Of a stretch of DNA of 64,000 nt, positions 1 through 64,000 are shown in pieces. How positions within the stretch are numbered: position 1 is the first letter of the stretch; each line of letters opens with the position of its first letter. The stretch comes from Cyanobacteria bacterium FACHB-471 (lineage in GTDB: Bacteria > Cyanobacteriota > Cyanobacteriia > Elainellales > Elainellaceae): the NCBI GenBank assembly GCA_014695345.1, contig JACJOC010000077.1, positions 186,001 through 250,000 of the forward strand, read 5' to 3'. The notes under the pieces are model-generated. The model worked only from the letters and a program-made list of their open reading frames with translations, did no database searches and had not been told where the DNA came from. The position numbers and the translations under genes are program-made.

Positions 1-3000
1 GAGACGTCGGTAAGCGAAATCTCAGAGGAGTCGAGGTTTTGGAAGGTGACATCGACCGTTTTCAACGCCGTCTCGAAGATTTCCCGCGACTGATCCATCA
101 TGCCAGGGTTGTCGGAGTTAAAGGCGAAGGATTTCCGCGCCAGGTACATATCCTGAAGCTCGGACTCGCTTTCCCAGGTGCTATTCTCCACAGCCAGATT
201 GACGTTTGCCGCGTAGGAACCGGAGGCGTTGGAGAAGACGCGGGTAGCTGCCTGTCTCAGGTTAATTCCCAGGTCGTCGGCTTGCTTCAGTGCGTGTTTG
301 CGGACGAAGTTCATCTCCAAGGGTTCGTCTGCTTCGGCGGCCATTTTGACGGCGCGATCGAGCAAATTCATTTGGTTGATGAACAGGTCACGGAATACGC
401 CGGAGCAGTTCACGACTACGTCAACACGGGGGCGCTTGAGTTCCGACAGGGGAATTAGCTCTAGTTTGTTCACCCGTCCCAGCGAGTCGGGCACGGGGCG
501 AACGCCCAGCAGCAGCATTACCTGTGCCAGAGATTCACCGTAGGTTTTGATGTTGTCCGTACCCCAAAGAACGAAGGCGATCGTTTCGGGATAGCGTCCG
601 CCATTCTCAGATTTCTGCCGGGCTAAGAGGCGATCGACCACAATTTGCGCTGCCTGAACGGCCGCTGTGGTGGGAATCGACTGGGGATCGAGGGCGTGAA
701 TATTCTTGCCAGTGGGCAGCACATCCGGGTTACGAATCGGGTCGCCGCCCGGTCCAGGTAGCACATATTCGCCTTCTAACGCTTGAAGCAGTGCTCCCAG
801 TTCGTTATCAGCCACAATTTGCTTGAGGCAAAATTCCAGATATTCAAACAGCGGCTTGATTGCTTCAGGATCAACCTTGGGATAGCCTGACTCTTGCAGT
901 GACTCGATCCAGGGTACCTTTTTGCCCATGTTGAAGAAGTTGAGCTTGGCGACTCTGGACACGCGCCCATCTGCGTCGATCTGCTCTTTCACCAGGGATG
1001 CGACTGCGATTCGGGTTGCCTGGTTAATGTCATAGAGCAACTGCACGTCTTCCAAAACGCCGCGATCGCTCTTCTTGTAAATGTCATCCAGATCACGCCC
1101 AATGCTGTTGGCAATAATCCGAGGCAGTCCGAGAATGTCGTCTTCGGGGCGATCGAGGCTGGCGATGTTAACCAGGGTGGCGATCGCCTCTTCAGCCGTG
1201 GGCGGTTTGCCAATGACGTGTAGACCGCAGGGCAACAGCCGCGACTCGATCTCCATTAGCCGAATGTAGACCTTGCCGACCAGCGTATCCCGTTCCTCTG
1301 AAGTCAGGTCTTTTGCGTCTTGCTCTGGCAGATCAATGTCCTTGTCCAGATTGACGATGCGGCACTTGTCTACGATCGCATTCACAATCGGAACGCCGCG
1401 TCCCGTGTCCTTCAGCGTTTGGTAGGAGGCAATCAGCTCGCTCAGTTCCTTCAAGCCCTTGTATAACCCAGCATTTTCAGCCGGAGGCGTGAGATAGCTG
1501 ATCGTCTCGGCATAGCTGCGTCGCTTGGCGATCGTTGCTTCAGAAGGGTTATTCGCCGCGTAGTAATAGAGATTGGGGATCGTGCCAATCAAGCTATCGG
1601 GGTAGCATTCGCCCGACATCCCCATTTGCTTGCCGGGCATGAATTCTAGAGAACCGTGGGTGCCGAAGTGCAGCACTGCATCTGCTTTCCAGATGTGTTC
1701 TAGGTAGGTGTAGTAGGCTGCGAATCCGTGATGGGGGCTAGCAGAGCGGGAGAACAACAGCCGCATCGGGTCGCCCTCATAGCCAAAGGTGGGCTGAATG
1801 CCGATGAATACGTTGCCGAACTGCTTCCCGTAAACCAGCAAATCCTGTCCGTCTGTGTTCAGATGTCCAGGAGGTGGGCCCCAGGATTCGTGCAGTCGCT
1901 CAGAGTAGGGCGTCAGGGTTTCATATTCTGGCACGGACATGCGGTAAGCAACATTCAGTTCAGGGCTGCTGTACTGCGCCTGCGCGTCGTGAATTACAGC
2001 CTGCATTAGCGCTTCCGATGAGTCAGGCAAATCCTGCACGTCATAGCCGTTGTGCTTGAGAGCCTGCATTGCTTCAAAGATGGAGCCAAACACATCCAGG
2101 TAAGCGGCTGTGCCAACGTTGCCTTTGTCGGGCGGGAAGCTGAAGACGGTGATCGCCACTTTCTTTTGGACTTTGGGCTTGCGTCGCAAGGTTGCCCATT
2201 TCATGGCGCGTTGGGCGATGGCTTCGATTCGATCTTGAAGGGCGATCGCCTTACCCGTTGTGCCATCCCGTCCAGAGAGAATAATCGGCTCGATCGCCCC
2301 ATCCAGTTCAGGAATTGCAATTTGCAGCGCTACCTGAATCGGGTGCAGACCTAAATCGCTATCCTGCCATTCCTCCGTTGTTTGGAACACTAGCGGCAGC
2401 GCCACCATGTAGGGGCGATTTAACCGCTTCAGCGCATCGATCGCCTTGGGGTGATCTTGCCGCGCCGGACCGCCAACTAGAGCAAAGCCAGTCAGGGAAA
2501 TGACAACATCAATGAGGGGTTTGGAGGCTAGAGATTGGGCGGAGCGCTGTCCAGCTTCCCAGAAGTAAGCATCAACGGGCTTTGAGAAGTCCAAACCACC
2601 CGCAAAAACGGGAATTACCCGTGCGCCCATGCATTCCAACTCTTGGATCATGGCGACGTAGTGAGCATCATCACCCGTCACCAAGTGAGTCCGCTGAAGC
2701 ACTAGACCAACGCAGGGAGCCAATGGATCTTTGAGGTCGGCAGAAATGTCTTTGCGAGAGCTATACCAGTTGAGATATTCCTTTACATCCTCAAACATGC
2801 AGGGCGCTAGCGGATGCCAAATGCCCATGTCGGGATAGGTGACCGGATCGCGATACTGGAGCGTCGTTCCCTTAGTATCAGCGCTGCTGACGTATTTGTC
2901 GGTCAGCATCAGCAAGAAGTTTTCCAGGTTTTCGGCAGAGCCACCCAGCCAATACTGGAAGCTGAGCATAAAGTTACGAGCATCCTGCGCCTTGTCCATC

Positions 3001-3524
3001 GGCAGGTACTTCAGCACCTTGGGCAGGGTTTGCAGCAGCTTCAACATGCCGTCCTGGAAGCCAGACCCTGACTTTTCCTTGCGCTTTCGCATGAACTGGG
3101 CGATCGCGCTCTTCGACTGACCCAACTGAGCCATCGAAAAGCTGCCCATCTTGTTCAGGCGCATCACCTGTGGCATCGAGGGAAAGACGACTGCCACATC
3201 CAGGCGATCGCGGTGCGGCTCAACCGCAGCAACAACCTTGTCTGCCAGGTCTTCGATGAAGATGAGAGAACCGATGAAAATATTTGCCTGGGCGACATCT
3301 TGCTGGAATGCCTCGTAATTTTCGGGGCTGCGGAGTTCTTCCAGCAAATAGCCGCTAATTTCAATTGCCAGGTTGGGATTGTTGCGATTGATGGCGTTGA
3401 CGGCTGCCGACAGTGAACTTTGATACTGCGGCTCTAGCACGACATAGACCACCTTGATCAGCGATCGCCCCTGAAGCTGCTCAGGCACGATATGTCTGAT
3501 GGTGGGCTTGACGTGAGTGAACAT
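1..3524 (-). CDS. chlH: Magnesium chelatase subunit H (ChlH), C-terminus cut by window edge
   Basis: Large porphyrin-binding subunit of Mg-chelatase; with ChlI and ChlD it inserts Mg2+ into protoporphyrin IX, the first committed step of chlorophyll synthesis. The minus-strand frame is open from the ATG at 3522-3524 to the window edge, about 1174 codons. The family is usually about 1330 residues, so roughly 150 C-terminal residues are missing. The protein starts [16 protein letters not shown], as cyanobacterial ChlH does. Later segments such as [17 protein letters not shown] and [18 protein letters not shown] are hallmark CobN/ChlH motifs. No frameshift was seen. It stands alone, with about 0.7 kb of non-coding DNA upstream, and chlL and chlN lie 3-7 kb away on the same strand. 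Confidence 0.97.
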
Positions 3525-4242
3525 GCGGGTAGGCTCCTTCTCAAAAGCGGGTCAGTACTCAGCGATTAGCCATAAAACTTAGCGATTAGCGGCTGCAACG
3601 AGCGACTGAAGGGACTCGATTCGCTGAACACAGAGGTAAAGTTTACAGCCTGTAACAGCGGCGAACCAACAGCATGTTGCTAAACGCTAAGTAGTGTCTC
3701 AAGAGATTTTTATCAGAAAACCCTTACCCAATGACAGATCTACCCGATATCTGACACAATTCGATAAAAACTCCGAGATATTTATTTACAATAGTTGACA
3801 CGTCTAAAAGTATTTGCTTTCATATTTATGAATAAGTGTAAAGCTTGCTTCTGGTAATTATCTGAGACTGTCTCTCGGCAAGCGCCAGAAGATTTAGTTT
3901 CAGATATTTGTAAGATTAGAAATAGAGATTCAAGCTTTGTTTTTTAACTAGAGTTTAGAAATTCGCTTCTGAAGAATTTCGTTAGATGGAGCTTTGGAGA
4001 ATCCTGCCTCTAGGCTTGTGCAGAGCGATCGCACCCTTTCCTAATTTTCACTCATTGAAATTGTTTTGACTGTTGAGATTTGCGACTTCTCAAGGAAGCC
4101 GAAAATTTTACGTTTCTTGTTTAAAACTGCTCTAGCTAGGCTAGGCGATCGCCCCTTCCCGCTCCACCACCAAACCAGCAGACGTAGCTAACAGCAATTG
4201 AGAAGCGATCGCTCTTTTTCTACGCAGATGGGTGCTTCTGGG
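3525..4242. other. Intergenic region upstream of chlH
   Basis: About 0.7 kb without a convincing gene. The part next to chlH (about 3700-4000) is A+T-rich and presumably holds the chlH promoter and leader. The distal part (4020-4260) carries several GCGATCGC (HIP1) copies and pieces of GCGATCGCCC. I saw no tRNA, riboswitch or strong hairpin terminator. Confidence 0.5.
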
Positions 4243-4362
4243 TTAGCGATCGCCCTTACTCAAGATCACCAAAGCCTTATCAATCTCCCAAACCTTAATC
4301 GCTCTAAGCGCTGTAAGAATGGTCTTAAGCAGCGCAACCTCATCCTCTGAAAGTGTGACCAT
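4243..4362 (-). CDS. Possible small protein, 39 residues
   Basis: Minus-strand frame from ATG (4360-4362) to TAA (4243-4245), preceded by AGGGAG nine bases upstream of the ATG, a reasonable ribosome binding site. The product starts MVTLSEDEVALLKTILTAL and is predicted to be one amphipathic helix; it ends in a HIP1-encoded GDR. No family was recognised. It could be a small accessory protein or the end of a decayed gene. The support is the binding site and the helical composition only. Confidence 0.35.
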   Translation of the reverse strand: MVTLSEDEVALLKTILTALRAIKVWEIDKALVILSKGDR

Positions 4363-4466
4363 AACTTTTGCTCCCTGCAATCGTTAATTCCAGCTTGAAG
4401 TCACATGCCCTCTGTAGGCTACTGCCTACGAGAGAATTACACAGGCTTTTAGCCATCCGTTTATAA

Positions 4467-4649
4467 GTGCCCAAAAGAGACGATCAGCAACAACTCAGAG
4501 CAACAGTGGATAAGGACGTTTACAACGTCCTAAAACGTCTTGCGAGTGTCAGAGGGATAACATTGAGCCAGGTAGTCTCTGAGGAGATCGATCGCTACTT
4601 GGAATCGGAGGATATTAAATCAGGAAATTCAGTATCACAAGCTAGATGA
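4467..4649 (+). CDS. Ribbon-helix-helix-like small DNA-binding protein
   Basis: A 60-residue protein from a GTG start at 4467. The segment LRATVDKDVYNVLKRLASVR followed by GITLSQVVSEEIDRYL looks like a ribbon-helix-helix (Arc/CopG) fold: a beta strand, then two helices. Such proteins are often antitoxins or plasmid/phage-type repressors. No clear ribosome binding site precedes the GTG. The next gene on the same strand starts 60 bases downstream, so the two may be co-transcribed. It belongs to the accessory island between chlH and chlN. The fold assignment is moderate; its target is unknown. Confidence 0.6.
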   Translation: MPKRDDQQQLRATVDKDVYNVLKRLASVRGITLSQVVSEEIDRYLESEDIKSGNSVSQAR

Positions 4650-4709
4650 CTCCGTAGAGGATTGAGGACTCTCGGGTTTAAGTTCCGTGGACTAGTTTGA
4701 GCCTGCAAC

Positions 4710-5480
4710 ATGAGAGAATTTCTGATGAGGTGGTTAGTTGAAATCAGTGACGTTGTTGCAGATAAGCGCTTTTTAAGCGATCTACTTGAAAAGCTAAACG
4801 TCACACTGTACGTAGAAGATAACAAAACTTACCTCATTAGTAAGCGATTTGAACTGCTGTCAACAAGCTCTGAGGTCCTGAGATTAACTAAGCAAATATG
4901 CACTGTTGTATCTGAGGTGAGTAATGACTTTCCAGATGCTAGGATAAATCTCAAATTAGGGGACTTGTACGAACAACGGGAAGATGGTTCCCGGTGCCAA
5001 CATGTTTTCCGCTCTTCATCAACACCAGTAATAACGTTGTCAATACAGTCTGGAAGAGTAACCCCAGTAAGAGGGATTTCAGAAGAAGCAAAGGCTAAGT
5101 TGAGAGCAGAGCGACTGGAGCATGAATACCAGGGGAAATTAGCTCTAGTCTCACATCGCATTATCTCGGCTTTCCACAATGAACATGCTCTAAAAGTTCA
5201 TCGTCTCTTACAACAGGAGCTAACCCCGATACAGATGCATCGCATCTATGAGTTAATGAGAAATGAGCTTGGAGAGAAGTTAAACGACGTAGCTTCTAAG
5301 AAAAATTGGGACAGATTCACTCACTCAGTAAACCATCCAGGAGTATTTGGGGATGAATCAAGACACATGGTTTCAAACAAGGAACCACCTGCAAAACCAA
5401 TGTATTTAGAAGAGGCTCAAAATTTTATCTCAAAAGCTGTTAACTTATGGTTTCATCAGATAGCTGATAGATTGGGTTGA
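4710..5480 (+). CDS. Unrecognised 256-residue protein next to RHH gene
   Basis: ATG at 4710, TGA at 5478-5480. I do not recognise a named family. The N-terminal third is mixed alpha/beta (residues 1-120), and the middle (about 125-200) is helical and charged. The C-terminus contains NHPGVFGDESRHMVSNKEPP followed by a helix with EEAQNFISKAVNLWF, which resembles the helical C-terminal tail of some HEPN- or abortive-infection-like proteins; that likeness is an impression, not a proven match. No signal peptide or membrane segment. The gene is more A+T-rich and lower in HIP1 than its surroundings, which suggests transfer. It follows the RHH gene by 60 bases, an arrangement compatible with a regulator/effector pair. 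Confidence 0.6.
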   Translation: MREFLMRWLVEISDVVADKRFLSDLLEKLNVTLYVEDNKTYLISKRFELLSTSSEVLRLTKQICTVVSEVSNDFPDARINLKLGDLYEQREDGSRCQHVFRSSSTPVITLSIQSGRVTPVRGISEEAKAKLRAERLEHEYQGKLALVSHRIISAFHNEHALKVHRLLQQELTPIQMHRIYELMRNELGEKLNDVASKKNWDRFTHSVNHPGVFGDESRHMVSNKEPPAKPMYLEEAQNFISKAVNLWFHQIADRLG

Positions 5481-5618
5481 GCTTGAAAAATTCAAAAGCA
5501 GAAAGATTTACTTAATAGCTTTCATGCTTTAATCAAACCTTTCAAAACTGCGAATATTATTGGTTGATTACTGTGTGAATTAAGCAAGCGCTTGAAAAAA
5601 TATAAAGAGAATTAGCTG

Positions 5619-5882
5619 ATGAAAAATTCGGAATTTAAAAATAAAGTTTTGCAGGAAATCGAGCATATTCCAGAAAACAGGCTTGTAGAACTGTACGACG
5701 TGATTCATACTTTCAGGCTTCAGGCAGAACTCGGTAGTTCTGAGCCTGGATCAATCATGAAATTCGCAGGCTGCTGGAGTGATCTTCCAAACGAAATTTA
5801 CACAGAATTTCTTGACGATATTTCCTTGCGTCGCCAGCAAGCATTCTCCAGAAGGCGAAATCGTGAAACCAGTTCTAGTTGA
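5619..5882 (+). CDS. Antitoxin of VapBC-type pair
   Basis: An 87-residue protein, ATG at 5619. The start (MKNSEFKNKVLQEIEHIPEN) and following helix (LVELYDVIHTFRLQ) match the small cyanobacterial antitoxins of the DUF2281/VapB-like type that accompany PIN-domain toxins. Its 3' end overlaps the toxin start by 20 bases (5863-5882), the usual translational coupling of such pairs. The middle segment FAGCWSDLPNEIYTEFLDDI is the likely toxin-binding tail. It should neutralise the RNase and repress the shared promoter; no operator was identified. Confidence 0.8.
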   Translation: MKNSEFKNKVLQEIEHIPENRLVELYDVIHTFRLQAELGSSEPGSIMKFAGCWSDLPNEIYTEFLDDISLRRQQAFSRRRNRETSSS

Positions 5883-6270
5883 TACTGATATTCTATCTCT
5901 CTTTTTCCGGGGTAATCCGGCTGTTGTTTCTCGCTTTCAAGAATACCTAAGTGAGCATCAGCAGATTAACTTGAGCATCATTACCTACTACGAAATTCTT
6001 AGCGGCTTGAAACATCGCGATGCTCAAAAGCAACTTTCCTTATTCCTGGGATTTGTTGCTCAAAATACTCTTTTACATTTGACCCAAGAGTCTGTGACGC
6101 TCTCGGCAAACTTCTATGCAACCTTGCGTCTTAGTGGAACTCCTGTAGATGACATTGATCTCCTAATTGCTGGTGTTGCGGTTGCTAATGATCTTGTTCT
6201 CATCACTCACAATCAGCGTCATTTCAACCGGATTGAAGGTTTAGAATGGCAAGACTGGAACTCCTCATGA
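5863..6270 (+). CDS. vapC: PIN-domain ribonuclease toxin, VapC family
   Basis: A 135-residue PIN-domain endoribonuclease. I chose the GTG at 5863 because the protein then begins MKPVLVDTDILSLFF, with the PIN fold starting at once; the longer frame from 5779 would only re-read the antitoxin gene. The acidic residues expected for the Mg2+ site are present: Asp7 and Asp9 in VDTD, Glu44 in YYEILSG, Asp97 and Asp99 in DDIDLLIAG, and Asn117 in LITHN. Nothing essential is missing, so it is probably functional. It is translated from the same transcript as the antitoxin. Confidence 0.88.
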   Translation: MKPVLVDTDILSLFFRGNPAVVSRFQEYLSEHQQINLSIITYYEILSGLKHRDAQKQLSLFLGFVAQNTLLHLTQESVTLSANFYATLRLSGTPVDDIDLLIAGVAVANDLVLITHNQRHFNRIEGLEWQDWNSS

Positions 6271-6430
6271 TGTTTTGGCTGATAGCTGTAGCGAGACTAA
6301 TTGGGTGTCGCTTTATTGTGACAGTGTGAAACCGATCAATTATTGTTGAATTGGTTGCAATGAGTTCAAAAAATTACCCTTATGAACCTTTGCAAGTTTT
6401 TTGAAAGAACGCTTAAAATTATCAGAATCT

Positions 6431-6697
6431 TCAATCGAGAAGGGAGGTGAGCCAGTCACGCACTTCTCGATTGAAGATTCGATTTGAAGATTCCGTAGCC
6501 AATGTATCCTTCAAAACTTTAGACATTGCCAGGTCGTAAGTAGGATTTTCACGCTCTATCAAATCAAGCTTCTGAAAACCTAACGCCTTCATATCACCAA
6601 GAAGAATTGGCTCCGTTGAACTTGCTTCAGGGGGCAAACCTTTACGAGCTTTTTTCCAAGGAAGTTCCTCATGAGCCATATCACTTAGCAGCGCCAA
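6431..6697 (-). pseudogene. Relic of a Panacea (SocA/DUF4065-type) antitoxin-domain protein
   Basis: An 88-codon open frame whose first part, LLSDMAHEELPWKKARKG, matches the C-terminal conserved region of Panacea/SocA-like proteins (typically S-D-x-T-H-x-E-x-PW-K-x-A). Those proteins are about 150-200 residues long, and the N-terminal half is missing here. The only start would be a TTG, four codons after an in-frame TAA. The upstream 190 bases in all three minus frames show no matching N-terminus. It is most likely a 5'-truncated leftover. It lies at the edge of the accessory island, next to vapC. Confidence 0.6.
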
Positions 6698-6822
6698 ATA
6701 AATTTTTTATGTTAACAGAGTTGTGGCGATCGACCTTAGAACCCAAACAGTTCAAACATCTCGCTCTCGCAGTTCCATCCCTCAAAACTGCCTCCTACCA
6801 TTAAAATATTCTTGAGTGAAGC

Positions 6823-6861
6823 AAAAAAAGGTCGCAATTCCTCTGAATAGGAATTGTGACC
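6823..6861 (-). terminator. Rho-independent terminator of chlN
   Basis: Thirteen-base arms (6830-6842 and 6849-6861, one mismatch) around a six-base loop, followed on the minus strand by seven T. It sits just downstream of the chlN stop codon at 6886. Confidence 0.9.
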
Positions 6862-6885
6862 TAAGAGTATTCTTAGATTTTGCTT

Positions 6886-8342
<1,457 letters not shown>

Positions 8343-8343
8343 A

Positions 8344-8793
8344 TTATTCGCGGAGGGGTTCGGTGGGGGCGGAGCGGCGGATACCTCGGCAGTCTTCATC
8401 GATCATGGCGGAGCGGCGACTGGGAGAAGGGGCGATCGCCGGATTAACAGCATCGGTTGCGCCACTGGGCAACATTCGTAGCGGTTCATCGTCTGGATCA
8501 TCCTCTGCTTGATTTAACGCTTCTAGCTCGGATAGCTCAGAATCGGGGTTAAAGTTCAGCCCTAAAGCTGCCACAATGCGATCGGGGTTGGTGCTGAGAT
8601 CTACGACCAGCGGCATCATTTGGGTTAAACGGGGTTCCAGAATGGATAGGGTTGCCAAAATAAAGCTGGATGAGGGACGGCGCTGCCCCTCACAGTTCAC
8701 CCAAACGCCTAAACGAATCAGCCATGAGCGGTTTTCGCGATAGTAGCCCAACCACTTAGCCTTAACTGATTGACGTAATTGCTCAACGTTCAC
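8344..8793 (-). CDS. DUF5331 protein, downstream copy
   Basis: About 149 residues of unknown function. I chose the GTG at 8793 because GAGG lies six bases upstream; TTG codons at 8805 and 8799 are alternatives. The N-terminus (VNVEQLRQSVKAKWLGYYRE) and the segment GQRRPSSSFILATLSILEPR are shared with the gene just upstream, so this is a tandem paralogue. The C-terminal 50 residues are acidic, then Pro/Ser/Arg-rich, and probably disordered. Position between chlL and chlN suggests a role tied to DPOR, for example assembly or protection, but that is inference from context only. Confidence 0.85.
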   Translation of the reverse strand: MNVEQLRQSVKAKWLGYYRENRSWLIRLGVWVNCEGQRRPSSSFILATLSILEPRLTQMMPLVVDLSTNPDRIVAALGLNFNPDSELSELEALNQAEDDPDDEPLRMLPSGATDAVNPAIAPSPSRRSAMIDEDCRGIRRSAPTEPLRE

Positions 8794-8852
8794 AGTCAAC
8801 CTCAAAACAATGTAGAGCGTCCCAACTTAGCTCACCCCCGTACCAACGGGAA

Positions 8853-9236
8853 CTATGCCAACGGGTCATATTGCTCTTGCTCCTGAGAGTCGGGCAGCAA
8901 CCGAGACAGGTCATTCTCTGGATTGCTAGACCGCACATTAACTGTTGTGCCGCTTTCCTTGGAAAGTTCCATATCCGGATCAAAATTCAAGCCCAACACT
9001 TCAACCAGGGCATCTTCGTTGGCATTAAGTCGATAGAAAGGCACCATCAGGTTGCCTAACTTTGGCTCTATTGCGTTGACGACACCCAAAATCAGATAAG
9101 AAGAGGGTCTACGACCTCCATCTGGCGTACGGACAGAATGGTTTTCCATTTGCAGGCTTAACCAGCCCCGATTAGTTTGGAAATAATCCAGCCACTTCTG
9201 CTTAATGGAAGTCGTAAAGTTCTCAAAAAATGCCAT
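8853..9236 (-). CDS. DUF5331 protein, upstream copy
   Basis: A 127-residue cyanobacterial protein of unknown function. Features shared with the downstream copy: the opening helix (FTTSIKQKWLDYFQTNRGWL), the core GGRRPSSYLILGVVNAIEPK, and the NxNxDxxVxxLGLNFDPD segment. The C-terminus is short and acidic. No signal peptide or membrane segment, so it is presumably cytosolic. It lies between chlL (217 bases upstream) and its paralogue (59 bases downstream) and is likely transcribed with both. The family is usually found next to chlL/chlN in cyanobacteria; that is recalled knowledge, not tested here. Confidence 0.88.
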   Translation of the reverse strand: MAFFENFTTSIKQKWLDYFQTNRGWLSLQMENHSVRTPDGGRRPSSYLILGVVNAIEPKLGNLMVPFYRLNANEDALVEVLGLNFDPDMELSKESGTTVNVRSSNPENDLSRLLPDSQEQEQYDPLA

Positions 9237-9453
9237 GTTCTTGATGCTCTTAAGCTTGCTGAAGGTATAAGTTTGAATGCCTTAAGACCAGTAGTCAAGA
9301 CCCGTCAGTCTGTACAGCATCATATTGTGGAATCTACCCATGCAATCAGCAACGCTAACAGGTTTAATGCGAAAGAGTAAAGTTTTAAATTCTGAATTTT
9401 ACACTTGTAGTTTGTACCAAAAATTCAAAATCTAAAACTTTAAAACTTTCTAC

Positions 9454-10317
9454 TTAAACCATCATCAGGTCTAGCTCTCCCTCTGCTCTCCCTTGGGGTT
9501 CTGCGGGGTTGAGGTAGAAATCAGACAGCAACGAGAACAGTTCGCGATCGGGTGAATCGTTAGGAACAACACCTTCGGGCTGAGCCAAAATTTGGTCAGC
9601 AATGTTGAGATAGTAGTCGCAGACATAGCTGAGTGAGGGATCGGTTTCTGCCATCTCAAATAGCGTTTTGCCTTTGACACGAGAGACGCGAATGTCTTCG
9701 ATTAGCGGCAAGATTTCCAGCACGGGCATAGGTACGGAATCAATGTATTTGTCGATTAGGTCACGCTTAGAGGTACGGTTGCCAATCAGTCCAGCTAGAC
9801 GTAACGGGTGAGTCCGGGCTTTTTCACGCACTGAAGCAGCAATCCGGTTAGCGGCAAATAGGGCATCGAAGCCGTTGTCAGTGACGATCATGCAGTAGTC
9901 GGCGTAGTTCAAAGGAGCAGCAAAGCCACCGCAAACCACGTCACCCAGCACATCAAACAGAATTACATCGTATTCGTCAAAGGCGTTGAGTTCTTTGAGG
10001 AGTTTGACAGTTTCTCCGACGACGTAGCCGCCGCAGCCTGCGCCTGCTGGAGGCCCACCTGCCTCGACGCAATCAACGCCGCCATAGCCCTTGTAAATTA
10101 CGTCTTCGGGCCAAACATCCTCGTAGTGATAGTCCTTTTCCTGGAGCGTGTCGATGATGGTGGGAATCAAAAAGCCGGTCAAGGTGAAAGTGCTGTCGTG
10201 TTTGGGGTCACACCCAATTTGCAGCACTTTCTTCCCGCGACGGGCAAGGGCAACAGAGATGTTACAGCTTGTTGTGGATTTGCCGATTCCACCTTTTCCA
10301 TAAACTGCTAATTTCAC
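9454..10317 (-). CDS. chlL: Light-independent protochlorophyllide reductase iron-sulfur ATP-binding protein
   Basis: A 287-residue NifH-like ATPase of DPOR; the dimer carries one [4Fe-4S] cluster and passes electrons to ChlNB with ATP hydrolysis. The P-loop [13 protein letters not shown] is near residue 7. The two cluster cysteines lie in [12 protein letters not shown] and [11 protein letters not shown]. The start is a GTG (10315-10317) with AGGAG about ten bases upstream; the ensuing [10 protein letters not shown] is standard for the family. It heads a minus-strand group with two DUF5331 genes and chlN. Its promoter must lie in the 877-base gap shared with the divergent Hsp70-like gene. Confidence 0.98.
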
Positions 10318-11194
10318 GCTGGTAATCTCCTGGTGATCTTGTTAAACGGGCTGGGATGTGACTTGTTTAGCGCTAACGTCTTGCGCCTCAGCTTCAAACT
10401 TGTCTTGGGGTTGATTGCATTATGTCGAAGCCACTTAGCAAAAGAAAGGGCCCCTAAGAATGGAACGGGGTGCTAAACAGAGCTAAGCTAAGCAACGAAT
10501 AATAAGCTCTATGAGGATTACCCTAGTCCACTCTGAAAGCTTTTGAAACCCATCTGAGAGAATTTGTAACTTTGTTTTTATAGAAATTGGAACAAAAGAC
10601 AATTTTTTGTTTTTCTTTAGGATTCATACAAGTACAAGATAAATTTAGGTAATTCTTACATCGCCAATGGTCTACGCCAAAGGGCACTGATTGAAGAGTG
10701 TTGCGTAGTACTCAATCTATCGCTTGTTGGGGCTTCTAGCGATCGCCAAGGGTCAGGGCAGATTTTGCCGAGTCAGGTTGAATTTTGCCGTTAAACCTTT
10801 GGTTGGTAAGGGTTTTGCCTACTAAGCTAGCCCCTGTCGCATTGCGGCTATCTAAGGGATTTTCCCTGGCTTCAACCCTATAGTTGTTTCGTTCACGCTG
10901 CTAATTGTCCAGGGTAAAGCTGAGCGATCGCCTCAAAAACTACCCTGTTTTCCCCAAATTCCAATCTTGTTAAAAATAATAAATTTTGCAATTTTCTGCT
11001 AACTCTTGAGCCGTCAGGGCAATAGATCAATCCTTCCAACAGAAGTATTTCCAGGATCAACAGTGGCAAACTAGAATCTCAACTAAATTAGTTGTGGATT
11101 CGGTTAATCCTACAAGTTCTACGACCGACTCATCTCATAGCTGATTTTGAACTGTTATAGAGATATAAAAAATTAGCGATCGCCCCCGTTCAAC
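10318..11194. other. Divergent intergenic region, chlL / Hsp70-like
   Basis: About 0.88 kb between two divergent genes, so it must hold both promoters. It is A+T-rich around 10560-10660 (close to chlL) and 10960-11190 (close to the Hsp70-like gene), with HIP1 copies around 10738, 10923 and 11176. No small gene, tRNA or clear hairpin was recognised. Confidence 0.5.
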
Positions 11195-12784
11195 ATGGTT
11201 TACGCAATCGATTTTGGCACCAGCAACACCGTCATTGCTCGTTGGAATGCAGCTACTCAGCAACCAGAAACTTTAGCTTTAGCAGATTTATCCTTTCGAC
11301 TGGGACAAAACCCGCCCCTGATTCCCAGCTTGGTATACGTTGAGGATGCCGCTAGCGGCAAGGTGTTGGCGGGTCAAACAGTGCGCGATCGCGGACTGGA
11401 TCTGAGCAGCGATTCTCGCTTTTTTCGCAACTTTAAACGGGGAATTGGGGCTGAGGTTCAGGGGTTTCTGCCAGAGTTAGATGGGCAAACGGTGACGCTG
11501 GAGCAAACCGGACAGTGGTTTTTAACCCAGGTGATTCAACAGCTTCAGAGTCTTGACCCGGACTTTGACTCCCTGGTCTTTACGGTTCCAGTAGACAGCT
11601 TTGAGGCATATCGCAACTGGCTGTCAGGCGTTTGTCAATCGCTGCAAGTTGAACAGGTGCGAATGCTGGATGAGCCAACTGCTGCTGCTCTGGGCTATGG
11701 CTTGACCGCAGGGGAAACGCTGCTGGCGATTGACTTTGGTGGTGGCACTCTAGATCTGTCGCTGGTGCAGCTTCAAGGCGATCGCCAATCCCAACCAAAA
11801 CCAATGGGTTTCATCCTTAAATGGGGACAAAAAACGCTGACAGAATCCGGTCAGCGTTCCAAAACTGCCCGTGTTCTAGCCAAAGCCGGGCAAAATTTGG
11901 GCGGTTCGGACATCGATAACTGGCTAGTCGATCACTTTGCAACCACCCAAGGCTTAGCCGTCACACCCCTGACACTGCGACTGGCAGAACGGCTCAAAGT
12001 GCAGTTATCAGAGCAAACTACAGCAACTGAAGCCTACTTTAATGACGAAACCTTTGAAAGCTACGAGTTGCAGCTAGACCGCGATCGCTTCACTACCATT
12101 CTTCAAGAACACCAGTTTTTTGAACGATTAGATGAGTCGATGACGCAAGTGCTGCGGCAGGCAAGACGACAGGGGCTAGAAGTGGCTGATATTAATGCCG
12201 TTTTGCTAGTCGGGGGTACTGCCCAAATTCCTGCTGTACAGGACTGGGTGAAACAGTATTTTGAACCAGAAAAAATTCGCTCAGAACGTCCGTTTGAAGC
12301 GATCGCCCAAGGCGCTTTGCAAATTCATCAGGGAATTGACCTGAAAGATTTTCTTTATCACAGCTACGGCATCCGCTATTGGGATCGGCGCAACAATCGC
12401 CACAGTTGGCATCCTCTGATTAAAGAAGGACAGCCTTACCCCATGCCTGACCCGGTTGAACTGGTGTTAGGTGCATCCACTGAAAACCAACCCAGCATCG
12501 AACTCGTGATTGGTGAATTGGGGACTGAATCGGGCGGCACTGAGGTATTTTTTGAGGGCGATCGCCTCGTCACCCGCAGCCTCGGCAGCGGCAAAACTCA
12601 GGTGCAACCGCTCAACGATCAGGCAAGCACGATTGCTAAACTCACCCCTCCCGGGTTTCCAGGTAGCGATCGGATCAAAGTGCTGTTTTGGGTGGATGGC
12701 GATCGCTTCCTCAGAATCACCGTTGAAGACTTATTTTCTGCTGAAACGCTGTTAGAAAATCGAGCAGTAGTGCAGTTGAGTTAG
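11195..12784 (+). CDS. Hsp70-family protein (DnaK-like ATPase domain)
   Basis: 529 residues. Actin-like nucleotide-binding motifs are visible: phosphate-1 loop AIDFGTSNTVIARW at the N-terminus, the DEPTAAALGYG helix, phosphate-2 LAIDFGGGTLDLSL, and the adenosine motif VLLVGGTAQIPAVQ. The C-terminal 150 residues are a short beta-rich region instead of a full substrate-binding domain and lid, so it is not a canonical DnaK (about 630 residues). An insertion with PKPMGFILKWGQK follows phosphate-2. Cyanobacteria commonly have several such variants; the substrate is unknown. ATG at 11195. It ends about 95 bases before the metallothionein gene. Confidence 0.93.
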   Translation: MVYAIDFGTSNTVIARWNAATQQPETLALADLSFRLGQNPPLIPSLVYVEDAASGKVLAGQTVRDRGLDLSSDSRFFRNFKRGIGAEVQGFLPELDGQTVTLEQTGQWFLTQVIQQLQSLDPDFDSLVFTVPVDSFEAYRNWLSGVCQSLQVEQVRMLDEPTAAALGYGLTAGETLLAIDFGGGTLDLSLVQLQGDRQSQPKPMGFILKWGQKTLTESGQRSKTARVLAKAGQNLGGSDIDNWLVDHFATTQGLAVTPLTLRLAERLKVQLSEQTTATEAYFNDETFESYELQLDRDRFTTILQEHQFFERLDESMTQVLRQARRQGLEVADINAVLLVGGTAQIPAVQDWVKQYFEPEKIRSERPFEAIAQGALQIHQGIDLKDFLYHSYGIRYWDRRNNRHSWHPLIKEGQPYPMPDPVELVLGASTENQPSIELVIGELGTESGGTEVFFEGDRLVTRSLGSGKTQVQPLNDQASTIAKLTPPGFPGSDRIKVLFWVDGDRFLRITVEDLFSAETLLENRAVVQLS

Positions 12785-12813
12785 AGAATCGAGACTTACC
12801 TATCCCAGGGATG

Positions 12814-12831
12814 TATGAATAACTGTTCATA
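12814..12831 (+). promoter_or_regulatory. SmtB/ZiaR-type operator in metallothionein promoter
   Basis: TATGAA-TAACTG-TTCATA: perfect six-base arms, six-base spacer. On the other strand it reads TGAACAGTTATTCA, the sequence known from the SmtB site of the Synechococcus smt operator. It lies 49 bases before the metallothionein ATG, with a possible -10 (CATTAT) at 12839-12844, so a bound repressor would block RNA polymerase. Zinc would relieve it. Confidence 0.8.
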
Positions 12832-12879
12832 GGCTGGCATTATGGGGAAGTCAATTGAAGTCGATTCTGGTAAAAAGCT

Positions 12880-13041
12880 ATGGCAACTGTGACTCAAATG
12901 AAATGTGCTTGTGATGCTTGCGTCTGTGTAGTGGCAATTGAAGACGCGATCAAAAAAGACGGAAAGAATTATTGCAGCGAGGCTTGTGCCAATGGGCATC
13001 CCAGTGGTGAGAGCTGTGAGCATCAAGGTTGTGATTGTTAG
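12880..13041 (+). CDS. smtA: SmtA-type bacterial metallothionein
   Basis: A 53-residue cytosolic zinc-buffering protein. Nine cysteines (residues 9, 11, 14, 16, 32, 36, 46, 51, 53) and His40 and His48 follow the SmtA pattern: CACDACVC, then the zinc-finger-like YCSEACANGH, then a Cys-terminated tail. The family binds four Zn2+ in a Zn4Cys9His2 cluster. It is complete, from ATG at 12880 to TAG at 13039. The ribosome binding site is weak. An SmtB-type operator lies upstream, but no smtB gene is adjacent; an ArsR-family gene near 62.6 kb is the only family member in the window. Confidence 0.95.
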   Translation: MATVTQMKCACDACVCVVAIEDAIKKDGKNYCSEACANGHPSGESCEHQGCDC

Positions 13042-13072
13042 ATGAGGGCGATCGCTAAATAGCTTGATAGAG

Positions 13073-13900
13073 CTAAGCAGGACGGGAAATGTGAAAGGCA
13101 GAAACATAAGCCAGTTGAACCGTATCACCGTTCTGCTCTAACACTTGGCGTAATTCTGCAAACAAGGACTGCTTCTGCTGAGCTTCTAGCTTCAAGTAGG
13201 GCGAATAGGTATTTAACAGCAGCAAGTACTGATCAACGGTGTAAGTAACTTCTACTTCTATGTGCCCAGCTACCAGATCTTGGAAATAGCCGGATGCGAT
13301 GGCCATTTGTCCCATTTCATTCAAAATTGCCATCTGGGTAGCACTGTCTTCATAGGAGCGGTTGAGGGTCGGCTCATGGGTTTGATAAATCTCAGATAGC
13401 TGCTGATAAACCTCATATTGAGGCTGGAGTTCTTTATTCCACAGCAAAATCAGCTGTCCTTCTGGGCGCAATGCTGCCGCCGCTTTCGGATAACCAATCT
13501 CTGGCGGAATCCAGTGAAATGAACTCGCTGCCAATACTGCATCAAATGATTGGGGTACTAACTCCCATTCTTCAAATGAGCAATTTTGCAGTTCTACTTG
13601 GGGATAAGCTGTACAAGTTTGTTGCGCTAGGTGATAGAAATCCGAATTAGGTTCTACACAGACCATGTGACAACCTAGAGCCGCAAATGCAGGAGTGGCG
13701 ATCGCGGGTCCACATCCGACTTCCAGCAGCGATGAGTTAACGGAGAGTTGGGCAATATCTACAACGCGATCGATCAGCGCCTGAGGATAGCGGGGTCTGA
13801 CCTGTTGATATGCTTCAGCAGCAGGCGAATACCAGTGCTTGCGTTGTTCTAAATCTCTGCCATAACACTCATTTTGAAGAGTCTGCTTCAAATCTTTCAT
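13073..13900 (-). CDS. Class I SAM-dependent methyltransferase
   Basis: About 275 residues; ATG at 13900 preferred over the GTG just before it. SAM-binding motif I is SLLEVGCGPAIATPAFAALG near residue 60, the acidic residue ending strand 2 is in VCVEPNSDFY, and motif II is DAVLAASSFHWI. The N-terminus YSPAAEAYQQVRPRYPQALID is typical of the UbiE/Methyltransf_11 group of broad-specificity cyanobacterial methyltransferases. The substrate cannot be deduced. It converges with the metallothionein gene, 31 bases between the stops. Confidence 0.88.
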   Translation of the reverse strand: MKDLKQTLQNECYGRDLEQRKHWYSPAAEAYQQVRPRYPQALIDRVVDIAQLSVNSSLLEVGCGPAIATPAFAALGCHMVCVEPNSDFYHLAQQTCTAYPQVELQNCSFEEWELVPQSFDAVLAASSFHWIPPEIGYPKAAAALRPEGQLILLWNKELQPQYEVYQQLSEIYQTHEPTLNRSYEDSATQMAILNEMGQMAIASGYFQDLVAGHIEVEVTYTVDQYLLLLNTYSPYLKLEAQQKQSLFAELRQVLEQNGDTVQLAYVSAFHISRPA

Positions 13901-13929
13901 CACACCGTAAATTATTCAGACTTAATAAT

Positions 13930-14009
13930 AGATCTCCTGCGTGAGTTGGGGGTACGGCTTCGCCGCACCCCCATTCACGCTCCAAAAATGATTCATGCAG
14001 GGAGTCTAT
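13930..14009. repeat. 80-bp interspersed repeat, copy A
   Basis: Aligns over its whole length with 19905-19984 (same length, same order of blocks AGAxCTxCTGC, TGAxT, CCAxxxTCACxCT, CAAAAAxTG, TTCxTGCA, TCTAT). In this copy the centre forms a GC-rich hairpin with 11-base arms (GGGGGTACGGC / GCCGCACCCCC, one mismatch). Confidence 0.7.
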
Positions 14010-14035
14010 GTTCAGGTTAGCCCGAAGTCTGCCAT

Positions 14036-14082
14036 AAAAAAACTTTGGATGCACCAAACAATGTTTAGTACATCCAAAGTTT
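14036..14082 (-). terminator. Terminator of the LysM/M23 peptidase gene
   Basis: Twelve-base perfect arms (AAACTTTGGATG, 14040-14051 and 14071-14082) followed on the minus strand by a run of seven T. It lies 22 bases after the peptidase stop codon. Confidence 0.9.
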
Positions 14083-14104
14083 ATACAGAAAAGGAATTGT
14101 TTCC

Positions 14105-16516
14105 TTAACGAGGCAAATAGGCCATCGGGTTGACCGTTCCCTGATTAGGTAGGTGAACCTCAAAGTGGAGGTGTGGTCCCGTGCTGTAGCCCGTGCTGCC
14201 AACCTCAGCGATTTGCTGTCCCTGTTCGACTTCCTGCCCAGCGCGAACTAGGTTGCGGCTGTGGTGGGCGTAGCGGGTCAAGCTGCCATCAGCATGGCGA
14301 ATTTCAACCATGTTGCCGTAGCCACCAGAGTTCCAGCCAGAGGACTCAACCACACCAGGTGCTGCTGCCACAACAGGCGTACCTGTTGGCGCACCGATGT
14401 CAATTCCCCGGTGCATTCTACCCCAGCGCCAGCCATAGCCAGAGGTCAACGTGCCTCTTGCAGGCCAGAGATAGCCGTTGAATGAAGCTGCTCCATCAGG
14501 TAAGTAAGCTTCTGCTCCCGGCAGGGGTGGCAGGTCAGGAGAAACCATCCGTCCCGTAATAGGTTGGGTAAGCGGCTGGTAGTTCTGAGAACCCAAGGGT
14601 GCAACAGCAACGAGTTCCTCTTCTGTTTGCGGCTCTGTTTCAGAGGAGGGTAGAGTCGCTACTTCAGTAGGCTGAGTACTGACTGAATTGCTTACCGGAA
14701 CCTGAGCAACTTGATTGCGTCTTTCTTCCTGTAACCTGCGAATTTCTGCTTGGAACGCTTCTGTATATCGATCTGGGCTAAATTCTGGATTGATATCACT
14801 AGAAGGGTTAGGCAGTTCGGTCAGTGAATCTGGAGCGCCTGTTGGGGCGGTAGCAACCAGTGTAGATTGTTCAACTTCAACTTCAGCCGTTTCAGTTTGG
14901 TAGCGATCGCGCAGGTCTCTGATTTCAGTCATCAGATTCTGCACGTAGGGACTTGTTCCCGACGGAGCGCTAGCTACTTCGGTTCCGACTGCTGCTTCTG
15001 CGGGTGCAGCATCAGTAGGTACAGCTGCAACTTGTTCAGATTGTTCAAGCTGCTTATCGGCTGAATCATCCGAAGGTAGGCTTCCTCCGACCGCAGGCAA
15101 TGCAGTAGGTTCAGAAGAGGCAATCAAAACGGGAGTTGGTACTGTTGGGACGGAAACAATGGGTGCAGAGGTTGACTCTGGAGCAAATTGCTCAGGTAGT
15201 ACATTCGTAGGAGCGGTTACCGTAGGTACTGAAACTGTTGCACCAGGTACAGCAATCTCCTCGGCGTTAGCTTCCAGCCCTGAGTTTGTGGGGATATCAA
15301 GTTCTTGACCCACAAAAATCAGGTTTGGATCGCTCAAATGGTTAGCACTAACTAGCTCTGACCTGGAGATGCCATAGGTGCGGGCAATCTCACTTAAAGT
15401 TTCACCTGAACCTACCTGATGAACCGTTAGCGCAGTTTCTAGCGGAGCTTCCGGCTTGATCTGTACCTCGGGTTGAACTGTTGTCGATTCGGGTTGAGCT
15501 AATGTTGCGGATAAGTCAGATGCACCTGAGTTCACCGTTGGGATAGAACTCGGAACCGGACTTGCTAATGCGATCGGCTCGGATTGAGGAATCGCTAGGG
15601 ACTGATTGACTCGCAGCCAGTTAGGGTCAACCAGTTGATTAACTTCTGCTAGCTCTTGCCGAGTAATGCCATGAGCGTTGGCAATCCTGTCAAGCGTATC
15701 CCCAGGCTTAACCTGATAGGTTGACAACCCAGTCGGAAGAAGAGGCTCAGCCTGTGTCAACTCGGTGGGGTCCATCAAAGGCAACTCAGCAGGTTCGACA
15801 GCAACCGAAGAGGGATTTGAAACCGCAGTTTCTGCCGCCGATGGTTGAATGGAAGACTCAACCTCTACCTCTGAAGCAACTGAATTCTGTAACTCCTCAG
15901 ACCTCAACTCCGCCAGACTGTTACGCAATCTTTCTCGCTGCTGATGTAATCGCTCAAGTGCAATATCCTGCTCAGCCTTGAGTGAATCGTCGAGCGCTGC
16001 ATCGGGAGCTTCTACCTGACGCAGCTGACTAAAATCGGGCGAAGAAGCGGACCGAAGCGCAGTAATTGCTTCTGGCGCAACGGGCTCAGGCACAATCGCT
16101 TCAGAAACATCACCACTATTGTTTCTGATACCGGAACCAGGAACCCAAAGCGTTTGACCTACTCGCAGGGTAGAATCGGTAGTAATACCGTTGGAAGCGG
16201 CGATCGCTTCAGCGCTAACCCCATATCTCTGAGCAATTTGCCAGAGAGTTTGCCCTTGCTGTACTACATGCTCCACTGAAGTAGCAACTACAGCAGATTC
16301 TGTTGTTCTGGGCTCTGCTGCTGCCGCTCCATCATCTTGACGGGGCAGTAGCAAGCTGGATGCGCCCATCGAAAGGGCGAGTCCAATCATTGCAGCAGAG
16401 GTACGGGCTCTGCGATTGACTCCTGGAAGAGTCCGTCTAGCTTGACCCACCACGGCCTCTATTACGAATGGGTGGCAGGAAGCAGACCTAACCTTCTGCG
16501 GAAATGCTCGTTTCAA
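14105..16516 (-). CDS. LysM-repeat M23 family peptidoglycan endopeptidase
   Basis: An 803-residue envelope protein. Near residues 45-60 a hydrophobic stretch (SAAMIGLALSMGASSLLL) acts as membrane anchor or signal. Three LysM domains follow: HVVQQGQTLWQIAQRYGVS (about 85), YQVKPGDTLDRIANAHGIT (about 265) and HQVGSGETLSEIARTYGIS (about 365). A long Ala/Pro/Glu-rich linker leads to a C-terminal M23 domain (about 690-800). The zinc ligands are in HRGIDIGAP and GPHLHFEVH, with HH in TRYAHHS. LysM binds peptidoglycan glycans and M23 cuts peptide cross-links, so a role in growth, septum remodelling or separation is expected. AGGAGG precedes the ATG. All catalytic residues are present. Confidence 0.95.
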   Translation of the reverse strand: MKRAFPQKVRSASCHPFVIEAVVGQARRTLPGVNRRARTSAAMIGLALSMGASSLLLPRQDDGAAAAEPRTTESAVVATSVEHVVQQGQTLWQIAQRYGVSAEAIAASNGITTDSTLRVGQTLWVPGSGIRNNSGDVSEAIVPEPVAPEAITALRSASSPDFSQLRQVEAPDAALDDSLKAEQDIALERLHQQRERLRNSLAELRSEELQNSVASEVEVESSIQPSAAETAVSNPSSVAVEPAELPLMDPTELTQAEPLLPTGLSTYQVKPGDTLDRIANAHGITRQELAEVNQLVDPNWLRVNQSLAIPQSEPIALASPVPSSIPTVNSGASDLSATLAQPESTTVQPEVQIKPEAPLETALTVHQVGSGETLSEIARTYGISRSELVSANHLSDPNLIFVGQELDIPTNSGLEANAEEIAVPGATVSVPTVTAPTNVLPEQFAPESTSAPIVSVPTVPTPVLIASSEPTALPAVGGSLPSDDSADKQLEQSEQVAAVPTDAAPAEAAVGTEVASAPSGTSPYVQNLMTEIRDLRDRYQTETAEVEVEQSTLVATAPTGAPDSLTELPNPSSDINPEFSPDRYTEAFQAEIRRLQEERRNQVAQVPVSNSVSTQPTEVATLPSSETEPQTEEELVAVAPLGSQNYQPLTQPITGRMVSPDLPPLPGAEAYLPDGAASFNGYLWPARGTLTSGYGWRWGRMHRGIDIGAPTGTPVVAAAPGVVESSGWNSGGYGNMVEIRHADGSLTRYAHHSRNLVRAGQEVEQGQQIAEVGSTGYSTGPHLHFEVHLPNQGTVNPMAYLPR

Positions 16517-17526
16517 AGAACGACCTCCTAATGACCAGCGTTATAACTGTCCTCAAGTCACTCAACCTTTTTCACCAGTCAATGACGTAAATCACAACGG
16601 GAAGAGAGCAAGATCACCGACAACGTCCGTATGCATAGGCAAGATTACCTTGCTTTTTTGGTTTAGACAAGCTTACACCAGCCGACAAAAAATTCAATAC
16701 CGAGCCTCTAAGTAGAACTAATCTGTCGCAAAGTTTTTGCTCATCTGAGGCTACATTGGCGTAGCGAGTGAGATTGATGACAGTCAAGGGGTTAGTGTAC
16801 ACCACTCTTGCTTGAAAGCCATCAGGTAACAGCAACCAGATTATTTTTTTGTCGAAAGAAAAGTTGGCTATAAGCCAATTTATGTCTTCCGACCTTGATC
16901 TTGCGATCGCCAAAATACTTCTCCTGAGAGGATTCTACGGATTGAAGAGCTTTCTTGATTACGACTTGGTGAAGTACAAAAGATCTGCTCTATTGGGCTT
17001 CGTGATGCTTGAGGGTAAGACTTGAATTGGAGACTCAATTCAACACTCTGAAGGACAATAACACCCTTAACTGCTGTCTAAAAGCTTGTCATCAGGACTG
17101 ATAAGAATACTTCGCTGATTTTCTTGTCTCTACTAAACTCAAAACCCAATTTTTCTATATGAATTTCTTATCGAACAGAATTGGGTTTAGTAGTGTAGAA
17201 GACTGAACAACTAGAAGTTTTTTCCGGATAGATAGCTGTGCCTAATCTCTTAATCGCTAGATAGCTTTTAAGAGAATCATTCATCTTTCAGCCTGACCAG
17301 CAAGGTTGAAACACCCAAATGAACCTTATGCACGTTGTTGTGAGCAGTAATCAGATTGTTGCTCACGCCGACTCCCTGCTCTGGTTTGTCAGGAAGCTAA
17401 GCGTACTTAAAGAAACAGGTAGATGAATGTAGATGTATCCATATAGATGCAGTTTCACATTGGTCAGGAAAACCAATGAACAGCTTTGCTGAGCCTTGAA
17501 AATAGCTTGAGATCAGGGGTTGGAGC
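16517..17526. other. 1-kb intergenic region with unexplained inverted repeats
   Basis: No convincing gene. It holds three hairpin-forming stretches: TTGAATTG arms at 17022-17043; a 10-base perfect inverted repeat AAACCCAATT with further flanking pairing, 17132-17193; and seven-base arms GTGAGCA/TGCTCAC around 17340-17366 inside a G/C-balanced, structured-looking block (about 17290-17420). The block near 16517-16600 must carry the leader of the LysM peptidase gene. I could not assign an RNA family. Confidence 0.5.
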
Positions 17527-17988
17527 TTATTCAAGATAACCAAGCTGCCGACGCGCCTCAAACAAACCGATTGCAGCGCTCACCGAAAGATTTAAGCTGC
17601 GAACCTGGGATTGTGCCATGGGAATATAGACCGTTTGCTGACAGGCAGACAAAACTTCTCGAGGCAATCCTGCTGTCTCGCACCCAAACAACAGCCAGTC
17701 ATCAGGCTCAAACCTAAACTTAATATAACTACACACCCCTGAAGTGCTGAAGCCAATCCATCGCCCACCGCGCTGCTGGTGGTAGATCTGAAAGGCTTCA
17801 AAAGAAGCGTGGTAGTGCAAGTCAACCCATTGCCAGTAGTCCAATCCGGCGCGCTTTAGATAGCGATCGCTAATTTCAAATCCCAACGGACCAACGAGAT
17901 GCAATTCTGTCCCGGTAGCGGCACAGGTTCGAGCAATGTTGCCCGTATTTGGAGGAATTTGAGGATTTACGAGAACAACTTGAGGCAT
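17527..17988 (-). CDS. trmL: tRNA (cytidine/uridine-2'-O-)-methyltransferase TrmL
   Basis: A 153-residue SPOUT-class enzyme that methylates the 2'-O of the wobble nucleotide 34 in tRNA-Leu using SAM. The N-terminal motif VVLVNPQIPPNTGNIARTCAATG, the central DWLLFGCETAGLPREVL and the C-terminal QVRSLNLSVSAAIGLFEARRQ are the three SPOUT knot motifs. The length is typical for a single-domain TrmL. Start ATG at 17988. It is not obviously in an operon; gshA lies about 250 bases upstream on the same strand. Confidence 0.95.
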   Translation of the reverse strand: MPQVVLVNPQIPPNTGNIARTCAATGTELHLVGPLGFEISDRYLKRAGLDYWQWVDLHYHASFEAFQIYHQQRGGRWIGFSTSGVCSYIKFRFEPDDWLLFGCETAGLPREVLSACQQTVYIPMAQSQVRSLNLSVSAAIGLFEARRQLGYLE

Positions 17989-18236
17989 GGAGCCTTTTCC
18001 TGACCCTGAATAAGCTGCTTACCAGCAAAAGGCTTAGAGGTTAAAGCTTTTGGCAACCTCATCCTATTCTTGCAAGGTATCTATATCCTGATCCGGGTAG
18101 AACCTAGATGAAAGTGGCACATCTACCCACAGAGAGACGAAGAATATAGATTTTTTTAATAAGCAGCAACAACAAATGACCAATTAGAAATTGTAAAGCT
18201 TTTGAGCGCTACTGATAGCCTAAATTAAGCAGCTGA

Positions 18237-19388
18237 TTAGGCAACTAAGGGCTGACACAGTTCTTGTTCGAGCGCTTGCTCTTGTTGAGCAGCTGTCTGA
18301 ATCGCCTGCTGAATCACGCTGCGGCTGTTTTGAGTTTGCTGATATAGCTCTAGCCAGCGCTGCGCTTCGTTGCCTTCTCGCAAAATTTTCTTGAGCGGCA
18401 GCAGAAAACAGCTAAAGCCCTGTTTCTTGGCGATCGCCCATACTTCCTGGTACAGTTCCGCAATCCAATCTCGCGCTAGCAGAACCCTGCCATCTTGCCA
18501 GTGCCTTAGCTCTGCGTCCAGGCTGTTTGCTGCCGCTGCCGCTTCGTTTGCGTCCGTAAGTGCAACCAGGTCTTCTGTCCGATTTGCTGCTGGAAGTGTA
18601 CTACTTGCCAATGGATCAAGCGATGGGTCAAAAATAAGCTGTTGCAGTCGGGCTTCTAACAGGGCCGTGATGGCGAGTAAGGCAATCGGGTCAATTACCA
18701 GGTCGCAAATTCGTAATTCCAATCGATTCAGGTTGTAGGGGCGGCGATCGCCATTTGGTCGCACTGATGACCAAAGATGTCTAACGTTTTGCATTGTGCC
18801 TGCGACGAGCTGCTCCTCTGTCCAGCGGACGAAGTGAGCGTGGCTTTCAAATAGCGGTACATGAGCCGGAGTTTTTGGAAAAACGCCCCAACGGGTAGAA
18901 TGATAGCCCGTCACTTCACCATCCAAAAATGGAGAAGACGCACTTAACGCCAAATATAGAGGCGCTTCTAGCCGAACCAAACGGCAAGCCCGCATCAGCA
19001 CTTCGGGGTCGCTGATGCCAATGTTAATGTGAATGCTGGCGGTGACAACTTTGGTACCGTAGGTACTCTCGATGTAAGCGTGATAGGGATTGGCAGGGTC
19101 AGAGCGGTAGAAGCGATCGCTCTCTCCCAACGCTAATGTGCTGCCAGGAATCAGTGTATAGTTGCCCAACTGCTTCAGGTAAGCTCTGAGCTGTCGGCGG
19201 GGACGCACCAAGTCACACAGCAGTCGTTCATAGCGGCAAAGCGGAGCCGTTGTATACTCCACATTGCGGCTATCCGGTTCGCGCACAAATCCATCCAGTG
19301 CCGCTACAATCCGGTCAGACAGCCCGACGATTTTTCCGTCTGGCGTACCTGTGTACATTTCCACTTCAAACCCTTTGGTTAGCAGCAC
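18237..19388 (-). CDS. gshA: Glutamate-cysteine ligase, cyanobacterial type
   Basis: A 383-residue ATP-dependent ligase forming gamma-glutamylcysteine, the first step of glutathione synthesis. The sequence starts MLLTKGFEVEMYTGTPDG, as in the cyanobacterial GshA family. ASIHINIGISDPEVLMRACR and NRLELRICDLVIDP carry the acidic and His residues of the ATP-grasp-like GCS2 active site. The length is normal. Its product is also the sulfur donor used by EgtB (60-62 kb in this window), so the gene can feed both glutathione and ergothioneine. The start codon is the first ATG in the frame. Confidence 0.93.
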   Translation of the reverse strand: MLLTKGFEVEMYTGTPDGKIVGLSDRIVAALDGFVREPDSRNVEYTTAPLCRYERLLCDLVRPRRQLRAYLKQLGNYTLIPGSTLALGESDRFYRSDPANPYHAYIESTYGTKVVTASIHINIGISDPEVLMRACRLVRLEAPLYLALSASSPFLDGEVTGYHSTRWGVFPKTPAHVPLFESHAHFVRWTEEQLVAGTMQNVRHLWSSVRPNGDRRPYNLNRLELRICDLVIDPIALLAITALLEARLQQLIFDPSLDPLASSTLPAANRTEDLVALTDANEAAAAANSLDAELRHWQDGRVLLARDWIAELYQEVWAIAKKQGFSCFLLPLKKILREGNEAQRWLELYQQTQNSRSVIQQAIQTAAQQEQALEQELCQPLVA

Positions 19389-19489
19389 TGTCGTTTTCTC
19401 GCTTACAACACCTTCTCTTTAAGTATCAGGGAAAACAGGTGACTGCATCCGTCGATTGGTTTAGCCCGACTGCTCATTGTTTAGAACCG

Positions 19490-19894
19490 ATGACTCAACT
19501 TACCGCCGCCGAAGCCCATCAGATTTTGAAACCGTTTGACTGTCTCAAGCGAGATGATGCTCTCTCTCTTGCTGACAAACCTCGCATTCGTGAGGCCCTG
19601 CTGACGGTCGTGCAGCTTTCGGATTATCAAATTCTGGGTATCTGTGCAGACAATTTGACTGAAGGGCAGCAAGCTCTCAAAACTTACTCAGCCGCTTTAG
19701 GATACGCGCCTGAGTTGAAAGGAGGGGCGATCGCAGACGCGGTCTACATCAAATTCAACCCTAAATCTGGCTTGTGCTACGCCGAGGCTTACACAGGTGA
19801 GCATCGTGGTGTTTTGGTCTCCTGCCAATCTGCCTATGAGTCAGGCGTTAATGAGATGTACGGGCACCTACCGCTTGATCTGTTTGAAAACTAG
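19490..19894 (+). CDS. DUF1824 family protein
   Basis: 134 residues of unknown function, found in cyanobacteria and plastid-bearing lineages. I use the ATG at 19490 because the conserved domain begins there (MTQLTAAEAHQILKPFDCL); the upstream open frame overlaps the divergent gshA gene and reads as non-protein-like. Conserved-looking blocks are LSDYQILGICADN, ADAVYIKFNPKSGLCY, GVLVSCQS and a C-terminal MYGHLPLDLFE. No signal or membrane segment. The gene diverges from gshA with about 100 bases between starts. Confidence 0.88.
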   Translation: MTQLTAAEAHQILKPFDCLKRDDALSLADKPRIREALLTVVQLSDYQILGICADNLTEGQQALKTYSAALGYAPELKGGAIADAVYIKFNPKSGLCYAEAYTGEHRGVLVSCQSAYESGVNEMYGHLPLDLFEN

Positions 19895-19904
19895 ATGATT
19901 CCTT

Positions 19905-19984
19905 AGACCTTCTGCCTGAATGGGGCGCAGCGAAGCCACGCCTCCATATCACACTTCAAAAAATGGTTCGTGCAAGGCATCTAT
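19905..19984. repeat. 80-bp interspersed repeat, copy B
   Basis: Second copy of the 13930-14009 element. Its final bases include the stop codon of the minus-strand transporter gene, so the element lies between, and touches, two convergent gene ends. Confidence 0.7.
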
Positions 19985-20400
19985 TTTCTTGAAGCTAGAA
20001 ATAGCCCTACCAGACAAAGCAGAATGCCGACTAGGTTAACCCTAGAAACATTCTCTTTAAGGAAAAATATCCCAATGGGAACCAGGAAAATGGTTGCAGC
20101 GACCGTTGCAAATACCCCTGCGATGCTGGTATCCCACCCGGCTCGGTAGACCAGTAGAAAACCCAGTTCAACAACAACAATCACGACCCCAAAGCAGGAT
20201 GCTGATAGCAGGGAATCTTTGACCGCAGTCGTGCCAAAGGGTGTCACCAAATAAATTACAGTGCTTAGTAGAGCGGCTACGCAGTAAGCCATTGCCAGAA
20301 TTAGGAATGGGCTAACGGAGTGTGGTTGCAACTTGACCGCTAGATGGTAAAGCACCACGCCCACAATTGCTAAGCTCATTGAGCCGATAAATCCAAACAA
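19981..20400 (-). CDS. Small EamA/DMT-type membrane transporter
   Basis: 139 residues with four hydrophobic segments, ending VNLVGILLCLVGLFLASRK, the pattern of half-size drug/metabolite transporters (EmrE/EamA type). The start is a TTG (20398-20400) with GGAG seven bases upstream. The conserved EamA-like PIGIFFLKENVSR segment precedes the last membrane helix. Half-size members work as dimers. The AraC-type regulator gene lies 99 bases upstream on the same strand and may control it. The substrate is unknown. Confidence 0.85.
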   Translation of the reverse strand: MFGFIGSMSLAIVGVVLYHLAVKLQPHSVSPFLILAMAYCVAALLSTVIYLVTPFGTTAVKDSLLSASCFGVVIVVVELGFLLVYRAGWDTSIAGVFATVAATIFLVPIGIFFLKENVSRVNLVGILLCLVGLFLASRK

Positions 20401-20499
20401 TTTTTGTCTCCTGCTCTTTGAACTGGTCTGAGCATAGGGTGAGGGCGATCGCCCTGTCTTCCCAATTCCTCCCAGAAATGTCGAAATTCTCCGATCTGC

Positions 20500-21429
20500 T
20501 TAAAGAGAATTTCTGTAAGCTTTGGGTGTTACCTTCACATATTTACGGAAGACGCTAGTGAAATGGCTTTGATTTTGGAAGCCGACTTGTTGAGAGATGT
20601 CGGCGATCGCCAATTCTCGCTGAGCTAACAAATGCTTTGCCCTCTCGATTCGGCAACTCAGTACGTATTGGTGGGGAGTTTGTCCGGTAGATTGCTTGAA
20701 TAAGCTGGCAAAGTAGTGGGGACTCATCTGAACGACGGTAGCAATCTCAGAGAGGCTCAAGTTTTGGTCAAGATGAGCTTGAATGTGGGCGATTGCTACC
20801 TTTAACTTGAATAAAGATAATCCGCCTGCATAGGACTGAATTCCTGCTTTTTGGGTTGTGTAATGCTTGAGCAAATGAACAACTAACGCATTAACCATTG
20901 TCTCTACATAAAGACGGTTTGCCTCAAGCAAGGCACCCCCTCCTCCAACAGCAATCGATGATTCTAAGGATGTTCTCAGCGCTAATCCAATGTGCTGAAT
21001 CAAAGGGTCTTGAGCAGTGCGGTAAGGCAGGATTTCAAGGCGATCGGGGTTAATCGATTCATAAACAGCCTGACTGAACAAAGTAGGGTCAAGATTCAGC
21101 TCAAGAAACTCAAAATCCTTCCTCCAACGCTGTTTCTGAGGGCAGCCAGCAGGATAAATACAGATATCGCCATAGACAAAATGCTCTTGCCGAAAACGTC
21201 CTTCCCACCACTGCTCTTCTATCCCTGACGAGCCAAGGTGAATACTGATGGTATGTTGAGCGGGACAATATTCCGGCGTTTCATGAGCAGGCTGCTGATA
21301 ATGCCCCAAGTGAATTCTTTCCCAAGCTGCTTGCCGACTGGAAAGAATAGGCAGGCGAGAAAAGACCTGTAGAATACCGTCGTCCTGCGTGAAATCAATT
21401 TTTAAGGACTGCGTTGGAGAGGGCTGCAT
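20500..21429 (-). CDS. AraC-family transcriptional regulator
   Basis: 309 residues. The C-terminal 100 residues hold the two helix-turn-helix units of the AraC/XylS family: LSLSEIATVVQMSPHYFASL and ELAIADISQQVGFQNQSHFT, then FRKYVKVTPKAYR. The N-terminal two thirds are an uncharacterised effector or dimerisation region, with PEYCPAQHTISIHLG typical of cyanobacterial members. It is transcribed in the same direction as the small transporter gene just downstream, its most likely target. Start ATG at 21429. Confidence 0.92.
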   Translation of the reverse strand: MQPSPTQSLKIDFTQDDGILQVFSRLPILSSRQAAWERIHLGHYQQPAHETPEYCPAQHTISIHLGSSGIEEQWWEGRFRQEHFVYGDICIYPAGCPQKQRWRKDFEFLELNLDPTLFSQAVYESINPDRLEILPYRTAQDPLIQHIGLALRTSLESSIAVGGGGALLEANRLYVETMVNALVVHLLKHYTTQKAGIQSYAGGLSLFKLKVAIAHIQAHLDQNLSLSEIATVVQMSPHYFASLFKQSTGQTPHQYVLSCRIERAKHLLAQRELAIADISQQVGFQNQSHFTSVFRKYVKVTPKAYRNSL

Positions 21430-21600
21430 CGCGATTGAGTCCCAATTAAGGATGTTTGAAGCTTAGCGAATGTCCTCTGTAAAGGTGCAGCATTACTCGT
21501 TGACCTGGTTCTCATACTGCAACAGCAAAGGAACTACTGATAGCCTTAGTAGCGCAACGGGAACATTTAAAGCGTCACCTAATACTTAGGAAGCTTGAAA

Positions 21601-21981
21601 ATGCTAAAGAGACTTACCGTAGTTGGAATAACTGTCGTAGCTTCAGCCTTGACGATTGTAGCCCCCGCACAGGCTGAGGTGAATCTTGCTTATGTAGATA
21701 CCAATGAAGATGGAATTAACTACTACATTGATCTCAATAGCATTACTCGAACTGGTGATCATGTAGAGTACATTCAGTCAGCTAACGATCAAACTCAATC
21801 TTGGTTTACAGTTGATGTGATGCGAGGAAACTGTGCTACTGGTGAAATGCAATTTCAGCTTGGCAGAGAATACGATGCAGATGGAACTCAAACTAGTGCT
21901 TATGATATCCCTGGAGAGATTACGATTGTCCCTTTAGGTTCAGTCGGTGAGACAATGTTAAACACGGCTTGCAACAACTAA
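21601..21981 (+). CDS. Secreted protein of unknown function
   Basis: About 126 residues. I use the ATG at 21601, with AGGA nine bases upstream, rather than a TTG two codons earlier. A Sec signal peptide is clear: MLKRLT, a hydrophobic core, and APAQA|E cleavage near residue 24. The mature part is about 100 residues with one Cys pair (RGNCATGEM and NTACNN), likely a disulfide in the periplasm. The shape (short beta-rich domain with VDTNEDGINYYIDLNSI) resembles surface-adhesin-E-like small domains of cyanobacteria, which have no known enzyme activity. A strong terminator follows. Confidence 0.85.
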   Translation: MLKRLTVVGITVVASALTIVAPAQAEVNLAYVDTNEDGINYYIDLNSITRTGDHVEYIQSANDQTQSWFTVDVMRGNCATGEMQFQLGREYDADGTQTSAYDIPGEITIVPLGSVGETMLNTACNN

Positions 21982-22001
21982 AAATGATGCTCATGTTAAC
22001 A

Positions 22002-22038
22002 GAAACCCCTTGCCTAATAGGCAGGGGTTTCTTGTCTT
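22002..22038 (+). terminator. Terminator of the secreted-protein gene
   Basis: GAAACCCC-TTGCC / GGCA-GGGGTTTC hairpin (22002-22031) followed by TTGTCTTT. It lies 20 bases past the stop codon. Confidence 0.85.
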
Positions 22039-22061
22039 TGGGCTCGTCATGTACTAAAAAC

Positions 22062-22097
22062 AAAAAGTGGGGTAGGATAACGCCCACCCCGCTTTTT
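22062..22097 (-). terminator. Terminator of the ATP synthase operon
   Basis: On the minus strand AAAAAGCGGGGT pairs with ACCCCACTTTTT across a short loop, ending in a T run. It lies directly after the gamma-subunit stop codon at 22121. Confidence 0.88.
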
Positions 22098-22120
22098 CAC
22101 TCTAGTCGAGCTAATTAGTA

Positions 22121-23071
22121 CTAACCTAGTGCGTTCGCGCCGCCGACAACTTCCAGAATTTCCTGGGTAATTGCGGCTTGACGAGCTTTGTTGTAGGACA
22201 GAGACAAGCCTTTGATTAGCTCTTTAGCGTTGTCACTGGCGTTGTTCATTGCCGTCATTCGGGCAGCTAGTTCACTCGCTGCAGATTCTTGCAGGGCCCG
22301 CAACAACTGGTTGTTAAGATACAGCGGCAACAGTGCATCCAAAATTTGGATAGGATCTTGCTCAAAAATCATGTCTTGAGGCAAGGGTGCTTGCGCTGCG
22401 GCTTCGACTCGTTGTCGCTCAACCTGGAATTCACCGCCCCGACTGGTCAACCTGAAAATTTCGTCATCCTGTGGCTCTAACCCTTGTGGGTCGAGTGGCA
22501 ACAGCGTTTGAACGACGGGACGAGAGCTAACCAGGGAGACAAACTTGGTGTAAATCAGTTCAACTCGATCTACTTCTTCTGCTAAAAACAGAGACAGCAG
22601 TTCGTCGGCGATTTGAGAAGCTTCGGATGAGGTAGGAATCTGTTCTAGTCCAGAGAAGGAGGCGCTGATAGGGCGCTCCCGACGCTGAAAGTACTGATTG
22701 GCTTTGCGACCAACGAGAACCAGCTTGTAGTTAACGCCTTCAGCCTGTAGCTCTTTGATGCGTGCTTCAGCTCGCTTAATCACGTTGCTGTTGTAGCCAC
22801 CGCAGAGTCCGCGATCGCCCGATACAACTAGCAGACCAACGGTTTGCACATCCCGCTTCCGCAACAGCGGCAGGTCAGCATCTTCAAACCGAAGGCGCAT
22901 TTGCAAGCCATAAAGTACCTGAGCCAAGCGATCGGCAAAAGGACGGGTTGCAATCACCTGCTCCTGGGCACGACGCACCTTAGCCGCCGCCACCAGTCGC
23001 ATCGCTTCTGTAATTTTTTGAGTATTCTTGACCGACTTGATGCGATCGCGAATTGCTTTGAGGTTTGCCAT
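22121..23071 (-). CDS. atpC: ATP synthase subunit gamma
   Basis: 316-residue central-stalk subunit of F1 (called AtpG in E. coli naming). The N-terminal helix [31 protein letters not shown] and the C-terminal helix ending [17 protein letters not shown] form the rotating coiled coil. It carries the cyanobacterial/chloroplast-type insertion region (about residues 195-235: [17 protein letters not shown], then [12 protein letters not shown]). The regulatory Cys pair of plant chloroplasts is absent, as expected for cyanobacteria. Last gene of the operon. Confidence 0.97.
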
Positions 23072-23078
23072 AGGTAGG

Positions 23079-23130
23079 AAAGGGGGGGGGGTAGGGGCTA
23101 GGGGCTAGAAGCTAGGGGCTAGCCCCTAGC
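23079..23130. repeat. GGGGCTA short tandem repeat between atpC and atpA
   Basis: A run of ten G followed by repeated TAGGGGCTAGGGGCTA units and an inverted copy TAGCCCCTAGC, so the transcript can also fold. It fills almost the whole 68-base gap between alpha- and gamma-subunit genes. Confidence 0.8.
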
Positions 23131-23139
23131 TCCTCTCCT

Positions 23140-24657
23140 CTACGCCGTTGCCAGGAAAGTTTTCTTTTGTTCAGCGATCGCCTCTTTCAGCAAGGTTTCG
23201 GCTTCGTCGCTCAGCTTCTTCTCGGAGCGGACGATTTCGCCAAAACGGGGCTTACTGTTTCTCAAGTACTCCCGGAGAGAAGCGGTGAAGCCTGTCACCT
23301 TATCAACGGGTAGGTCATCCAGGTAGCCGTTGATGCCTGCGTAGATGATGGCGATTTGCTCAGCTACGGGCAGCGGTGAGTTTTGTGGCTGCTTTAGAAT
23401 TTCGCGCAAACGCTGACCGCGTGCAAGCTGGTTCTGAGTAGACTTGTCCAGGTCAGAAGCAAACTGTGAGAAAGCTTCCAGTTCAGCAAACTGAGCCAAT
23501 TCCAGCTTCACCTTGCCGGCAACCTGCTTCATCGCCTTGATCTGAGCCGCAGAACCTACACGGGATACGGAGATACCCGCGTTTACCGCTGGACGTAGAC
23601 CAGAGTTAAACAGGTCAGAAGACAAGAAGATCTGACCATCCGTAATCGAAATTACATTGGTAGGAATGTAGGCAGATACGTCACCCGCTTGGGTTTCTAC
23701 GATGGGCAGAGCAGTCATGCTGCCTTCACCCAATTCAGGGCTGAGCTTCGCCGCGCGCTCCAGCAAACGAGAGTGGAGGTAGAAAACGTCGCCGGGGTAA
23801 GCTTCACGTCCGGGTGGACGGCGTAGCAGCAGTGACATCTGGCGGTAAGCCTGTGCCTGCTTTGACAAGTCATCGTAAACCACCAATGTCGCTTTGCCCT
23901 TGTACATGAAGTACTCAGCCAAGGTTGCGCCGGTGTAGGGAGCCAGGTATTGCAGGGTAGCTGGGTCGTTGGCGTTTGCAGCGACGACAATGGTGTAGTC
24001 CATTGCACCGCGCTCTGCCAAGGTGTCTACCACCTGAGCAACAGTGGATGCCTTTTGCCCGATCGCCACGTAGACGCAGATTACATCTTCACCCTTCTGG
24101 TTGAGGATGGTGTCTACAGCAACGGCAGTTTTTCCGGTCTGGCGGTCACCAATGATTAATTCTCGCTGTCCCCGACCGATGGGAATCATTGCGTCGATTG
24201 CGGTGATTCCTGTTTGCAGAGGCTCATACACTGACTTCCGGGCAATGATGCCGGGAGCGGGAGACTCAATCAAGCGGGTTTCACCTGTATTGATGTCGCC
24301 TTTGCCATCAAGAGGACGCGCCAATGCATCGACCACACGGCCAATCATCGCATCGCCCACTGGAACTTCGGCAATTCTACCGGTTGAGTTGACAGAGCTG
24401 CCTTCCTGGATGCCGCGACCGTCACCCATCAAAACCGCGCCAACGTTGTCTTCTTCCAGGTTGAGGGCGATACCAACGGTGCCGTCTTCAAACTCCAGCA
24501 GTTCTCCCGCCATTGCCTGATCTAGACCATAGATCCGGGCAATGCCGTCGCCTACTTGCAGGACGGTTCCTACATTGGAAACCTTGACATCCTGGTCATA
24601 CTGTTCAATCTGCTGCCGAATAATGCTGCTAATTTCGTCTGGTCTAATCGCTACCAT
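23140..24657 (-). CDS. atpA: ATP synthase subunit alpha
   Basis: 505-residue non-catalytic nucleotide-binding subunit of F1. Walker A is [11 protein letters not shown] near residue 170, the alpha/beta signature [17 protein letters not shown] near 365, and the N-terminal [20 protein letters not shown] is typical of cyanobacteria. Full length. The catalytic beta subunit is not in this operon; cyanobacteria carry atpB-atpE elsewhere. Confidence 0.99.
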
Positions 24658-24717
24658 GATTGCTTCTCTCTAACAAGATGATAAACACAAGATGATGAAA
24701 GGAGTCGATTTGCGCGC

Positions 24718-25275
24718 TTACGTTGCGCTACTCAAGCGAAGCCCAATTCTTCTTAATTGCCCGCGCAGGCTAGCATCAATCACCTGGGAGCCAACTTTAA
24801 TGATGACACCGCCAATTAGATCAGGGTCGATATTTTTTTCTAGCTCAACCTGCTGTGCGCCGACCAAGGTCAAAACTTTTTGACGAACGGACTCTTCCTG
24901 AGCTTCTGACAAATCTACCGCCGAGATGACTTCTGCCAAAACGGTTTGCTTCAGTTCGCGCAGGAGTACCTGGTATTGCTTACAGATTCCCTCCAGGAAA
25001 AGAACACGACCGCGATCGACCAGAATTCTGAGGAAGTTCAGCATAAAAGGATGAACCTGCTCTCCGGCAAGCTGTTCTAGCACCCCTTTTTTGGCTTCTG
25101 GCTTGGTTAGTGGGCTAGACAAAAACTGGCGTAACTCTTCTGATTCGTTTAGCAGACTGAGCAAGTAGGCAACGTCTTCACCAAAGCGGTCGGTTAAGTC
25201 ATTTGATTGAGCTACCGCCATGAGTGCTTTGGCATACGGCTCCAGGATTCCTCCCATCACTAGCGTATCTTTCAC
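24718..25275 (-). CDS. atpH: ATP synthase subunit delta
   Basis: 185-residue peripheral-stalk subunit that joins the b/b' stator to the top of F1. The C-terminal motif IDPDLIGGVIIKVGSQVIDASLRGQL is the OSCP/delta family signature. It starts at GTG 25275 and overlaps the atpF stop codon as GTGA (25272-25275), meaning coupled translation. AGGAGGA precedes the start. An ATG seven codons in (MGGILEPYAKAL) is a possible alternative. Confidence 0.97.
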   Translation of the reverse strand: MKDTLVMGGILEPYAKALMAVAQSNDLTDRFGEDVAYLLSLLNESEELRQFLSSPLTKPEAKKGVLEQLAGEQVHPFMLNFLRILVDRGRVLFLEGICKQYQVLLRELKQTVLAEVISAVDLSEAQEESVRQKVLTLVGAQQVELEKNIDPDLIGGVIIKVGSQVIDASLRGQLRRIGLRLSSAT

Positions 25276-25835
25276 GACTCTCCTCCTAGCATAGCGATGC
25301 TGCGGTCAATCAACTGCTGCTGCGTATTTTCATTCAAGTCAGACTTGAGACGAGATTCAGTCTGTGTCAAGGCCAGTGCTACGACCCGTTGACGCAGTTC
25401 AGCGATGATCCGCTCTTGCTGCGAGTTGAGGTCTTGCGCGGCAGCGGCTTTGATACGCTGAATGTCTTGCTCAGTCTGGACTAAGACCGCTTCTTTTGCC
25501 TTCTTGGCGCTTTCTTCAGCAGCAGCACGAATGCGGGTGGCTTCAGTCTGCGCTTGAGCTAGCTTTTGCTGCTGATCTGCTAGGGCTGAGGCTGCATCTT
25601 TCTTCCGCTTTTCTGCATCTCGAATGGCAGTCTCAATTTTTTCGCGGCGTTCTGACAGGATCTTTCCTATAAATCCGCGACCAAAGTAAAACAACACTCC
25701 CAGGATAATCGCCAGGTTAATTAGGTTGGTATCCAGAATGTTGAAATTTAACCCGAATCCACCTTCTTCGGCCGCTTCCGAGAAATCGTTGGCGATCGCC
25801 CCAGCCTCGGCTGCTAAAAATAACAAAGTCCCCAT
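25272..25835 (-). CDS. atpF: ATP synthase subunit b
   Basis: 187-residue stator subunit. One membrane helix (ILDTNLINLAIILGVLFYF, about residues 33-52) is followed by a long charged helix (SERREKIETAIRDAEKRKKD and on) that forms the right-handed stalk coiled coil with b'. The first 25 residues, LLFLAAEAGAIANDF, resemble the processed leader of cyanobacterial b subunits. Confidence 0.97.
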   Translation of the reverse strand: MGTLLFLAAEAGAIANDFSEAAEEGGFGLNFNILDTNLINLAIILGVLFYFGRGFIGKILSERREKIETAIRDAEKRKKDAASALADQQQKLAQAQTEATRIRAAAEESAKKAKEAVLVQTEQDIQRIKAAAAQDLNSQQERIIAELRQRVVALALTQTESRLKSDLNENTQQQLIDRSIAMLGGES

Positions 25836-25871
25836 GATTCCTTCTCTAATCTGCTCGACCTTACACCGAAC

Positions 25872-26363
25872 CTAGCCCACTGCCGATGAGCCTAAAAGCT
25901 TTTCTAAAATTTGGCGGCTAAGTGCATCTACCTGCTGTTCAAGCGATTGCATCGCTGCTTGCTTTTGCTGGTCTAGCTCCTGCTGCACCTGTTCACGCTG
26001 TGCCTGGGCTTCCTGCTGGGCTTCGGCGATCTTGGTAGCAGCAATCTTTTGAGCATCCGCTTGAGCCGCTGCGATTACCGCTTGAGACTGTCTGCGGGTT
26101 TCTGCCAACTCCTGCTCATATTGCTTCGCTAAATGCTCTGCCTTTGCCAACCGCTCACGAGCATCGGTCAAGTTAGTACGGATGTAGCTGTCACGTCCAT
26201 CAATGGCCTGCCCAAGCGGCTTATAAAAAATGGCATTGAGAATGGCAACCAGAATGAGGAACTGTACCGCCATCAGCGGCAAGGTTGCATCTATGTCAAA
26301 CAGTCCGCCTCCTCCCTCTTCAGCGGCAGCCTCGACAGCAAGCAGAATCGTCCAATAACTCAT
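25872..26363 (-). CDS. atpG: ATP synthase subunit b'
   Basis: 163-residue second b-type subunit, present in photosynthetic bacteria. The membrane helix [21 protein letters not shown] is followed by the [19 protein letters not shown] motif and a long Gln/Ala/Glu-rich helix. It pairs with subunit b in the stator. It begins 36 bases before atpF, within the operon. Confidence 0.97.
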
Positions 26364-26504
26364 ATTCAGTGCCCCAGTTTCCTAAAACTCCAAGTGGGGG
26401 TCAGACAACAAATTGGCTGTCATGTCTACCAATTACTTTTGAGAAAAGCTTCTCTAAGCAAAGCGAATGGGTAGAGACGTGTGCCTCTACCCAGAGCCCC
26501 AAGC

Positions 26505-26831
<327 letters not shown>

Positions 26832-26886
26832 CTAAGCGTTGGGTTACCCAACTGCTACAGCAGAGCCTTACAAGCAACTGAGGAGA

Positions 26887-27648
26887 CTAGTGTTCCTCAT
26901 GACCCTCACCATGATGATCCTCCATCGCTTCTCCGATGTAGGCTGCCGCCAGGGTCGCAAAGATGAGTGCCTGAATTGCACTGGTAAAGAGACCCAAAGC
27001 CATTACTGGCAGCGGTACAAACAAAGGCACGAGGAGAACCAGCACTCCAACCACTAGTTCATCTGCCAAGATGTTGCCAAACAGACGGAAACTAAGGGAA
27101 AGAGGCTTGGTAAAATCTTCAATGATTTTAAAGGGCAGCATGAAAGGTACAGGCTGCACGTAGTTACCGAAATAGCCCAACCCTTTCTTACTGAACCCAG
27201 CATAGAAATAAGCCAGGGAAGTTAGCAGCGCAAAGGCGATCGTCGTATTGATGTCGCTTGTCGGCGCAGCCAGTTCACCTTCGGGTAGCTCAATCAATTT
27301 CCAGGGCACCAGAGCGCCTGACCAGTTTGAGACGAAGATAAACAAAAACAGCGTGCCAACAAAGGGAACCCAAGGGCGATACTCCTTTTCACCAATCTGA
27401 TCTTTTGCCAGCCCTCGAATAAATTCCAACGCATATTCCATCAAGTTCTGGGTTCCTGATGGAACTCGTTGAAGATTTCGTGTTGCGAGGAGTGAAACAA
27501 TGATCAGAACGCCAATCACAAACCAGGAGGTAAGAAATACCTGCCCGTGTACTTTGAGATTGCCGATATGCCAGTAAAGATGCTGACCAACTTCTAGCTC
27601 AGCCAGGGGAAAAGAGGTGAAGGCACTTAGAGAATTCAGCATTTCCAT
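26887..27648 (-). CDS. atpI: ATP synthase subunit a
   Basis: About 253 residues, Fo proton-channel subunit (AtpB in E. coli naming). Start ATG 27648 is chosen because the family begins [20 protein letters not shown]; ATG 27642 is equally possible. Five to six membrane helices are visible; the essential Arg lies in [18 protein letters not shown]. The tail [11 protein letters not shown] is His/Glu-rich. The gene follows atp1 with 46 bases between. Confidence 0.97.
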
Positions 27649-27694
27649 TCGCAAGGTTTCCCCAGAGAATTGTGGAGTACCAGACTCGCCTGAC

Positions 27695-28135
27695 CTAGTT
27701 TGGATCAGGCACAACCGATGTTCGCAGAACGTAAATGATGAGCCCAGCTTTATAAGTCAGAAATCCTAAAAAAATAGGCATGATTTGAAGCTGATCCCAG
27801 CGCGATGCCACTAGAATCAGCAGAATCAGAAGGGCAAGCCGGGTGTTACTCAGGCGCTGCTTCTCTCTGCCAAGCTGCTCAACGTTTTTAGCCAACATCC
27901 TCAAGTAAACCACACCCGTACACGCTCCGATCAGATAATTCAGAGCAATGTTTAGGGAATAGAAAATCCATACAGAGATAAAAATTATCCCAGTGAGAAC
28001 GAGGATCACTTTCAACAAATCTTGTTGAAGCTTGATGTATTCCTGCATTGAGGAATTTGGATCTGGCGGCAAACCACCAGATGGGGTGTCTCCTTGATCA
28101 GGAGCGGTTTCTAGGGATCTTTCTGGCGAGTTCAC
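27695..28135 (-). CDS. atp1: ATP synthase subunit I (assembly protein Atp1)
   Basis: 146-residue membrane protein that opens the operon, thought to help assemble the c ring. It has a hydrophilic N-terminus of about 40 residues, then four hydrophobic segments ([62 protein letters not shown]), as in the AtpI/Atp1 family. The start is GTG 28133-28135; no strong ribosome binding site is visible. The operon promoter should lie in the 204 bases before it. Confidence 0.92.
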
Positions 28136-28179
28136 AGGTTAGAACTTAGCTCAGAGAACTGGCTTTACGAGTGCGGAAC

Positions 28180-28191
28180 ATGATCGATCAT
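28180..28191. promoter_or_regulatory. Perfect 12-bp palindrome upstream of the atp operon
   Basis: ATGATCGATCAT lies 45 bases before the atp1 start codon, where a leader or operator would be. Whether a protein binds it is unknown; short palindromes containing GATC also occur by chance in HIP1-rich genomes. Confidence 0.3.
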
Positions 28192-28339
28192 ATCACTCGC
28201 TGGTAACAATACTTAAGGAATTATTTAGGGGATTGAGAATTGGGGATCGGGGGTTAGGTGATGGGGCGATCGCTCTACAACCTCTTCACCATCTGGACCT
28301 ACTGAGCTAAGGCTAGGCTTGCTGCTCTGCGATTTCCAG

Positions 28340-28711
28340 CTATATTTGGGCAAGCTGTTGCTCAATTGTCTTGGTCAGCGGAGTCTCGATATCTCCGGTG
28401 TGCTGAGTTGTTACGGTTTCAATCAGGACAATCCAGCATTCATTTTCGGCAACTGGGTTGTGCATCACGCCTTTGGGTACCACGCAAAAATCGCCTTCTT
28501 CAAGTTCGACTACATCATCTTCAAACTGAATCACTAAACGCCCTTTGACCACGTGGAACAATTCGTCCTCGTGGTCATGCTTGTGCCAAGCCGGTTCACC
28601 TTTAAGCTTCGCGACCTTAATGTACTGGTCGTTAACCTGACCAACAATTTTAGGTGACCAAAATTCAGTAATACTCTGGAGTTCCTTCTCAAAATTTTTG
28701 CTGAGCTGCAT
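28340..28711 (-). CDS. Cupin-domain protein (single cupin)
   Basis: 123 residues. The two cupin motifs are present: motif 1 WHKHDHEDELFHVVKGRLVI (two His and Glu as metal ligands) and motif 2 GDFCVVPKGVMHNPVAE (third His). It is therefore a probable metal-binding small-molecule enzyme or binding protein; the ligand cannot be deduced. It is the last of four same-strand genes (cysteine hydrolase, cupin, CocE hydrolase, this one), with an 89-base gap before it, so membership of the operon is uncertain. Confidence 0.85.
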   Translation of the reverse strand: MQLSKNFEKELQSITEFWSPKIVGQVNDQYIKVAKLKGEPAWHKHDHEDELFHVVKGRLVIQFEDDVVELEEGDFCVVPKGVMHNPVAENECWIVLIETVTTQHTGDIETPLTKTIEQQLAQI

Positions 28712-28800
28712 TTTGGTTTCCTTGGACTTTCGTTCAACTCGGAACTTTCACTCAAATTGGCTGGACAACCAGTTGAGAATCTAAGAGTTCAAATAGGGCT

Positions 28801-30513
28801 TCAAACTAAAACTGAATTAAGCGTTGCTGCTAAAGGTGCGCCGGTCACAGGTAAAAGCACCTGTGACAGGTGGCTGCTGCCACTATATATAGATAGCGTG
28901 ATGATTTGAGCGTCTATGAGCTGACTGTTGCCGGGTGACGTGCCTGTACCGGGATTGACAGCGTAAGCAGGAAAGCAAGCAGCACTGAAGCTGAGTCGTA
29001 GAGCATTTCCTTTGGCAATTTGAGCGCAAATGGGTTGCAAGACGATCCGGAATGGCTCGGTGAAATTGGGGGTAGCGTCATCTGAGCTTGAGTCGATTCG
29101 CAGGTAGCCTTGAACCAGATTGTAGGCGCTGCCGTTGGGGTGAACTTCGGATAGGACGGCACAGAGGTCGAAGCTGGGAGCATCAGCAGTGCAGTAGAGT
29201 TGGGCGATCGTCTCCCCCATCAAATACAAATCCTCATCCAAAGGCTTCGTTGTATAGGTCACAACATCAGTCCGGCAATCGACTGCTGAGCGATCGAATG
29301 AGCCTGCTGGAAATGCAGCGTGTCCCCCGACAGACGGTACGGGTCGCCAGGGGTCATGAACAAAGACATCCTGGGAATCGGATGTGGGCGGTGTTTTTTC
29401 CAGGCTGCCTTCCTGATCGCTCATGGTGGCAAGTCCGGGGCTATGGAGGAAGTAGGGTTGTTGCTTGGCGGTGGGGAATTTTGGGAGTGATCGCCACTGA
29501 TTACTCCCCAGTTCGAACAGGTGAACAGGCTTCTCGTTTAACAACCCTGTATCAATGCCTTTGAGAAACTGGTCAAACCAGCGAATTTGCAGGCGATCGA
29601 TCGGGTTTGCGGCTTTTGCGTCATAGTCAACCGCTCCAACTTTTCGTCCCCAGGGAAGGTGTGCCCAAGGTCCAACCCAGAGATGCTGTGGAAATTGACT
29701 GCGGGCGACCATTTCACGGTAAAACCTGAGCGTTCCGCGCATGTAGGTATCAAACCAACCGCCGATGTGCAGCATCGGCATATCTACATCGGCTAGATAG
29801 CGCCCAGGTGAAAGGTTTTCCCAGTATTCGTCTCGCCAGGGATGGTTTAACCAAGTGTGGTAGTAGGAATCTGGGGCAAGCTGCTTGAGCAATCTAGAGC
29901 GAACATCGACCGGATCGGGCAACGGAGGATTTCGGGCGGCTCCGTAAAGGGTCAGGTATGCTTCCTCATCACCCTTGAGTCGAGCAGTTTCAGCCGCAAG
30001 CTGAATTGCCCAGCCTAAATTTGTTTGGAGGCAAAAGGCTCCTCCTTCATAAGCCCAATCTGCGTAGAGGTCGTAGCCAATCATCGCAGGGCAGATGGTT
30101 TTTAGGGCGGGGGGACAACTACCAGCCGCATAAAGCTGAGTCATTCCCTGATAGGAAAAGCCGTACATTCCCACTTGCCCGGTGCTGCCTGGGAGTGTCG
30201 CTGCCCAGTTGACCGTGTCGCCTCCGTCCTCGACCTCGCAGGCAAATAGGTCAAACACTCCTTCTGAAGTGCCTCGTCCCCGCACATCCTGAATCACAAC
30301 GATGTAGCCGTGAGCGGCATACCAGGTGGGATGAGCATAGACCACTGTGGAGGCGATCGCCCGTCCATAGGGCTGTCGCATTAGCAGCACGGGAAACTCC
30401 CCCTCAGCATCGGGGTAGTAAACATCTGCATCTAGCCGCACGCCATCGCGGGTCAGCATGGATGCAGTTTGTTTTTGTCGAACTAGGAGCATGAATTCAA
30501 TAGGGTACAGCAC
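28801..30513 (-). CDS. CocE/NonD family serine hydrolase
   Basis: 570-residue alpha/beta hydrolase of the X-Pro dipeptidyl-peptidase/cocaine-esterase type, which cleaves esters or amides. The nucleophile serine is in GMYGFSYQGMTQLYAAG (GxSYxG). The family segment LHIGGWFDTYMRGTLRFY supplies the Asp region, and WVGPWAHLPWG the His. The C-terminal third is the PepX jelly-roll domain (TYTTKPLDEDLYLMGETIAQ and on). No signal peptide, so it is cytosolic. The first start in frame is GTG 30513; ATG 30492 (MLLVRQKQTASM) is perhaps more likely. It lies 58 bases after a cupin gene. Confidence 0.9.
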   Translation of the reverse strand: MLYPIEFMLLVRQKQTASMLTRDGVRLDADVYYPDAEGEFPVLLMRQPYGRAIASTVVYAHPTWYAAHGYIVVIQDVRGRGTSEGVFDLFACEVEDGGDTVNWAATLPGSTGQVGMYGFSYQGMTQLYAAGSCPPALKTICPAMIGYDLYADWAYEGGAFCLQTNLGWAIQLAAETARLKGDEEAYLTLYGAARNPPLPDPVDVRSRLLKQLAPDSYYHTWLNHPWRDEYWENLSPGRYLADVDMPMLHIGGWFDTYMRGTLRFYREMVARSQFPQHLWVGPWAHLPWGRKVGAVDYDAKAANPIDRLQIRWFDQFLKGIDTGLLNEKPVHLFELGSNQWRSLPKFPTAKQQPYFLHSPGLATMSDQEGSLEKTPPTSDSQDVFVHDPWRPVPSVGGHAAFPAGSFDRSAVDCRTDVVTYTTKPLDEDLYLMGETIAQLYCTADAPSFDLCAVLSEVHPNGSAYNLVQGYLRIDSSSDDATPNFTEPFRIVLQPICAQIAKGNALRLSFSAACFPAYAVNPGTGTSPGNSQLIDAQIITLSIYSGSSHLSQVLLPVTGAPLAATLNSVLV

Positions 30514-30571
30514 TTAGGCTAGGGGCTTGGCACTGCTAAGTTCCTACAGCAGGCTAATTAATTTACGTTTT

Positions 30572-31024
30572 TTAGCGCGGCACCAGTGAATCAGAGCGAC
30601 TCAAAACTGCCATGTCTTCTGCGTCTAGCTCAACTGGAGTGCCGCTGCGAATCAGTTCAGCAAAGTCTTCATTCGGCACCATAATGCATAGAGTGTACAG
30701 GCGATCGGAACCTGTATTTTCCAGCACATGGGTTCCAGTAGGCGGCACTAAGACGCTGTCTCCTGCTCGAATCGATACTGTTTTGCCATCACAGGTTGCG
30801 AGCCCTTCGCCCTTGAGGACAAAGAACATTTCAACTGCAAGCTGATGTCGGTTGGGAGGTGTTTTGCCGCCTACGTCAAAGATTTCTACGCAATAGGTTA
30901 AAGACATGTTGGCGATCGTGGGGTCAAATACGATCGCCAATCGATTGCTGTCGTGAGGGCTGATCCGAAAGGCCTGGTAGTCTTTGGGAGATTTATAAAC
31001 CGGAATAACACAAGCAGAATCCAT
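30572..31024 (-). CDS. Cupin-domain protein
   Basis: 150 residues. Motif 1 is NRHQLAVEMFFVLKGEG and motif 2 GDSVLVPPTGTHVLENTG. The first metal ligand position is a single His (RHQ), so metal binding may differ from classic cupins. AGGAATCTC-like spacing precedes the ATG at 31024. It lies between the cysteine hydrolase (28 bases upstream) and the CocE hydrolase (58 bases downstream), which suggests one operon acting on one substrate. It is unlike the other cupin at 28.3 kb. Confidence 0.85.
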   Translation of the reverse strand: MDSACVIPVYKSPKDYQAFRISPHDSNRLAIVFDPTIANMSLTYCVEIFDVGGKTPPNRHQLAVEMFFVLKGEGLATCDGKTVSIRAGDSVLVPPTGTHVLENTGSDRLYTLCIMVPNEDFAELIRSGTPVELDAEDMAVLSRSDSLVPR

Positions 31025-31052
31025 GAGATTCCTCCGGGAGTAGTGAGTGTTT

Positions 31053-31817
31053 CTAACCGATCGCTTTTAGTAAAGTTTCAGAATCGCTGACAAATCCAAA
31101 GCACTGATTGACGTTATAAATGGTCGCTTTGAAGCAGTAGTCGGGAGAGGTGGTGGCGGTGCAATCGCGCAGCAAAATGCAGTCATAGCCGAGGAAATTG
31201 GCATCCTGTAAGGTTGCCATGACGCACTGGTCAGCATTGACCCCAGCAAAGAAAATCGTGGTTCGACCCAGGTTTCGCAGAATGCTATCTAGCGGCGTGT
31301 CCCAAAAGCCGCTCATCCGGTACTTATCGACGTACACATCGGTAGGCTTTTGCTCTAGCTCGTCTACCACAGCCGCTGCCCAACTGTCTTTCATTAGAAC
31401 AGGTGCCGAATTTGTGGGAAGCGGGTCGCCTAGACCAACACCTTCTCCCGTTGGGTTGTAAACGTGACGCAGTCCGGCACTGATATTGAGTAAATCAGGG
31501 CGGTTGCCCCAGTTAATCCAGAGAATTGGTACACTAACCTGCCGAAGTTCCGGCACCAGAGTTTTGAGGGGGGCGATCGGGTCACGCGCGGGGGTGACAT
31601 CGACACCAATATGCGCTAGCCAACCGTCAGGGTGACAGAAGTCGTTTTGCATATCGATGATAGCGATCGCCGCCTTTGCTAAATCTAGCCGTAGGGTCTT
31701 TGTATCAGTCGCCAATGTGATCGGTCTAGGTGGCAGGGGCGGACGGGTAATGTCTGCGGTTGCAGCATCCACCGACCAAGCATTAGGCGCGACACCCAGA
31801 GTCCGGAGTTGAGTCAT
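31053..31817 (-). CDS. Cysteine hydrolase, isochorismatase-like family
   Basis: 254 residues. The Asp-Lys-Cys catalytic triad of the family is visible: Asp in AIAIIDMQNDFCHPDGW, Lys in VYVDKYRMSGFWDTPL, Cys in FFAGVNADQCVMATLQDA. The insert NRPDLLN then GEGVGLGDPLP resembles the arrangement in biuret hydrolase and RutB-type amidohydrolases, so amide substrates from N-heterocycle breakdown are plausible, not proven. It heads a minus-strand group with a cupin and the CocE hydrolase and diverges from an amidohydrolase. Confidence 0.9.
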   Translation of the reverse strand: MTQLRTLGVAPNAWSVDAATADITRPPLPPRPITLATDTKTLRLDLAKAAIAIIDMQNDFCHPDGWLAHIGVDVTPARDPIAPLKTLVPELRQVSVPILWINWGNRPDLLNISAGLRHVYNPTGEGVGLGDPLPTNSAPVLMKDSWAAAVVDELEQKPTDVYVDKYRMSGFWDTPLDSILRNLGRTTIFFAGVNADQCVMATLQDANFLGYDCILLRDCTATTSPDYCFKATIYNVNQCFGFVSDSETLLKAIG

Positions 31818-32194
31818 AGGTCGTTCAGGTCAAGAGCTATGAAGATTGCAAAATGGGCAAAATTAAGAGTGAAATCTGTAAGCCGTTGAGAATCAGAACT
31901 GAGCCTTTGAACCTTCTGTGGTAAACCAAAACCGGGCTGGCTTCAGTATTGAGGGGCACTTCTTGGACTACCTCTGCCTAAAGAGTTAAGCCGTGAATTC
32001 TTGAGCGAGGTTGCGAGGTTTGGACAATCTCCACCAGTAGCCAAGCCTGCTACATCGAAATCAGGTTTACGAATGTACAATCTATCCTGAAATAGGGAGT
32101 TGGCAACGTATTGTTATTGCTCCTTAAGATTGTTCTTCCCTGAAAGAATTTCCCCTGAAACTCTTTTCGAAATTTGCTGCAAAGGATAGAAATC
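31818..32194. other. Divergent promoter region, cysteine hydrolase / amidohydrolase
   Basis: 377 bases between two divergent enzyme genes, so both promoters are here. A GTT-N8-TAC at 32065-32078 is one base off the NtcA consensus GTA-N8-TAC, but no good -10 stands at the right distance. No hairpin or small gene was recognised. Confidence 0.45.
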
Positions 32195-33619
32195 GTGAGT
32201 TTTACAATTCAAAGTGTTCTGATTCCAACTGAGCAGGGTTATGAAACGGTTGACGTGCAGATTAAGGGCGATCGCATCACTCAAATTGGCCCGAACCTGG
32301 AACCAACTGGAACCCTGATCGACGGACGCAACAAACTGCTGCTTCCTGGATTTGTCAACGCTCACACCCACTCCTCAGAAATGTGGCAGCGGGGCATCAT
32401 TCCACCCCGACCGCTAGAACTTTGGATTGCCGAACTCTACGACTTCACGCCGCTAAACCCCGAACGAATTTACCTTAGCGCCCTTGGCACAGCAGTTGAA
32501 ACGCTGCTCTCTGGCGGCACCAGCGTCGTCGATCATCTGGTGCTAATTCCTGGACAGGAGGCGGAAACAATTGCCGCTGCGGTACGAGCTTACCGAGAAG
32601 TCGGCATTCGAGCCTTTGTCGGTCCGCTGATTCAGGATGAATCGCTGGGGGCAAGCGTCCCTACGGGTGGCGAAGAAGTCAAACATGAACCTTACCTTCG
32701 CACTACCCAAGCCACGCTCGATCTAGTTCAAGATGCGGTGGAGAAATTTCACCGTCCCGCTGAAGGCATCAGCATCATGGTTGCGCCAACGGGAATTCAG
32801 CTCTGTTCAGATGCGCTGTTTGAAGGGTGTGCTGAGTTGAGCGATCGCCACAACCTTTGCCGCCACGCCCACCTACTTGAGACAAAAGCGCAGCAAATTC
32901 TGGCGCAAGAAAAATATGGCTGCACTGCTGTCGAACACCTAAAGCACATTGGCTACCTCAGCCCTCGCACCTCTTTAGCGCACTGCGTTTGGCTCGATGA
33001 CAGAGACATTAGCATCCTGGCAGAGACTCAATCCACCGTCGTCCATAACCCTCTCAGCAACTTGCGTCTGGGCAGCGGCATTGCTCCCATTCCCAAGTAT
33101 CGGGAGGCAGGTGTGAATGTCGCCTTTGGCTGTGATGGTTCAGCCAGCAACGACTCGCAAGATTTGCTCGAAGCCATCAAAATCGGCTCCATCCTGCACA
33201 ACATCACCGACATGGACTACCGCCACTGGATTTCACCCCGCGAGTCGGTCGAAATTGCCTCCCTCGGTGGCGCAACCGGACTCAACATGGGCGACCAACT
33301 AGGAACGCTCACGGTCGGCAAAAAAGCAGACCTGGTGCTGTACGACCTGACCAATCTTTCCCTACTGCCTCGCACCGACCCAATTGGACTACTGGTTTTG
33401 GGTCGTCCCGTGCAAGCAGTCAGTAGCGCTTGGGTAGATGGCAAACAGATTGTCGCTGACGGTAAAGTGACAACTATCGATGTCAATCAGCTTAGACAAG
33501 CTCTCTTTGACCACAGTGAATGGCGCACTAACCGCAAATCTAAAACAATGGAAGAGATGGAGATTCGCTATCGTGCCGTGATGGGACTGCCGGAAGGAGT
33601 GGCTAGGGGCTATAGCTAA
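32195..33619 (+). CDS. Amidohydrolase, TRZ/ATZ (SAH/8-oxoguanine deaminase-like) type
   Basis: About 474 residues, metal-dependent hydrolase. The GTG at 32195 with AGGA eight bases before it is the likely start (MSFTIQSVLIPT). Metal-site motifs are PGFVNAHTHSSEMWQ (HxH), CRHAHLLETKAQ, SLAHCVWLDDRDI and FGCDGSASNDSQDLLEAIK with its Asp. The GSASNDS signature is shared by 8-oxoguanine, S-adenosylhomocysteine and triazine aminohydrolases, so a deaminated or dechlorinated N-heterocycle is the expected substrate class. Divergent from the cysteine hydrolase. Confidence 0.92.
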   Translation: MSFTIQSVLIPTEQGYETVDVQIKGDRITQIGPNLEPTGTLIDGRNKLLLPGFVNAHTHSSEMWQRGIIPPRPLELWIAELYDFTPLNPERIYLSALGTAVETLLSGGTSVVDHLVLIPGQEAETIAAAVRAYREVGIRAFVGPLIQDESLGASVPTGGEEVKHEPYLRTTQATLDLVQDAVEKFHRPAEGISIMVAPTGIQLCSDALFEGCAELSDRHNLCRHAHLLETKAQQILAQEKYGCTAVEHLKHIGYLSPRTSLAHCVWLDDRDISILAETQSTVVHNPLSNLRLGSGIAPIPKYREAGVNVAFGCDGSASNDSQDLLEAIKIGSILHNITDMDYRHWISPRESVEIASLGGATGLNMGDQLGTLTVGKKADLVLYDLTNLSLLPRTDPIGLLVLGRPVQAVSSAWVDGKQIVADGKVTTIDVNQLRQALFDHSEWRTNRKSKTMEEMEIRYRAVMGLPEGVARGYS

Positions 33620-33860
33620 GGTTTCTCGTTTCAAACTCAGCCTGCTAACTGGTCAAGATGGTTACTCCCATTCCTAGCCTTTGCCGTTCTCTAGCCCCTA
33701 TTATTTCTCCTTCAGAGAATTTTCTGATCCCATCCTATTTGCCTGATTAAGGATATCAGGGGGTGCCTTTGACCCCGCGAATTTGCTGCACAGGTTCCCT
33801 ATCGGCTTGGGCAGGTTGTTTACCGCGATCGCACCTCATGAAAAATCCAAGATTCAGCGC

Positions 33861-34928
33861 ATGATTCGGATCTTGCTAGTCGATGACCAAACTATCATCT
33901 GCCAGGCGTTGAAAGCTCTACTTGACCGTCAACAAGACTTTCAGGTCGTTGGCATTGCCGCAGATGGGTACACCGCAATCGAGCAAGTTGCAGCTCTGCG
34001 ACCCGATGTGGTGTTGATTGACATTCAAATGCCAGGACTGGACGGCGTTGCCGCAACGCGACTGATCAGCCAGAGATTTTCGGGCGTTAAGGTTTTGGTG
34101 CTAAGTGGCCATGACGATGGCGCATATCTCAAAGCGGCTCTCAGTGCAGGTGCACAGGGCTACTTGCTTAAAGATACGGGCGCAGAAGACTTAGCGGCTG
34201 CGATTCGATCTGCTCATCGGGGCTATGGTCAGATGAGTCCGGGGCTGTTTGAGAAGATGATGTCCCGGAAGGAAGAGGAAGACGTTGCCATTCCCCCTCC
34301 TGCACCTGAGTCAACTCAAGCTGTCTTATCAGAGACGGAGTTGCTGCTGCTGCTGCAAAGTTTTGACCCGCCTGCACTGTCAGATGTGGTCGAGCGGACA
34401 AAGGAGCAGGGGGCAGCCACCGAACTGTTCAACACCCTAAGCCATCACTTGAGAAGTTCCCCAACTAACTTGGCGACGCTTTACCTATCTGGAGCGTTAG
34501 CCGGAAGTCGGGCGGCTCAAGACCCAGAACAGCGGTCTTCTGCAATGCAGTATCTGCGGTTTGGCTTTAAAGAAGGAATTCGCCAAGGGCTACCTGCTGA
34601 ACATTTGCTGCTGTTTTACCGGGAGGGGGCAAAACTGGAGTCCGAGGAGGCATTTGGCTGGCTATCGCAAGCCGGAAGTCCCTGGAACAACGAGGCAGGG
34701 ATGGTATTTCTCAGCCAAGAAGCTGCCCAAACCTTTGGTCAAGACTCCGTTCAGTATCGAACCCTATCGGCGCTAAGGCAGATCAGGAGCCTAAGAACCT
34801 TAAGCGAAACCTGTAGATCACTCACTCCCAAGCTGCAAGTTCTACGCCAGGGACTCACCAAGCTTGAGCCAATGGTTCCCGCGATCGCCCATGCAGGTGG
34901 TCGCACCCAGCAAAACGGCAGAAGATAG
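33861..34928 (+). CDS. Response regulator: receiver domain plus unknown helical C-terminal domain
   Basis: About 355 residues from ATG 33861, where the receiver domain starts (MIRILLVDDQ); the frame extends 26 codons further upstream. Receiver landmarks are the acidic pair in LVDDQ, the phosphorylatable Asp in VVLIDIQMPGLDG, Ser/Thr in VLVLSGHDDG and Lys in GYLLKDTGAEDL. This NarL-type receiver would normally be followed by a LuxR helix-turn-helix; instead a Pro-rich linker leads to about 190 helical residues (LSETELLLLLQSFDPPALSD and on) with no DNA-binding motif. Output is thus probably protein interaction. A coiled-coil gene follows 131 bases later. Confidence 0.85.
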   Translation: MIRILLVDDQTIICQALKALLDRQQDFQVVGIAADGYTAIEQVAALRPDVVLIDIQMPGLDGVAATRLISQRFSGVKVLVLSGHDDGAYLKAALSAGAQGYLLKDTGAEDLAAAIRSAHRGYGQMSPGLFEKMMSRKEEEDVAIPPPAPESTQAVLSETELLLLLQSFDPPALSDVVERTKEQGAATELFNTLSHHLRSSPTNLATLYLSGALAGSRAAQDPEQRSSAMQYLRFGFKEGIRQGLPAEHLLLFYREGAKLESEEAFGWLSQAGSPWNNEAGMVFLSQEAAQTFGQDSVQYRTLSALRQIRSLRTLSETCRSLTPKLQVLRQGLTKLEPMVPAIAHAGGRTQQNGRR

Positions 34929-35059
34929 CCCCGTTGGTGCTGCTACCCGCAGTGTCCGATTCGCAAGTGCCCCCTTGCCAGTAAGCCTGTTCCTAACCTG
35001 CCATTCCCCTACCCACCCACCCGTCAACCTACAAGGCGCTGATCTGCGAGGAATTTAAT

Positions 35060-36106
35060 ATGATTATGGCAAATCAAAAAAACGAGCTAGAGCAAGTCGA
35101 GTTAGAGCTTTCAGAACTGCGAAGCCATCTCGAGCAATCCTTTGGCGTACTGGACGGGCTAGCCCAGGTACAGGCACGATTTGAAGAACTGGCACGCACC
35201 TATCAAGATTTCAAAGCGCGGGTGGGTGAAGCCGGGGCCGTGTTGGGTACTGTCACTCAGCAACAGCAAAAACTAGAACAGCGCTTTTCTAGCCTGGAGC
35301 AGGAGATTGGGTCAGGCTGGAGCGAAATTCGCAAAGAACTGTCTCAGATTAGGGGTGAAGTAGGAGAGGGCGATCGCCAGCTCAACCAATCCATCACGGA
35401 GCAGGTGATCCATCTTCAGCGGTTAGAAGAACGGTTTGGTGACGTTTCACGCAACTTGACCAACCAGCGAGACGAAATCTCTACAGAACTGTCTCGTGCC
35501 CATGAAGCACTCAGAAACCAGGTCGAAGAAGCCAAAGCCAACCTGGAAGCCTTCGTTCAAACTCAGGGCGGTTCTGACCAACGAGTGGCAGAGCTAGAGA
35601 AACTGATCGAAGCAAGCTGGAAACAAGCCCGTAACGAGCTATTGCAGGCCCAGGAAGAACTCAGCACCGCCGATCGCACCCTGGGCTCTGAAGTGTCTAA
35701 GCAGATTAACGGGCTAAAGCGAGAAGTTGAAGGGCGGCTAGGCACCATCCTGCAAGAATGGATGAACCAGCGGGAAGCGATGCGCGCCCCGATGGAAGAA
35801 TTTGAGGCGCGGCTCAGAACTGAACTGCGGGCTAACCTTACTCGCTTGCGCGAAGCAGGGCTAAATCCAGCCAGCTTTGAGAAACTCGACAAACTCGAAA
35901 CCCAGCTGCGCGGCGTTCAGTCCTCTTCTCAAGAGACAAACAAACAGCTTCGCCAGATGAGCAAGCGGTTGACCCTCACCACCGTGATTGCTTGCGTTGC
36001 TCTCGCCCTGCCCGTTGCCCTCGTTGCACTCAACCCAGATTTACTTCCCTTGGGCAACGCGCCCGCCCAACCGGACGCTCAACCAGGCGCTCAACCAGAC
36101 AATTAG
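35060..36106 (+). CDS. Tail-anchored coiled-coil protein
   Basis: 348 residues, ATG at 35060 with GAGGA seven bases upstream. Residues 1-300 are almost continuous heptad-like helix (Glu/Gln/Leu/Arg-rich), with repeats of the type LEQRFSSLEQEIGSGW and AELEKLIEASWKQARNELLQ. Near residue 305 comes a single membrane helix (LTTVIACVALALPVALVAL), then a short Pro/Asp/Gln tail with a PDAQPGAQPD repeat. The N-terminal coiled coil is therefore presumably cytosolic. No family was recognised. It may be co-transcribed with the response regulator upstream. Confidence 0.8.
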   Translation: MIMANQKNELEQVELELSELRSHLEQSFGVLDGLAQVQARFEELARTYQDFKARVGEAGAVLGTVTQQQQKLEQRFSSLEQEIGSGWSEIRKELSQIRGEVGEGDRQLNQSITEQVIHLQRLEERFGDVSRNLTNQRDEISTELSRAHEALRNQVEEAKANLEAFVQTQGGSDQRVAELEKLIEASWKQARNELLQAQEELSTADRTLGSEVSKQINGLKREVEGRLGTILQEWMNQREAMRAPMEEFEARLRTELRANLTRLREAGLNPASFEKLDKLETQLRGVQSSSQETNKQLRQMSKRLTLTTVIACVALALPVALVALNPDLLPLGNAPAQPDAQPGAQPDN

Positions 36107-36203
36107 GGAAGTCCAAACAATCAAGATCAAGGATGAGGGATAGGAAATGAAGTCAGGTGGACAAGGTTCACCTGATACCAATTTGAAGATGTTGCAGATG
36201 TGG

Positions 36204-36231
36204 GTAGGGGCGCACCGCAGTGCGCCCTTAC
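36204..36231. repeat. GTAGGGGCGCAC palindrome
   Basis: Twelve-base arms (GTAGGGGCGCAC / GTGCGCCCTTAC, one mismatch) with a four-base loop CGCA. This is the shape of the dispersed GTAGGGGC... palindromes of filamentous cyanobacteria; a longer relative is at 59916-59987. Confidence 0.75.
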
Positions 36232-36295
36232 AGAAATTGACGTTTCGCTTCCTCAATACCCCTCAGGCATGAAACTTAACAGGAGCATGGGCTGT

Positions 36296-36322
36296 GTTGG
36301 GTTTCGCTTTGCTCCACCCAAC
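36296..36322. repeat. GTTGGGT...ACCCAAC hairpin repeat
   Basis: Seven-base perfect arms (36296-36302, 36316-36322) around TTCGCTTTGCTCC, followed by CTAC. This GTTGGGTTTCGCTTTGCTCC type element is common between genes in filamentous cyanobacteria. It is 65 bases from the palindrome at 36204. Confidence 0.65.
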
Positions 36323-36379
36323 CTACAAGTTAGGGTGCTGTGGTTGTTTAGAGGTACCGCTTCATCCGTCATTCTTCCT

Positions 36380-37213
36380 CTACGGCAGCCAGGGATATTG
36401 GCGAAAGTCGGGCTTGCGTTTTTCCAGAAATGCCTGCTTCCCTTCTGCTCCCTCTTCAGTCATGTAGTAAAGTAACGTGGCGTTGCCTGCTAGCTCTTGT
36501 AGCCCTGCCTGTCCGTCACAATCGGCGTTAAAAGCAGCTTTGAGACAGCGGATGGCGATCGGGCTTTTCTCCAGAATTTCTTCTGCCCATTGAATGCCCT
36601 CTGCTTCCAGTTGCTCAGTCGGAACAACGCAATTTACCAGTCCCATTTCCACAGCTTGAGTGGCGCTGTATTGGCGACAGAGATACCAGATTTCCCTGGC
36701 TTTTTTCTGACCAACGATGCGGGCCAGATAGCTTGCCCCAAAGCCACCGTCAAAGCTGCCGACTTTGGGACCGGTTTGACCAAAGATGGCGTTGTCAGCG
36801 GCGATCGTCAGGTCACAGAGCAGATGCAGCACGTGTCCGCCACCGATCGCATACCCCGCGACGAGAGCAATCACGACTTTGGGCATCGAGCGAATCAACC
36901 GCTGCAAATCCAGCACATTGAGACGTGGAACGCCTGTCTCATCCAGGTAGCCCCCCTCACCCCGGATGCTCTGGTCGCCACCGGAGCAGAAGGCATATTT
37001 GCCATCGGTATGCGGCCCTGCGCCCGTAAATAGGACAACCCCAATGCGGCTGTCTTCGCGGGCGTTGCTAAACGCGTCGTAGAGTTCAAATACCGTTTTT
37101 GGGCGAAAGGCGTTACGTTTGTGGGGACGGTTAATGGTGATTTTGGCGATGCCGTCAGTTTTGTGATAAAGGATGTCTTCGTAGGTCTTGGCGACCTGCC
37201 ATTCAACTTGCAT
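36380..37213 (-). CDS. menB: 1,4-dihydroxy-2-naphthoyl-CoA synthase
   Basis: 277-residue crotonase-fold enzyme that closes the second ring in phylloquinone (vitamin K1) synthesis; phylloquinone is the A1 acceptor of photosystem I. Family features: [17 protein letters not shown], the oxyanion-hole segment [33 protein letters not shown], and [20 protein letters not shown]. Full length, start [14 protein letters not shown]. The adjacent TerB-like gene begins 22 bases upstream of it on the same strand and may share its transcript. Confidence 0.97.
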
Positions 37214-37234
37214 TAATTGCGTTTGCCAAAAAGT

Positions 37235-37849
37235 TTACGTATCCATTGTGCTGGGAAGGGTGGGCAACGCAGCAAGTAGATTGTTGGCAACTTGCGATAA
37301 GCCCAATTCCACAGTTTTAAAGAAACTGGGATTGAGCAAGGCTCTGATTTGGATCAGGGCTTCAGGGTCAGAAATTTCCTGGTGGCTAAATCCGTTTTCT
37401 AATGCGCTGATGTGGCGGACATGGACATCAAGACGATGGGCGATCGCTCTCAGATACATTGTCTCTCGTGCATCCACTTCACCATCAGAAGCAGCCATTT
37501 CATAGCCCAGTGCGATCAGCAGCAACCGTTCTGGCTCTGAAAGGGGGGTTGCCAGGTTCAAGACCTGCTGAGGGTTGAGATAAACTTGCTGCCGCTCAAT
37601 CCCGTGGATCATCTCCTGAATGAGCGGATAAAGGCTGTGGTCTGGCGTAACAAAAGACTCCAGCAACACTTGCAGCCGCTGCTGTTCGGCGCTGTCTATT
37701 TTGCGATCGATGACAATCACGCCTAACATCACCGTGACCAGTGCTGCCAAAAACAGCAGTGTGGGGCTGAGATCTTGTGGTTTGAGATCACGCCCGGTCA
37801 CTTGTGAGAGTAGCGTTATCGCCTCCGGATTAACCAGGGATACATCCAT
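37235..37849 (-). CDS. TerB-like domain membrane protein
   Basis: 204 residues. One membrane helix near residues 28-47 (SPTLLFLAALVTVMLGVIVI) is followed by a helical domain. IDRKIDSAEQQRLQVLL and LLIALGYEMAASDGEVDARE have the spacing and Asp/Glu residues of TerB (tellurite-resistance/metal-associated) domains. The TerB domain would be on the cytosolic side. The stop is 22 bases from the menB start. Family assignment moderate; function unknown. Confidence 0.75.
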   Translation of the reverse strand: MDVSLVNPEAITLLSQVTGRDLKPQDLSPTLLFLAALVTVMLGVIVIDRKIDSAEQQRLQVLLESFVTPDHSLYPLIQEMIHGIERQQVYLNPQQVLNLATPLSEPERLLLIALGYEMAASDGEVDARETMYLRAIAHRLDVHVRHISALENGFSHQEISDPEALIQIRALLNPSFFKTVELGLSQVANNLLAALPTLPSTMDT

Positions 37850-37992
37850 ACGCCAATATTGTGGGTTTCATAGTCTACTCTTAGCCCAGAACTCTACTGT
37901 AAGGCAGAAATTTTAGGCAAAGTCATAATCTTTCAGGCTTAACCCCTTACCTTAGTAGGTGACTATATTCTCGTTGTGCCGAAGGTTGAACT

Positions 37993-39306
37993 GTGAACGC
38001 GACTTTAGAACAAGCTCAGACTTTAAAGCAAGCGTTGGTGGATTTTGTGCTGGATGCCGAAGGCGATCTGGCGGAAGCGCTAGAAACCTATGCGGCAGAA
38101 CAGGCACGGCGAAAAGGCGTTTCGCAAGATCTGATTATCGATATGTTTTTGACCGAGGGCAGAGTTGGCGACAAAACGCCGATCGCCCTCTTTATCGAAG
38201 ATCAGCCTGACTTAGGTGAAGCCGATCGCCAGCTTGTACTGGGCTGGGAAAAAACATTCACTGGCTTATTTGCCGTCGAACAGGTGATGCCAGATGGCTT
38301 TGAGCTAGTGAACTGGCTAACTGAAAAGCATTATCCGGTTAAACCAACGGGCGATCGCCCTACCACTGAACTAGCCCGTCTCAAGCCTGGGGAAATTGTG
38401 CTGACCCGGATTTCGCCCCTAAATGAAACAGACTGGATTTTCTCCGGGCCGTTGTCACTTCTGGGAAAGCTAGGCAAACCCAAACTGGCAGTGGCGATCG
38501 GCAACTTCAAAGACAACCACAAACAGTCCCTCTATGGCGATGCGCCAGACTTGCTAGAAGAAGCATGGCAGTCAGTCGAAAAATATCACCTGGCATTCTT
38601 GGACTTCTTTGGCAGCGAGGAAATTACCTTACCTGGCTATCAGCTCAACAAGCAAATGGGCGAATTTCGGGAAGTCCTTTCCAAGCGCTTCCTGGCAGAT
38701 GCTGGTATTGACGACTCAAAATCGTTAGCCGAACTCGCTGCCGAAGCCGGAATTGACGAAGAGGAAATGGCTGCTGTCGCCGAGGAATCCGGAGCCGATG
38801 CAGAAACAATTTCCAAAGTGCTAGCCAGCAAAGGCGGCAAAATGGCGGCACCCCAGGTGCAACTACCCGACGAATTGAAAAAGGCAGAACAGGTCACGGT
38901 ACTAGCTCATCCCAAATGGGGACAAATGTTCCTGCCGCATCACAGCCAGTTCAAAGCCATCCTGGAATCAGAGGACTGGCAAACGAACGAACGAACTGGC
39001 AAGCTGGTTCGCCAATACTTACAGGCTCCCGAAGCAAACTTTTTTGTCTGGCAGCAATTGGCAGAACAGTATCCCCAGCGGCTTGAGCAAGTTTTGCAAA
39101 CCGTACTGGAACGTCCTGACTTTCAGTTAAAGGATTTAGCAGCCCTGCTAAGAGAAAACGGTAAGCCCACCGAACCAGAACTTCCCGAAATTGCCAGCGT
39201 CCCAATTCACCTGCACAACCTGTTTGAGGCTGCGATGATCGAGGTGAATAAGTCCAGTAAAGCGAAGGGCAAAAAGGCGAAAAAGAGCGGATTTGGAAAA
39301 GGGTAA
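37993..39306 (+). CDS. Conserved cyanobacterial protein of unknown function
   Basis: 437 residues, GTG start at 37993. I do not recognise a named domain. No signal peptide or membrane segment. Residues 130-160 hold a beta-rich stretch with GEIVLTRISPLNETDWIFSG, which resembles an S1-like or regulatory barrel but is not diagnostic. Residues 240-280 are repetitive and acidic: SLAELAAEAGIDEEEMAAVA, then EESGADAETISKVLASKG, two similar helices in tandem. The C-terminal tail is very basic, with KGKKAKKSGFGKG, and may bind nucleic acid. Confidence 0.75.
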   Translation: MNATLEQAQTLKQALVDFVLDAEGDLAEALETYAAEQARRKGVSQDLIIDMFLTEGRVGDKTPIALFIEDQPDLGEADRQLVLGWEKTFTGLFAVEQVMPDGFELVNWLTEKHYPVKPTGDRPTTELARLKPGEIVLTRISPLNETDWIFSGPLSLLGKLGKPKLAVAIGNFKDNHKQSLYGDAPDLLEEAWQSVEKYHLAFLDFFGSEEITLPGYQLNKQMGEFREVLSKRFLADAGIDDSKSLAELAAEAGIDEEEMAAVAEESGADAETISKVLASKGGKMAAPQVQLPDELKKAEQVTVLAHPKWGQMFLPHHSQFKAILESEDWQTNERTGKLVRQYLQAPEANFFVWQQLAEQYPQRLEQVLQTVLERPDFQLKDLAALLRENGKPTEPELPEIASVPIHLHNLFEAAMIEVNKSSKAKGKKAKKSGFGKG

Positions 39307-39324
39307 TGAGTAGGACTTAAACCC

Positions 39325-41346
39325 CTACCTCAACGTTGCCCGACTGCGACCTCGGCGGTTTTTGCTGGTGACAGGGGGACGAATCAAGGCTCTGGTGTCG
39401 GGTGCGACTTCAGAATTATCTTTAGCGATCGGGATAGTGAAATGAAACTGGCTGCCCTGATCTCGTCCTGCTGACTCGGCCCAGATTTTCCCGCCTAACC
39501 CCAAAATAATTTGGCGACAGATAGCAAGTCCTAATCCAGTGCCGCCAGCGGTGCGGCGTAAAGCTCCTTCTTCCTGGTAGAAGCGATCGAAGACGACTTC
39601 CAAGCGATTGGGTTCGATGCCGCGTCCGGTATCGGTGATGGTAACTTCTAACATGTCACCGCCATTCGGCTTTGCTTGAATTAACACCTGTCCTTCTGGC
39701 TCGGTGAACTTGCAGGCATTGTCAAGCAGTTTCGAGAGAACTTCTACCAGCCATTCGCCATCTGCTCGAACGAGCGGCAGTTCTACAGGCACTTGAGCTT
39801 CGATGTCGGGCAAATGTTCTTTAGTTTTGCGGGTGCGAATGCTGCTTAACGCTAAGTCCACACATTCGTCCAGGGCAAGGGGTTCCAAGTGCCATTCCAC
39901 CCGACCACTCTCTAAGCGAGATAGGGTGAGGAAGTCTTGCACCAGCTTTCGCATCCGTTCTGCGTCGGTGAGGGCGGAGCTAAGCATGACCTGCCGCAAC
40001 TCCAAGGGCATGTCGGGTTCGCTAGCAAGGCTTTCGAGGCAAACCTGAATGGTCGAAAGAGGCGTTCGCAGTTCGTGTCCGGTGATGGCAATCAGGTTGC
40101 TGCGGGTGCGTTCTAGTGCTTCTAGCTGTTGGTTGAGGTCTTCCAGGTTGGCGTAGGATTCAGCTTGAATCAGGGCAACTCCAAGTTGGGTGGCGATCGC
40201 CTCCACCATTGCAATGTCGTCTTCTTCCCAGGGATGCGGTTCCGGCGCACAACCCTGTAGCTCAACCATGCCCATCAATCGCCCCTGATAGACAATCGGC
40301 ACCATCACCCACGAGCGAATTTGCCAGCGATCGATCCAGTCTTTGAGCGGCGTCAGGTCGTAGTTTGTTTCTTGTTGAGTGTCGGTAATGGACACCGGTT
40401 CTCGCTTTTGAGCTACTACTTGAAATAGCGGATTGTCTTGCAAGGACAGCGTTTGATTGGACAGAGATCTGAGGGTCAGAGCCGCCAAAAATTCATGCTG
40501 CACTATAACGGACGTATCTGCTGGCTTACAGCGGTAGAGAATGCAGCGGCACACGTCCATTGCCTGCCCCAGTTCTTGGACGGCGACGGTAAAAATCTCT
40601 TCAGGGTCGAGCGATCGCCGAATTGCTGCAGTGATTGAGTTGACCAATCGCTCTTTGCGTTCCTGTGCCGAAATCGAACGGTAGGCCTTGAGCAGCTTGT
40701 ATTGCCCCGCCTGCAAATACGTGACTAATCGTTGCACAAAGGGATCGGGGTCAACACCCTGCAAACCCGATGAAACCTCTTCGGTCAGATATTCTTGCTT
40801 TGCCTGCTGAACTTTGGCTGCTAACTCAGGCCGATATTCTAAAACTCGGTCGAGCAAGAGGCTTGCTGCGGTACAGCTTACCTGTCGGTCAAACGTCCAA
40901 ATTCCTTCAAACCGTCGAGTTTGATCCATCGGCATTGGCTCAGCCGACTCAGCGTCTACGACGGCTACCTTACGCTCTCGGCAGATCAGACAGGTTGCAT
41001 AGTGCTGCCCAATTACGACCAGGTGCCACTCTTGACTAAGCTGATCGTCTGGCTCGAAGGCGATCGTTTCATATCCTTGCGAGGCATTGGTAAAACTGGT
41101 TTCAGGAGCCGCTAATACATAAACTTGCGGTGTGAGTTCGGCAATTCGCAGGTAACGGTGAGACTCCTGACGATAAAATCGCTCGCGCTGAAAACTAGCA
41201 ATGACCAAGGGCCGATTTAATCCAGCCAACACTTGATCTTCCATTGCGTGCGAGAGCGCCGTTAAGGATGACTTAAAGTAAAGCTGCGATCGCAAACGCG
41301 GAATTCTTTGCAGTAATTCTTCCAGCACAGAAATAGCGATGCTCAT
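39325..41346 (-). CDS. DICT-GAF sensor histidine kinase
   Basis: 673 residues. The N-terminal 180 residues fit the DICT sensory domain of cyanobacterial kinases (MSIAISVLEELLQRIPRLRS and on). A GAF domain follows (about 230-400: RSLDPEEIFTVAVQELGQAM to EAIATQLGVALIQAE). The dimerisation/phosphoacceptor helix is NLIAITGHELRTPLSTIQ with its His, and the ATPase domain has N box LLDNACKFTEP, G1 ITDTGRGI and G2 GGTGLGLAICRQ. No membrane segment, so it is a soluble sensor. No response regulator gene is adjacent, making it an orphan. A basic C-terminal tail (KNRRGRSRATLR) is unusual. Confidence 0.92.
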   Translation of the reverse strand: MSIAISVLEELLQRIPRLRSQLYFKSSLTALSHAMEDQVLAGLNRPLVIASFQRERFYRQESHRYLRIAELTPQVYVLAAPETSFTNASQGYETIAFEPDDQLSQEWHLVVIGQHYATCLICRERKVAVVDAESAEPMPMDQTRRFEGIWTFDRQVSCTAASLLLDRVLEYRPELAAKVQQAKQEYLTEEVSSGLQGVDPDPFVQRLVTYLQAGQYKLLKAYRSISAQERKERLVNSITAAIRRSLDPEEIFTVAVQELGQAMDVCRCILYRCKPADTSVIVQHEFLAALTLRSLSNQTLSLQDNPLFQVVAQKREPVSITDTQQETNYDLTPLKDWIDRWQIRSWVMVPIVYQGRLMGMVELQGCAPEPHPWEEDDIAMVEAIATQLGVALIQAESYANLEDLNQQLEALERTRSNLIAITGHELRTPLSTIQVCLESLASEPDMPLELRQVMLSSALTDAERMRKLVQDFLTLSRLESGRVEWHLEPLALDECVDLALSSIRTRKTKEHLPDIEAQVPVELPLVRADGEWLVEVLSKLLDNACKFTEPEGQVLIQAKPNGGDMLEVTITDTGRGIEPNRLEVVFDRFYQEEGALRRTAGGTGLGLAICRQIILGLGGKIWAESAGRDQGSQFHFTIPIAKDNSEVAPDTRALIRPPVTSKNRRGRSRATLR

Positions 41347-41667
41347 TGATGGTCTTCTCTATCAATCCAAACTCTGGGCAAAATCCAAGTCATAGGGTGC
41401 TAGGCGGCTTGCTGCATAACGGCTTCTCTGCCTTGCTGCACTTAAGCGGGGTCTGGTATTGTCAATCAATTGAAGCCGCACCGAGTGTTAGCTGGAAGAT
41501 GATCACTGGAGAGGGGCATTGAGAGATAGTTCCTCCTACGTCCAATATACGACTCTAACCCCCAGTCTTGTGCAGCTAAAATCTGTCGTAAAGGTTCATT
41601 AAGGTCTACAACCTAATCAAACATCCTCTTGGTTTAAGCAATACCGCTTTGCGGTAAAGTTGACAGT
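41347..41667. other. Divergent intergenic region
   Basis: 321 bases between the start of the histidine kinase gene and the HEAT-repeat gene; both promoters must lie here. No hairpin, small gene or known operator was recognised. Confidence 0.45.
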
Positions 41668-42426
41668 ATGTATGACGATGATGAGCTAGCCGTGTTTGAC
41701 ACTGAGATCGAGCTAGAAAGCCCATTAGACAAAATGGGTTCGGTCGATGATCAGACAGAGGCAGAAAAACCCAACCCAGAAGCGATGTTAGCGCTGCTAG
41801 AGGCTCCACAAAATCAGCAGCGAATGTTGGCTGCGCGAGCTTTTTGTGAACTGGAAGATGTGCGGGCAATTCCGCTGTTGGTGAAGCTGTTGACAGATGC
41901 GTGTCCGCTAATTCGAGTCAGTGCAGCCTATGGCTTGGGAAGAAACCCTAGTCCGGATGCAGTTGAGCCGTTGATTACTCAACTTCAGCAAGATTGGAAT
42001 GGTTACGTCAGAAAGGGAATCGTTTGGGCACTCGGAAACTGTCGCGATCGCCGTTCTCTAGAACCTTTAATTGACGCACTCAAGACCGATATTTCGGCAG
42101 TAAGGCTCTGGGCTGCAAGCTCTCTGGCGCAAATGGCAAATGTTAGCTATGAGGCGATGATCACGTCCATTCCGCCGCTGATTGAAGCCCTGCGGCGTGA
42201 TCCCGTAGCTGCCGTGCGGAGCAATTGTGCCTGGTCAGTCGGTCAGCTTTGCCGGGAATTGCCCTCCAACGTGGTTTACGCGACGGCAATCGATGCGCTG
42301 CTTGAAGCATTTGCCGAAGACGAGGAACTGGGTGTGCAGGAAGATGCCAAACTTGCGCTGTTGAAAGTGGGCGACCCTCGCGGCTTGCAGGTGATTGAAG
42401 AAATCGAGCAAGACGGCTTGCTATAA
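41668..42426 (+). CDS. HEAT-repeat protein
   Basis: 252 residues. After an acidic N-terminus of about 45 residues come at least five HEAT/PBS-lyase-type repeats: EDVRAIPLLVKLLTDACPLI, VEPLITQLQQDWNGYVRKGI, LEPLIDALKTDISAVRLWA, IPPLIEALRRDPVAAVRSN, and LLEAFAEDEELGVQED. In cyanobacteria some HEAT proteins act as phycobilin lyases; here no such residue pattern is clear, so a scaffold or interaction role is the safe call. ATG at 41668. Confidence 0.88.
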   Translation: MYDDDELAVFDTEIELESPLDKMGSVDDQTEAEKPNPEAMLALLEAPQNQQRMLAARAFCELEDVRAIPLLVKLLTDACPLIRVSAAYGLGRNPSPDAVEPLITQLQQDWNGYVRKGIVWALGNCRDRRSLEPLIDALKTDISAVRLWAASSLAQMANVSYEAMITSIPPLIEALRRDPVAAVRSNCAWSVGQLCRELPSNVVYATAIDALLEAFAEDEELGVQEDAKLALLKVGDPRGLQVIEEIEQDGLL

Positions 42427-42507
42427 GATTCCTAGTTCCCAATCTGGAAGGGGTCTGGCATTGCCAAGCCCGTACAGGAATTGCTGCGTCTTCAATTCAA
42501 ACTGGTA

Positions 42508-43188
42508 TTACATTAGCCAATCCCGAAGTAGCCAGAGAATCAACAAATGTAGCGGATAAAAGCTGTAGAACCACTTTGCCTTAGCTCCCTGCTCGTAGTT
42601 CGCGAGTTGAAAAATCATTGGAGTGGCAATCGCCGGAAACTGAAAAACGCCAAAGTTAAAGTCCGCGATTAGCAAAATCAAATGCGGCAGCAGCCACAGA
42701 CCCCACCAAGCGAGATAAGGAATGGTAGGAGACTGAGGTTTGGGTCTGAACGGAGACTGAAATTGGGCAATGATCCAGGTAATCGCAATGCCGTATATGC
42801 CGTAGTTGAAGTGAGCAAACTCGGCGATCGCCCCACCCGTCATCCAAATCGGGAAAGCTAAATCAGGCGCAAGCTTTGCACCTCTAAGGCAAGCTAAACC
42901 AACCAACAGGGTCAGCAAAATATTGATATCCGGGCTGTTGTCCTGCTGGTTAAATACCAGCCAGTACAGCGGTTGAGAAATGATTCCCGCAATGAGCAGT
43001 CTGACTCCGTAGCGCCAGATATTGCGGGTGTACTGCTCACCCTGCACCAGCAGCCAGACAAACAGCGGAAAGCTGAGGCGACCCACCATCCGAAAGAGTG
43101 GCTCTTCTGGAAAGAAAACGTACCCCACATGGTCAATCACCATGAAAATGGCTGCCAGGAGCTTAATTTGATAGTTTGTTAGCCCCAT
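42508..43188 (-). CDS. TraX-family membrane protein
   Basis: About 226 residues, ATG 43188 with AAGG five bases upstream (a TTG at 43212 gives eight more residues). The order of membrane segments and the family motif YQIKLLAAIFMVIDHVGYVF and VGRLSFPLFVWLLVQGEQYT identify the TraX family of membrane acyltransferase-like proteins. The C-terminus ends FYSFYPLHLLILWLLRDW, also typical. The family acetylates pilin in some plasmids; its cyanobacterial role is not established. About eight membrane helices. Confidence 0.85.
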   Translation of the reverse strand: MGLTNYQIKLLAAIFMVIDHVGYVFFPEEPLFRMVGRLSFPLFVWLLVQGEQYTRNIWRYGVRLLIAGIISQPLYWLVFNQQDNSPDINILLTLLVGLACLRGAKLAPDLAFPIWMTGGAIAEFAHFNYGIYGIAITWIIAQFQSPFRPKPQSPTIPYLAWWGLWLLPHLILLIADFNFGVFQFPAIATPMIFQLANYEQGAKAKWFYSFYPLHLLILWLLRDWLM

Positions 43189-43311
43189 TTCAGCCTTCCA
43201 ATCCGGCAACAAGCCAACTATAGCGAAACGACCTAGACCTCAGCAGATATGTCCGCTCAGATCTGCGACTTCTCTAAGAAGTCGCACTGAATCTCTGAAT
43301 TGAGACAGGGA

Positions 43312-45165
43312 TTACTTCAAGCCCATTTGTACCCGCCAAAGGCTTGCGTAGATGCCCTGCCGCTCTAGCAGTTCCTCGTGCCGCCCTTGCTCAATTAAGC
43401 GCCCGTATTCCATCACATAAATGCAGTCGGCATTGCGAATGGTGGAGAGGCGATGGGCGATCGCAATCGTTGTGCGGTTTTGAGTGATGCGCTCTAGCGA
43501 TCGCTGAATTGCGGCTTCCGTCTCGTTATCGACCGCAGAGGTAGCTTCGTCCAGGATCAAGATTGGCGGATTTTTGAGAACGGCACGGGCGATCGCCAAT
43601 CGTTGCCGCTGCCCACCTGATAGTTTTTGTCCCCGTTCGCCCACGACCGTATCGTATCCCTGCGGTAGCCGTTGAATGAAGTCGTGCGCCTCAGCAATTT
43701 CCGCCGCTGCAATTACATCGGTGTGGCTAGCATCAGGTGTGCCATAGGTGATGTTCTCCCAGACGGTGCCGTGAAACAAAAACACATCCTGGCTGACTAG
43801 CCCGATCGCCTGTCGCAAATCGCGCAGTTGCAGCTCGCATAACTCAATGCCATCCAGGGTAATTGAGCCAGACTGAATTTCGTAAAGCCTGAGCAGGAGT
43901 TTTACTAGGGTGCTTTTGCCCGACCCCGTCGAGCCCACAATGGCGATCGTTTTGCCTGCCGGAATGTGCAGCGATAGATGTTTGATAACGGGAACCTGAT
44001 CGCTGTAAGCAAAGCTCACATCCTGCAAAATCAACTCACCTTTGACAGAATCAGTCGGTAGAGCAATGTGTCCAGGTGGCGCGGCAATTTTTGTGTCGAG
44101 CAAATTCATTACCCGCGCGGTGGAAGCCATTGCTCGCTGGTATTGATCCAAAGTTTCGCCCAGACGGGTCAACGGCCACAGCAAGCGTTGGGTGAGGAAG
44201 ACTAAAACACTATAGGTACCCACGGAAATTACGCCTCTGGAGGCTTCTAAACCACCATAGAGCAACGTTGCTGTGAATCCGACCAGAATGATGATCCGAA
44301 TTAGCGGTACAAAGGCTGCGCTAAGGGCGATCGCCCGTCGGTTGCTCTGCCGATACGCTTCACTTTCGAGGGACAGTCGTTGAATTTCGTACTCCTCAGT
44401 CGTAAAACTCTTGATCGTCGTGATGCCGCTGAGGTTGTTAGAAAGCCGACCGTTAAGCAGACTCACCTTCTCCCGCACATTGGCATAGCGGGGTGCGAGG
44501 AGACGCTGAAACGCAACCGACCCCCACAAAATGAACGGCATTGGCAGCATCGACATCCACGCCACACTGGGCGCGAGGATAAAGAAGGCGGCTCCAATAA
44601 TCACTACCGTTGTCGTGACCTGAAGAATTTCGTTTGCCCCAAAGTCTAGAAATCGCTCTAGCTGGTTAACGTCATCATTCAGAATCGACATCAAGCCGCC
44701 CGTACTGCGCGACTCAAAATAGGAAAGCTCCAGATTTTGCACATGCCTATAAGCATCAAGCCGCAGGTCGTGTTGAATCGTCTGGGCTAGATTACGCCAG
44801 AGTCGAGCGTAAGCATACTCAAAGATCGACTCTAGCCCCCAGATCACCATGCTCAACAGCGTCAGTGCCAAAAGCTGACTAAATACGGACTCCAGCCCCA
44901 ATCGAGCAAGCATAGAGTCCTGTTGTTCAACCACAACATCCACCGCTATCCCGATCAGAGCAGGAGGAGCCAGGTCAAACAACTTGTTGAGTACAGAGCA
45001 AATCGAAGCCTGCCAGATTTGCCGTCGGTAAGCACGCCCATAGTGAATCAGGCGCTTTAGAGGAGAAGTTGAGGCGACCTGCGCCTGTTTTGAGGGCTGG
45101 AAGTGTGGCTCTTTCAGAGGTTTGCCTGCTGCTGTTAAGTCTTTCCAATACTTAGTTTTAGCCAA
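43312..45165 (-). CDS. ABC transporter, fused permease/ATPase (exporter)
   Basis: About 617 residues, MsbA-like half-transporter that works as a homodimer. The TTG at 45165 lies seven bases after GGAGGG and is the likely start. The permease part (about residues 40-350) has six membrane helices. ATPase motifs are Walker [20 protein letters not shown]-loop [20 protein letters not shown], signature [14 protein letters not shown], Walker [18 protein letters not shown] and H-loop [12 protein letters not shown]. The substrate is unknown; lipid or peptide export is typical of the family. Confidence 0.95.
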
Positions 45166-45210
45166 TTTCAACCCTCCGCAAATAACGCACCCTAACTATT
45201 TTCGCTATTT

Positions 45211-45562
45211 CTAAAATTTTTTACCGATGTTGTAACAGCTGCATTCGAGTGTTCCTGGAGAGGCGATCGCATCAACAATGACCCTCTGACGTACTTCAAT
45301 AAGCATCTCACGAGCATGAGAAGGAATGTCTTTAGCTGGAAACCGTTGATTCAATAAAGAAGGCGGTTCTCTTGGATTGATTCGGTAATCCCTTTCCTGC
45401 TGCCATCTGACTCAAATCTGTAAACCTTGCCCCAATCGGTGTCAAGAAAAACCGAATTTCTTGAGCAGTTGTTGTCAGGATTTCTGGCAATTCTAACGAT
45501 TGACGAATTTGACTAGTAATTGGGTGAAGCAACTGCTCCTGGTTAAGTGTTTCTCGTATCAT
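45211..45562 (-). pseudogene. Relic of a phytochrome-like GAF sensor gene
   Basis: Two pieces in different frames. From ATG 45562, ITSQIRQSLELPEILTTTAQ and EIRFFL is the classic start of a cyanobacterial sensory GAF domain, but the frame ends after 76 codons. One base out of phase follows RFPAKDIPSHAREMLIEVRQ and RVIVD, which is the phytochrome-type GAF segment (P-x-x-DIP-x-x-AR), until TAG at 45211. The central GAF part and all kinase domains are missing. It is a decayed light-sensor gene with an internal deletion and frameshift. Confidence 0.7.
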
Positions 45563-46162
45563 TTTAATTCTCTTAAAGCGACTTAATCAGCTAATCAGGG
45601 AATGCTAATTGACTCACTACAACTTATTTTCCTGGCATAAAGGAAACAACTTAAGTTTGAACGTAATAATTGACGTGGGCTGAGAAATATCACATAGCTT
45701 TGACGTATCATTCGGCACTCTACCCACATGGGTTTTCCTTTTCTGTAAACCTTGCTTATTTAGAGCAGAGGGATACGTGCTTCAAAATCCTTTGCTCTTC
45801 TCTAACCCGCTTTGAAGAGAAACCCAAACCGCTCAAAAATTCCCGCTGGAAGGGCAACTAGAGCGAGCTTTGAGGATGTTTGCTCCGATTGGAGCACCTA
45901 AAATGCGCCTAAGTCTCGTGTGGGCGTAAAGATGCTCGGCTTCACCTTTTTAGATAAGTCCTGTCTCTACTAGATGCCTACTCAGTAGGAGAAATTGGAC
46001 ATACCCAACTTTACTTCTAAGCAGCTTCTATCAAGATATAGAGGCGTTTCTAGAGATCAGCATCTATGGTGACTTCTAAAGGGATAGAAATTAACGAAAA
46101 CCTGAGTTTAATTTTGTCTAGTTACTTAAGTGGCTCATAGAAGCACCAGGAGTTAATCAAAT
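45563..46162. other. Intergenic region upstream of DUF2993 gene
   Basis: 600 bases without a convincing gene. One 63-codon open frame (45670-45861) has no ribosome binding site and protein-unlike composition. The last 100 bases before 46163 are A+T-rich and likely hold the promoter. CCAGGAGTTAATCAAAT is the probable leader with ribosome binding site. Confidence 0.5.
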
Positions 46163-46903
46163 ATGTCAAACGATCCAAGCCTTGAAGAACAGGCAGTTTC
46201 ACAACTAGTAGAGAGAGGTCTGTCAAGTCAGCTTAATGCAGCAGAAACTTTAGATGTAAACATTCAAACTAGCATTCTCCAAATCCTTCAAGGCAAAGTA
46301 GATTCCGTCTCAATTGAAGGACGGGGTTTGGTGTTGCAAGAAGGGATCCGTGTGCAAAAGTTGGAACTGCAAACAGACAATGTTGCAGTCGATTTACTCG
46401 ATGCACTGTTGGGGCAAGTCAAGCTAAATCAACCGGTCAACACGACGGTTCAGCTAGAGTTAAATGAGGCAGATATTAATCAGGCTATCAACTCAGATTT
46501 TGTGCAACGCCAATTTCCCCGAATAGAGCTAAAGCTGCCCGACCGGATCGTGATCTTGGAGATCAAGTTACCGATGCAAATTCATCTTTTAGAAGGGGGG
46601 AAGCTAGGAATAGACGGGAATATGCAAATCAACGATAAAAATACTAGTCATCAGATTGGCTTTTGCTCGATTGCTAGCCCTCGTACAGATGAGCAGCCTA
46701 TTCGGTTAGATGAGTTTCGCTGTACCGCTGGAGAAGGGATTGCTTTAGATGTAACGATCGCTATGATGCAAAAAATGCAGGAGTGGGCAAGCTTGCCGTA
46801 TTTCGACTTGGAGGGAACTGCCCTCCGCTTGGCTGAGATGAATGTGCAAAAAGGCAGACTAGCGCTCAAGGTTGAGGCACAGGTGCGGCAGGTTCCTGCA
46901 TAA
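46163..46903 (+). CDS. DUF2993 (LmeA-like) lipid-binding protein
   Basis: 246 residues. The repeated beta-strand pattern, with an amphipathic N-terminal helix (LEEQAVSQLVERGLSSQLNA) and VDSVSIEGRGLVLQEGIRVQ and KLELQTDNVAVDLLDALLG, is that of the DUF2993/LmeA family, related to TULIP-fold lipid binders. No signal peptide, so unlike actinobacterial LmeA this member looks cytosolic. AGGAG precedes the ATG. It may bind membrane lipids; target unknown. Confidence 0.85.
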   Translation: MSNDPSLEEQAVSQLVERGLSSQLNAAETLDVNIQTSILQILQGKVDSVSIEGRGLVLQEGIRVQKLELQTDNVAVDLLDALLGQVKLNQPVNTTVQLELNEADINQAINSDFVQRQFPRIELKLPDRIVILEIKLPMQIHLLEGGKLGIDGNMQINDKNTSHQIGFCSIASPRTDEQPIRLDEFRCTAGEGIALDVTIAMMQKMQEWASLPYFDLEGTALRLAEMNVQKGRLALKVEAQVRQVPA

Positions 46904-47076
46904 AAATTGGCTCGGACATGCTCGGTTTGGGGCGTGCTTAATGCTATTGCAAAAGCTAATTTCTTTCCCTTATCGCAAAAGCCCACCTTTCGAAATGGAG
47001 CCTAATACCCATTGGGAACATCCATGCTTTCGTTGAGTCACGGAGTGCAATTCAACTTTTCTGGGTCGTTATACCA

Positions 47077-47721
47077 ATGTTGCCCTCTATGTGCCTCACT
47101 TCCCATCCCGTGTTTTTGCAATGCCTAGTTGGTTTCGTCGCATTGGGTGCGATCGCTCATCCTGCTATTGCCCAAACTTTAGCCCAACCCATCTCTGATG
47201 AACTGGGGATCACCTTGCAGTCTGATGTGCAGCAGATTGACCCTGACACTGGTACTTTAACTGCCACTGGCAATGTGCGCCTAAGCTATCCCGAACGACA
47301 ACTGGAAGGATTTGCAGAACAGGTTCAATATCTCGAAAGTCAAGGGCTGCTGATTCTATTAGGTGAGGCTCGTCTGATACAGCAGGGCGACGTGCTAGAG
47401 GGAGAGCAAATCACCTGCCGAACCGATGTTTGGCAATGCACGACTGATTCATCTACCCTCAGTGCTGCTGACTCAGCCTTGTCTATTAGTCTCTCTTTGC
47501 TGGATGAGGCTTGGGTCAGAGTGACAGTAGACGGCGTGATCGAGCATGAAGGTGTGATGCAAGCGGGCGATCGCCACTTTTGGCAGGCAACTGAGCAAAT
47601 CACGATTCGGACAGGGGATGCGGGTGCCGTCTTGGTGTCTCGGAATGGAGAACAACCTCAACCTATGGGCGACCCCGGAGAGGTTGAAGAAATCACCTTC
47701 TCCACCCCTGAATTGCCCTGA
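47077..47721 (+). CDS. LptA/OstA N-domain-like periplasmic protein
   Basis: 214 residues, ATG 47077. A signal peptide (FLQCLVGFVALGAIAHPAIA, ending AIAQT) is followed by an OstA-type beta domain: ITLQSDVQQIDPDTGTLTAT, GNVRLSYPERQLEGFAEQVQ, GEARLIQQGDVLEGEQITC. This is the pattern of the LPS-transport bridge LptA and related domains. Two Cys (ITCRTDVWQC) could form a disulfide. The C-terminal 70 residues are not typical. A role in outer-membrane LPS transport is plausible. It ends 15 bases before a large inverted repeat. Confidence 0.8.
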   Translation: MLPSMCLTSHPVFLQCLVGFVALGAIAHPAIAQTLAQPISDELGITLQSDVQQIDPDTGTLTATGNVRLSYPERQLEGFAEQVQYLESQGLLILLGEARLIQQGDVLEGEQITCRTDVWQCTTDSSTLSAADSALSISLSLLDEAWVRVTVDGVIEHEGVMQAGDRHFWQATEQITIRTGDAGAVLVSRNGEQPQPMGDPGEVEEITFSTPELP

Positions 47722-47736
47722 AAAAATCCATCAAAT

Positions 47737-47798
47737 AAATCACAAAAGGGAAGTGGGAGGTAACGCCAACGCTGCCTCCCACTTCCCTTTTGTGATTT
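47737..47798. terminator. 24-bp perfect inverted repeat between convergent genes
   Basis: Arms at 47737-47760 and 47775-47798 are perfect complements over 24 bases with a 14-base loop, lying between the convergent LptA-like gene and the 78-residue protein gene. Either strand gives a strong hairpin ending TTTTGTGATTT, so it probably acts as a bidirectional terminator. Confidence 0.75.
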
Positions 47799-47820
47799 CT
47801 GATGCACGCGCTGCCCAGTT

Positions 47821-48057
47821 CTAAACGGGGATCGCTTCTGGGGCTGCAAGAGCCAAGATGTGGTAACAAGACGGAGTGTCTGCCCCTAACACTTCATTAA
47901 TTCGATGTCTAATCAGCACATGTAGGGTTTGAATGGAATCACTAAAGTCATGCTTGACATTTAGGACGGCCGTTTGCTTATGAAAGTCCTTACCGTAGTG
48001 AGCAACAAAGTAAGTGTAGCGGTTTTCGTTTGGGGCATCGAGGACGAAATCTTTCAT
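47821..48057 (-). CDS. Small protein of unknown function, 78 residues
   Basis: ATG at 48057 with GGAG six bases upstream, a good ribosome binding site. The product starts MKDFVLDAPNENRYTYFVAH and contains HKQTAVLNVKHDFSDSIQTL and HVLIRHRINEVLG. No signal peptide, membrane helix or recognised family. His- and Asp-rich, likely cytosolic. It converges with the LptA-like gene across the large inverted repeat. Confidence 0.7.
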   Translation of the reverse strand: MKDFVLDAPNENRYTYFVAHYGKDFHKQTAVLNVKHDFSDSIQTLHVLIRHRINEVLGADTPSCYHILALAAPEAIPV

Positions 48058-48352
48058 GTGACTCTCCTAGAGATGGAGGCTAATCAGTGGATATATTTGT
48101 AGCGTAGAGCGAGAAATTGGGGGGAACGTTCAAAGCGGTAGAAAAACCTGGCAGAAGTGAGTTAGATGGATTACTTATCTCAAACCAGCTCTTGCCAACC
48201 CGTTTAATCTCTTAACTATCTTGAGATTAAAGCCATTAACTGTGGTTCTCCACAGTGTTTCTACTTGACTAAACGACAAACAGAAATTTCCCTTCTAGGG
48301 AACTCAGTGATCTTACGTCCCTTAGGGCGCTTTGAAAAGCGAAAGGAGTAAA

Positions 48353-48439
48353 TTGCCTTTGCTTTCAGGCTTAATAATTCTAGGTTCTCTAATTTGGGCT
48401 CCTATTGCCATCCTGCTATGGAATGGCCTTGCTGAGTGA
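48353..48439 (+). CDS. Possible 28-residue single-membrane-helix peptide
   Basis: TTG start at 48353, five bases after AAAGGAG, to TGA at 48437-48439. The product is MPLLSGLIILGSLIWAPIA followed by ILLWNGLAE: one hydrophobic helix with a charged end, like the small subunits of photosystems and cytochrome b6f, though it matches none I can name. It is followed 86 bases later by the lactonase gene. Length and start codon make this a candidate, not a certainty. Confidence 0.4.
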   Translation: MPLLSGLIILGSLIWAPIAILLWNGLAE

Positions 48440-48525
48440 AAGGGGTGTGCCACAACAGTAAACGACACATCGTGATGAAATCATGGCGCAAATCTCCCAT
48501 CGGTTGTTCCCATCAAACACTTGTT

Positions 48526-49398
48526 ATGAAAACTCCTTCCATTCTTGTTGACTGCCAATGTGAAAATGCTGAAGGTCCGCTTTGGCACCCGATCGAGCAG
48601 TGCCTTTATTGGACAGATATTCCTGCGGGTCACCTGTATCGCTATGACCCCATAACTAACACCAGTGAACAGATTTATGAGGGTGAACCTGTTGGTGGTC
48701 TCACCATCCAAGTGGATGGTTCGCTGTTGTTGTTTAAGGCACGGGGGGCGATCGCCCGCTGGCACAACGGTAAAATCACAACGATAATCGAGCAGCTAGA
48801 GGAAGAACGAGAAACCCGCTTCAACGACGTGATTGCTGACCCGGCTGGGCGCGTCTTTTGTGGAACAATGCCAACTCCTGAGCGCTTAGGACGGCTCTAT
48901 CGACTCGATCTAGATGGTTCTTTAACAAAACTGTTAGAGGGTATCGGCGTTTCTAACGGAATGGGCTTTACCCTAGACCGAAAACAGCTTTATTACACCG
49001 ACTCACCCACCCGAAAAATCTATCTGTTTGACTACGACCAGGCGACTGGTGCAATCAGCAACCAGCGAGTTCACATTGAAACACCAGAATCAGAAGGGGT
49101 TCCCGACGGAATGACTATAGATGCGGCAGGCTATTTGTGGTCAGCACGCTGGGATGGTGGACATTTATTTCGGTATGCACCTGATGGCACCGAAGTTCTC
49201 CGAATTCCGTTTCCCGCCAAAAAGGTCACGAGCGTCACGTTTGGTGGCACTGACTACACCACTATTTATGTCACAACCGCAGGAGGTAACAACCGCGCCG
49301 AGGAGGGACCAGGTGCTGGAGCTGTGTTTCATTTCAACTCTGGCATCCAGGGTGTACCCGAATTTTTCTCTAACATTGCTGTTCCTGCTGGAGCTTAG
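48526..49398 (+). CDS. SMP-30/gluconolactonase-family protein
   Basis: About 290 residues. I use the ATG at 48526 (MKTPSILVDCQCENAEGPLW); the upstream open frame is unlike protein. The six-bladed propeller metal ligands are visible: Glu in ENAEGPLWHP, Asn in RFNDVIADPAGRVFCGTM, Asn in GVSNGMGFTLDRKQLYYTDS and Asp in GVPDGMTIDAAGYLWSARWD. The family hydrolyses sugar lactones with a divalent metal. Cytosolic. No ribosome binding site is obvious. Confidence 0.92.
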   Translation: MKTPSILVDCQCENAEGPLWHPIEQCLYWTDIPAGHLYRYDPITNTSEQIYEGEPVGGLTIQVDGSLLLFKARGAIARWHNGKITTIIEQLEEERETRFNDVIADPAGRVFCGTMPTPERLGRLYRLDLDGSLTKLLEGIGVSNGMGFTLDRKQLYYTDSPTRKIYLFDYDQATGAISNQRVHIETPESEGVPDGMTIDAAGYLWSARWDGGHLFRYAPDGTEVLRIPFPAKKVTSVTFGGTDYTTIYVTTAGGNNRAEEGPGAGAVFHFNSGIQGVPEFFSNIAVPAGA

Positions 49399-49530
49399 TT
49401 ATATAGCAGCCCTAAACCATTTGCGCCTTTAAAATTGGGTTGGAGAGGAACTGAGGGCGGAAAGTGGAGTGAGATAATTGAAGTTATTTAGCATCTCCAA
49501 AAGCTTTTTAGAACGCAAAACTTGCTTCAA

Positions 49531-50235
49531 ATGATCACAGGTATAATATTTACCCTAATTTTTTTAGGTGGTCTATACTACTTCGTCTTCTACCCTAATC
49601 AGAAGCTAAAGCGAATTAGGAGTAGTCCTATTTTAGAAGTAGATGGAGCAAGTACTCGCTACCCCAACTTACCGTTAGGTGATTTAGGTGTCTTTTTTGA
49701 GTCCAATGCAAATCGCAGAATTCGAGTTGTTTTTCCGAAACTGACACCCGATGGTGATGTGCAGTACATTTACTCCTGGCATGATCTACGATTCATTCGT
49801 ATTCCTACTTCACGGGGGGCAGGGCAGGGCAGAATAAATCTCAAAATAGCTCAAGAACTTGCTTTCTTGATGAAGGAGCATATTCAATTTGTTGAGCCAG
49901 AAATTCTGAATTTAAGAAGACAATGGCACAAGATTAACGAACTGCTTGAGCTAGTAGCTACGTCAGATTTCTATGCTAGTCAGCAGGAAATTTATGAAAG
50001 AGCTCTGCTTCAGGTAGAAAATTTGCTAGATAAGGCAGAAGAACTACAGCAGGTTTATGTTCGTTTTATTCGAGAAGTTCTGATTGGTAGGCAAGTTGCT
50101 GGCTATGACCCAACTCTGCTTTTGAGTGACAGTGTGACCATTGATCACCAATACAAGAGAATTCGGGAAGAGTATCAGGATATGAAGGAGACAGCAACAG
50201 CCTATGCTGAGCTGCTACGCACACGTCAGTTTTAG
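49531..50235 (+). CDS. Membrane-anchored protein of unknown function
   Basis: About 234 residues, ATG at 49531 (a TTG three codons earlier is possible). One N-terminal membrane helix (ITGIIFTLIFLGGLYYFVFY) is followed by a cytosolic or periplasmic domain, first beta-rich (RRIRVVFPKLTPDGDVQYIY), then long helices with heptad character (EILNLRRQWHKINELLELVA, LLQVENLLDKAEELQQVYVR). No family recognised. HIP1 sites are absent and A+T content is higher than in the neighbours. A 160-base gap with a terminator follows. Confidence 0.75.
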   Translation: MITGIIFTLIFLGGLYYFVFYPNQKLKRIRSSPILEVDGASTRYPNLPLGDLGVFFESNANRRIRVVFPKLTPDGDVQYIYSWHDLRFIRIPTSRGAGQGRINLKIAQELAFLMKEHIQFVEPEILNLRRQWHKINELLELVATSDFYASQQEIYERALLQVENLLDKAEELQQVYVRFIREVLIGRQVAGYDPTLLLSDSVTIDHQYKRIREEYQDMKETATAYAELLRTRQF

Positions 50236-50295
50236 TTAGGACAGCCATCAGTTTTGAGATGATAGGCGCTGTTAATTTGTGCTAGTTGATATCAA

Positions 50296-50322
50296 TAAAA
50301 ATGCCCAGTCGAAGACTGGGCA
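50296..50322 (-). terminator. Terminator of the 22-residue-repeat protein gene
   Basis: Nine-base perfect arms (TGCCCAGTC/GACTGGGCA, 50302-50322), loop GAA, followed on the minus strand by TTTTTATT. It is 72 bases past the repeat-protein stop codon. Confidence 0.9.
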
Positions 50323-50393
50323 ATGTATTAGACAGCAACTCTAGCGCGCTAACGAAGCTGTAGAGTTATCAGCATTGGGAGTTGATGAGTTAA

Positions 50394-50774
50394 CTATCTG
50401 TCCAAGTTTTCGCGGCGGGCTTCATCGAAGCGATCGGTAAGGCTGACTTCGTTAGAAATGCCTTTGTCCAGATTTTCACGGCGGGCTTCGTCAAAGCGAT
50501 CGGTAAGGCTGCCTTCGTTGGAAATGCCTTTGTCCAGATTTTCACGGCGGGCTTCGTCGAAGCGATCGGTGAGGCTGACTTCAGCAGAAATGCCTTTGTC
50601 TAGGTTTTCGCGGCGGGCTTCATCAAAGCGATCGGTGAGGCTGACTTCAGCAGAAATGCCTTTGTCTAGGTTTTCGCGGCGGGCTTCATCAAAGCGATCG
50701 CTTAAAGCAAAACCAGGAGTAGCATAGGCAGAGAGAGCCAAAACAGAAAGGCTGGTGAGGATGTAGCGTTTCAT
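50394..50774 (-). CDS. Secreted protein made of five 22-residue repeats
   Basis: 126 residues. The signal peptide MKRYILTSLSVLALSAYATP ends at GFA|LS. The mature part is five copies of a 22-residue unit, with SLTDRFDEARRENLDKGIS as the constant core and AEV, NEG or NEV at the variable end; the last copy stops after ENLDR. All units have the same charge pattern, suggesting helices packed side by side. No Cys. No known enzyme motif. I cannot name a family. It is transcribed alone and has its own terminator. An inverted repeat lies 158 bases upstream. Confidence 0.85.
   Translation of the reverse strand: MKRYILTSLSVLALSAYATPGFALSDRFDEARRENLDKGISAEVSLTDRFDEARRENLDKGISAEVSLTDRFDEARRENLDKGISNEGSLTDRFDEARRENLDKGISNEVSLTDRFDEARRENLDR
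50397..50708. repeat. Tandem 66-bp coding repeats
   Basis: Five units of 66 bp encode the repeat protein. Units are highly similar at DNA level, with units at about 50560-50700 nearly identical (GCGATCGGTGAGGCTGACTT in both), pointing to recent duplication or gene-conversion-like homogenisation. It is not a CRISPR array: there are no spacers and the whole array is one open frame. Confidence 0.85.
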
Positions 50775-50931
50775 GGTGTTGTCTCCTAAATAATCGATAA
50801 GACTGGCTGTCTCTAAATCTGATTGGCTGTCACAAAGATAAGTACAGCAGCAAGTAGATTTTCGAGAGTTGAACGGCTCACAGAAGCTTCTAGTTGTTAT
50901 TGTTTGGGCTAGAACTATCTGTTACTTATTA

Positions 50932-50962
50932 TATTTGCATGGTTTTTGTTTTAATGCAAATA
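50932..50962. promoter_or_regulatory. TATTTGCAT / ATGCAAATA inverted repeat
   Basis: Perfect nine-base arms with a 13-base A/T-rich spacer, upstream of the secreted repeat protein and in a region otherwise without a gene. It could be an operator of that gene; no binding protein can be named. Confidence 0.4.
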
Positions 50963-51002
50963 GTTTTTGTAAAGACATTCTCTAGAAATACTATCCAGTC
51001 AT

Positions 51003-51041
51003 GACAAAGCGCAGGAGAGCTAAGCTCTCCTGCGCTTTGTC
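51003..51041. terminator. Long GC-rich perfect palindrome, likely terminator
   Basis: Arms of 19 bases (51003-51021, 51023-51041) with one central base; GCGCAGGAGAGC pairs with GCTCTCCTGCGC. It lies 122 bases downstream of cysC and upstream of the repeat-protein gene, so it probably ends cysC transcripts on the minus strand, though no long T run follows. Confidence 0.6.
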
Positions 51042-51162
51042 GCAGCTCTTATGGTGTCTATAAGCCACAGAACCAGAGGCTGGATTGCAAGGCACTGGCT
51101 CTCGAAATCACCCGAACTCTCTAGATGCTGTATCCTCTGGCGAGCAAGCAACCCTTTGCAGA

Positions 51163-51720
51163 TCAAACATTAGATGTCTGAAGCTCTGTAGTGTAGCCAA
51201 CTTCTTGTAGCTTAGCCAGAACCTGGGCGACACATTCTTCTAGGCTATGTAGATGAGTTTGGCACTCCACCTCGGCATTGAGCGGCGGTTCGTAGGGATC
51301 GTCAATTCCGGTGAAATGTTTGATCTGACCAGCACGGGCCTTTTCGTAGAGTCCTTTTACATCCCTCTGCTCACAAACCTCTAGTGGCGCATTGACGTAA
51401 ACTTCAATGAAATCGCCAATTTTATGTCTCACTTCGTCTCTGATATCGCGGTAGGGCGAGATGGCGGAAACGAGGACAATGACACCATTTCGAGTCAGTA
51501 AGTGAGAGACAAAGCCGATACGACGGATGTTTTCGTCCCGATCAGCTTTGCTAAAGCCCAAGCCTTTGGTTAGATTTTGCCGGACGATGTCGCCGTCTAG
51601 CACTTCAACTTTACAACCTTGCAATCGCAGTTCTTTCTCGACTGCCATCCGAATCGTTGTCTTGCCTGCACCGCTTAACCCAGTAAACCAAACTGTTACC
51701 CCACGATGGCTCGCGCCCAT
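51163..51720 (-). CDS. cysC: Adenylyl-sulfate kinase
   Basis: 185-residue APS kinase: ATP plus adenylyl sulfate gives PAPS, for sulfate assimilation and sulfation. The P-loop is FTGLSGAGKTT near residue 12, the substrate-binding region DGDIVRQNLTKGLGFSKADR, then VSAISPYRDIRDEVR and the lid region GLYEKARAGQIKHFTGIDDP. Start ATG at 51720. It is a monofunctional enzyme, not fused to ATP sulfurylase. Alone on its strand here. Confidence 0.96.
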   Translation of the reverse strand: MGASHRGVTVWFTGLSGAGKTTIRMAVEKELRLQGCKVEVLDGDIVRQNLTKGLGFSKADRDENIRRIGFVSHLLTRNGVIVLVSAISPYRDIRDEVRHKIGDFIEVYVNAPLEVCEQRDVKGLYEKARAGQIKHFTGIDDPYEPPLNAEVECQTHLHSLEECVAQVLAKLQEVGYTTELQTSNV

Positions 51721-51841
51721 GCCTTACTCCTATCCCCTAACTTCGCTACTGAAACTTTAGTTAATCTTTATCAACCTATCATGGAGTTGGCTCCAGGCTT
51801 ACACTTGAACATTCAATCAAGCCGTGTATAATGATGCTACT

Positions 51842-51957
51842 TGAAGGGGAGTAGCTGCTGGTACGAGTTGCCAGCCCATCTGAGTCAACATGCTGGCGAT
51901 GAGCCTGGTTCAGATGACGATTTAGCGATTTACAGCTTTTCGCAAGCGAGACCTTCA
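51842..51957 (+). ncRNA. Mn2+ riboswitch, yybP-ykoY type
   Basis: The two conserved strands of the yybP-ykoY aptamer are present: GAAGGGGAGTAGC at 51843-51855 and GCGAGACCTTC at 51946-51956. TGAAGG (51842-51847) pairs with CCTTCA (51952-51957) to close P1. The internal TGCTGG...CCAGC (51856-51875) and the GCGATTT-TACAGC arm fit the three-way arrangement. The riboswitch senses Mn2+ and precedes a gene of the Mn exporter family, the expected target. Confidence 0.85.
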
Positions 51958-51983
51958 CTGAGTTCACATCTGAGGTGAACTTG

Positions 51984-52679
51984 GTGAAGCATTATGCCCA
52001 TCAGGTTCCTTCAGACTGCTACACCTATCTGAGGGAATACAGGAGCATGTTAGCTGCTTTTACAGCCGGTCTTTTACTGATTACAGTTCAGGAGTTGGGC
52101 GATAAGACTTTCTTTATCGCTGTAATTTTGGCAATGCGCCATTCGCGGCGACTTGTCTTTGTAGGATCGATCGCCGCTCTAGCCGTCATGACGGTTTTAT
52201 CAGTGCTGGTTGGACAAGCAGTTTCCTTTTTGCCTGCAATTTATGTCAGGTATGCCGAAATTCTTCTATTCGTTGGGTTTGGCTTAAAGCTACTGTACGA
52301 CGCGAGCCAGATGACTACAGCGTGTAGCTTGGCTGAACAGCAGGAAGCGGTGGAAGTGGTAAACCAGGCGGAGTCTAAATTGCCCAAACACTATACTGAC
52401 CTGGCTATTGTGCTAGAGGCATTTACGCTAACTTTTTTAGCAGAATGGGGCGATCGCACTCAGATTGCGACGATTGCATTAGCGGCGGCTAAACCTCCCG
52501 TTGGGGTGGCACTTGGGGCGATATTGGGTCATGCGGTTTGCGCGGCGATCGCCGTCCTAGGCGGCAAATTTATTGCCAATCGCATCTCAGAACGAACGAT
52601 TACGAGTTTAGGAGGGCTGTTGTTTTTGGTCTTTGCTGCCCTATCAACCGCTGATTTGCTTTGGGGTAAAGCCGGGTAA
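51984..52679 (+). CDS. mnx: TMEM165/GDT1-family Mn2+ exporter (Mnx-like)
   Basis: About 231 residues from GTG 51984 (eight bases after GAGG); ATG 52047 is an alternative that gives the usual family start MLAAFTAGLLLITVQELGDKT. The two family motifs E-x-G-D-K/R-T are there: QELGDKTFFIA in the first half and AEWGDRTQIATIALA in the second, with about six to seven membrane helices. Cyanobacterial homologues (Mnx) move Mn2+ out of the cytosol into the thylakoid lumen, protecting the cell and supplying photosystem II. The Mn riboswitch upstream should turn it on when Mn2+ is high. Confidence 0.9.
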   Translation: MKHYAHQVPSDCYTYLREYRSMLAAFTAGLLLITVQELGDKTFFIAVILAMRHSRRLVFVGSIAALAVMTVLSVLVGQAVSFLPAIYVRYAEILLFVGFGLKLLYDASQMTTACSLAEQQEAVEVVNQAESKLPKHYTDLAIVLEAFTLTFLAEWGDRTQIATIALAAAKPPVGVALGAILGHAVCAAIAVLGGKFIANRISERTITSLGGLLFLVFAALSTADLLWGKAG

Positions 52680-52830
52680 AGACGTAGTAGTATCTCTGCC
52701 ACTGTAATAATTGTCACACAATATTCTCACTTCACCAGGAAGCTAGCTAGGATCTAACTAGTAGTCTTCTATACAGTTCTGCAGAATCCAGATTCTCATT
52801 GCTTGTCAAATTGCTTATCAAACAGACGGT

Positions 52831-52877
52831 GGTAGGTAGATAGGGGGGTTAAACCGGTTTCCCCCTATCTACCTACC
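52831..52877. repeat. 17-bp perfect inverted repeat
   Basis: GGTAGGTAGATAGGGGG (52831-52847) pairs with 52861-52877; the 13-base loop contains AACCGGTT. It lies 152 bases after the mnx stop codon and may terminate its transcript, although no T run follows; it also resembles the GGGG-rich dispersed repeats. Confidence 0.6.
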
Positions 52878-52926
52878 ATCTATTTCCTACTCTTCATCCT
52901 TCATCCTTTCGAGGTGGAGGTGCATC

Positions 52927-53139
52927 ATGCAAACAGCAAAATTCAAACCGGGCGATCGTGTCAGAATTCAAGTTAATCGGCTCATGCCGCCTTATCATCT
53001 CAACGGCAGAACAGGAACCATTGTCAGCGAACCGAAGATGACTTCCCTTTGGGGGGTTGCTTACACGGTTGAGCTAGACGGTGATGAGCTGCATCCTAAA
53101 ATTCATGAGATTGATTTGATGCCTCTCAGGCTGCGATAG
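52927..53139 (+). CDS. Small SH3/KOW-like protein, 70 residues
   Basis: ATG 52927 with GGAGG seven bases upstream, a strong ribosome binding site. The sequence MQTAKFKPGDRVRIQVNRLM, then GRTGTIVSEPKMTSLWGVAY, TVELDGDELHPKIHEIDLMP, has the strand order of a small KOW/SH3 barrel such as the C-terminal one of NdhS or related proteins, with no diagnostic residue. Probably cytosolic. Function unknown; it stands alone. Confidence 0.75.
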   Translation: MQTAKFKPGDRVRIQVNRLMPPYHLNGRTGTIVSEPKMTSLWGVAYTVELDGDELHPKIHEIDLMPLRLR

Positions 53140-53158
53140 GCTTGGTCCTCTTAGTCCT

Positions 53159-55333
53159 CTAGGATGCCTGACGTGGCACGTAGCCCGACAGCTCAGGGAC
53201 GTAAGTGCCAAATAGGGAACCGTCAGCATTGTAAAGTTCGAGCGGCACTTGCGTACTCTCGCTAATATCTGCCAGCGCTCGCAGTAGTGCATTGCTATGG
53301 GCTGCTGCTTCTGCCTGGACGCTAGGGTTGCCTGCCGCTTGTCCGTTGGCGATCGCCTGTTCGATGGCCTGATCGTAGTCGGGTGTAATGTTTACCTGAA
53401 TTTCTTTGCCCGTCAGCGTAAAGGTACAAACTCGGACTGTTCCAGCGCAGGTTTGCTCTAGTTGAGCTTGAGCATTTCCCCTAGCGACAGCAGACCTAAG
53501 TGTTTCCTGAGCCTGAGACAGAGAGGTTGTGTATGAGTTGACCAAAGGCTGTACCTGACCGTGATAGCTCGTTCCCGTTGGGATCTGTTCAGCGTTGGCA
53601 AGGGCGCTGCGCCATTGGCTGACTGCCTGTGACCACTGGTTTTGCTGTTCTAGCTGACGGGCTGCTTCTGCCATAGATAGCGCCTGGTTGTAGGCTTTGG
53701 CTGAGATTTCTTCTTGCAGTCGGCGATCGCCTGCCTCGTCCAGTCTGGGTTGATAGATTGCTAAAAGCTGTTCAGCTTCGGCGTGAGCCATCGTGCCACT
53801 GGGAATCTGCCGCAATAGGTTGACGACGACCTGCCAGGTGACATGAGCTAACTGCCAGCTTTCAGGGGAGTCAGCTACACCTTCCCGCGCTTCAGCCAGA
53901 CGAGCGGTATCTCTAGCAAGCTTGATTTTGTCTTGTGCTTGCTGTTCGATCACAATCCGCTGATTAATCATGCTCAGGCTAGCCTGATATTCTGTTAGCT
54001 TTTGCTGGGCTAATGGGTAAATGGGATGGTTTGGCGAAACCTGCTCGAGGGGGGCGATCGCCCCTTCCCACATTCCCCGAATTTCCTCCCACCTGCTTAA
54101 CGGATGAGGTGGATTTTGACTCGCATGGGCCGCTTCATTCGCAGTTTGCAGCGCTGTGACGACCTGCCCCAATGCCTCAGATTGCCTTCCATAAACTTGT
54201 AGCAAAGCTTGTGCTTCGGCATATTCCCCTGACCATTGCGGAATTGTGCCTAGTAGATAGCTCCCTTCTGCCAGCTTTTGATAAGCCTCACTCACATCCA
54301 TTGCTGACGAGTTAGCCTGCGCCAATTGAGCTGCTTCCTGACTGAGCCGTTGAGCCGTTTGCAGTGGCACACACGCGCCAATGACACAAGGACGAGTCAG
54401 CATGTACAAGCTGCCAGCCAAGGCAAATAGTCCTGCCGCAGCTCCCAATCCCACCATTGATACGGGCAAGCGAGAAAGGAAAGTTGACCTGGAATGAGCC
54501 GTAGGTAAAGCTACATCAGTACTTAGCTCAGAATCAGATTCGGAGTTTGACTCAGCCTCATGCAGCACCGCAAGCTCGGTAGCATCTGAACTGCTCGTTT
54601 CTAAATGGCTGCTTGTCTCTAGATGATTAGCTTCTAAAGGCTCTGCCTTTGGAGAGTCAGCTTCTACAGGGTCAGCCTTCAGGGAGTCAGCTTCTAAATT
54701 GGCAGCTAAATTGACAGCTTCAGTTGCTTCACCTGGAACCTCATTCTCTTGGGTTGCTGCAATTGCATCAATTGCAGCAATCTCATCAACCGCCAATTCT
54801 TCCTCTGCTGCCGCAGTGCTCCCATCGGACAAATCTAAATCGTCTGCTTGAGTGCTAACTGCTTTGCTGCTAACTGCTTTCGGGTCAGTTGCTTGCACGC
54901 TAGTTGCTGGAACAGCGGGTAAGCTCAGTACGACGGCATTCTGATGTTGAGGACTACCAGCAATTCCTGCTTGCTGCACACCATCCAGCGCTCTATCTGC
55001 TGGGAATGGATCTAGCTCAAATCCATCTGCCGCATAAGGCTCGTGGTCCCCTGCAATGCGGAGATAAAATCGGACTGCTAGAGTACCAGGAGAGGCGATC
55101 GCCGATCGAATAAGATCAGGATAAGCTTGCCGGACAGTCTGCTCAAAAACCTCAAACGTTCTCCAGGGATTGGGCGAAACCTCATAAGCGTGTTGAGCCA
55201 AAATAATCAGCGTTTGCTGCTTGATCGCGCATTTCACCTGAAGCGGAATCCTTAGGGGAAACTGCATTTGCACTTCTGCTTGCAGTCGATGTCCCAAAAC
55301 TTCCATCTCATCCCGGCGTATTGCTGTTTTCAT
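53159..55333 (-). CDS. Large membrane-anchored protein of unknown function
   Basis: 724 residues. Residues 1-120 are a folded domain (LQVKCAIKQQTLIILAQHAY, TVRQAYPDLIRSAIASPG), found in cyanobacterial proteins of unknown role. Residues 130-290 are low complexity, with repeats like ADSLKADPVEADSPKAE. One membrane helix follows near 300-320 (SMVGLGAAAGLFALAGSLYM). Residues 330-640 are helical and TPR-like (SEAYQKLAEGSYLLGTIPQW, AQALLQVYGRQSEALGQVVT). A beta-type C-terminal part has CAGTVRVCTFTLTGKEIQV with a likely disulfide, which suggests it is on the non-cytosolic side. ATG at 55333. Confidence 0.8.
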   Translation of the reverse strand: MKTAIRRDEMEVLGHRLQAEVQMQFPLRIPLQVKCAIKQQTLIILAQHAYEVSPNPWRTFEVFEQTVRQAYPDLIRSAIASPGTLAVRFYLRIAGDHEPYAADGFELDPFPADRALDGVQQAGIAGSPQHQNAVVLSLPAVPATSVQATDPKAVSSKAVSTQADDLDLSDGSTAAAEEELAVDEIAAIDAIAATQENEVPGEATEAVNLAANLEADSLKADPVEADSPKAEPLEANHLETSSHLETSSSDATELAVLHEAESNSESDSELSTDVALPTAHSRSTFLSRLPVSMVGLGAAAGLFALAGSLYMLTRPCVIGACVPLQTAQRLSQEAAQLAQANSSAMDVSEAYQKLAEGSYLLGTIPQWSGEYAEAQALLQVYGRQSEALGQVVTALQTANEAAHASQNPPHPLSRWEEIRGMWEGAIAPLEQVSPNHPIYPLAQQKLTEYQASLSMINQRIVIEQQAQDKIKLARDTARLAEAREGVADSPESWQLAHVTWQVVVNLLRQIPSGTMAHAEAEQLLAIYQPRLDEAGDRRLQEEISAKAYNQALSMAEAARQLEQQNQWSQAVSQWRSALANAEQIPTGTSYHGQVQPLVNSYTTSLSQAQETLRSAVARGNAQAQLEQTCAGTVRVCTFTLTGKEIQVNITPDYDQAIEQAIANGQAAGNPSVQAEAAAHSNALLRALADISESTQVPLELYNADGSLFGTYVPELSGYVPRQAS

Positions 55334-55496
55334 GCCACACCCAAGTGTTGGATTTTGTTTGAGTTCAATAGTCTATGCCAGTAGTCTGTACCAGTGGATA
55401 ATCAGGACTCATAGCCACACTCCAGACCAATTTACACAATCTGGTTTAATCTGTCCTACGGTTGAGCAATTTTTCTAGAAAATTACGCTATCTAGC

Positions 55497-56207
55497 ATGG
55501 ATATTCTCATTGTTGAAGACGAAGCTGAGATCGCTCAGCTCATCCAACTTTATTTAGAGAAGGAAGGATTTTCCTGCCGCACCTGTCGAGATGGCATCAC
55601 GGCGATCGAGATTTTTCAGGAGCAAAAACCCGACCTGATCATCCTCGACCTGATGATTCCTGGGCTGGATGGCTTAGAAGTGTGCGCCCGGATTCGTCAA
55701 AAGCCAGGGAGCAAAGACCCCTATATTCTGATGCTGACTGCCAAGGGCGAAGAACTTGACCGCATCATTGGTCTTTCTACTGGGGCAGATGACTACATGG
55801 TGAAGCCCTTTAGCCCTAGAGAACTGGTTGCCCGTGTGCGGGCGCTGTTGCGGCGCACCTTGCGCCAGGGTGGACAGAGCCAAACTTACCACACCCAGCA
55901 CTTTTCCATTGATATGGATCAGCGGCTCGCGCATCGTCAACTTGACAATCAGGAACTAGAACCACTCGACCTGACTGCGCTGGAGTTTGAGTTGCTAACT
56001 ACGTTCATGAGCTACCCTGGTCGTGTTTGGAACCGGACTCAGCTGATCGAAAAGCTGTGGGGCAGCGACTTTTTTGGGGATGAGCGGGTTGTGGATACTC
56101 ATGTTGCCCGCCTGCGCAAAAAAATTGAACCTGATCCTGCTAATCCTACGTTCGTCAAAACGGTCATCGGAGTAGGCTACAAATTTGAAGACACACCAGC
56201 AGGCTAA
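55497..56207 (+). CDS. OmpR-family response regulator
   Basis: 236 residues. Receiver domain 1-120: acidic pocket in LIVEDEAEI, phosphorylatable Asp in LIILDLMIPGLDGLEV, Thr in LMLTAKGEE, Lys in YMVKPFSPRELVARVR. The DNA-binding winged helix follows with ELEPLDLTALEFELLTTFMS and VVDTHVARLRKKIEPDPANP. The histidine kinase gene starts 78 bases downstream, so the two form a cognate pair. Target genes unknown. Confidence 0.95.
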   Translation: MDILIVEDEAEIAQLIQLYLEKEGFSCRTCRDGITAIEIFQEQKPDLIILDLMIPGLDGLEVCARIRQKPGSKDPYILMLTAKGEELDRIIGLSTGADDYMVKPFSPRELVARVRALLRRTLRQGGQSQTYHTQHFSIDMDQRLAHRQLDNQELEPLDLTALEFELLTTFMSYPGRVWNRTQLIEKLWGSDFFGDERVVDTHVARLRKKIEPDPANPTFVKTVIGVGYKFEDTPAG

Positions 56208-56285
56208 GCTGGTAGCTGGTCACTGCTCCAACCCCGTTCCTACATTCTTCACCTGCATCCATGCCCTCCACCCCCGCCCCCACCA

Positions 56286-57398
56286 ATGGCAAAGCTTGGA
56301 CTGCGATCGCGCCTATTTCTGTCCCACGTCATTGTGATGATTGTGGGACTGTTGACGCTGACTACCATCGGCAAGTTCTCCTCACCCCGGTTCTTTGTGG
56401 TCTACCTGGAGCGCATCGAAGGAGAAGGCTACAGCGTTCGGCAGGTGCGGACTCAACTGATTCAAGGGTTTGAGTCAGCTTGGAGCCGTGGCGCAGTCTG
56501 GTCCGTCGTGTTGGGAGCGACTGCGGCGGGTGGCTTGAGCTATTTGGTATCTAAGCGAATTGTGCAACCGTTGATTCAAATGGAGGAGATTACTAAGAAG
56601 TTTTCTACCGGAAATTTAGAAGAACGGGTTCCCGCTTACGAAATTCCAGAGCTAAACCAACTAGCCTCCAGCTTTAACCGGATGGCGGCTGAGCTAGAAG
56701 GCGTGGAGCAGCGACGACGAGAATTGGTCAGCGACCTGACCCACGAACTGCGAACGCCGCTGACCGTCCTGGAAGGCTACCTGGAAGGGTTGGCGGACGG
56801 CACAATTGACCCAACCGAAGATGTTTATCACCTGCTGGCCCGGGAAACCAGCCGAATGCGGCGGCTAGTCAACGACCTACAAGAGCTTTCCAAGATGGAG
56901 GCAGGTTACTTGCCCATTGACGTGCAGCCCGTCGATTTAAAGCCGATGCTGACTTCGCTAGTGCAGAAGTTTTCCGACCAGCTTTTGGAAGAAAATAGCC
57001 CCAAAATTCAGTTGTACTACCCGCCCGATACGCCTCTGGTGCTAGCAGATCCAGGGCGCGTCGAGCAGGTTTTAGTCAATTTGCTCAGTAATGCTTTGCG
57101 CTATACGCCATCAGGTGCAATTCAAATTCAGGTCTACCAGGGCACAAATAAGCTCTGGATTGCCATCGTGGACACAGGTTTGGGCATTGCTCCTGAGGAT
57201 TTGCCACATGTGTTTGAGCGATTTTGGCGGGCAGACCGATCGCGCGATCGCCACTCTGGCGGCACAGGCATTGGTCTAGCTATCTCTCGCCGACTGGTTG
57301 AGCTTCAGGGCGGCACCATCGAAGTCGAAAGCGAACTAAACAAAGGCAGCACCTTCCGCTTCTCGTTACCCCTTGCACCTGTGAAAGCTTTGAGATAA
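56286..57398 (+). CDS. Sensor histidine kinase
   Basis: 370 residues. Two membrane helices (VIVMIVGLLTLTTIG near 15-30 and AVWSVVLGATAAGGLSYLVS near 75-95) bracket a short periplasmic segment. HAMP follows (KRIVQPLIQMEEITKKFSTG), then the phosphoacceptor His in LVSDLTHELRTPLTVLEG and ATPase boxes LVNLLSNALRYTP, VDTGLGI and GGTGIGLAISRRLVELQGG. Complete. It pairs with the response regulator immediately upstream. Confidence 0.95.
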   Translation: MAKLGLRSRLFLSHVIVMIVGLLTLTTIGKFSSPRFFVVYLERIEGEGYSVRQVRTQLIQGFESAWSRGAVWSVVLGATAAGGLSYLVSKRIVQPLIQMEEITKKFSTGNLEERVPAYEIPELNQLASSFNRMAAELEGVEQRRRELVSDLTHELRTPLTVLEGYLEGLADGTIDPTEDVYHLLARETSRMRRLVNDLQELSKMEAGYLPIDVQPVDLKPMLTSLVQKFSDQLLEENSPKIQLYYPPDTPLVLADPGRVEQVLVNLLSNALRYTPSGAIQIQVYQGTNKLWIAIVDTGLGIAPEDLPHVFERFWRADRSRDRHSGGTGIGLAISRRLVELQGGTIEVESELNKGSTFRFSLPLAPVKALR

Positions 57399-57440
57399 CG
57401 TACTCAGGCTGTAGAGGTCTATATGCTGTAAATTGTCTAT

Positions 57441-58073
57441 CTAATGCTGGCTGTTAGCCATGAGGCAGCTTGAGCAACCGCAGTAGGCATAGGCATAGGT
57501 TGAAGCCGCTGCGGGCACACCCGCGACCATGTCCAAGCTAGAGCGCTGGCTGGCAACACGTCGGGGGGCAGGGTTTTTAAACGTAGCGTTGTAGTTAATC
57601 TGATAGCCAATGTCATCCAGGATAGCGGCATCCAGAGCAGTTGGGCGCGATCGCACTCCCTGACCGAACCTGGCTTCCATCAAGGTTTTGCCTGATCCGC
57701 CATACTGATAGCCCTCTTTGACGTGGCTACTTCCAAAAAACTCTAGAGGAATTGGTCTACCACCATTTCTAGCTCTGGCGTTACGGCCAATGAAGTTCTC
57801 TTCATCCGTTAAGTTAAAAAATGCATTGATGCCACCTGCGCCGTTGGAGAAGCCCAAGACATGACCCAATTCGTGTGCTGCGACGGAGATGAAGTCGTAG
57901 CGATCGCCAGGAATATCAGTATCAGTGTTGGGGGTGCGATCAAAAAACCAGTTGGTGGTAGAGTCAAACGTCATTGAACCTATCCAGGGCTGAAAATCGT
58001 CTCCTGTGTTAGGTCTGGAAGTTAACGTTAATGGGGTGGCTCAACTTAGCGTTGCTTCAGTTAGTCTAGACAT
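57441..58073 (-). pseudogene. Broken matrixin-like zinc metalloprotease gene
   Basis: The long frame (57441-57974 from ATG) carries the zinc motif AAHELGHVLGFSNGAGG and the C-terminal DIGYQINYN, typical of secreted cyanobacterial metalloproteases. The coding sense continues upstream in the same frame (TGDDFQPWIGS before the ATG) to an in-frame TGA at 58041-58043, probably a former Trp codon in TLS-stop-ATPLTLTS; before it the reading continues to ATG 58073. No signal peptide or N-terminal domain is found. Readthrough or an internal start cannot be excluded, but a nonsense-mutated, truncated gene is most likely. Confidence 0.7.
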
Positions 58074-58200
58074 TAACAAAGATCCCTGTTTGATTTCTTC
58101 CTAATGCGGGAAAGTCTTCCTGTCTAGAGTAAAGTACAGACCAAATAGGGTGGAATAGTGATCAGTTTTTTTCGATTAGGTTTTTTGATTAATGAATTGA

Positions 58201-58920
58201 TTAGCGATCGCAAATGACTCGATCAAACACAATCGCTTCACTCCAGTCAGATTCTGTTAACCCGGTGCCTCTTAAATCTGCTCCGTTCAAATAAGTTCCA
58301 GCAAAATTTACTCCTGCTAGCTTCGCGCCGATGAGTTGTGCTTTGGTCAGGTCAGCATTCGATAGGTTTACTTCACCTAAGTCTGCGGCATTCAAGTTAG
58401 CGCCTCTTAACTTTGCCTCACTCAGATTGGCTCCCCATAGGTTAGCGCCACTCAGGTCAGCTTCCGTCAAGATTGCTTGGCTCAGATCTGTTCCTGATAG
58501 AATTGCCCAACTCAGGTTGGCACTCGTTAGGTTGGCACCCCTGAGGTCACTTCCCAAAATCGCTCGATACAGGTTAGCTCCCTTGAAATTGACTCGCTTC
58601 AATTTAGTGCTGTGAAGGTTCAGCCCACTCAAGTTTGCGCCCCACAGGTTTGCGCCGGTCAGGTCAGCATTCGTTAAATCAGCGTCAATCAGGATGACCT
58701 GATTCAAGATGGCATCCTGCAAATTAGCACCCGTCAAATTCGCGCCGCTCAAACTGGAGCCTCGAAGGTTTGCGCCTGCCAAGTCTGCCTCAGATAAGTC
58801 TGCTCCAGATAGGTCCACGCCGCTTAAGCTAATCCCTCTCAACACCGCTCGATGGAGCGCAATTTTGCCAAAATTGCGCTCCTTCATCTCGTAGCGCGCT
58901 AACAGTTCCTTAACGTCCAT
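58201..58920 (-). CDS. Pentapeptide-repeat protein
   Basis: 239 residues. After a 25-residue N-terminal helix, about forty A(D/N)Lxx repeats follow (LSGADLSEADLAGANLRGSS and on), which fold as a right-handed quadrilateral beta helix. The shape can mimic DNA or serve as a scaffold. No signal peptide. ATG at 58920. The ends, LLARYEMKERNFGKIALH and SDWSEAIVFDRVICDR, are conserved-looking caps. Function unknown, as for most of these abundant cyanobacterial proteins. Confidence 0.93.
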   Translation of the reverse strand: MDVKELLARYEMKERNFGKIALHRAVLRGISLSGVDLSGADLSEADLAGANLRGSSLSGANLTGANLQDAILNQVILIDADLTNADLTGANLWGANLSGLNLHSTKLKRVNFKGANLYRAILGSDLRGANLTSANLSWAILSGTDLSQAILTEADLSGANLWGANLSEAKLRGANLNAADLGEVNLSNADLTKAQLIGAKLAGVNFAGTYLNGADLRGTGLTESDWSEAIVFDRVICDR

Positions 58921-59082
58921 CAGGTTAAATCTCTTCTTTAAATTGGTAGTGCCGGAGGGTGAGTGCGGTTGGGAATCGCTTTATTTCTCAAAATCAGGTC
59001 GGAAAAAATCAGATAATCTTCAGCAAGGTTGGCATTAATGCGGCAAAATGATCCTACGATTTGCCAAATTCGGGAAGACTTT

Positions 59083-59832
59083 ATGACCATTCATCCCTCT
59101 CTTCAGAGTTCCCTCAGTCGAGGCAATGCCCTCAAAGTCATTAGTGGTTTAACCAATTTCAACTCCGACCGAGTTGCAGCGATTGTCAAGGCAGCAGATT
59201 GCGGTGGTGCAACGTTCGTTGACTTGGCCGCTGACCCAGATCTGGTACGGCTGGCAAAACAGCTTACTGGACTACCGATTTGCGTTTCAGCAGTCGAGCC
59301 AGAGCAATTTGTGACTGCTGTAGAAGCGGGAGCCGATTTGATTGAAATCGGGAATTTTGATGCGTTTTATGCTCAGGGGCGGCGATTTGAAGCAGCAGAA
59401 GTGCTGGAACTCACTCATTGGACGCGATCGCTCCTCCCTCACATCACCCTCTCAGTCACCGTGCCCCACATCCTGGAGCTAGACCAACAGGTACAGCTTG
59501 CCGAGGAATTGGTTAACGCCGGAGCCGACGTTATTCAAACAGAAGGTGGCACCAGCAGCAGCCCTAACCACTCTGGCACACTGGGATTGATCGAAAAAGC
59601 AGCGCCTACTTTAGCGGCGGCTTATGAAATCTCCCGTGCGGTTTCCGTGCCCGTGCTGTGCGCTTCTGGTTTGTCAAACGTGACGGTGCCAATGGCGATC
59701 GCCGCTGGCGCATCGGGTGTAGGCGTAGGCTCTGCAATTAATCAACTGAACAGCGAAGTGGCAATGATTGCTGCTGTTCGCAGCTTGGTTGAAGCGCTAG
59801 CAACGGTGCAGCGGAGCCGAGTAACGGTTTAA
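59083..59832 (+). CDS. ycf23: Ycf23/DUF561 family TIM-barrel protein
   Basis: About 249 residues. ATG 59083 is chosen (family start MTIHPSL, GGAAG just upstream); an open frame 18 codons longer is unlike protein. Barrel motifs: LKVISGLTNFNSDRVAAIVK, GATFVDLAADPDLVRLAKQL, ADLIEIGNFDAFYAQGRRF, ADVIQTEGGTSSSPNHSG, PVLCASGLSNVTVPMAIAAG and GVGVGSAINQL, the last two like phosphate-binding loops. It is conserved in cyanobacteria and red-algal plastids. The reaction is not established. A terminator follows. Confidence 0.92.
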   Translation: MTIHPSLQSSLSRGNALKVISGLTNFNSDRVAAIVKAADCGGATFVDLAADPDLVRLAKQLTGLPICVSAVEPEQFVTAVEAGADLIEIGNFDAFYAQGRRFEAAEVLELTHWTRSLLPHITLSVTVPHILELDQQVQLAEELVNAGADVIQTEGGTSSSPNHSGTLGLIEKAAPTLAAAYEISRAVSVPVLCASGLSNVTVPMAIAAGASGVGVGSAINQLNSEVAMIAAVRSLVEALATVQRSRVTV

Positions 59833-59843
59833 TTCAGTAGTGA

Positions 59844-59874
59844 AAAAGTGCCCAGCATTGCGCTGGGCACTTTT
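59844..59874 (+). terminator. Terminator of ycf23
   Basis: Thirteen-base perfect arms (AAAAGTGCCCAGC / GCTGGGCACTTTT, 59844-59856 and 59862-59874), five-base loop, T-rich end. It begins 12 bases after the stop codon. Confidence 0.92.
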
Positions 59875-59915
59875 ACTTTGCTCATTATTTCCTTGTTGCC
59901 AACCTAGAGCTTGGT

Positions 59916-59987
59916 GTACGGGCGAAGCATTCGGTAAAAGAATTGTGCTTCAATTGCAAGAATTGTGACCGAATGCTTCGCCCCTAC
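59916..59987. repeat. GTAGGGGCGAAGCATTCGGT long inverted repeat
   Basis: Twenty-base arms with one mismatch (59916-59935 and 59968-59987) and a 32-base loop. The arm is the well-known filamentous-cyanobacterial dispersed palindrome with GGGCGAAGCATTCGG. It lies between a terminator and the small membrane-protein gene, in DNA free of other features. Confidence 0.88.
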
Positions 59988-60041
59988 CGATACCGCTACT
60001 CTACGGACGGATTTGGTATAAAGCAGCAGTTTGTAGGAGAG

Positions 60042-60194
60042 TTAACGATCAGACAAAACTACAGAGGCAACTTGTGTAGAGTTAACGATTGCTTGAGATT
60101 CGCTCACGGTATTTCGCATAATGACAGCCGCAATTCCACTTGAAATTAGCAGTCCCAAAAATATTCCTAAAGCCATCGGATAAGCCTGTTGCAT
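60042..60194 (-). CDS. Small membrane protein, 50 residues
   Basis: ATG 60194 to TAA 60042, GAGA about seven bases upstream. The product starts MQQAYPMALGIFLGLLISSG, then IAAVIMRNTVSESQAIVNST: one membrane helix (about residues 6-26) and a polar C-terminal part. No name can be given. Its coding region is interrupted by no repeat and has normal codon use. Candidate only. Confidence 0.5.
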   Translation of the reverse strand: MQQAYPMALGIFLGLLISSGIAAVIMRNTVSESQAIVNSTQVASVVLSDR

Positions 60195-60325
60195 AGTTAA
60201 TCTCGCAGATACTAGTAAAACTTCTTGGTTACAAATTTAACTAGCGATCGCCAGGGCAACTAGCGAACGATCACGGAGACTTAGCCCGGTGGTTATCCGC
60301 AGTCAAGTACAAATACTTAAAGCTA

Positions 60326-61720
60326 CTAAGCCTGATCTTGTACACAGCGAAACCCTGCCAGGATTTGGCGTACACCAGGGTGATACCAGTTCCGAAAGGT
60401 GGAGCGGAGTGCCCAGGGACGGGTTGCCCAACTGCCGCCCCGCAAAACTTTGTGCTGTCCGTCAAAGTAGACCTGAGAATAGCCTCCATACAGGAAAGGC
60501 TTAAAACCGGAATAACCTGTAAACCAATCCGCTGTCCATTCCCACACGTTGCCCAGCATATCTTCACAGCCGTAGGCGCTTCTTCCCGTAGGATAGGCAT
60601 CAACGGGTGTGGTGTGTCCGATCCAGTGGTCGTGGTTGCAGTGTCGGGAGGTTGGTAAAGCTTCACCCCAGGTATAGGTACATCGCTGTTCTAGTTCTGG
60701 ATTCCAACTAGCGGCTTTTTCCCACTCGGCTTCTGTGGGCAATCGCTTGCCGACGGAGTTGGCGTAAGCTTCTGCTTCGTACCAACTTACGCCACACACG
60801 GGATGGTCTTCCCACTCTGAATTGTCTGACCAGTAAAGCGGTTTGCCAACTGGATGCTGCTGCAACCATTGCCAGCCTGCTTCTGACCACCATTTTGATT
60901 CTTCATAGCCCCCTGCCTGGATGAACTGGCGATATTGTCCGCAGGTGACGGGATAGCGATCGATCCAGTAGTCATCCAGGTAAACGGGATGCACCATGCG
61001 TTCGTTGTCCAGGGCATTGAGGGAGTTGCTGCCTTGCTCGAAGTGTCCGGCCGGGATGAGGATTGGGGGTTGGGAGTTGGGAGTTGGGGGCTGAGGGTTA
61101 GGGGCTGAGGGTTGGGGGCGATCGCCAATTCCTGATACTTTTGCCTGCTGAAGTTGAAGTACCAGGGTAATGGTCTCGTTGTGCTGGCTTTCGTGCTGGA
61201 GGAGCCAGCGCCAGAGGCGTTCTTGCTGATCGACGGGAGCAGTTTTAAGGTAAGTCAGGACTTGAACCCGAATGGCATCAAGGTAAGTGCAAAGCTCTGG
61301 CAGGGTGGGCAGGTTAGCTCGTTCTGCTTTGGGTAAGCCGTCTGCGGCAAACAGCCGATGGTACTGCGGAAACTGAGGCGGCTGTCCGGCGCACTTTTCT
61401 AGAATCCAGAAAGCTTCGGTATAGGCGATGTGTCCCAAATGCCACCCAATCGGGCTGAAGTCGGGGTGCGCCTGGCGGGAAAGACTGCTGTAGTCTACGC
61501 CTTCAAAAAGTCCCAATGTTGCTTCTCGACACGCCTGAAGCTGCTGCCGAAGCTGCGATCGGCGATCGCCCAGATCTCCTCTTGTAGAGACGCGATTGCT
61601 CGAATCTTGACCTAGAAATCGGGTAGACACCTGCTTGCTCCTGCTTTCGTTTAGGAAATTGGAAACGCGATCAGACGCATTCCTATCAAACTCCGATTCA
61701 GAACTGTTGGATTTGAACAT
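60326..61720 (-). CDS. egtB: EgtB-like sulfoxide synthase (ergothioneine route)
   Basis: About 464 residues. ATG 61720 (MFKSNSSESEFDRNASD) is chosen; it overlaps the egtC end by 23 bases, while the longer frame reads egtC out of frame. The N-terminal DinB-type four-helix domain has HLGHIAYTEAFWILEKC and the iron motif LLQHESQHNETI (H-x3-H-x-E). The C-terminal FGE-like fold has GNVWEWTADWFTGY and LRGGSWATRPWALR. EgtB joins gamma-glutamylcysteine to hercynine using O2 and Fe2+. A GGGGTT-type repeat encodes the linker between the domains. Confidence 0.9.
   Translation of the reverse strand: MFKSNSSESEFDRNASDRVSNFLNESRSKQVSTRFLGQDSSNRVSTRGDLGDRRSQLRQQLQACREATLGLFEGVDYSSLSRQAHPDFSPIGWHLGHIAYTEAFWILEKCAGQPPQFPQYHRLFAADGLPKAERANLPTLPELCTYLDAIRVQVLTYLKTAPVDQQERLWRWLLQHESQHNETITLVLQLQQAKVSGIGDRPQPSAPNPQPPTPNSQPPILIPAGHFEQGSNSLNALDNERMVHPVYLDDYWIDRYPVTCGQYRQFIQAGGYEESKWWSEAGWQWLQQHPVGKPLYWSDNSEWEDHPVCGVSWYEAEAYANSVGKRLPTEAEWEKAASWNPELEQRCTYTWGEALPTSRHCNHDHWIGHTTPVDAYPTGRSAYGCEDMLGNVWEWTADWFTGYSGFKPFLYGGYSQVYFDGQHKVLRGGSWATRPWALRSTFRNWYHPGVRQILAGFRCVQDQA
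61061..61118. repeat. GGGAGTT/GGGGCT tandem repeat inside egtB
   Basis: Short units (GGGGGTTGGGAGTTGGGAGT and continuing to GGGCTGAGGGTTAGG) within the egtB frame, read on the minus strand as a Pro/Gln/Asn/Ser-rich linker. The same family of heptamer repeats lies between genes at 8.3, 23.1 and 28.2 kb. Confidence 0.75.
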
Positions 61721-62486
61721 CAAGATCTTCTCCCACACTGAGAATGCTGCGTTCTGGGCAAGCAACCCAATTACCAGCAAATAACGGCTCGGAAGCAATC
61801 ACAACTGCCTCAGGGAAGAAGGCATCGTCCCTGAGCCAGTAGAGGGAAGGGGCGGGCGATCGGTTAGAAAACCGAGAAGCGACCAGACGGTGCCCATCCG
61901 CCAGAATCAAATTAGCGCCTACTGAAACCTGATAAAGCTGGGCCAGGTCAAAGACGGTTACCAGCGTGTTGTGCAGTGCTGCTTCCAGGCTAATTCCGGG
62001 GGAATTGTGCCATTCGTTGAGTAGCAGGGCAAACAAATGCTCGGAGTCCGTCATTCCTTGGATCGACTCATACAGCGCATCACTCAGGCGATCGCGCATG
62101 GGTCGATATAGCGTTTGTCGAAAGTTTTCGATGTAGCCATTATGAATCGCCAAGATAGGATCTTGCTGAAAAGGCTGACAATTGCTCAAGTCAACTGCCA
62201 GTCCTGGCGTTGCACTGCGGACGCTAGCCAAAACACAGCCTGATTCTACATAGCGACTTAATGGAGGTAGGTTTACGTCATTCCAAATTGGCAGCACACT
62301 GCGATATCGAAAAGGTGGCACCTGCTGATTGGTGTGATACCAACCCACGCCAAAGCCATCTGCATTGAGCAGCCCTGCCGTCATCTCACGCGGCTGATAG
62401 CTCTGCACGATTAAGGAATGTTCTGGTTTGTAGAGCAGTCGATCTAGAGGAATAGGCGGCCCTAAATATCCGAGTAGACGGCACAT
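61698..62486 (-). CDS. egtC: EgtC-type class II glutamine amidotransferase
   Basis: 262 residues. Cys2, directly after Met1 (MCRLLGYLGPPI), is the N-terminal nucleophile of the class II amidotransferase fold; MTAGLLNADGFGVGWYH and ILAIHNGYIENFRQTL are the substrate-binding loops. EgtC removes the gamma-glutamyl group after the EgtB step. Its 3' end overlaps egtB, so the two are coupled. Yafj-type amidotransferase is an alternative, but the context favours EgtC. ATG at 62486. Confidence 0.9.
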   Translation of the reverse strand: MCRLLGYLGPPIPLDRLLYKPEHSLIVQSYQPREMTAGLLNADGFGVGWYHTNQQVPPFRYRSVLPIWNDVNLPPLSRYVESGCVLASVRSATPGLAVDLSNCQPFQQDPILAIHNGYIENFRQTLYRPMRDRLSDALYESIQGMTDSEHLFALLLNEWHNSPGISLEAALHNTLVTVFDLAQLYQVSVGANLILADGHRLVASRFSNRSPAPSLYWLRDDAFFPEAVVIASEPLFAGNWVACPERSILSVGEDLDVQIQQF

Positions 62487-62576
62487 GTTTTGATTACGAC
62501 AGTTCAGTTAGGATTGTAGCCCCCCTGTCTGCAAAATCCTTTTGGAGAGAAGGGAGTAACCCTCACTCTGGTTGTC

Positions 62577-62930
62577 CTATGAAACTGGGCACTCAAAGGA
62601 CAAAATGCAGCACTTTAAGTTAAGTCCTTGCCCTGAAGGAACCCGAACACCAGGAGCAAGGGAATAGAGGACTGCTTTGCCCTCTCGCTGCGATTTGACG
62701 AGCTCGTGTTGCCGCAAAATCCTCAGGTGGTGAGAGAGCAAACTCTGTTCCAGAGCCAGTTCTGCATTTAACTCCCAAACGTGTTTAGGGCCGTCGAGCA
62801 GAATCTTGAGAATAGCGAAGCGATTTGGATCAGCAAGAATTTTGAGCTGCTGGGCGCAGAACGAGGGTGAGTATTGCTTGTCCGACGTAGGGCTGGCTTC
62901 AACAGCTTTATTATTAAAATCGCTATTCAT
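62577..62930 (-). CDS. ArsR/SmtB-family transcriptional repressor
   Basis: 117 residues. The winged helix-turn-helix is in CAQQLKILADPNRFAILKIL to EQSLLSHHLRILRQHELVKS and REGKAVLYSLAP. The usual alpha3 Cys (ELCVC) and alpha5 His/Asp zinc sites are missing; the only cysteines are in SFCAQQL and in the tail KCCILSFEC, so metal or redox sensing by these is a hypothesis. egtC lies 90 bases downstream on the same strand. Its own promoter carries the TATGAA-N6-TTCAT arrangement, consistent with autoregulation. Confidence 0.9.
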   Translation of the reverse strand: MNSDFNNKAVEASPTSDKQYSPSFCAQQLKILADPNRFAILKILLDGPKHVWELNAELALEQSLLSHHLRILRQHELVKSQREGKAVLYSLAPGVRVPSGQGLNLKCCILSFECPVS

Positions 62931-62947
62931 ATGAAAAATAATTCATG
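62930..62947. promoter_or_regulatory. ArsR/SmtB-type operator at the start of the ArsR gene
   Basis: TATGAA-AAATAA-TTCATG: the same TATGAA-N6-TTCAT layout as in the metallothionein promoter (12814-12831). It overlaps the ArsR start codon and lies 50 bases before the divergent APH-type gene, so one site could control both. Confidence 0.6.
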
Positions 62948-62997
62948 CCACGAGGAAACGGTTTATCATTGAGCCTGTTGCTCGAATTCACCGTCCG

Positions 62998-64000
62998 ATG
63001 TTCACTAGACCTCTTGATTTGAAGGTTTTGAAGCAACAATTAGAGGCGCATCTAAACCGATCGCACGGTCACTTAGAGTTAGAGTTTCTGGCCCACGGAG
63101 AAGCCAATGTCATTTTTAGATTAAACCAGACCGATTTAGTTCGGGTGGCAGTTAATACACCAAATCAGCGGTTTGAAGGAGATGTGAGGCGCGTTACCCA
63201 GTTTGAGCGTGTCATCTTAGATTATCTCCAGCAAACCGACATTGGGCATCAGCTACAGACAGCCAAACTAGACTCAACTAACGACTTTCCCTACACATTT
63301 TTAATTACAAATTATCTAGAAGGCGGTTCACTCGATTACTGCCGCACTCATTTACAAAAATGCGCCGAAACTCTAGCGCGGCTTCACCGTTTACCGACGA
63401 TCGCAGGCTATGAGGTCGATCGCCTTTTGCCAACGGTGCCAGTGGTCGAGCAGCCCTTAACGCTGTTTTACCACGAAGCAAAAAGCTATGCTCAGCCTTA
63501 CCTGGACTCACCGAATGCAGAACCAGAAATTGTCGAAATGCTGCACGCAGTGTTAGATAAGGCGCGATCGCGATTGTCAGCAGAGCAACTGTTAGAAGCC
63601 TATCCCCATCGCTGCTTAGTCCACAGTGACCACACTTATGAGAACTGGGTCATCAACGATCGCCAAGCTTATTTAATTGATTGGGAATGGGCTGAAATTG
63701 GTTCGCCTGCTGGAGATTTAGGGCATTTCCTTTCCCCTGTAACCGTTCGGCGACGACAAGACTATCGCTTACCGGCTGAGGATCGCGCCTTCTTTTTGCA
63801 GTGTTATTACAATGCGTTGGGAGAGCCGTTAGCTACTCGAATTGAGCGTCACTTTGCTGCATTTGGGGTTTACCCAGCGGTGCGATCGCTCTGTTGGACG
63901 GCTGGATATTGGATCACCGCTAATCGCTGGTACGCGGATGCAGAAGATAGCCTCAATACGGCTGAGCGAATGGCGCGATGGCAGCGAAGCCGTCAGCAAT
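62998..64000 (+). CDS. APH-type phosphotransferase (aminoglycoside/choline kinase-like), cut by window edge
   Basis: Open from ATG 62998 to the window edge, about 334 codons; the C-terminus is missing. The kinase catalytic loop is CLVHSDHTYENWVIND (H-x-D-x4-N), followed by the metal-binding ALIDWEWAEIGSPAGDL-like segment AYLIDWEWAEIG. An N-terminal lobe ANVIFRLNQTDLVRVAVNTP precedes it. The substrate is a hydroxyl-bearing small molecule, not identifiable. It diverges from the ArsR gene across 67 bases holding an ArsR-type operator. Confidence 0.88.
   Translation, partial: MFTRPLDLKVLKQQLEAHLNRSHGHLELEFLAHGEANVIFRLNQTDLVRVAVNTPNQRFEGDVRRVTQFERVILDYLQQTDIGHQLQTAKLDSTNDFPYTFLITNYLEGGSLDYCRTHLQKCAETLARLHRLPTIAGYEVDRLLPTVPVVEQPLTLFYHEAKSYAQPYLDSPNAEPEIVEMLHAVLDKARSRLSAEQLLEAYPHRCLVHSDHTYENWVINDRQAYLIDWEWAEIGSPAGDLGHFLSPVTVRRRQDYRLPAEDRAFFLQCYYNALGEPLATRIERHFAAFGVYPAVRSLCWTAGYWITANRWYADAEDSLNTAERMARWQRSRQQ

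Follow-up and report, generated by a model that had tools for sequence, protein, structure and literature searches.

Three neighbouring genes, cysH, cupB and amiH, are the core members of a gene module in the window, the 64,000-nucleotide stretch of DNA from Cyanobacteria bacterium FACHB-471 analysed here. We consider it about evenly balanced whether they encode a deaminate-then-decarbamoylate route, ending via AtzEG and HpxZ, by which ammonia is released from an N-heterocycle or ureide. The five open reading frames (ORFs) claimed by a preliminary description of this DNA were all present, with Pfam and NCBIfam in agreement, and are arranged as follows.

28340..28711, minus strand: cupA, second cupin (Pfam Cupin_2, 48 bits)
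28801..30513, minus strand: cocE, CocE/NonD serine hydrolase (Pfam Peptidase_S15 and PepX_C; NCBIfam TIGR00976)
30572..31024, minus strand: cupB, single-domain cupin (Pfam Cupin_2, 58.3 bits)
31053..31817, minus strand: cysH, isochorismatase-superfamily cysteine amidohydrolase of a RutB-like subfamily (PF00857, 122.9 bits)
31818..32194, no strand: cysH/amiH divergent intergenic region, lacking both an exact NtcA box and an Rfam match
32195..33619, plus strand (first listed as 32174-33619): amiH, TRZ/ATZ-type amidohydrolase (PF01979, 171.9 bits)

The start of amiH was moved from TTG 32174 to GTG 32195, the better start because the bases AAAGGA lie shortly upstream of it and the mechanically listed amiH ORFs of relatives begin at the codon aligned with it. 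AmiH residue numbers are counted from 32174.

We profiled the gene set in 156 cyanobacterial genomes (30 with cysH, 126 without) and in 80 cyanobacterial loci fetched with cysH. Co-occurrence across genomes is given as raw counts that ignore kinship. The contrast set comprised 28 of the 126 genomes without cysH; these were not drawn at random, and 8 of them were picked for cupB or amiH or both, which weakens the contrast. In the loci, neighbours were counted by tblastn with identity thresholds, and the counts are lower bounds because many of these loci span less than 20 kb. The adopted counts were 72 loci for cupB and 41 for amiH, all within 3 kb of cysH, and 22 for cocE, of which 21 lay within 3 kb; ORF clustering gave alternative counts of 70, 46 and 23, respectively.

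A single cysH match per genome was detected at E ≤ 1e-50. The CysH proteins of the 29 other genomes share 68-81% identity with that of the window, and identities between genomes and across the fetched loci were 68-86%. The cupB gene lies 28 bp downstream of cysH in the window, and the two were adjacent and co-directional, with gaps of 28-449 bp, in 29 of the 30 cysH genomes; genome G110 had cysH and no cupB match. This adjacency and the CysH identity together indicate that the cysH-cupB pair is under strong constraint. His60, Glu65 and His99 of CupB were invariant in 20 sequences and are likely metal ligands, and a structure search with the CupB model (pLDDT 74.8) showed a cupin barrel only and gave no hint of function.

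The amiH gene was found in 22 of the 30 cysH genomes and was divergent from cysH within 6 kb in 18 of these, while in the other four it lay farther than 6 kb from cysH or on a different contig; it fell below the threshold used in 8 of the 30. Both the motif and the arrangement of the GSASNDS-type amidohydrolase reported earlier as divergent from the cysteine hydrolase were seen. Genes flanking the set in the window (atpI, a response regulator, a coiled coil and menB) were detected by tblastn in 0/80 cysH loci. Eight genomes carried cupB without cysH, seven of them without an adjoining amiH or cocE, so that cupB may also act in a role of its own; an amiH/cupB divergent pair is still present in one genome without cysH (G046), and an amiH/cocE divergent pair is retained in another (G027). 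These solitary cupB genes, the four genomes with a distant amiH and the cocE counts given below would fit chance neighbours with unrelated roles, but the recurrence of the cysH-cupin pair across phyla and the flanking-gene control make this highly improbable. The preliminary description had asked for a genome-context search, with a lack of clustering in any other genome counting against its reading; since the set was clustered in many other genomes, that objection falls away. Its broader proposal of an N-heterocycle or amide catabolic cluster is supported by this clustering and by the partner genes of relatives, but not in what it said of cupA, CocE and transporters.

The cupin at 28340-28711 is probably outside the module and was dropped from it: tblastn found relatives of cupA near cysH in 0/80 loci, and its earlier listing as a cluster member was not upheld. 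The cocE gene lies 58 bp downstream of cupB in the window and its product belongs to the CocE/NonD family (TIGR00976, 470 bits against a cut-off of 66.3). Its earlier inclusion in the set agrees with its proximity to cysH in the 21 loci, but not with its presence in 15/30 genomes with cysH versus 14/28 without, because of which cocE is at most a facultative member.

CysH belongs to the isochorismatase family (PF00857, cut-off 27 bits). Its predicted triad, Asp55-Lys165-Cys198, aligned with Asp36-Lys142-Cys175 of the biuret hydrolase BiuH, and its RPDL...GLGDPLP stretch aligned with the BiuH insert RPDL...GIGDPGP, so that the triad and the biuret-hydrolase-like insert described earlier are both visible in the alignment. 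The triad is also common to BiuH/TrtA structures (PDB 6azo, 6xix). In one genome (G011), TrtA and BiuH are encoded ~8 kb and ~10 kb from cysH. These likenesses would favour biuret or triuret degradation with CysH as the biuret hydrolase of the genome, but CysH scored 113 bits against the NF050097 cut-off of 370 and has Met168 at the position aligned with BiuH Lys145. An excerpt of one study describes BiuH Lys145 variants as effectively inactive (PMC5806882). The window's genome also encodes a separate BiuH (410 bits, over the same cut-off) and a TrtA-like protein. The biuret hint thus did not hold as family membership, the identification of CysH as a biuret hydrolase was rejected, and there is very little chance that biuret or triuret degradation is the function.

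RutB was the top NCBIfam model, PDB match and Foldseek match for CysH. RutB (PDB 8bkd) is its closest solved structure by both sequence and Foldseek, at 31-33% identity, and shares with CysH the fold, the D-K-C triad and a KxRxSGF..TPLDSIL segment; CysH differs in having a signature of its own, NxDQCV, and a BiuH-like insert. The RutB chains ranked first in Foldseek with a low-confidence CysH model, and this ranking adds little because the mean pLDDT was 66 and residues 105-150 were below 50. A RidA gene lay upstream of cysH on the same strand in 11/80 loci. A Rut-like pyrimidine route, with CysH acting as RutB on ureidoacrylate and RidA as RutC, could be drawn from these matches, but CysH reached only 126 bits against the RutB cut-off (TIGR03614, 378) and the RutC model gave 67-70 bits, below its cut-off of 169, on the two RidA proteins scanned. 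RutA exceeded its cut-off of 498 in 0/30 cysH genomes (weak matches in 5/30, best 139 bits), while 2/14 controls passed. Membership of CysH in RutB, and of the module in the Rut pathway, was rejected on these scores. The Rut pathway is not known to include a cupin or a TRZ/ATZ deaminase. We regard the Rut-like route as improbable.

AmiH is a TRZ/ATZ-type amidohydrolase (PF01979 cut-off 25 bits), and its metal ligands (H64, H66, H233, H270, D321) and catalytic E236, as well as Glu69, were conserved in 45/45 cyanobacterial amiH. The ligands and the catalytic Glu are those of the 8-oxoguanine/guanine deaminase cluster and TrzN, and the GSASND motif is common to AmiH, the 8-oxoguanine deaminase chain and the TrzN chain. 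The top PDB chain, 3hpa, is named only as an amidohydrolase. The top NCBIfam model was 8-oxoguanine deaminase (NF006055), and the third-best PDB chain (7ww2) is also an 8-oxoguanine deaminase. An oxidised-purine route, in which AmiH would be an 8-oxoguanine (or guanine) deaminase leading to urate and then to allantoin/oxalurate steps, would agree with these matches, with the HpxO, HIU hydrolase and OHCU decarboxylase of the window's genome and with the co-occurrence of HpxZ and AtzE with cysH. AmiH, however, scored 272 bits, below the model's cut-off of 532, and has the invariant Glu69 where the aligned 8-oxoguanine deaminase chain has glutamine; TrzN has Glu there. Guanine deaminase has a substrate-binding Gln after beta-strand 1 (PMC12828455), which on our reading of the alignment would be the third place after HxH. 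Membership of AmiH in the 8-oxoguanine deaminases was rejected for its score and its Glu69. HIU hydrolase occurred in only 8/30 cysH genomes, and the oxidised-purine route has a slim chance of being correct.

Among the partner genes, AtzE (≥60% identity) was detected in 24/30 genomes with cysH versus 3/28 without, and was not found at this identity in 6/30. HpxZ was detected in 9/156 genomes, all nine within the 30 with cysH, and was not found in the other 21. The window's genome encodes AtzE (734 bits, cut-off 461), HpxZ (213, cut-off 135) and AtzG (PF13318, 78, cut-off 24), with AtzE/AtzG and HpxZ on contigs other than the window's. In other genomes these genes are linked to cysH: locus L026 has HpxZ, amiH, cysH, cupB, cocE, an FAD oxidase and AtzE inside ~12 kb, and locus L049 has cysH-cupB-DUF952-AtzG-AtzE on a single strand. 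These relatives of AtzE, AtzG and HpxZ are the likeness to the AtzGEH/Hpx ureide module of cyanuric acid and oxalurate catabolism. As a difference, AtzD-family genes occurred in only 3/30 cysH genomes, one of them a fragment, and AtzGEH/Hpx modules are not known to have an amiH-cysH-cupB core.

Outside the cyanobacteria, CysH was detected in 49 plasmid records, of which 25 were listed and 11 Escherichia records were left out; nine plasmid neighbourhoods, each of CysH or of its cupin, and one further context for amiH were inspected. The cysH-cupin pair is also found on plasmids of Pantoea, Roseomonas and Pseudomonas, and CupB relatives were found in seven plasmid records, with an adjoining CysH match in all seven. 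No cupin was found in the inspected cysH contexts of Rhizobium, Variovorax and Paraburkholderia, and cysH stood alone, with the other module genes not found, in the Streptomyces plasmid context (1/9). The pairing of the module outside cyanobacteria is therefore partial. The gene orders were cysH-amidase-AtzG-AtzE-HpxZ beside BMP-NupABC in Paraburkholderia, cysH-cupin-creatininase-amidase-HpxZ-CocE in Roseomonas, where the CocE relative (47% identity) adjoins HpxZ in the same stretch as CysH, and BMP-NupABC-cupin-cysH-amidohydrolase in Pantoea. The Pantoea amidohydrolase may be a different enzyme, because it shares 28% identity with AmiH and has a glutamine in place of Glu69.

Creatininase-family genes, looked for outside cyanobacteria, were near cysH in Pantoea and Roseomonas. 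In the window's genome, an FAD oxidase resembling ThiO/sarcosine oxidase lies close to AtzEG and RidA, and this enzyme is near cysH in 2/80 loci. A creatinine- or hydantoin-like route could draw on both; it would combine a deaminase and a creatininase-family step with a CysH resembling N-carbamoylsarcosine amidase and an FAD oxidase of the sarcosine/glycine type. The FAD oxidase of the window's genome, however, was below every listed cut-off and was rejected as a module partner for being non-specific (25/30 genomes with cysH versus 17/28 without), and the N-carbamoylsarcosine-amidase-related chain 3eef matched CysH less well than RutB did. We consider this route distinctly improbable.

The earlier remark that the cluster has no transporter is true of the window's five genes but not of relatives, beside which NupC or BMP-NupABC is encoded. 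The cyanobacterial nitrogen-control site, the NtcA box, is GTAN8TAC; it occurred in 6/79 upstream regions of cysH versus a shuffle mean of 5.2. Nitrogen control of the module is unsupported given this lack of enrichment. Rfam had no match in the window or in seven loci, and promoter-like (2 versus 4.5) and terminator-like sites (7 versus 5.5, sd 2.4) were inside the shuffle spread. The single, well-conserved cysH per genome, the NtcA result and the NupC count, with this transporter near cysH in only 9/80 loci searched for it, would suit metabolite repair, in which the module would dispose of a heterocycle made in the cell by damage or as a side product (e.g., an oxidised base or pterin) rather than acquiring nitrogen. 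The transporters that accompany cysH in several lineages and its restriction to 30 of the 156 cyanobacteria argue against metabolite repair, which we regard as unlikely.

The genes, the families and catalytic residues of their products, and their clustering, co-occurrence and conservation are observed. For the deaminate-then-decarbamoylate route, we infer the chemistry and order of the steps, the substrate and the place of AtzEG and HpxZ in the same route. The metal-dependent AmiH would take an amino (or similar) group off a ring, with Glu69 contacting the substrate, and a further enzyme, perhaps the cupin, would open the ring to an N-carbamoyl (ureido) acid. Cys198 of CysH would attack the terminal ureido carbonyl, with Asp55 as base and Lys165, giving ammonia and CO2; RidA would hydrolyse the product where this is an enamine or imine, and the AtzG-AtzE amidase and HpxZ of the genome would process the remaining ureido-carboxylate.

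More tentatively, and at somewhat less than even confidence, CysH may found an undescribed subfamily of isochorismatase-like amidohydrolases that performs the key step in a ureide pathway not yet described, fed by AmiH in cyanobacteria. The heterocycle fed by AmiH would then lie outside known pathways, e.g., a pterin or oxidised base. CysH occurs in Proteobacteria and Actinobacteria as well as in cyanobacteria; a cupin of its own accompanies it nearly always in cyanobacteria and in some cases in the other groups. No description of the cluster was recognised in the open-licence papers searched, and the context words were not found in the dimethylguanine hydrolase paper (PMC13054789). Solving the reaction would give a function to the "cysteine hydrolase" and "cupin" genes of cyanobacteria and to those on Rhizobium, Paraburkholderia and Pantoea plasmids, would help to explain the roles of AtzE, AtzG and HpxZ beyond the breakdown of herbicides, and could bring to light a cyanobacterial source of organic nitrogen or a damaged metabolite in these organisms.

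The five open reading frames named in the preliminary description were all present in the window (positions 186001-250000 of contig C94 in genome G000), and the families assigned to them there agree with the Pfam and NCBIfam matches (all cut-offs cited here are the curated scores of these collections, in bits):

28340-28711, minus strand, cupA, the first cupin
28801-30513, minus strand, cocE, a CocE/NonD protein
30572-31024, minus strand, cupB, a cupin
31053-31817, minus strand, cysH, a cysteine hydrolase
32195-33619, plus strand, amiH, an amidohydrolase, for which GTG 32195 is the better start

The gaps computed from these coordinates are 28 bp (cysH-cupB), 58 bp (cupB-cocE), and 89 bp (cocE-cupA). 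The ATP synthase genes start 204 bp past cupA, and their run (22121-28135, minus strand; three genes identified by profile scan and the rest by eye) lies directly beyond it.

Conservation of the cluster was profiled in 80 loci, the top-ranking ones among at least 570 CysH matches in genome contigs. Their best segments are 75-86% identical to CysH and their record titles are all cyanobacterial, which points to a cyanobacterial origin of the window as well. Within 3 kb of cysH, cupB was found downstream in 72 of the 80 loci, amiH on the divergent side in 41, and cocE in 21. Where at least 1.2 kb of sequence was available downstream of cysH, cupB was found in 65 of 68 loci (missing from L007, L013, and L083), and amiH in 38 of 68 loci whose upstream sequence reached 2.5 kb or more. 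Neither cupA nor any of the control genes of the window (atpI, the first gene of the ATP synthase run, a response regulator, a coiled-coil gene, and menB) had a relative in the 80 loci. Based on these counts and the control, the core of the cluster is cysH-cupB together with amiH, and cupA, originally counted as a member, is an accident of the window. Less frequent neighbors were RidA, upstream of cysH (11/80), NupC, on the amiH side (9/80, three of them within 3 kb), HpxZ (4/80), and AtzE and AtzG (2/80). A DUF952 protein is encoded downstream of cysH in 11 of the 80 loci (L018, L019, L029, L034-L037, L043, L049, L054, and L075). Such a protein is likewise encoded close to AtzE in another three genomes (L109, L111, and L114) and accompanies both modules.

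An evenly drawn set of 156 cyanobacterial genomes included 30 with cysH, detected as one match each at E <= 1e-50 and 68-81% identity to the CysH of the window (its own match aside), while cupB was found in 37, amiH in 25, and HpxZ in nine, every one of the nine also carrying cysH. In 29 genomes with cysH (all but G110), cupB adjoins it in the same orientation; amiH is present in 22 of the 30 and lies within 6 kb of cysH in 18, divergent every time. Among the genomes without cysH, eight have cupB and three have amiH. One cysH-less genome (G046) has kept the amiH/cupB divergent pair and another (G027) the amiH/cocE divergent pair. This speaks for a functional tie as well as for common descent of a single block. 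Beside cupB in the remaining seven cysH-less genomes that have it, neither amiH nor cocE was seen. The genome of the window itself has two cupB paralogs without cysH, with approximately 70% identity (L085 8998-9459 and L086 3114-3554), the one close to a gene that, by eye, resembles a nitric oxide synthase oxygenase, and the other close to an FAD monooxygenase of HpxO type (247 of 500 bits).

The 30 genomes were also compared with 28 cysH-less genomes, which were not a random draw. AtzE at 60% identity or more was found in 24/30 genomes with cysH versus 3/28 without (39-40% identity in a further three of these), an FAD oxidase in 25/30 versus 17/28, HIU hydrolase in 8/30 versus 2/28, BiuH above its cut-off in 6/30 versus 1/28, and the AtzD family in 3/30 (one a fragment) versus 0/28. 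The cocE gene is not associated with cysH, given its occurrence in 15/30 versus 14/28.

The simplest account of this clustering, and of the families and residues observed, is a nitrogen-releasing route for which we infer the chemistry, order, and substrate. AmiH would strip a ring of an amino group; once the ring has opened, CysH would take the ureido nitrogen, and the remainder would be handled by RidA or AtzEG/HpxZ.

For CysH, the Asp-Lys-Cys triad noted previously was recovered by alignment as D55-K165-C198, and the biuret-hydrolase-like insert as a segment common to BiuH (RPDL...GLGDP). The closest solved structures are RutB, followed by BiuH and TrtA, and a low-confidence predicted model gave the same ranking. 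CysH also has KxRxSGF..TPLDSIL in common with RutB, whereas BiuH has KPGKGSF there. CysH scored below the cut-offs of both RutB (126 of 378 bits) and BiuH (113 of 370 bits), and it aligns Met168 with Lys145 of BiuH, variants of which were effectively inactive (PMC5806882). Moreover, the genome of the window has a separate BiuH over the cut-off and a TrtA-like protein, and no RutA over the cut-off was detected in the 30 cysH genomes (weaker matches in five). Taken together, CysH represents, as judged from its sequence, a separate RutB-like subfamily, marked by the signature NxDQCV in the aligned cyanobacterial, proteobacterial, and actinobacterial sequences. The likeness to RutB and the RutA counts both bear on a Rut-like route, one of the main rivals to the nitrogen-releasing route. 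From the comparison with RutB, the conserved Arg167 of CysH is a possible carboxylate-binding residue, a role compatible with an N-carbamoyl (ureido) acid as the substrate.

The metal ligands and the catalytic glutamate of AmiH are complete in 45/45 cyanobacterial sequences. After beta-strand 1 of guanine deaminase lies a glutamine that binds the exocyclic oxygen of the substrate and whose replacement inactivates the enzyme; 8-oxoguanine deaminase and AtzB belong to the same sequence cluster (PMC12828455). Chains 7ww2 (named 8-oxoguanine deaminase) and 3hpa have Gln three positions after HxH, and we take it to be this substrate-binding glutamine. In contrast to both chains, AmiH has Glu69 at this position in 45/45 sequences (numbered from TTG 32174), as does TrzN. 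The nearest named model, 8-oxoguanine deaminase, was matched below its cut-off (272 of 532 bits). With Glu69 in place of Gln, AmiH is probably not a conventional guanine or 8-oxoguanine deaminase, a point that bears on another of the main rivals, an oxidised-purine route.

Outside cyanobacteria, 49 plasmid records contain CysH relatives, with 60-80% identity in 14, and we inspected the contexts of eight of the 25 CysH records listed, along with a cupin match in Pseudomonas silvicola. Two Pantoea contexts have a BMP-NupABC-type transporter, a cupin (52% to CupB), CysH (63%), and a TRZ/ATZ amidohydrolase (28% to AmiH), with creatininase nearby. Creatininase also occurs in Roseomonas, alongside CysH (60%), a cupin (50%), an ABC transporter, an amidase, HpxZ (71% to that of the window's genome), and CocE (47%). 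These contexts are where a creatinine/hydantoin-like route, also among the main rivals, comes into consideration. Paraburkholderia has CysH-amidase-AtzG-AtzE-HpxZ with a divergent BMP transporter, Rhizobium and Variovorax have a BMP transporter, CysH, an amidase, and gamma-glutamyltransferase, and Rubrobacter has gamma-glutamyltransferase and a 37% relative. In Pseudomonas silvicola, a BMP protein is accompanied by a cupin and an amidohydrolase whose annotation is fragmented; between them lies a partial CysH match that carries no annotation. Module genes other than CysH were not found in the Streptomyces plasmid context. CupB relatives were detected in only seven plasmid records, in all of which a CysH match lies beside the CupB match by coordinates; most CysH plasmid records are thus without a CupB match. 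The clustering first seen in the window recurs in other cyanobacteria and, in part, on plasmids elsewhere.

The last step of the proposed nitrogen-releasing route would involve genes that lie apart from the cluster in the window's genome, with AtzG-AtzE on contig C63, close to RidA and an FAD oxidase, and HpxZ on contig C110. AtzG precedes AtzE in 13 of the 19 AtzE loci inspected. In one locus (L026), HpxZ, amiH, cysH, cupB, cocE, the FAD oxidase, and AtzE all lie within approximately 12 kb, and in another (L049), cysH, cupB, DUF952, AtzG, and AtzE are on one strand. We assume that HpxZ is the equivalent of AtzH. AtzH, a DUF3225 protein, has been proposed to follow AtzEG in its pathway as a decarboxylating 1,3-dicarboxyurea amidohydrolase (PMC6219798).

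Other nitrogen-compound loci were observed in the same genome. A triuret/biuret-type locus on C63 (L106, G000:C63:197000-212000, about 4817-13379) has BMP and ABC-transporter genes, formamidase and BiuH each over the cut-off, a TrtA-like protein, and a small protein resembling the C-terminus of allophanate hydrolase. This second C63 locus has the same kinds of genes as the BiuH-TrtA-NupABC and oxalurate genes described in a floodplain nitrifier study (PMC12625717). BiuH with a second, weaker TrtA-type match was found in seven of the 58 cyanobacterial genomes searched, six of which were inspected as loci. A urate-to-allantoin cassette in this cyanobacterium comprises adjacent HpxO urate hydroxylase (647 of 500 bits), HIU hydrolase, and OHCU decarboxylase genes (L137, G000:C28:42000-60000, 8000-10039). 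A protein of the cyanuric acid hydrolase/barbiturase family (PF09663, 468 bits) is encoded on C36 (L136, 9629-10669), and this family was over the cut-off in 3/58 genomes, one a fragment.

NtcA boxes were not enriched upstream of cysH (6/79, against 5.2 for shuffled sequences and 3.5 for windows placed at random in those loci). Nitrogen regulation is thus not supported, and metabolite repair stays a serious rival to the nitrogen-releasing route. No description of a cyanobacterial amidohydrolase-cysteine hydrolase-cupin cluster was recognised in literature searches limited to open-licence papers. The cluster would belong to ureide/N-heterocycle catabolism, a known kind of system, and it is of interest as one that is widespread and tightly conserved, yet without a named substrate.
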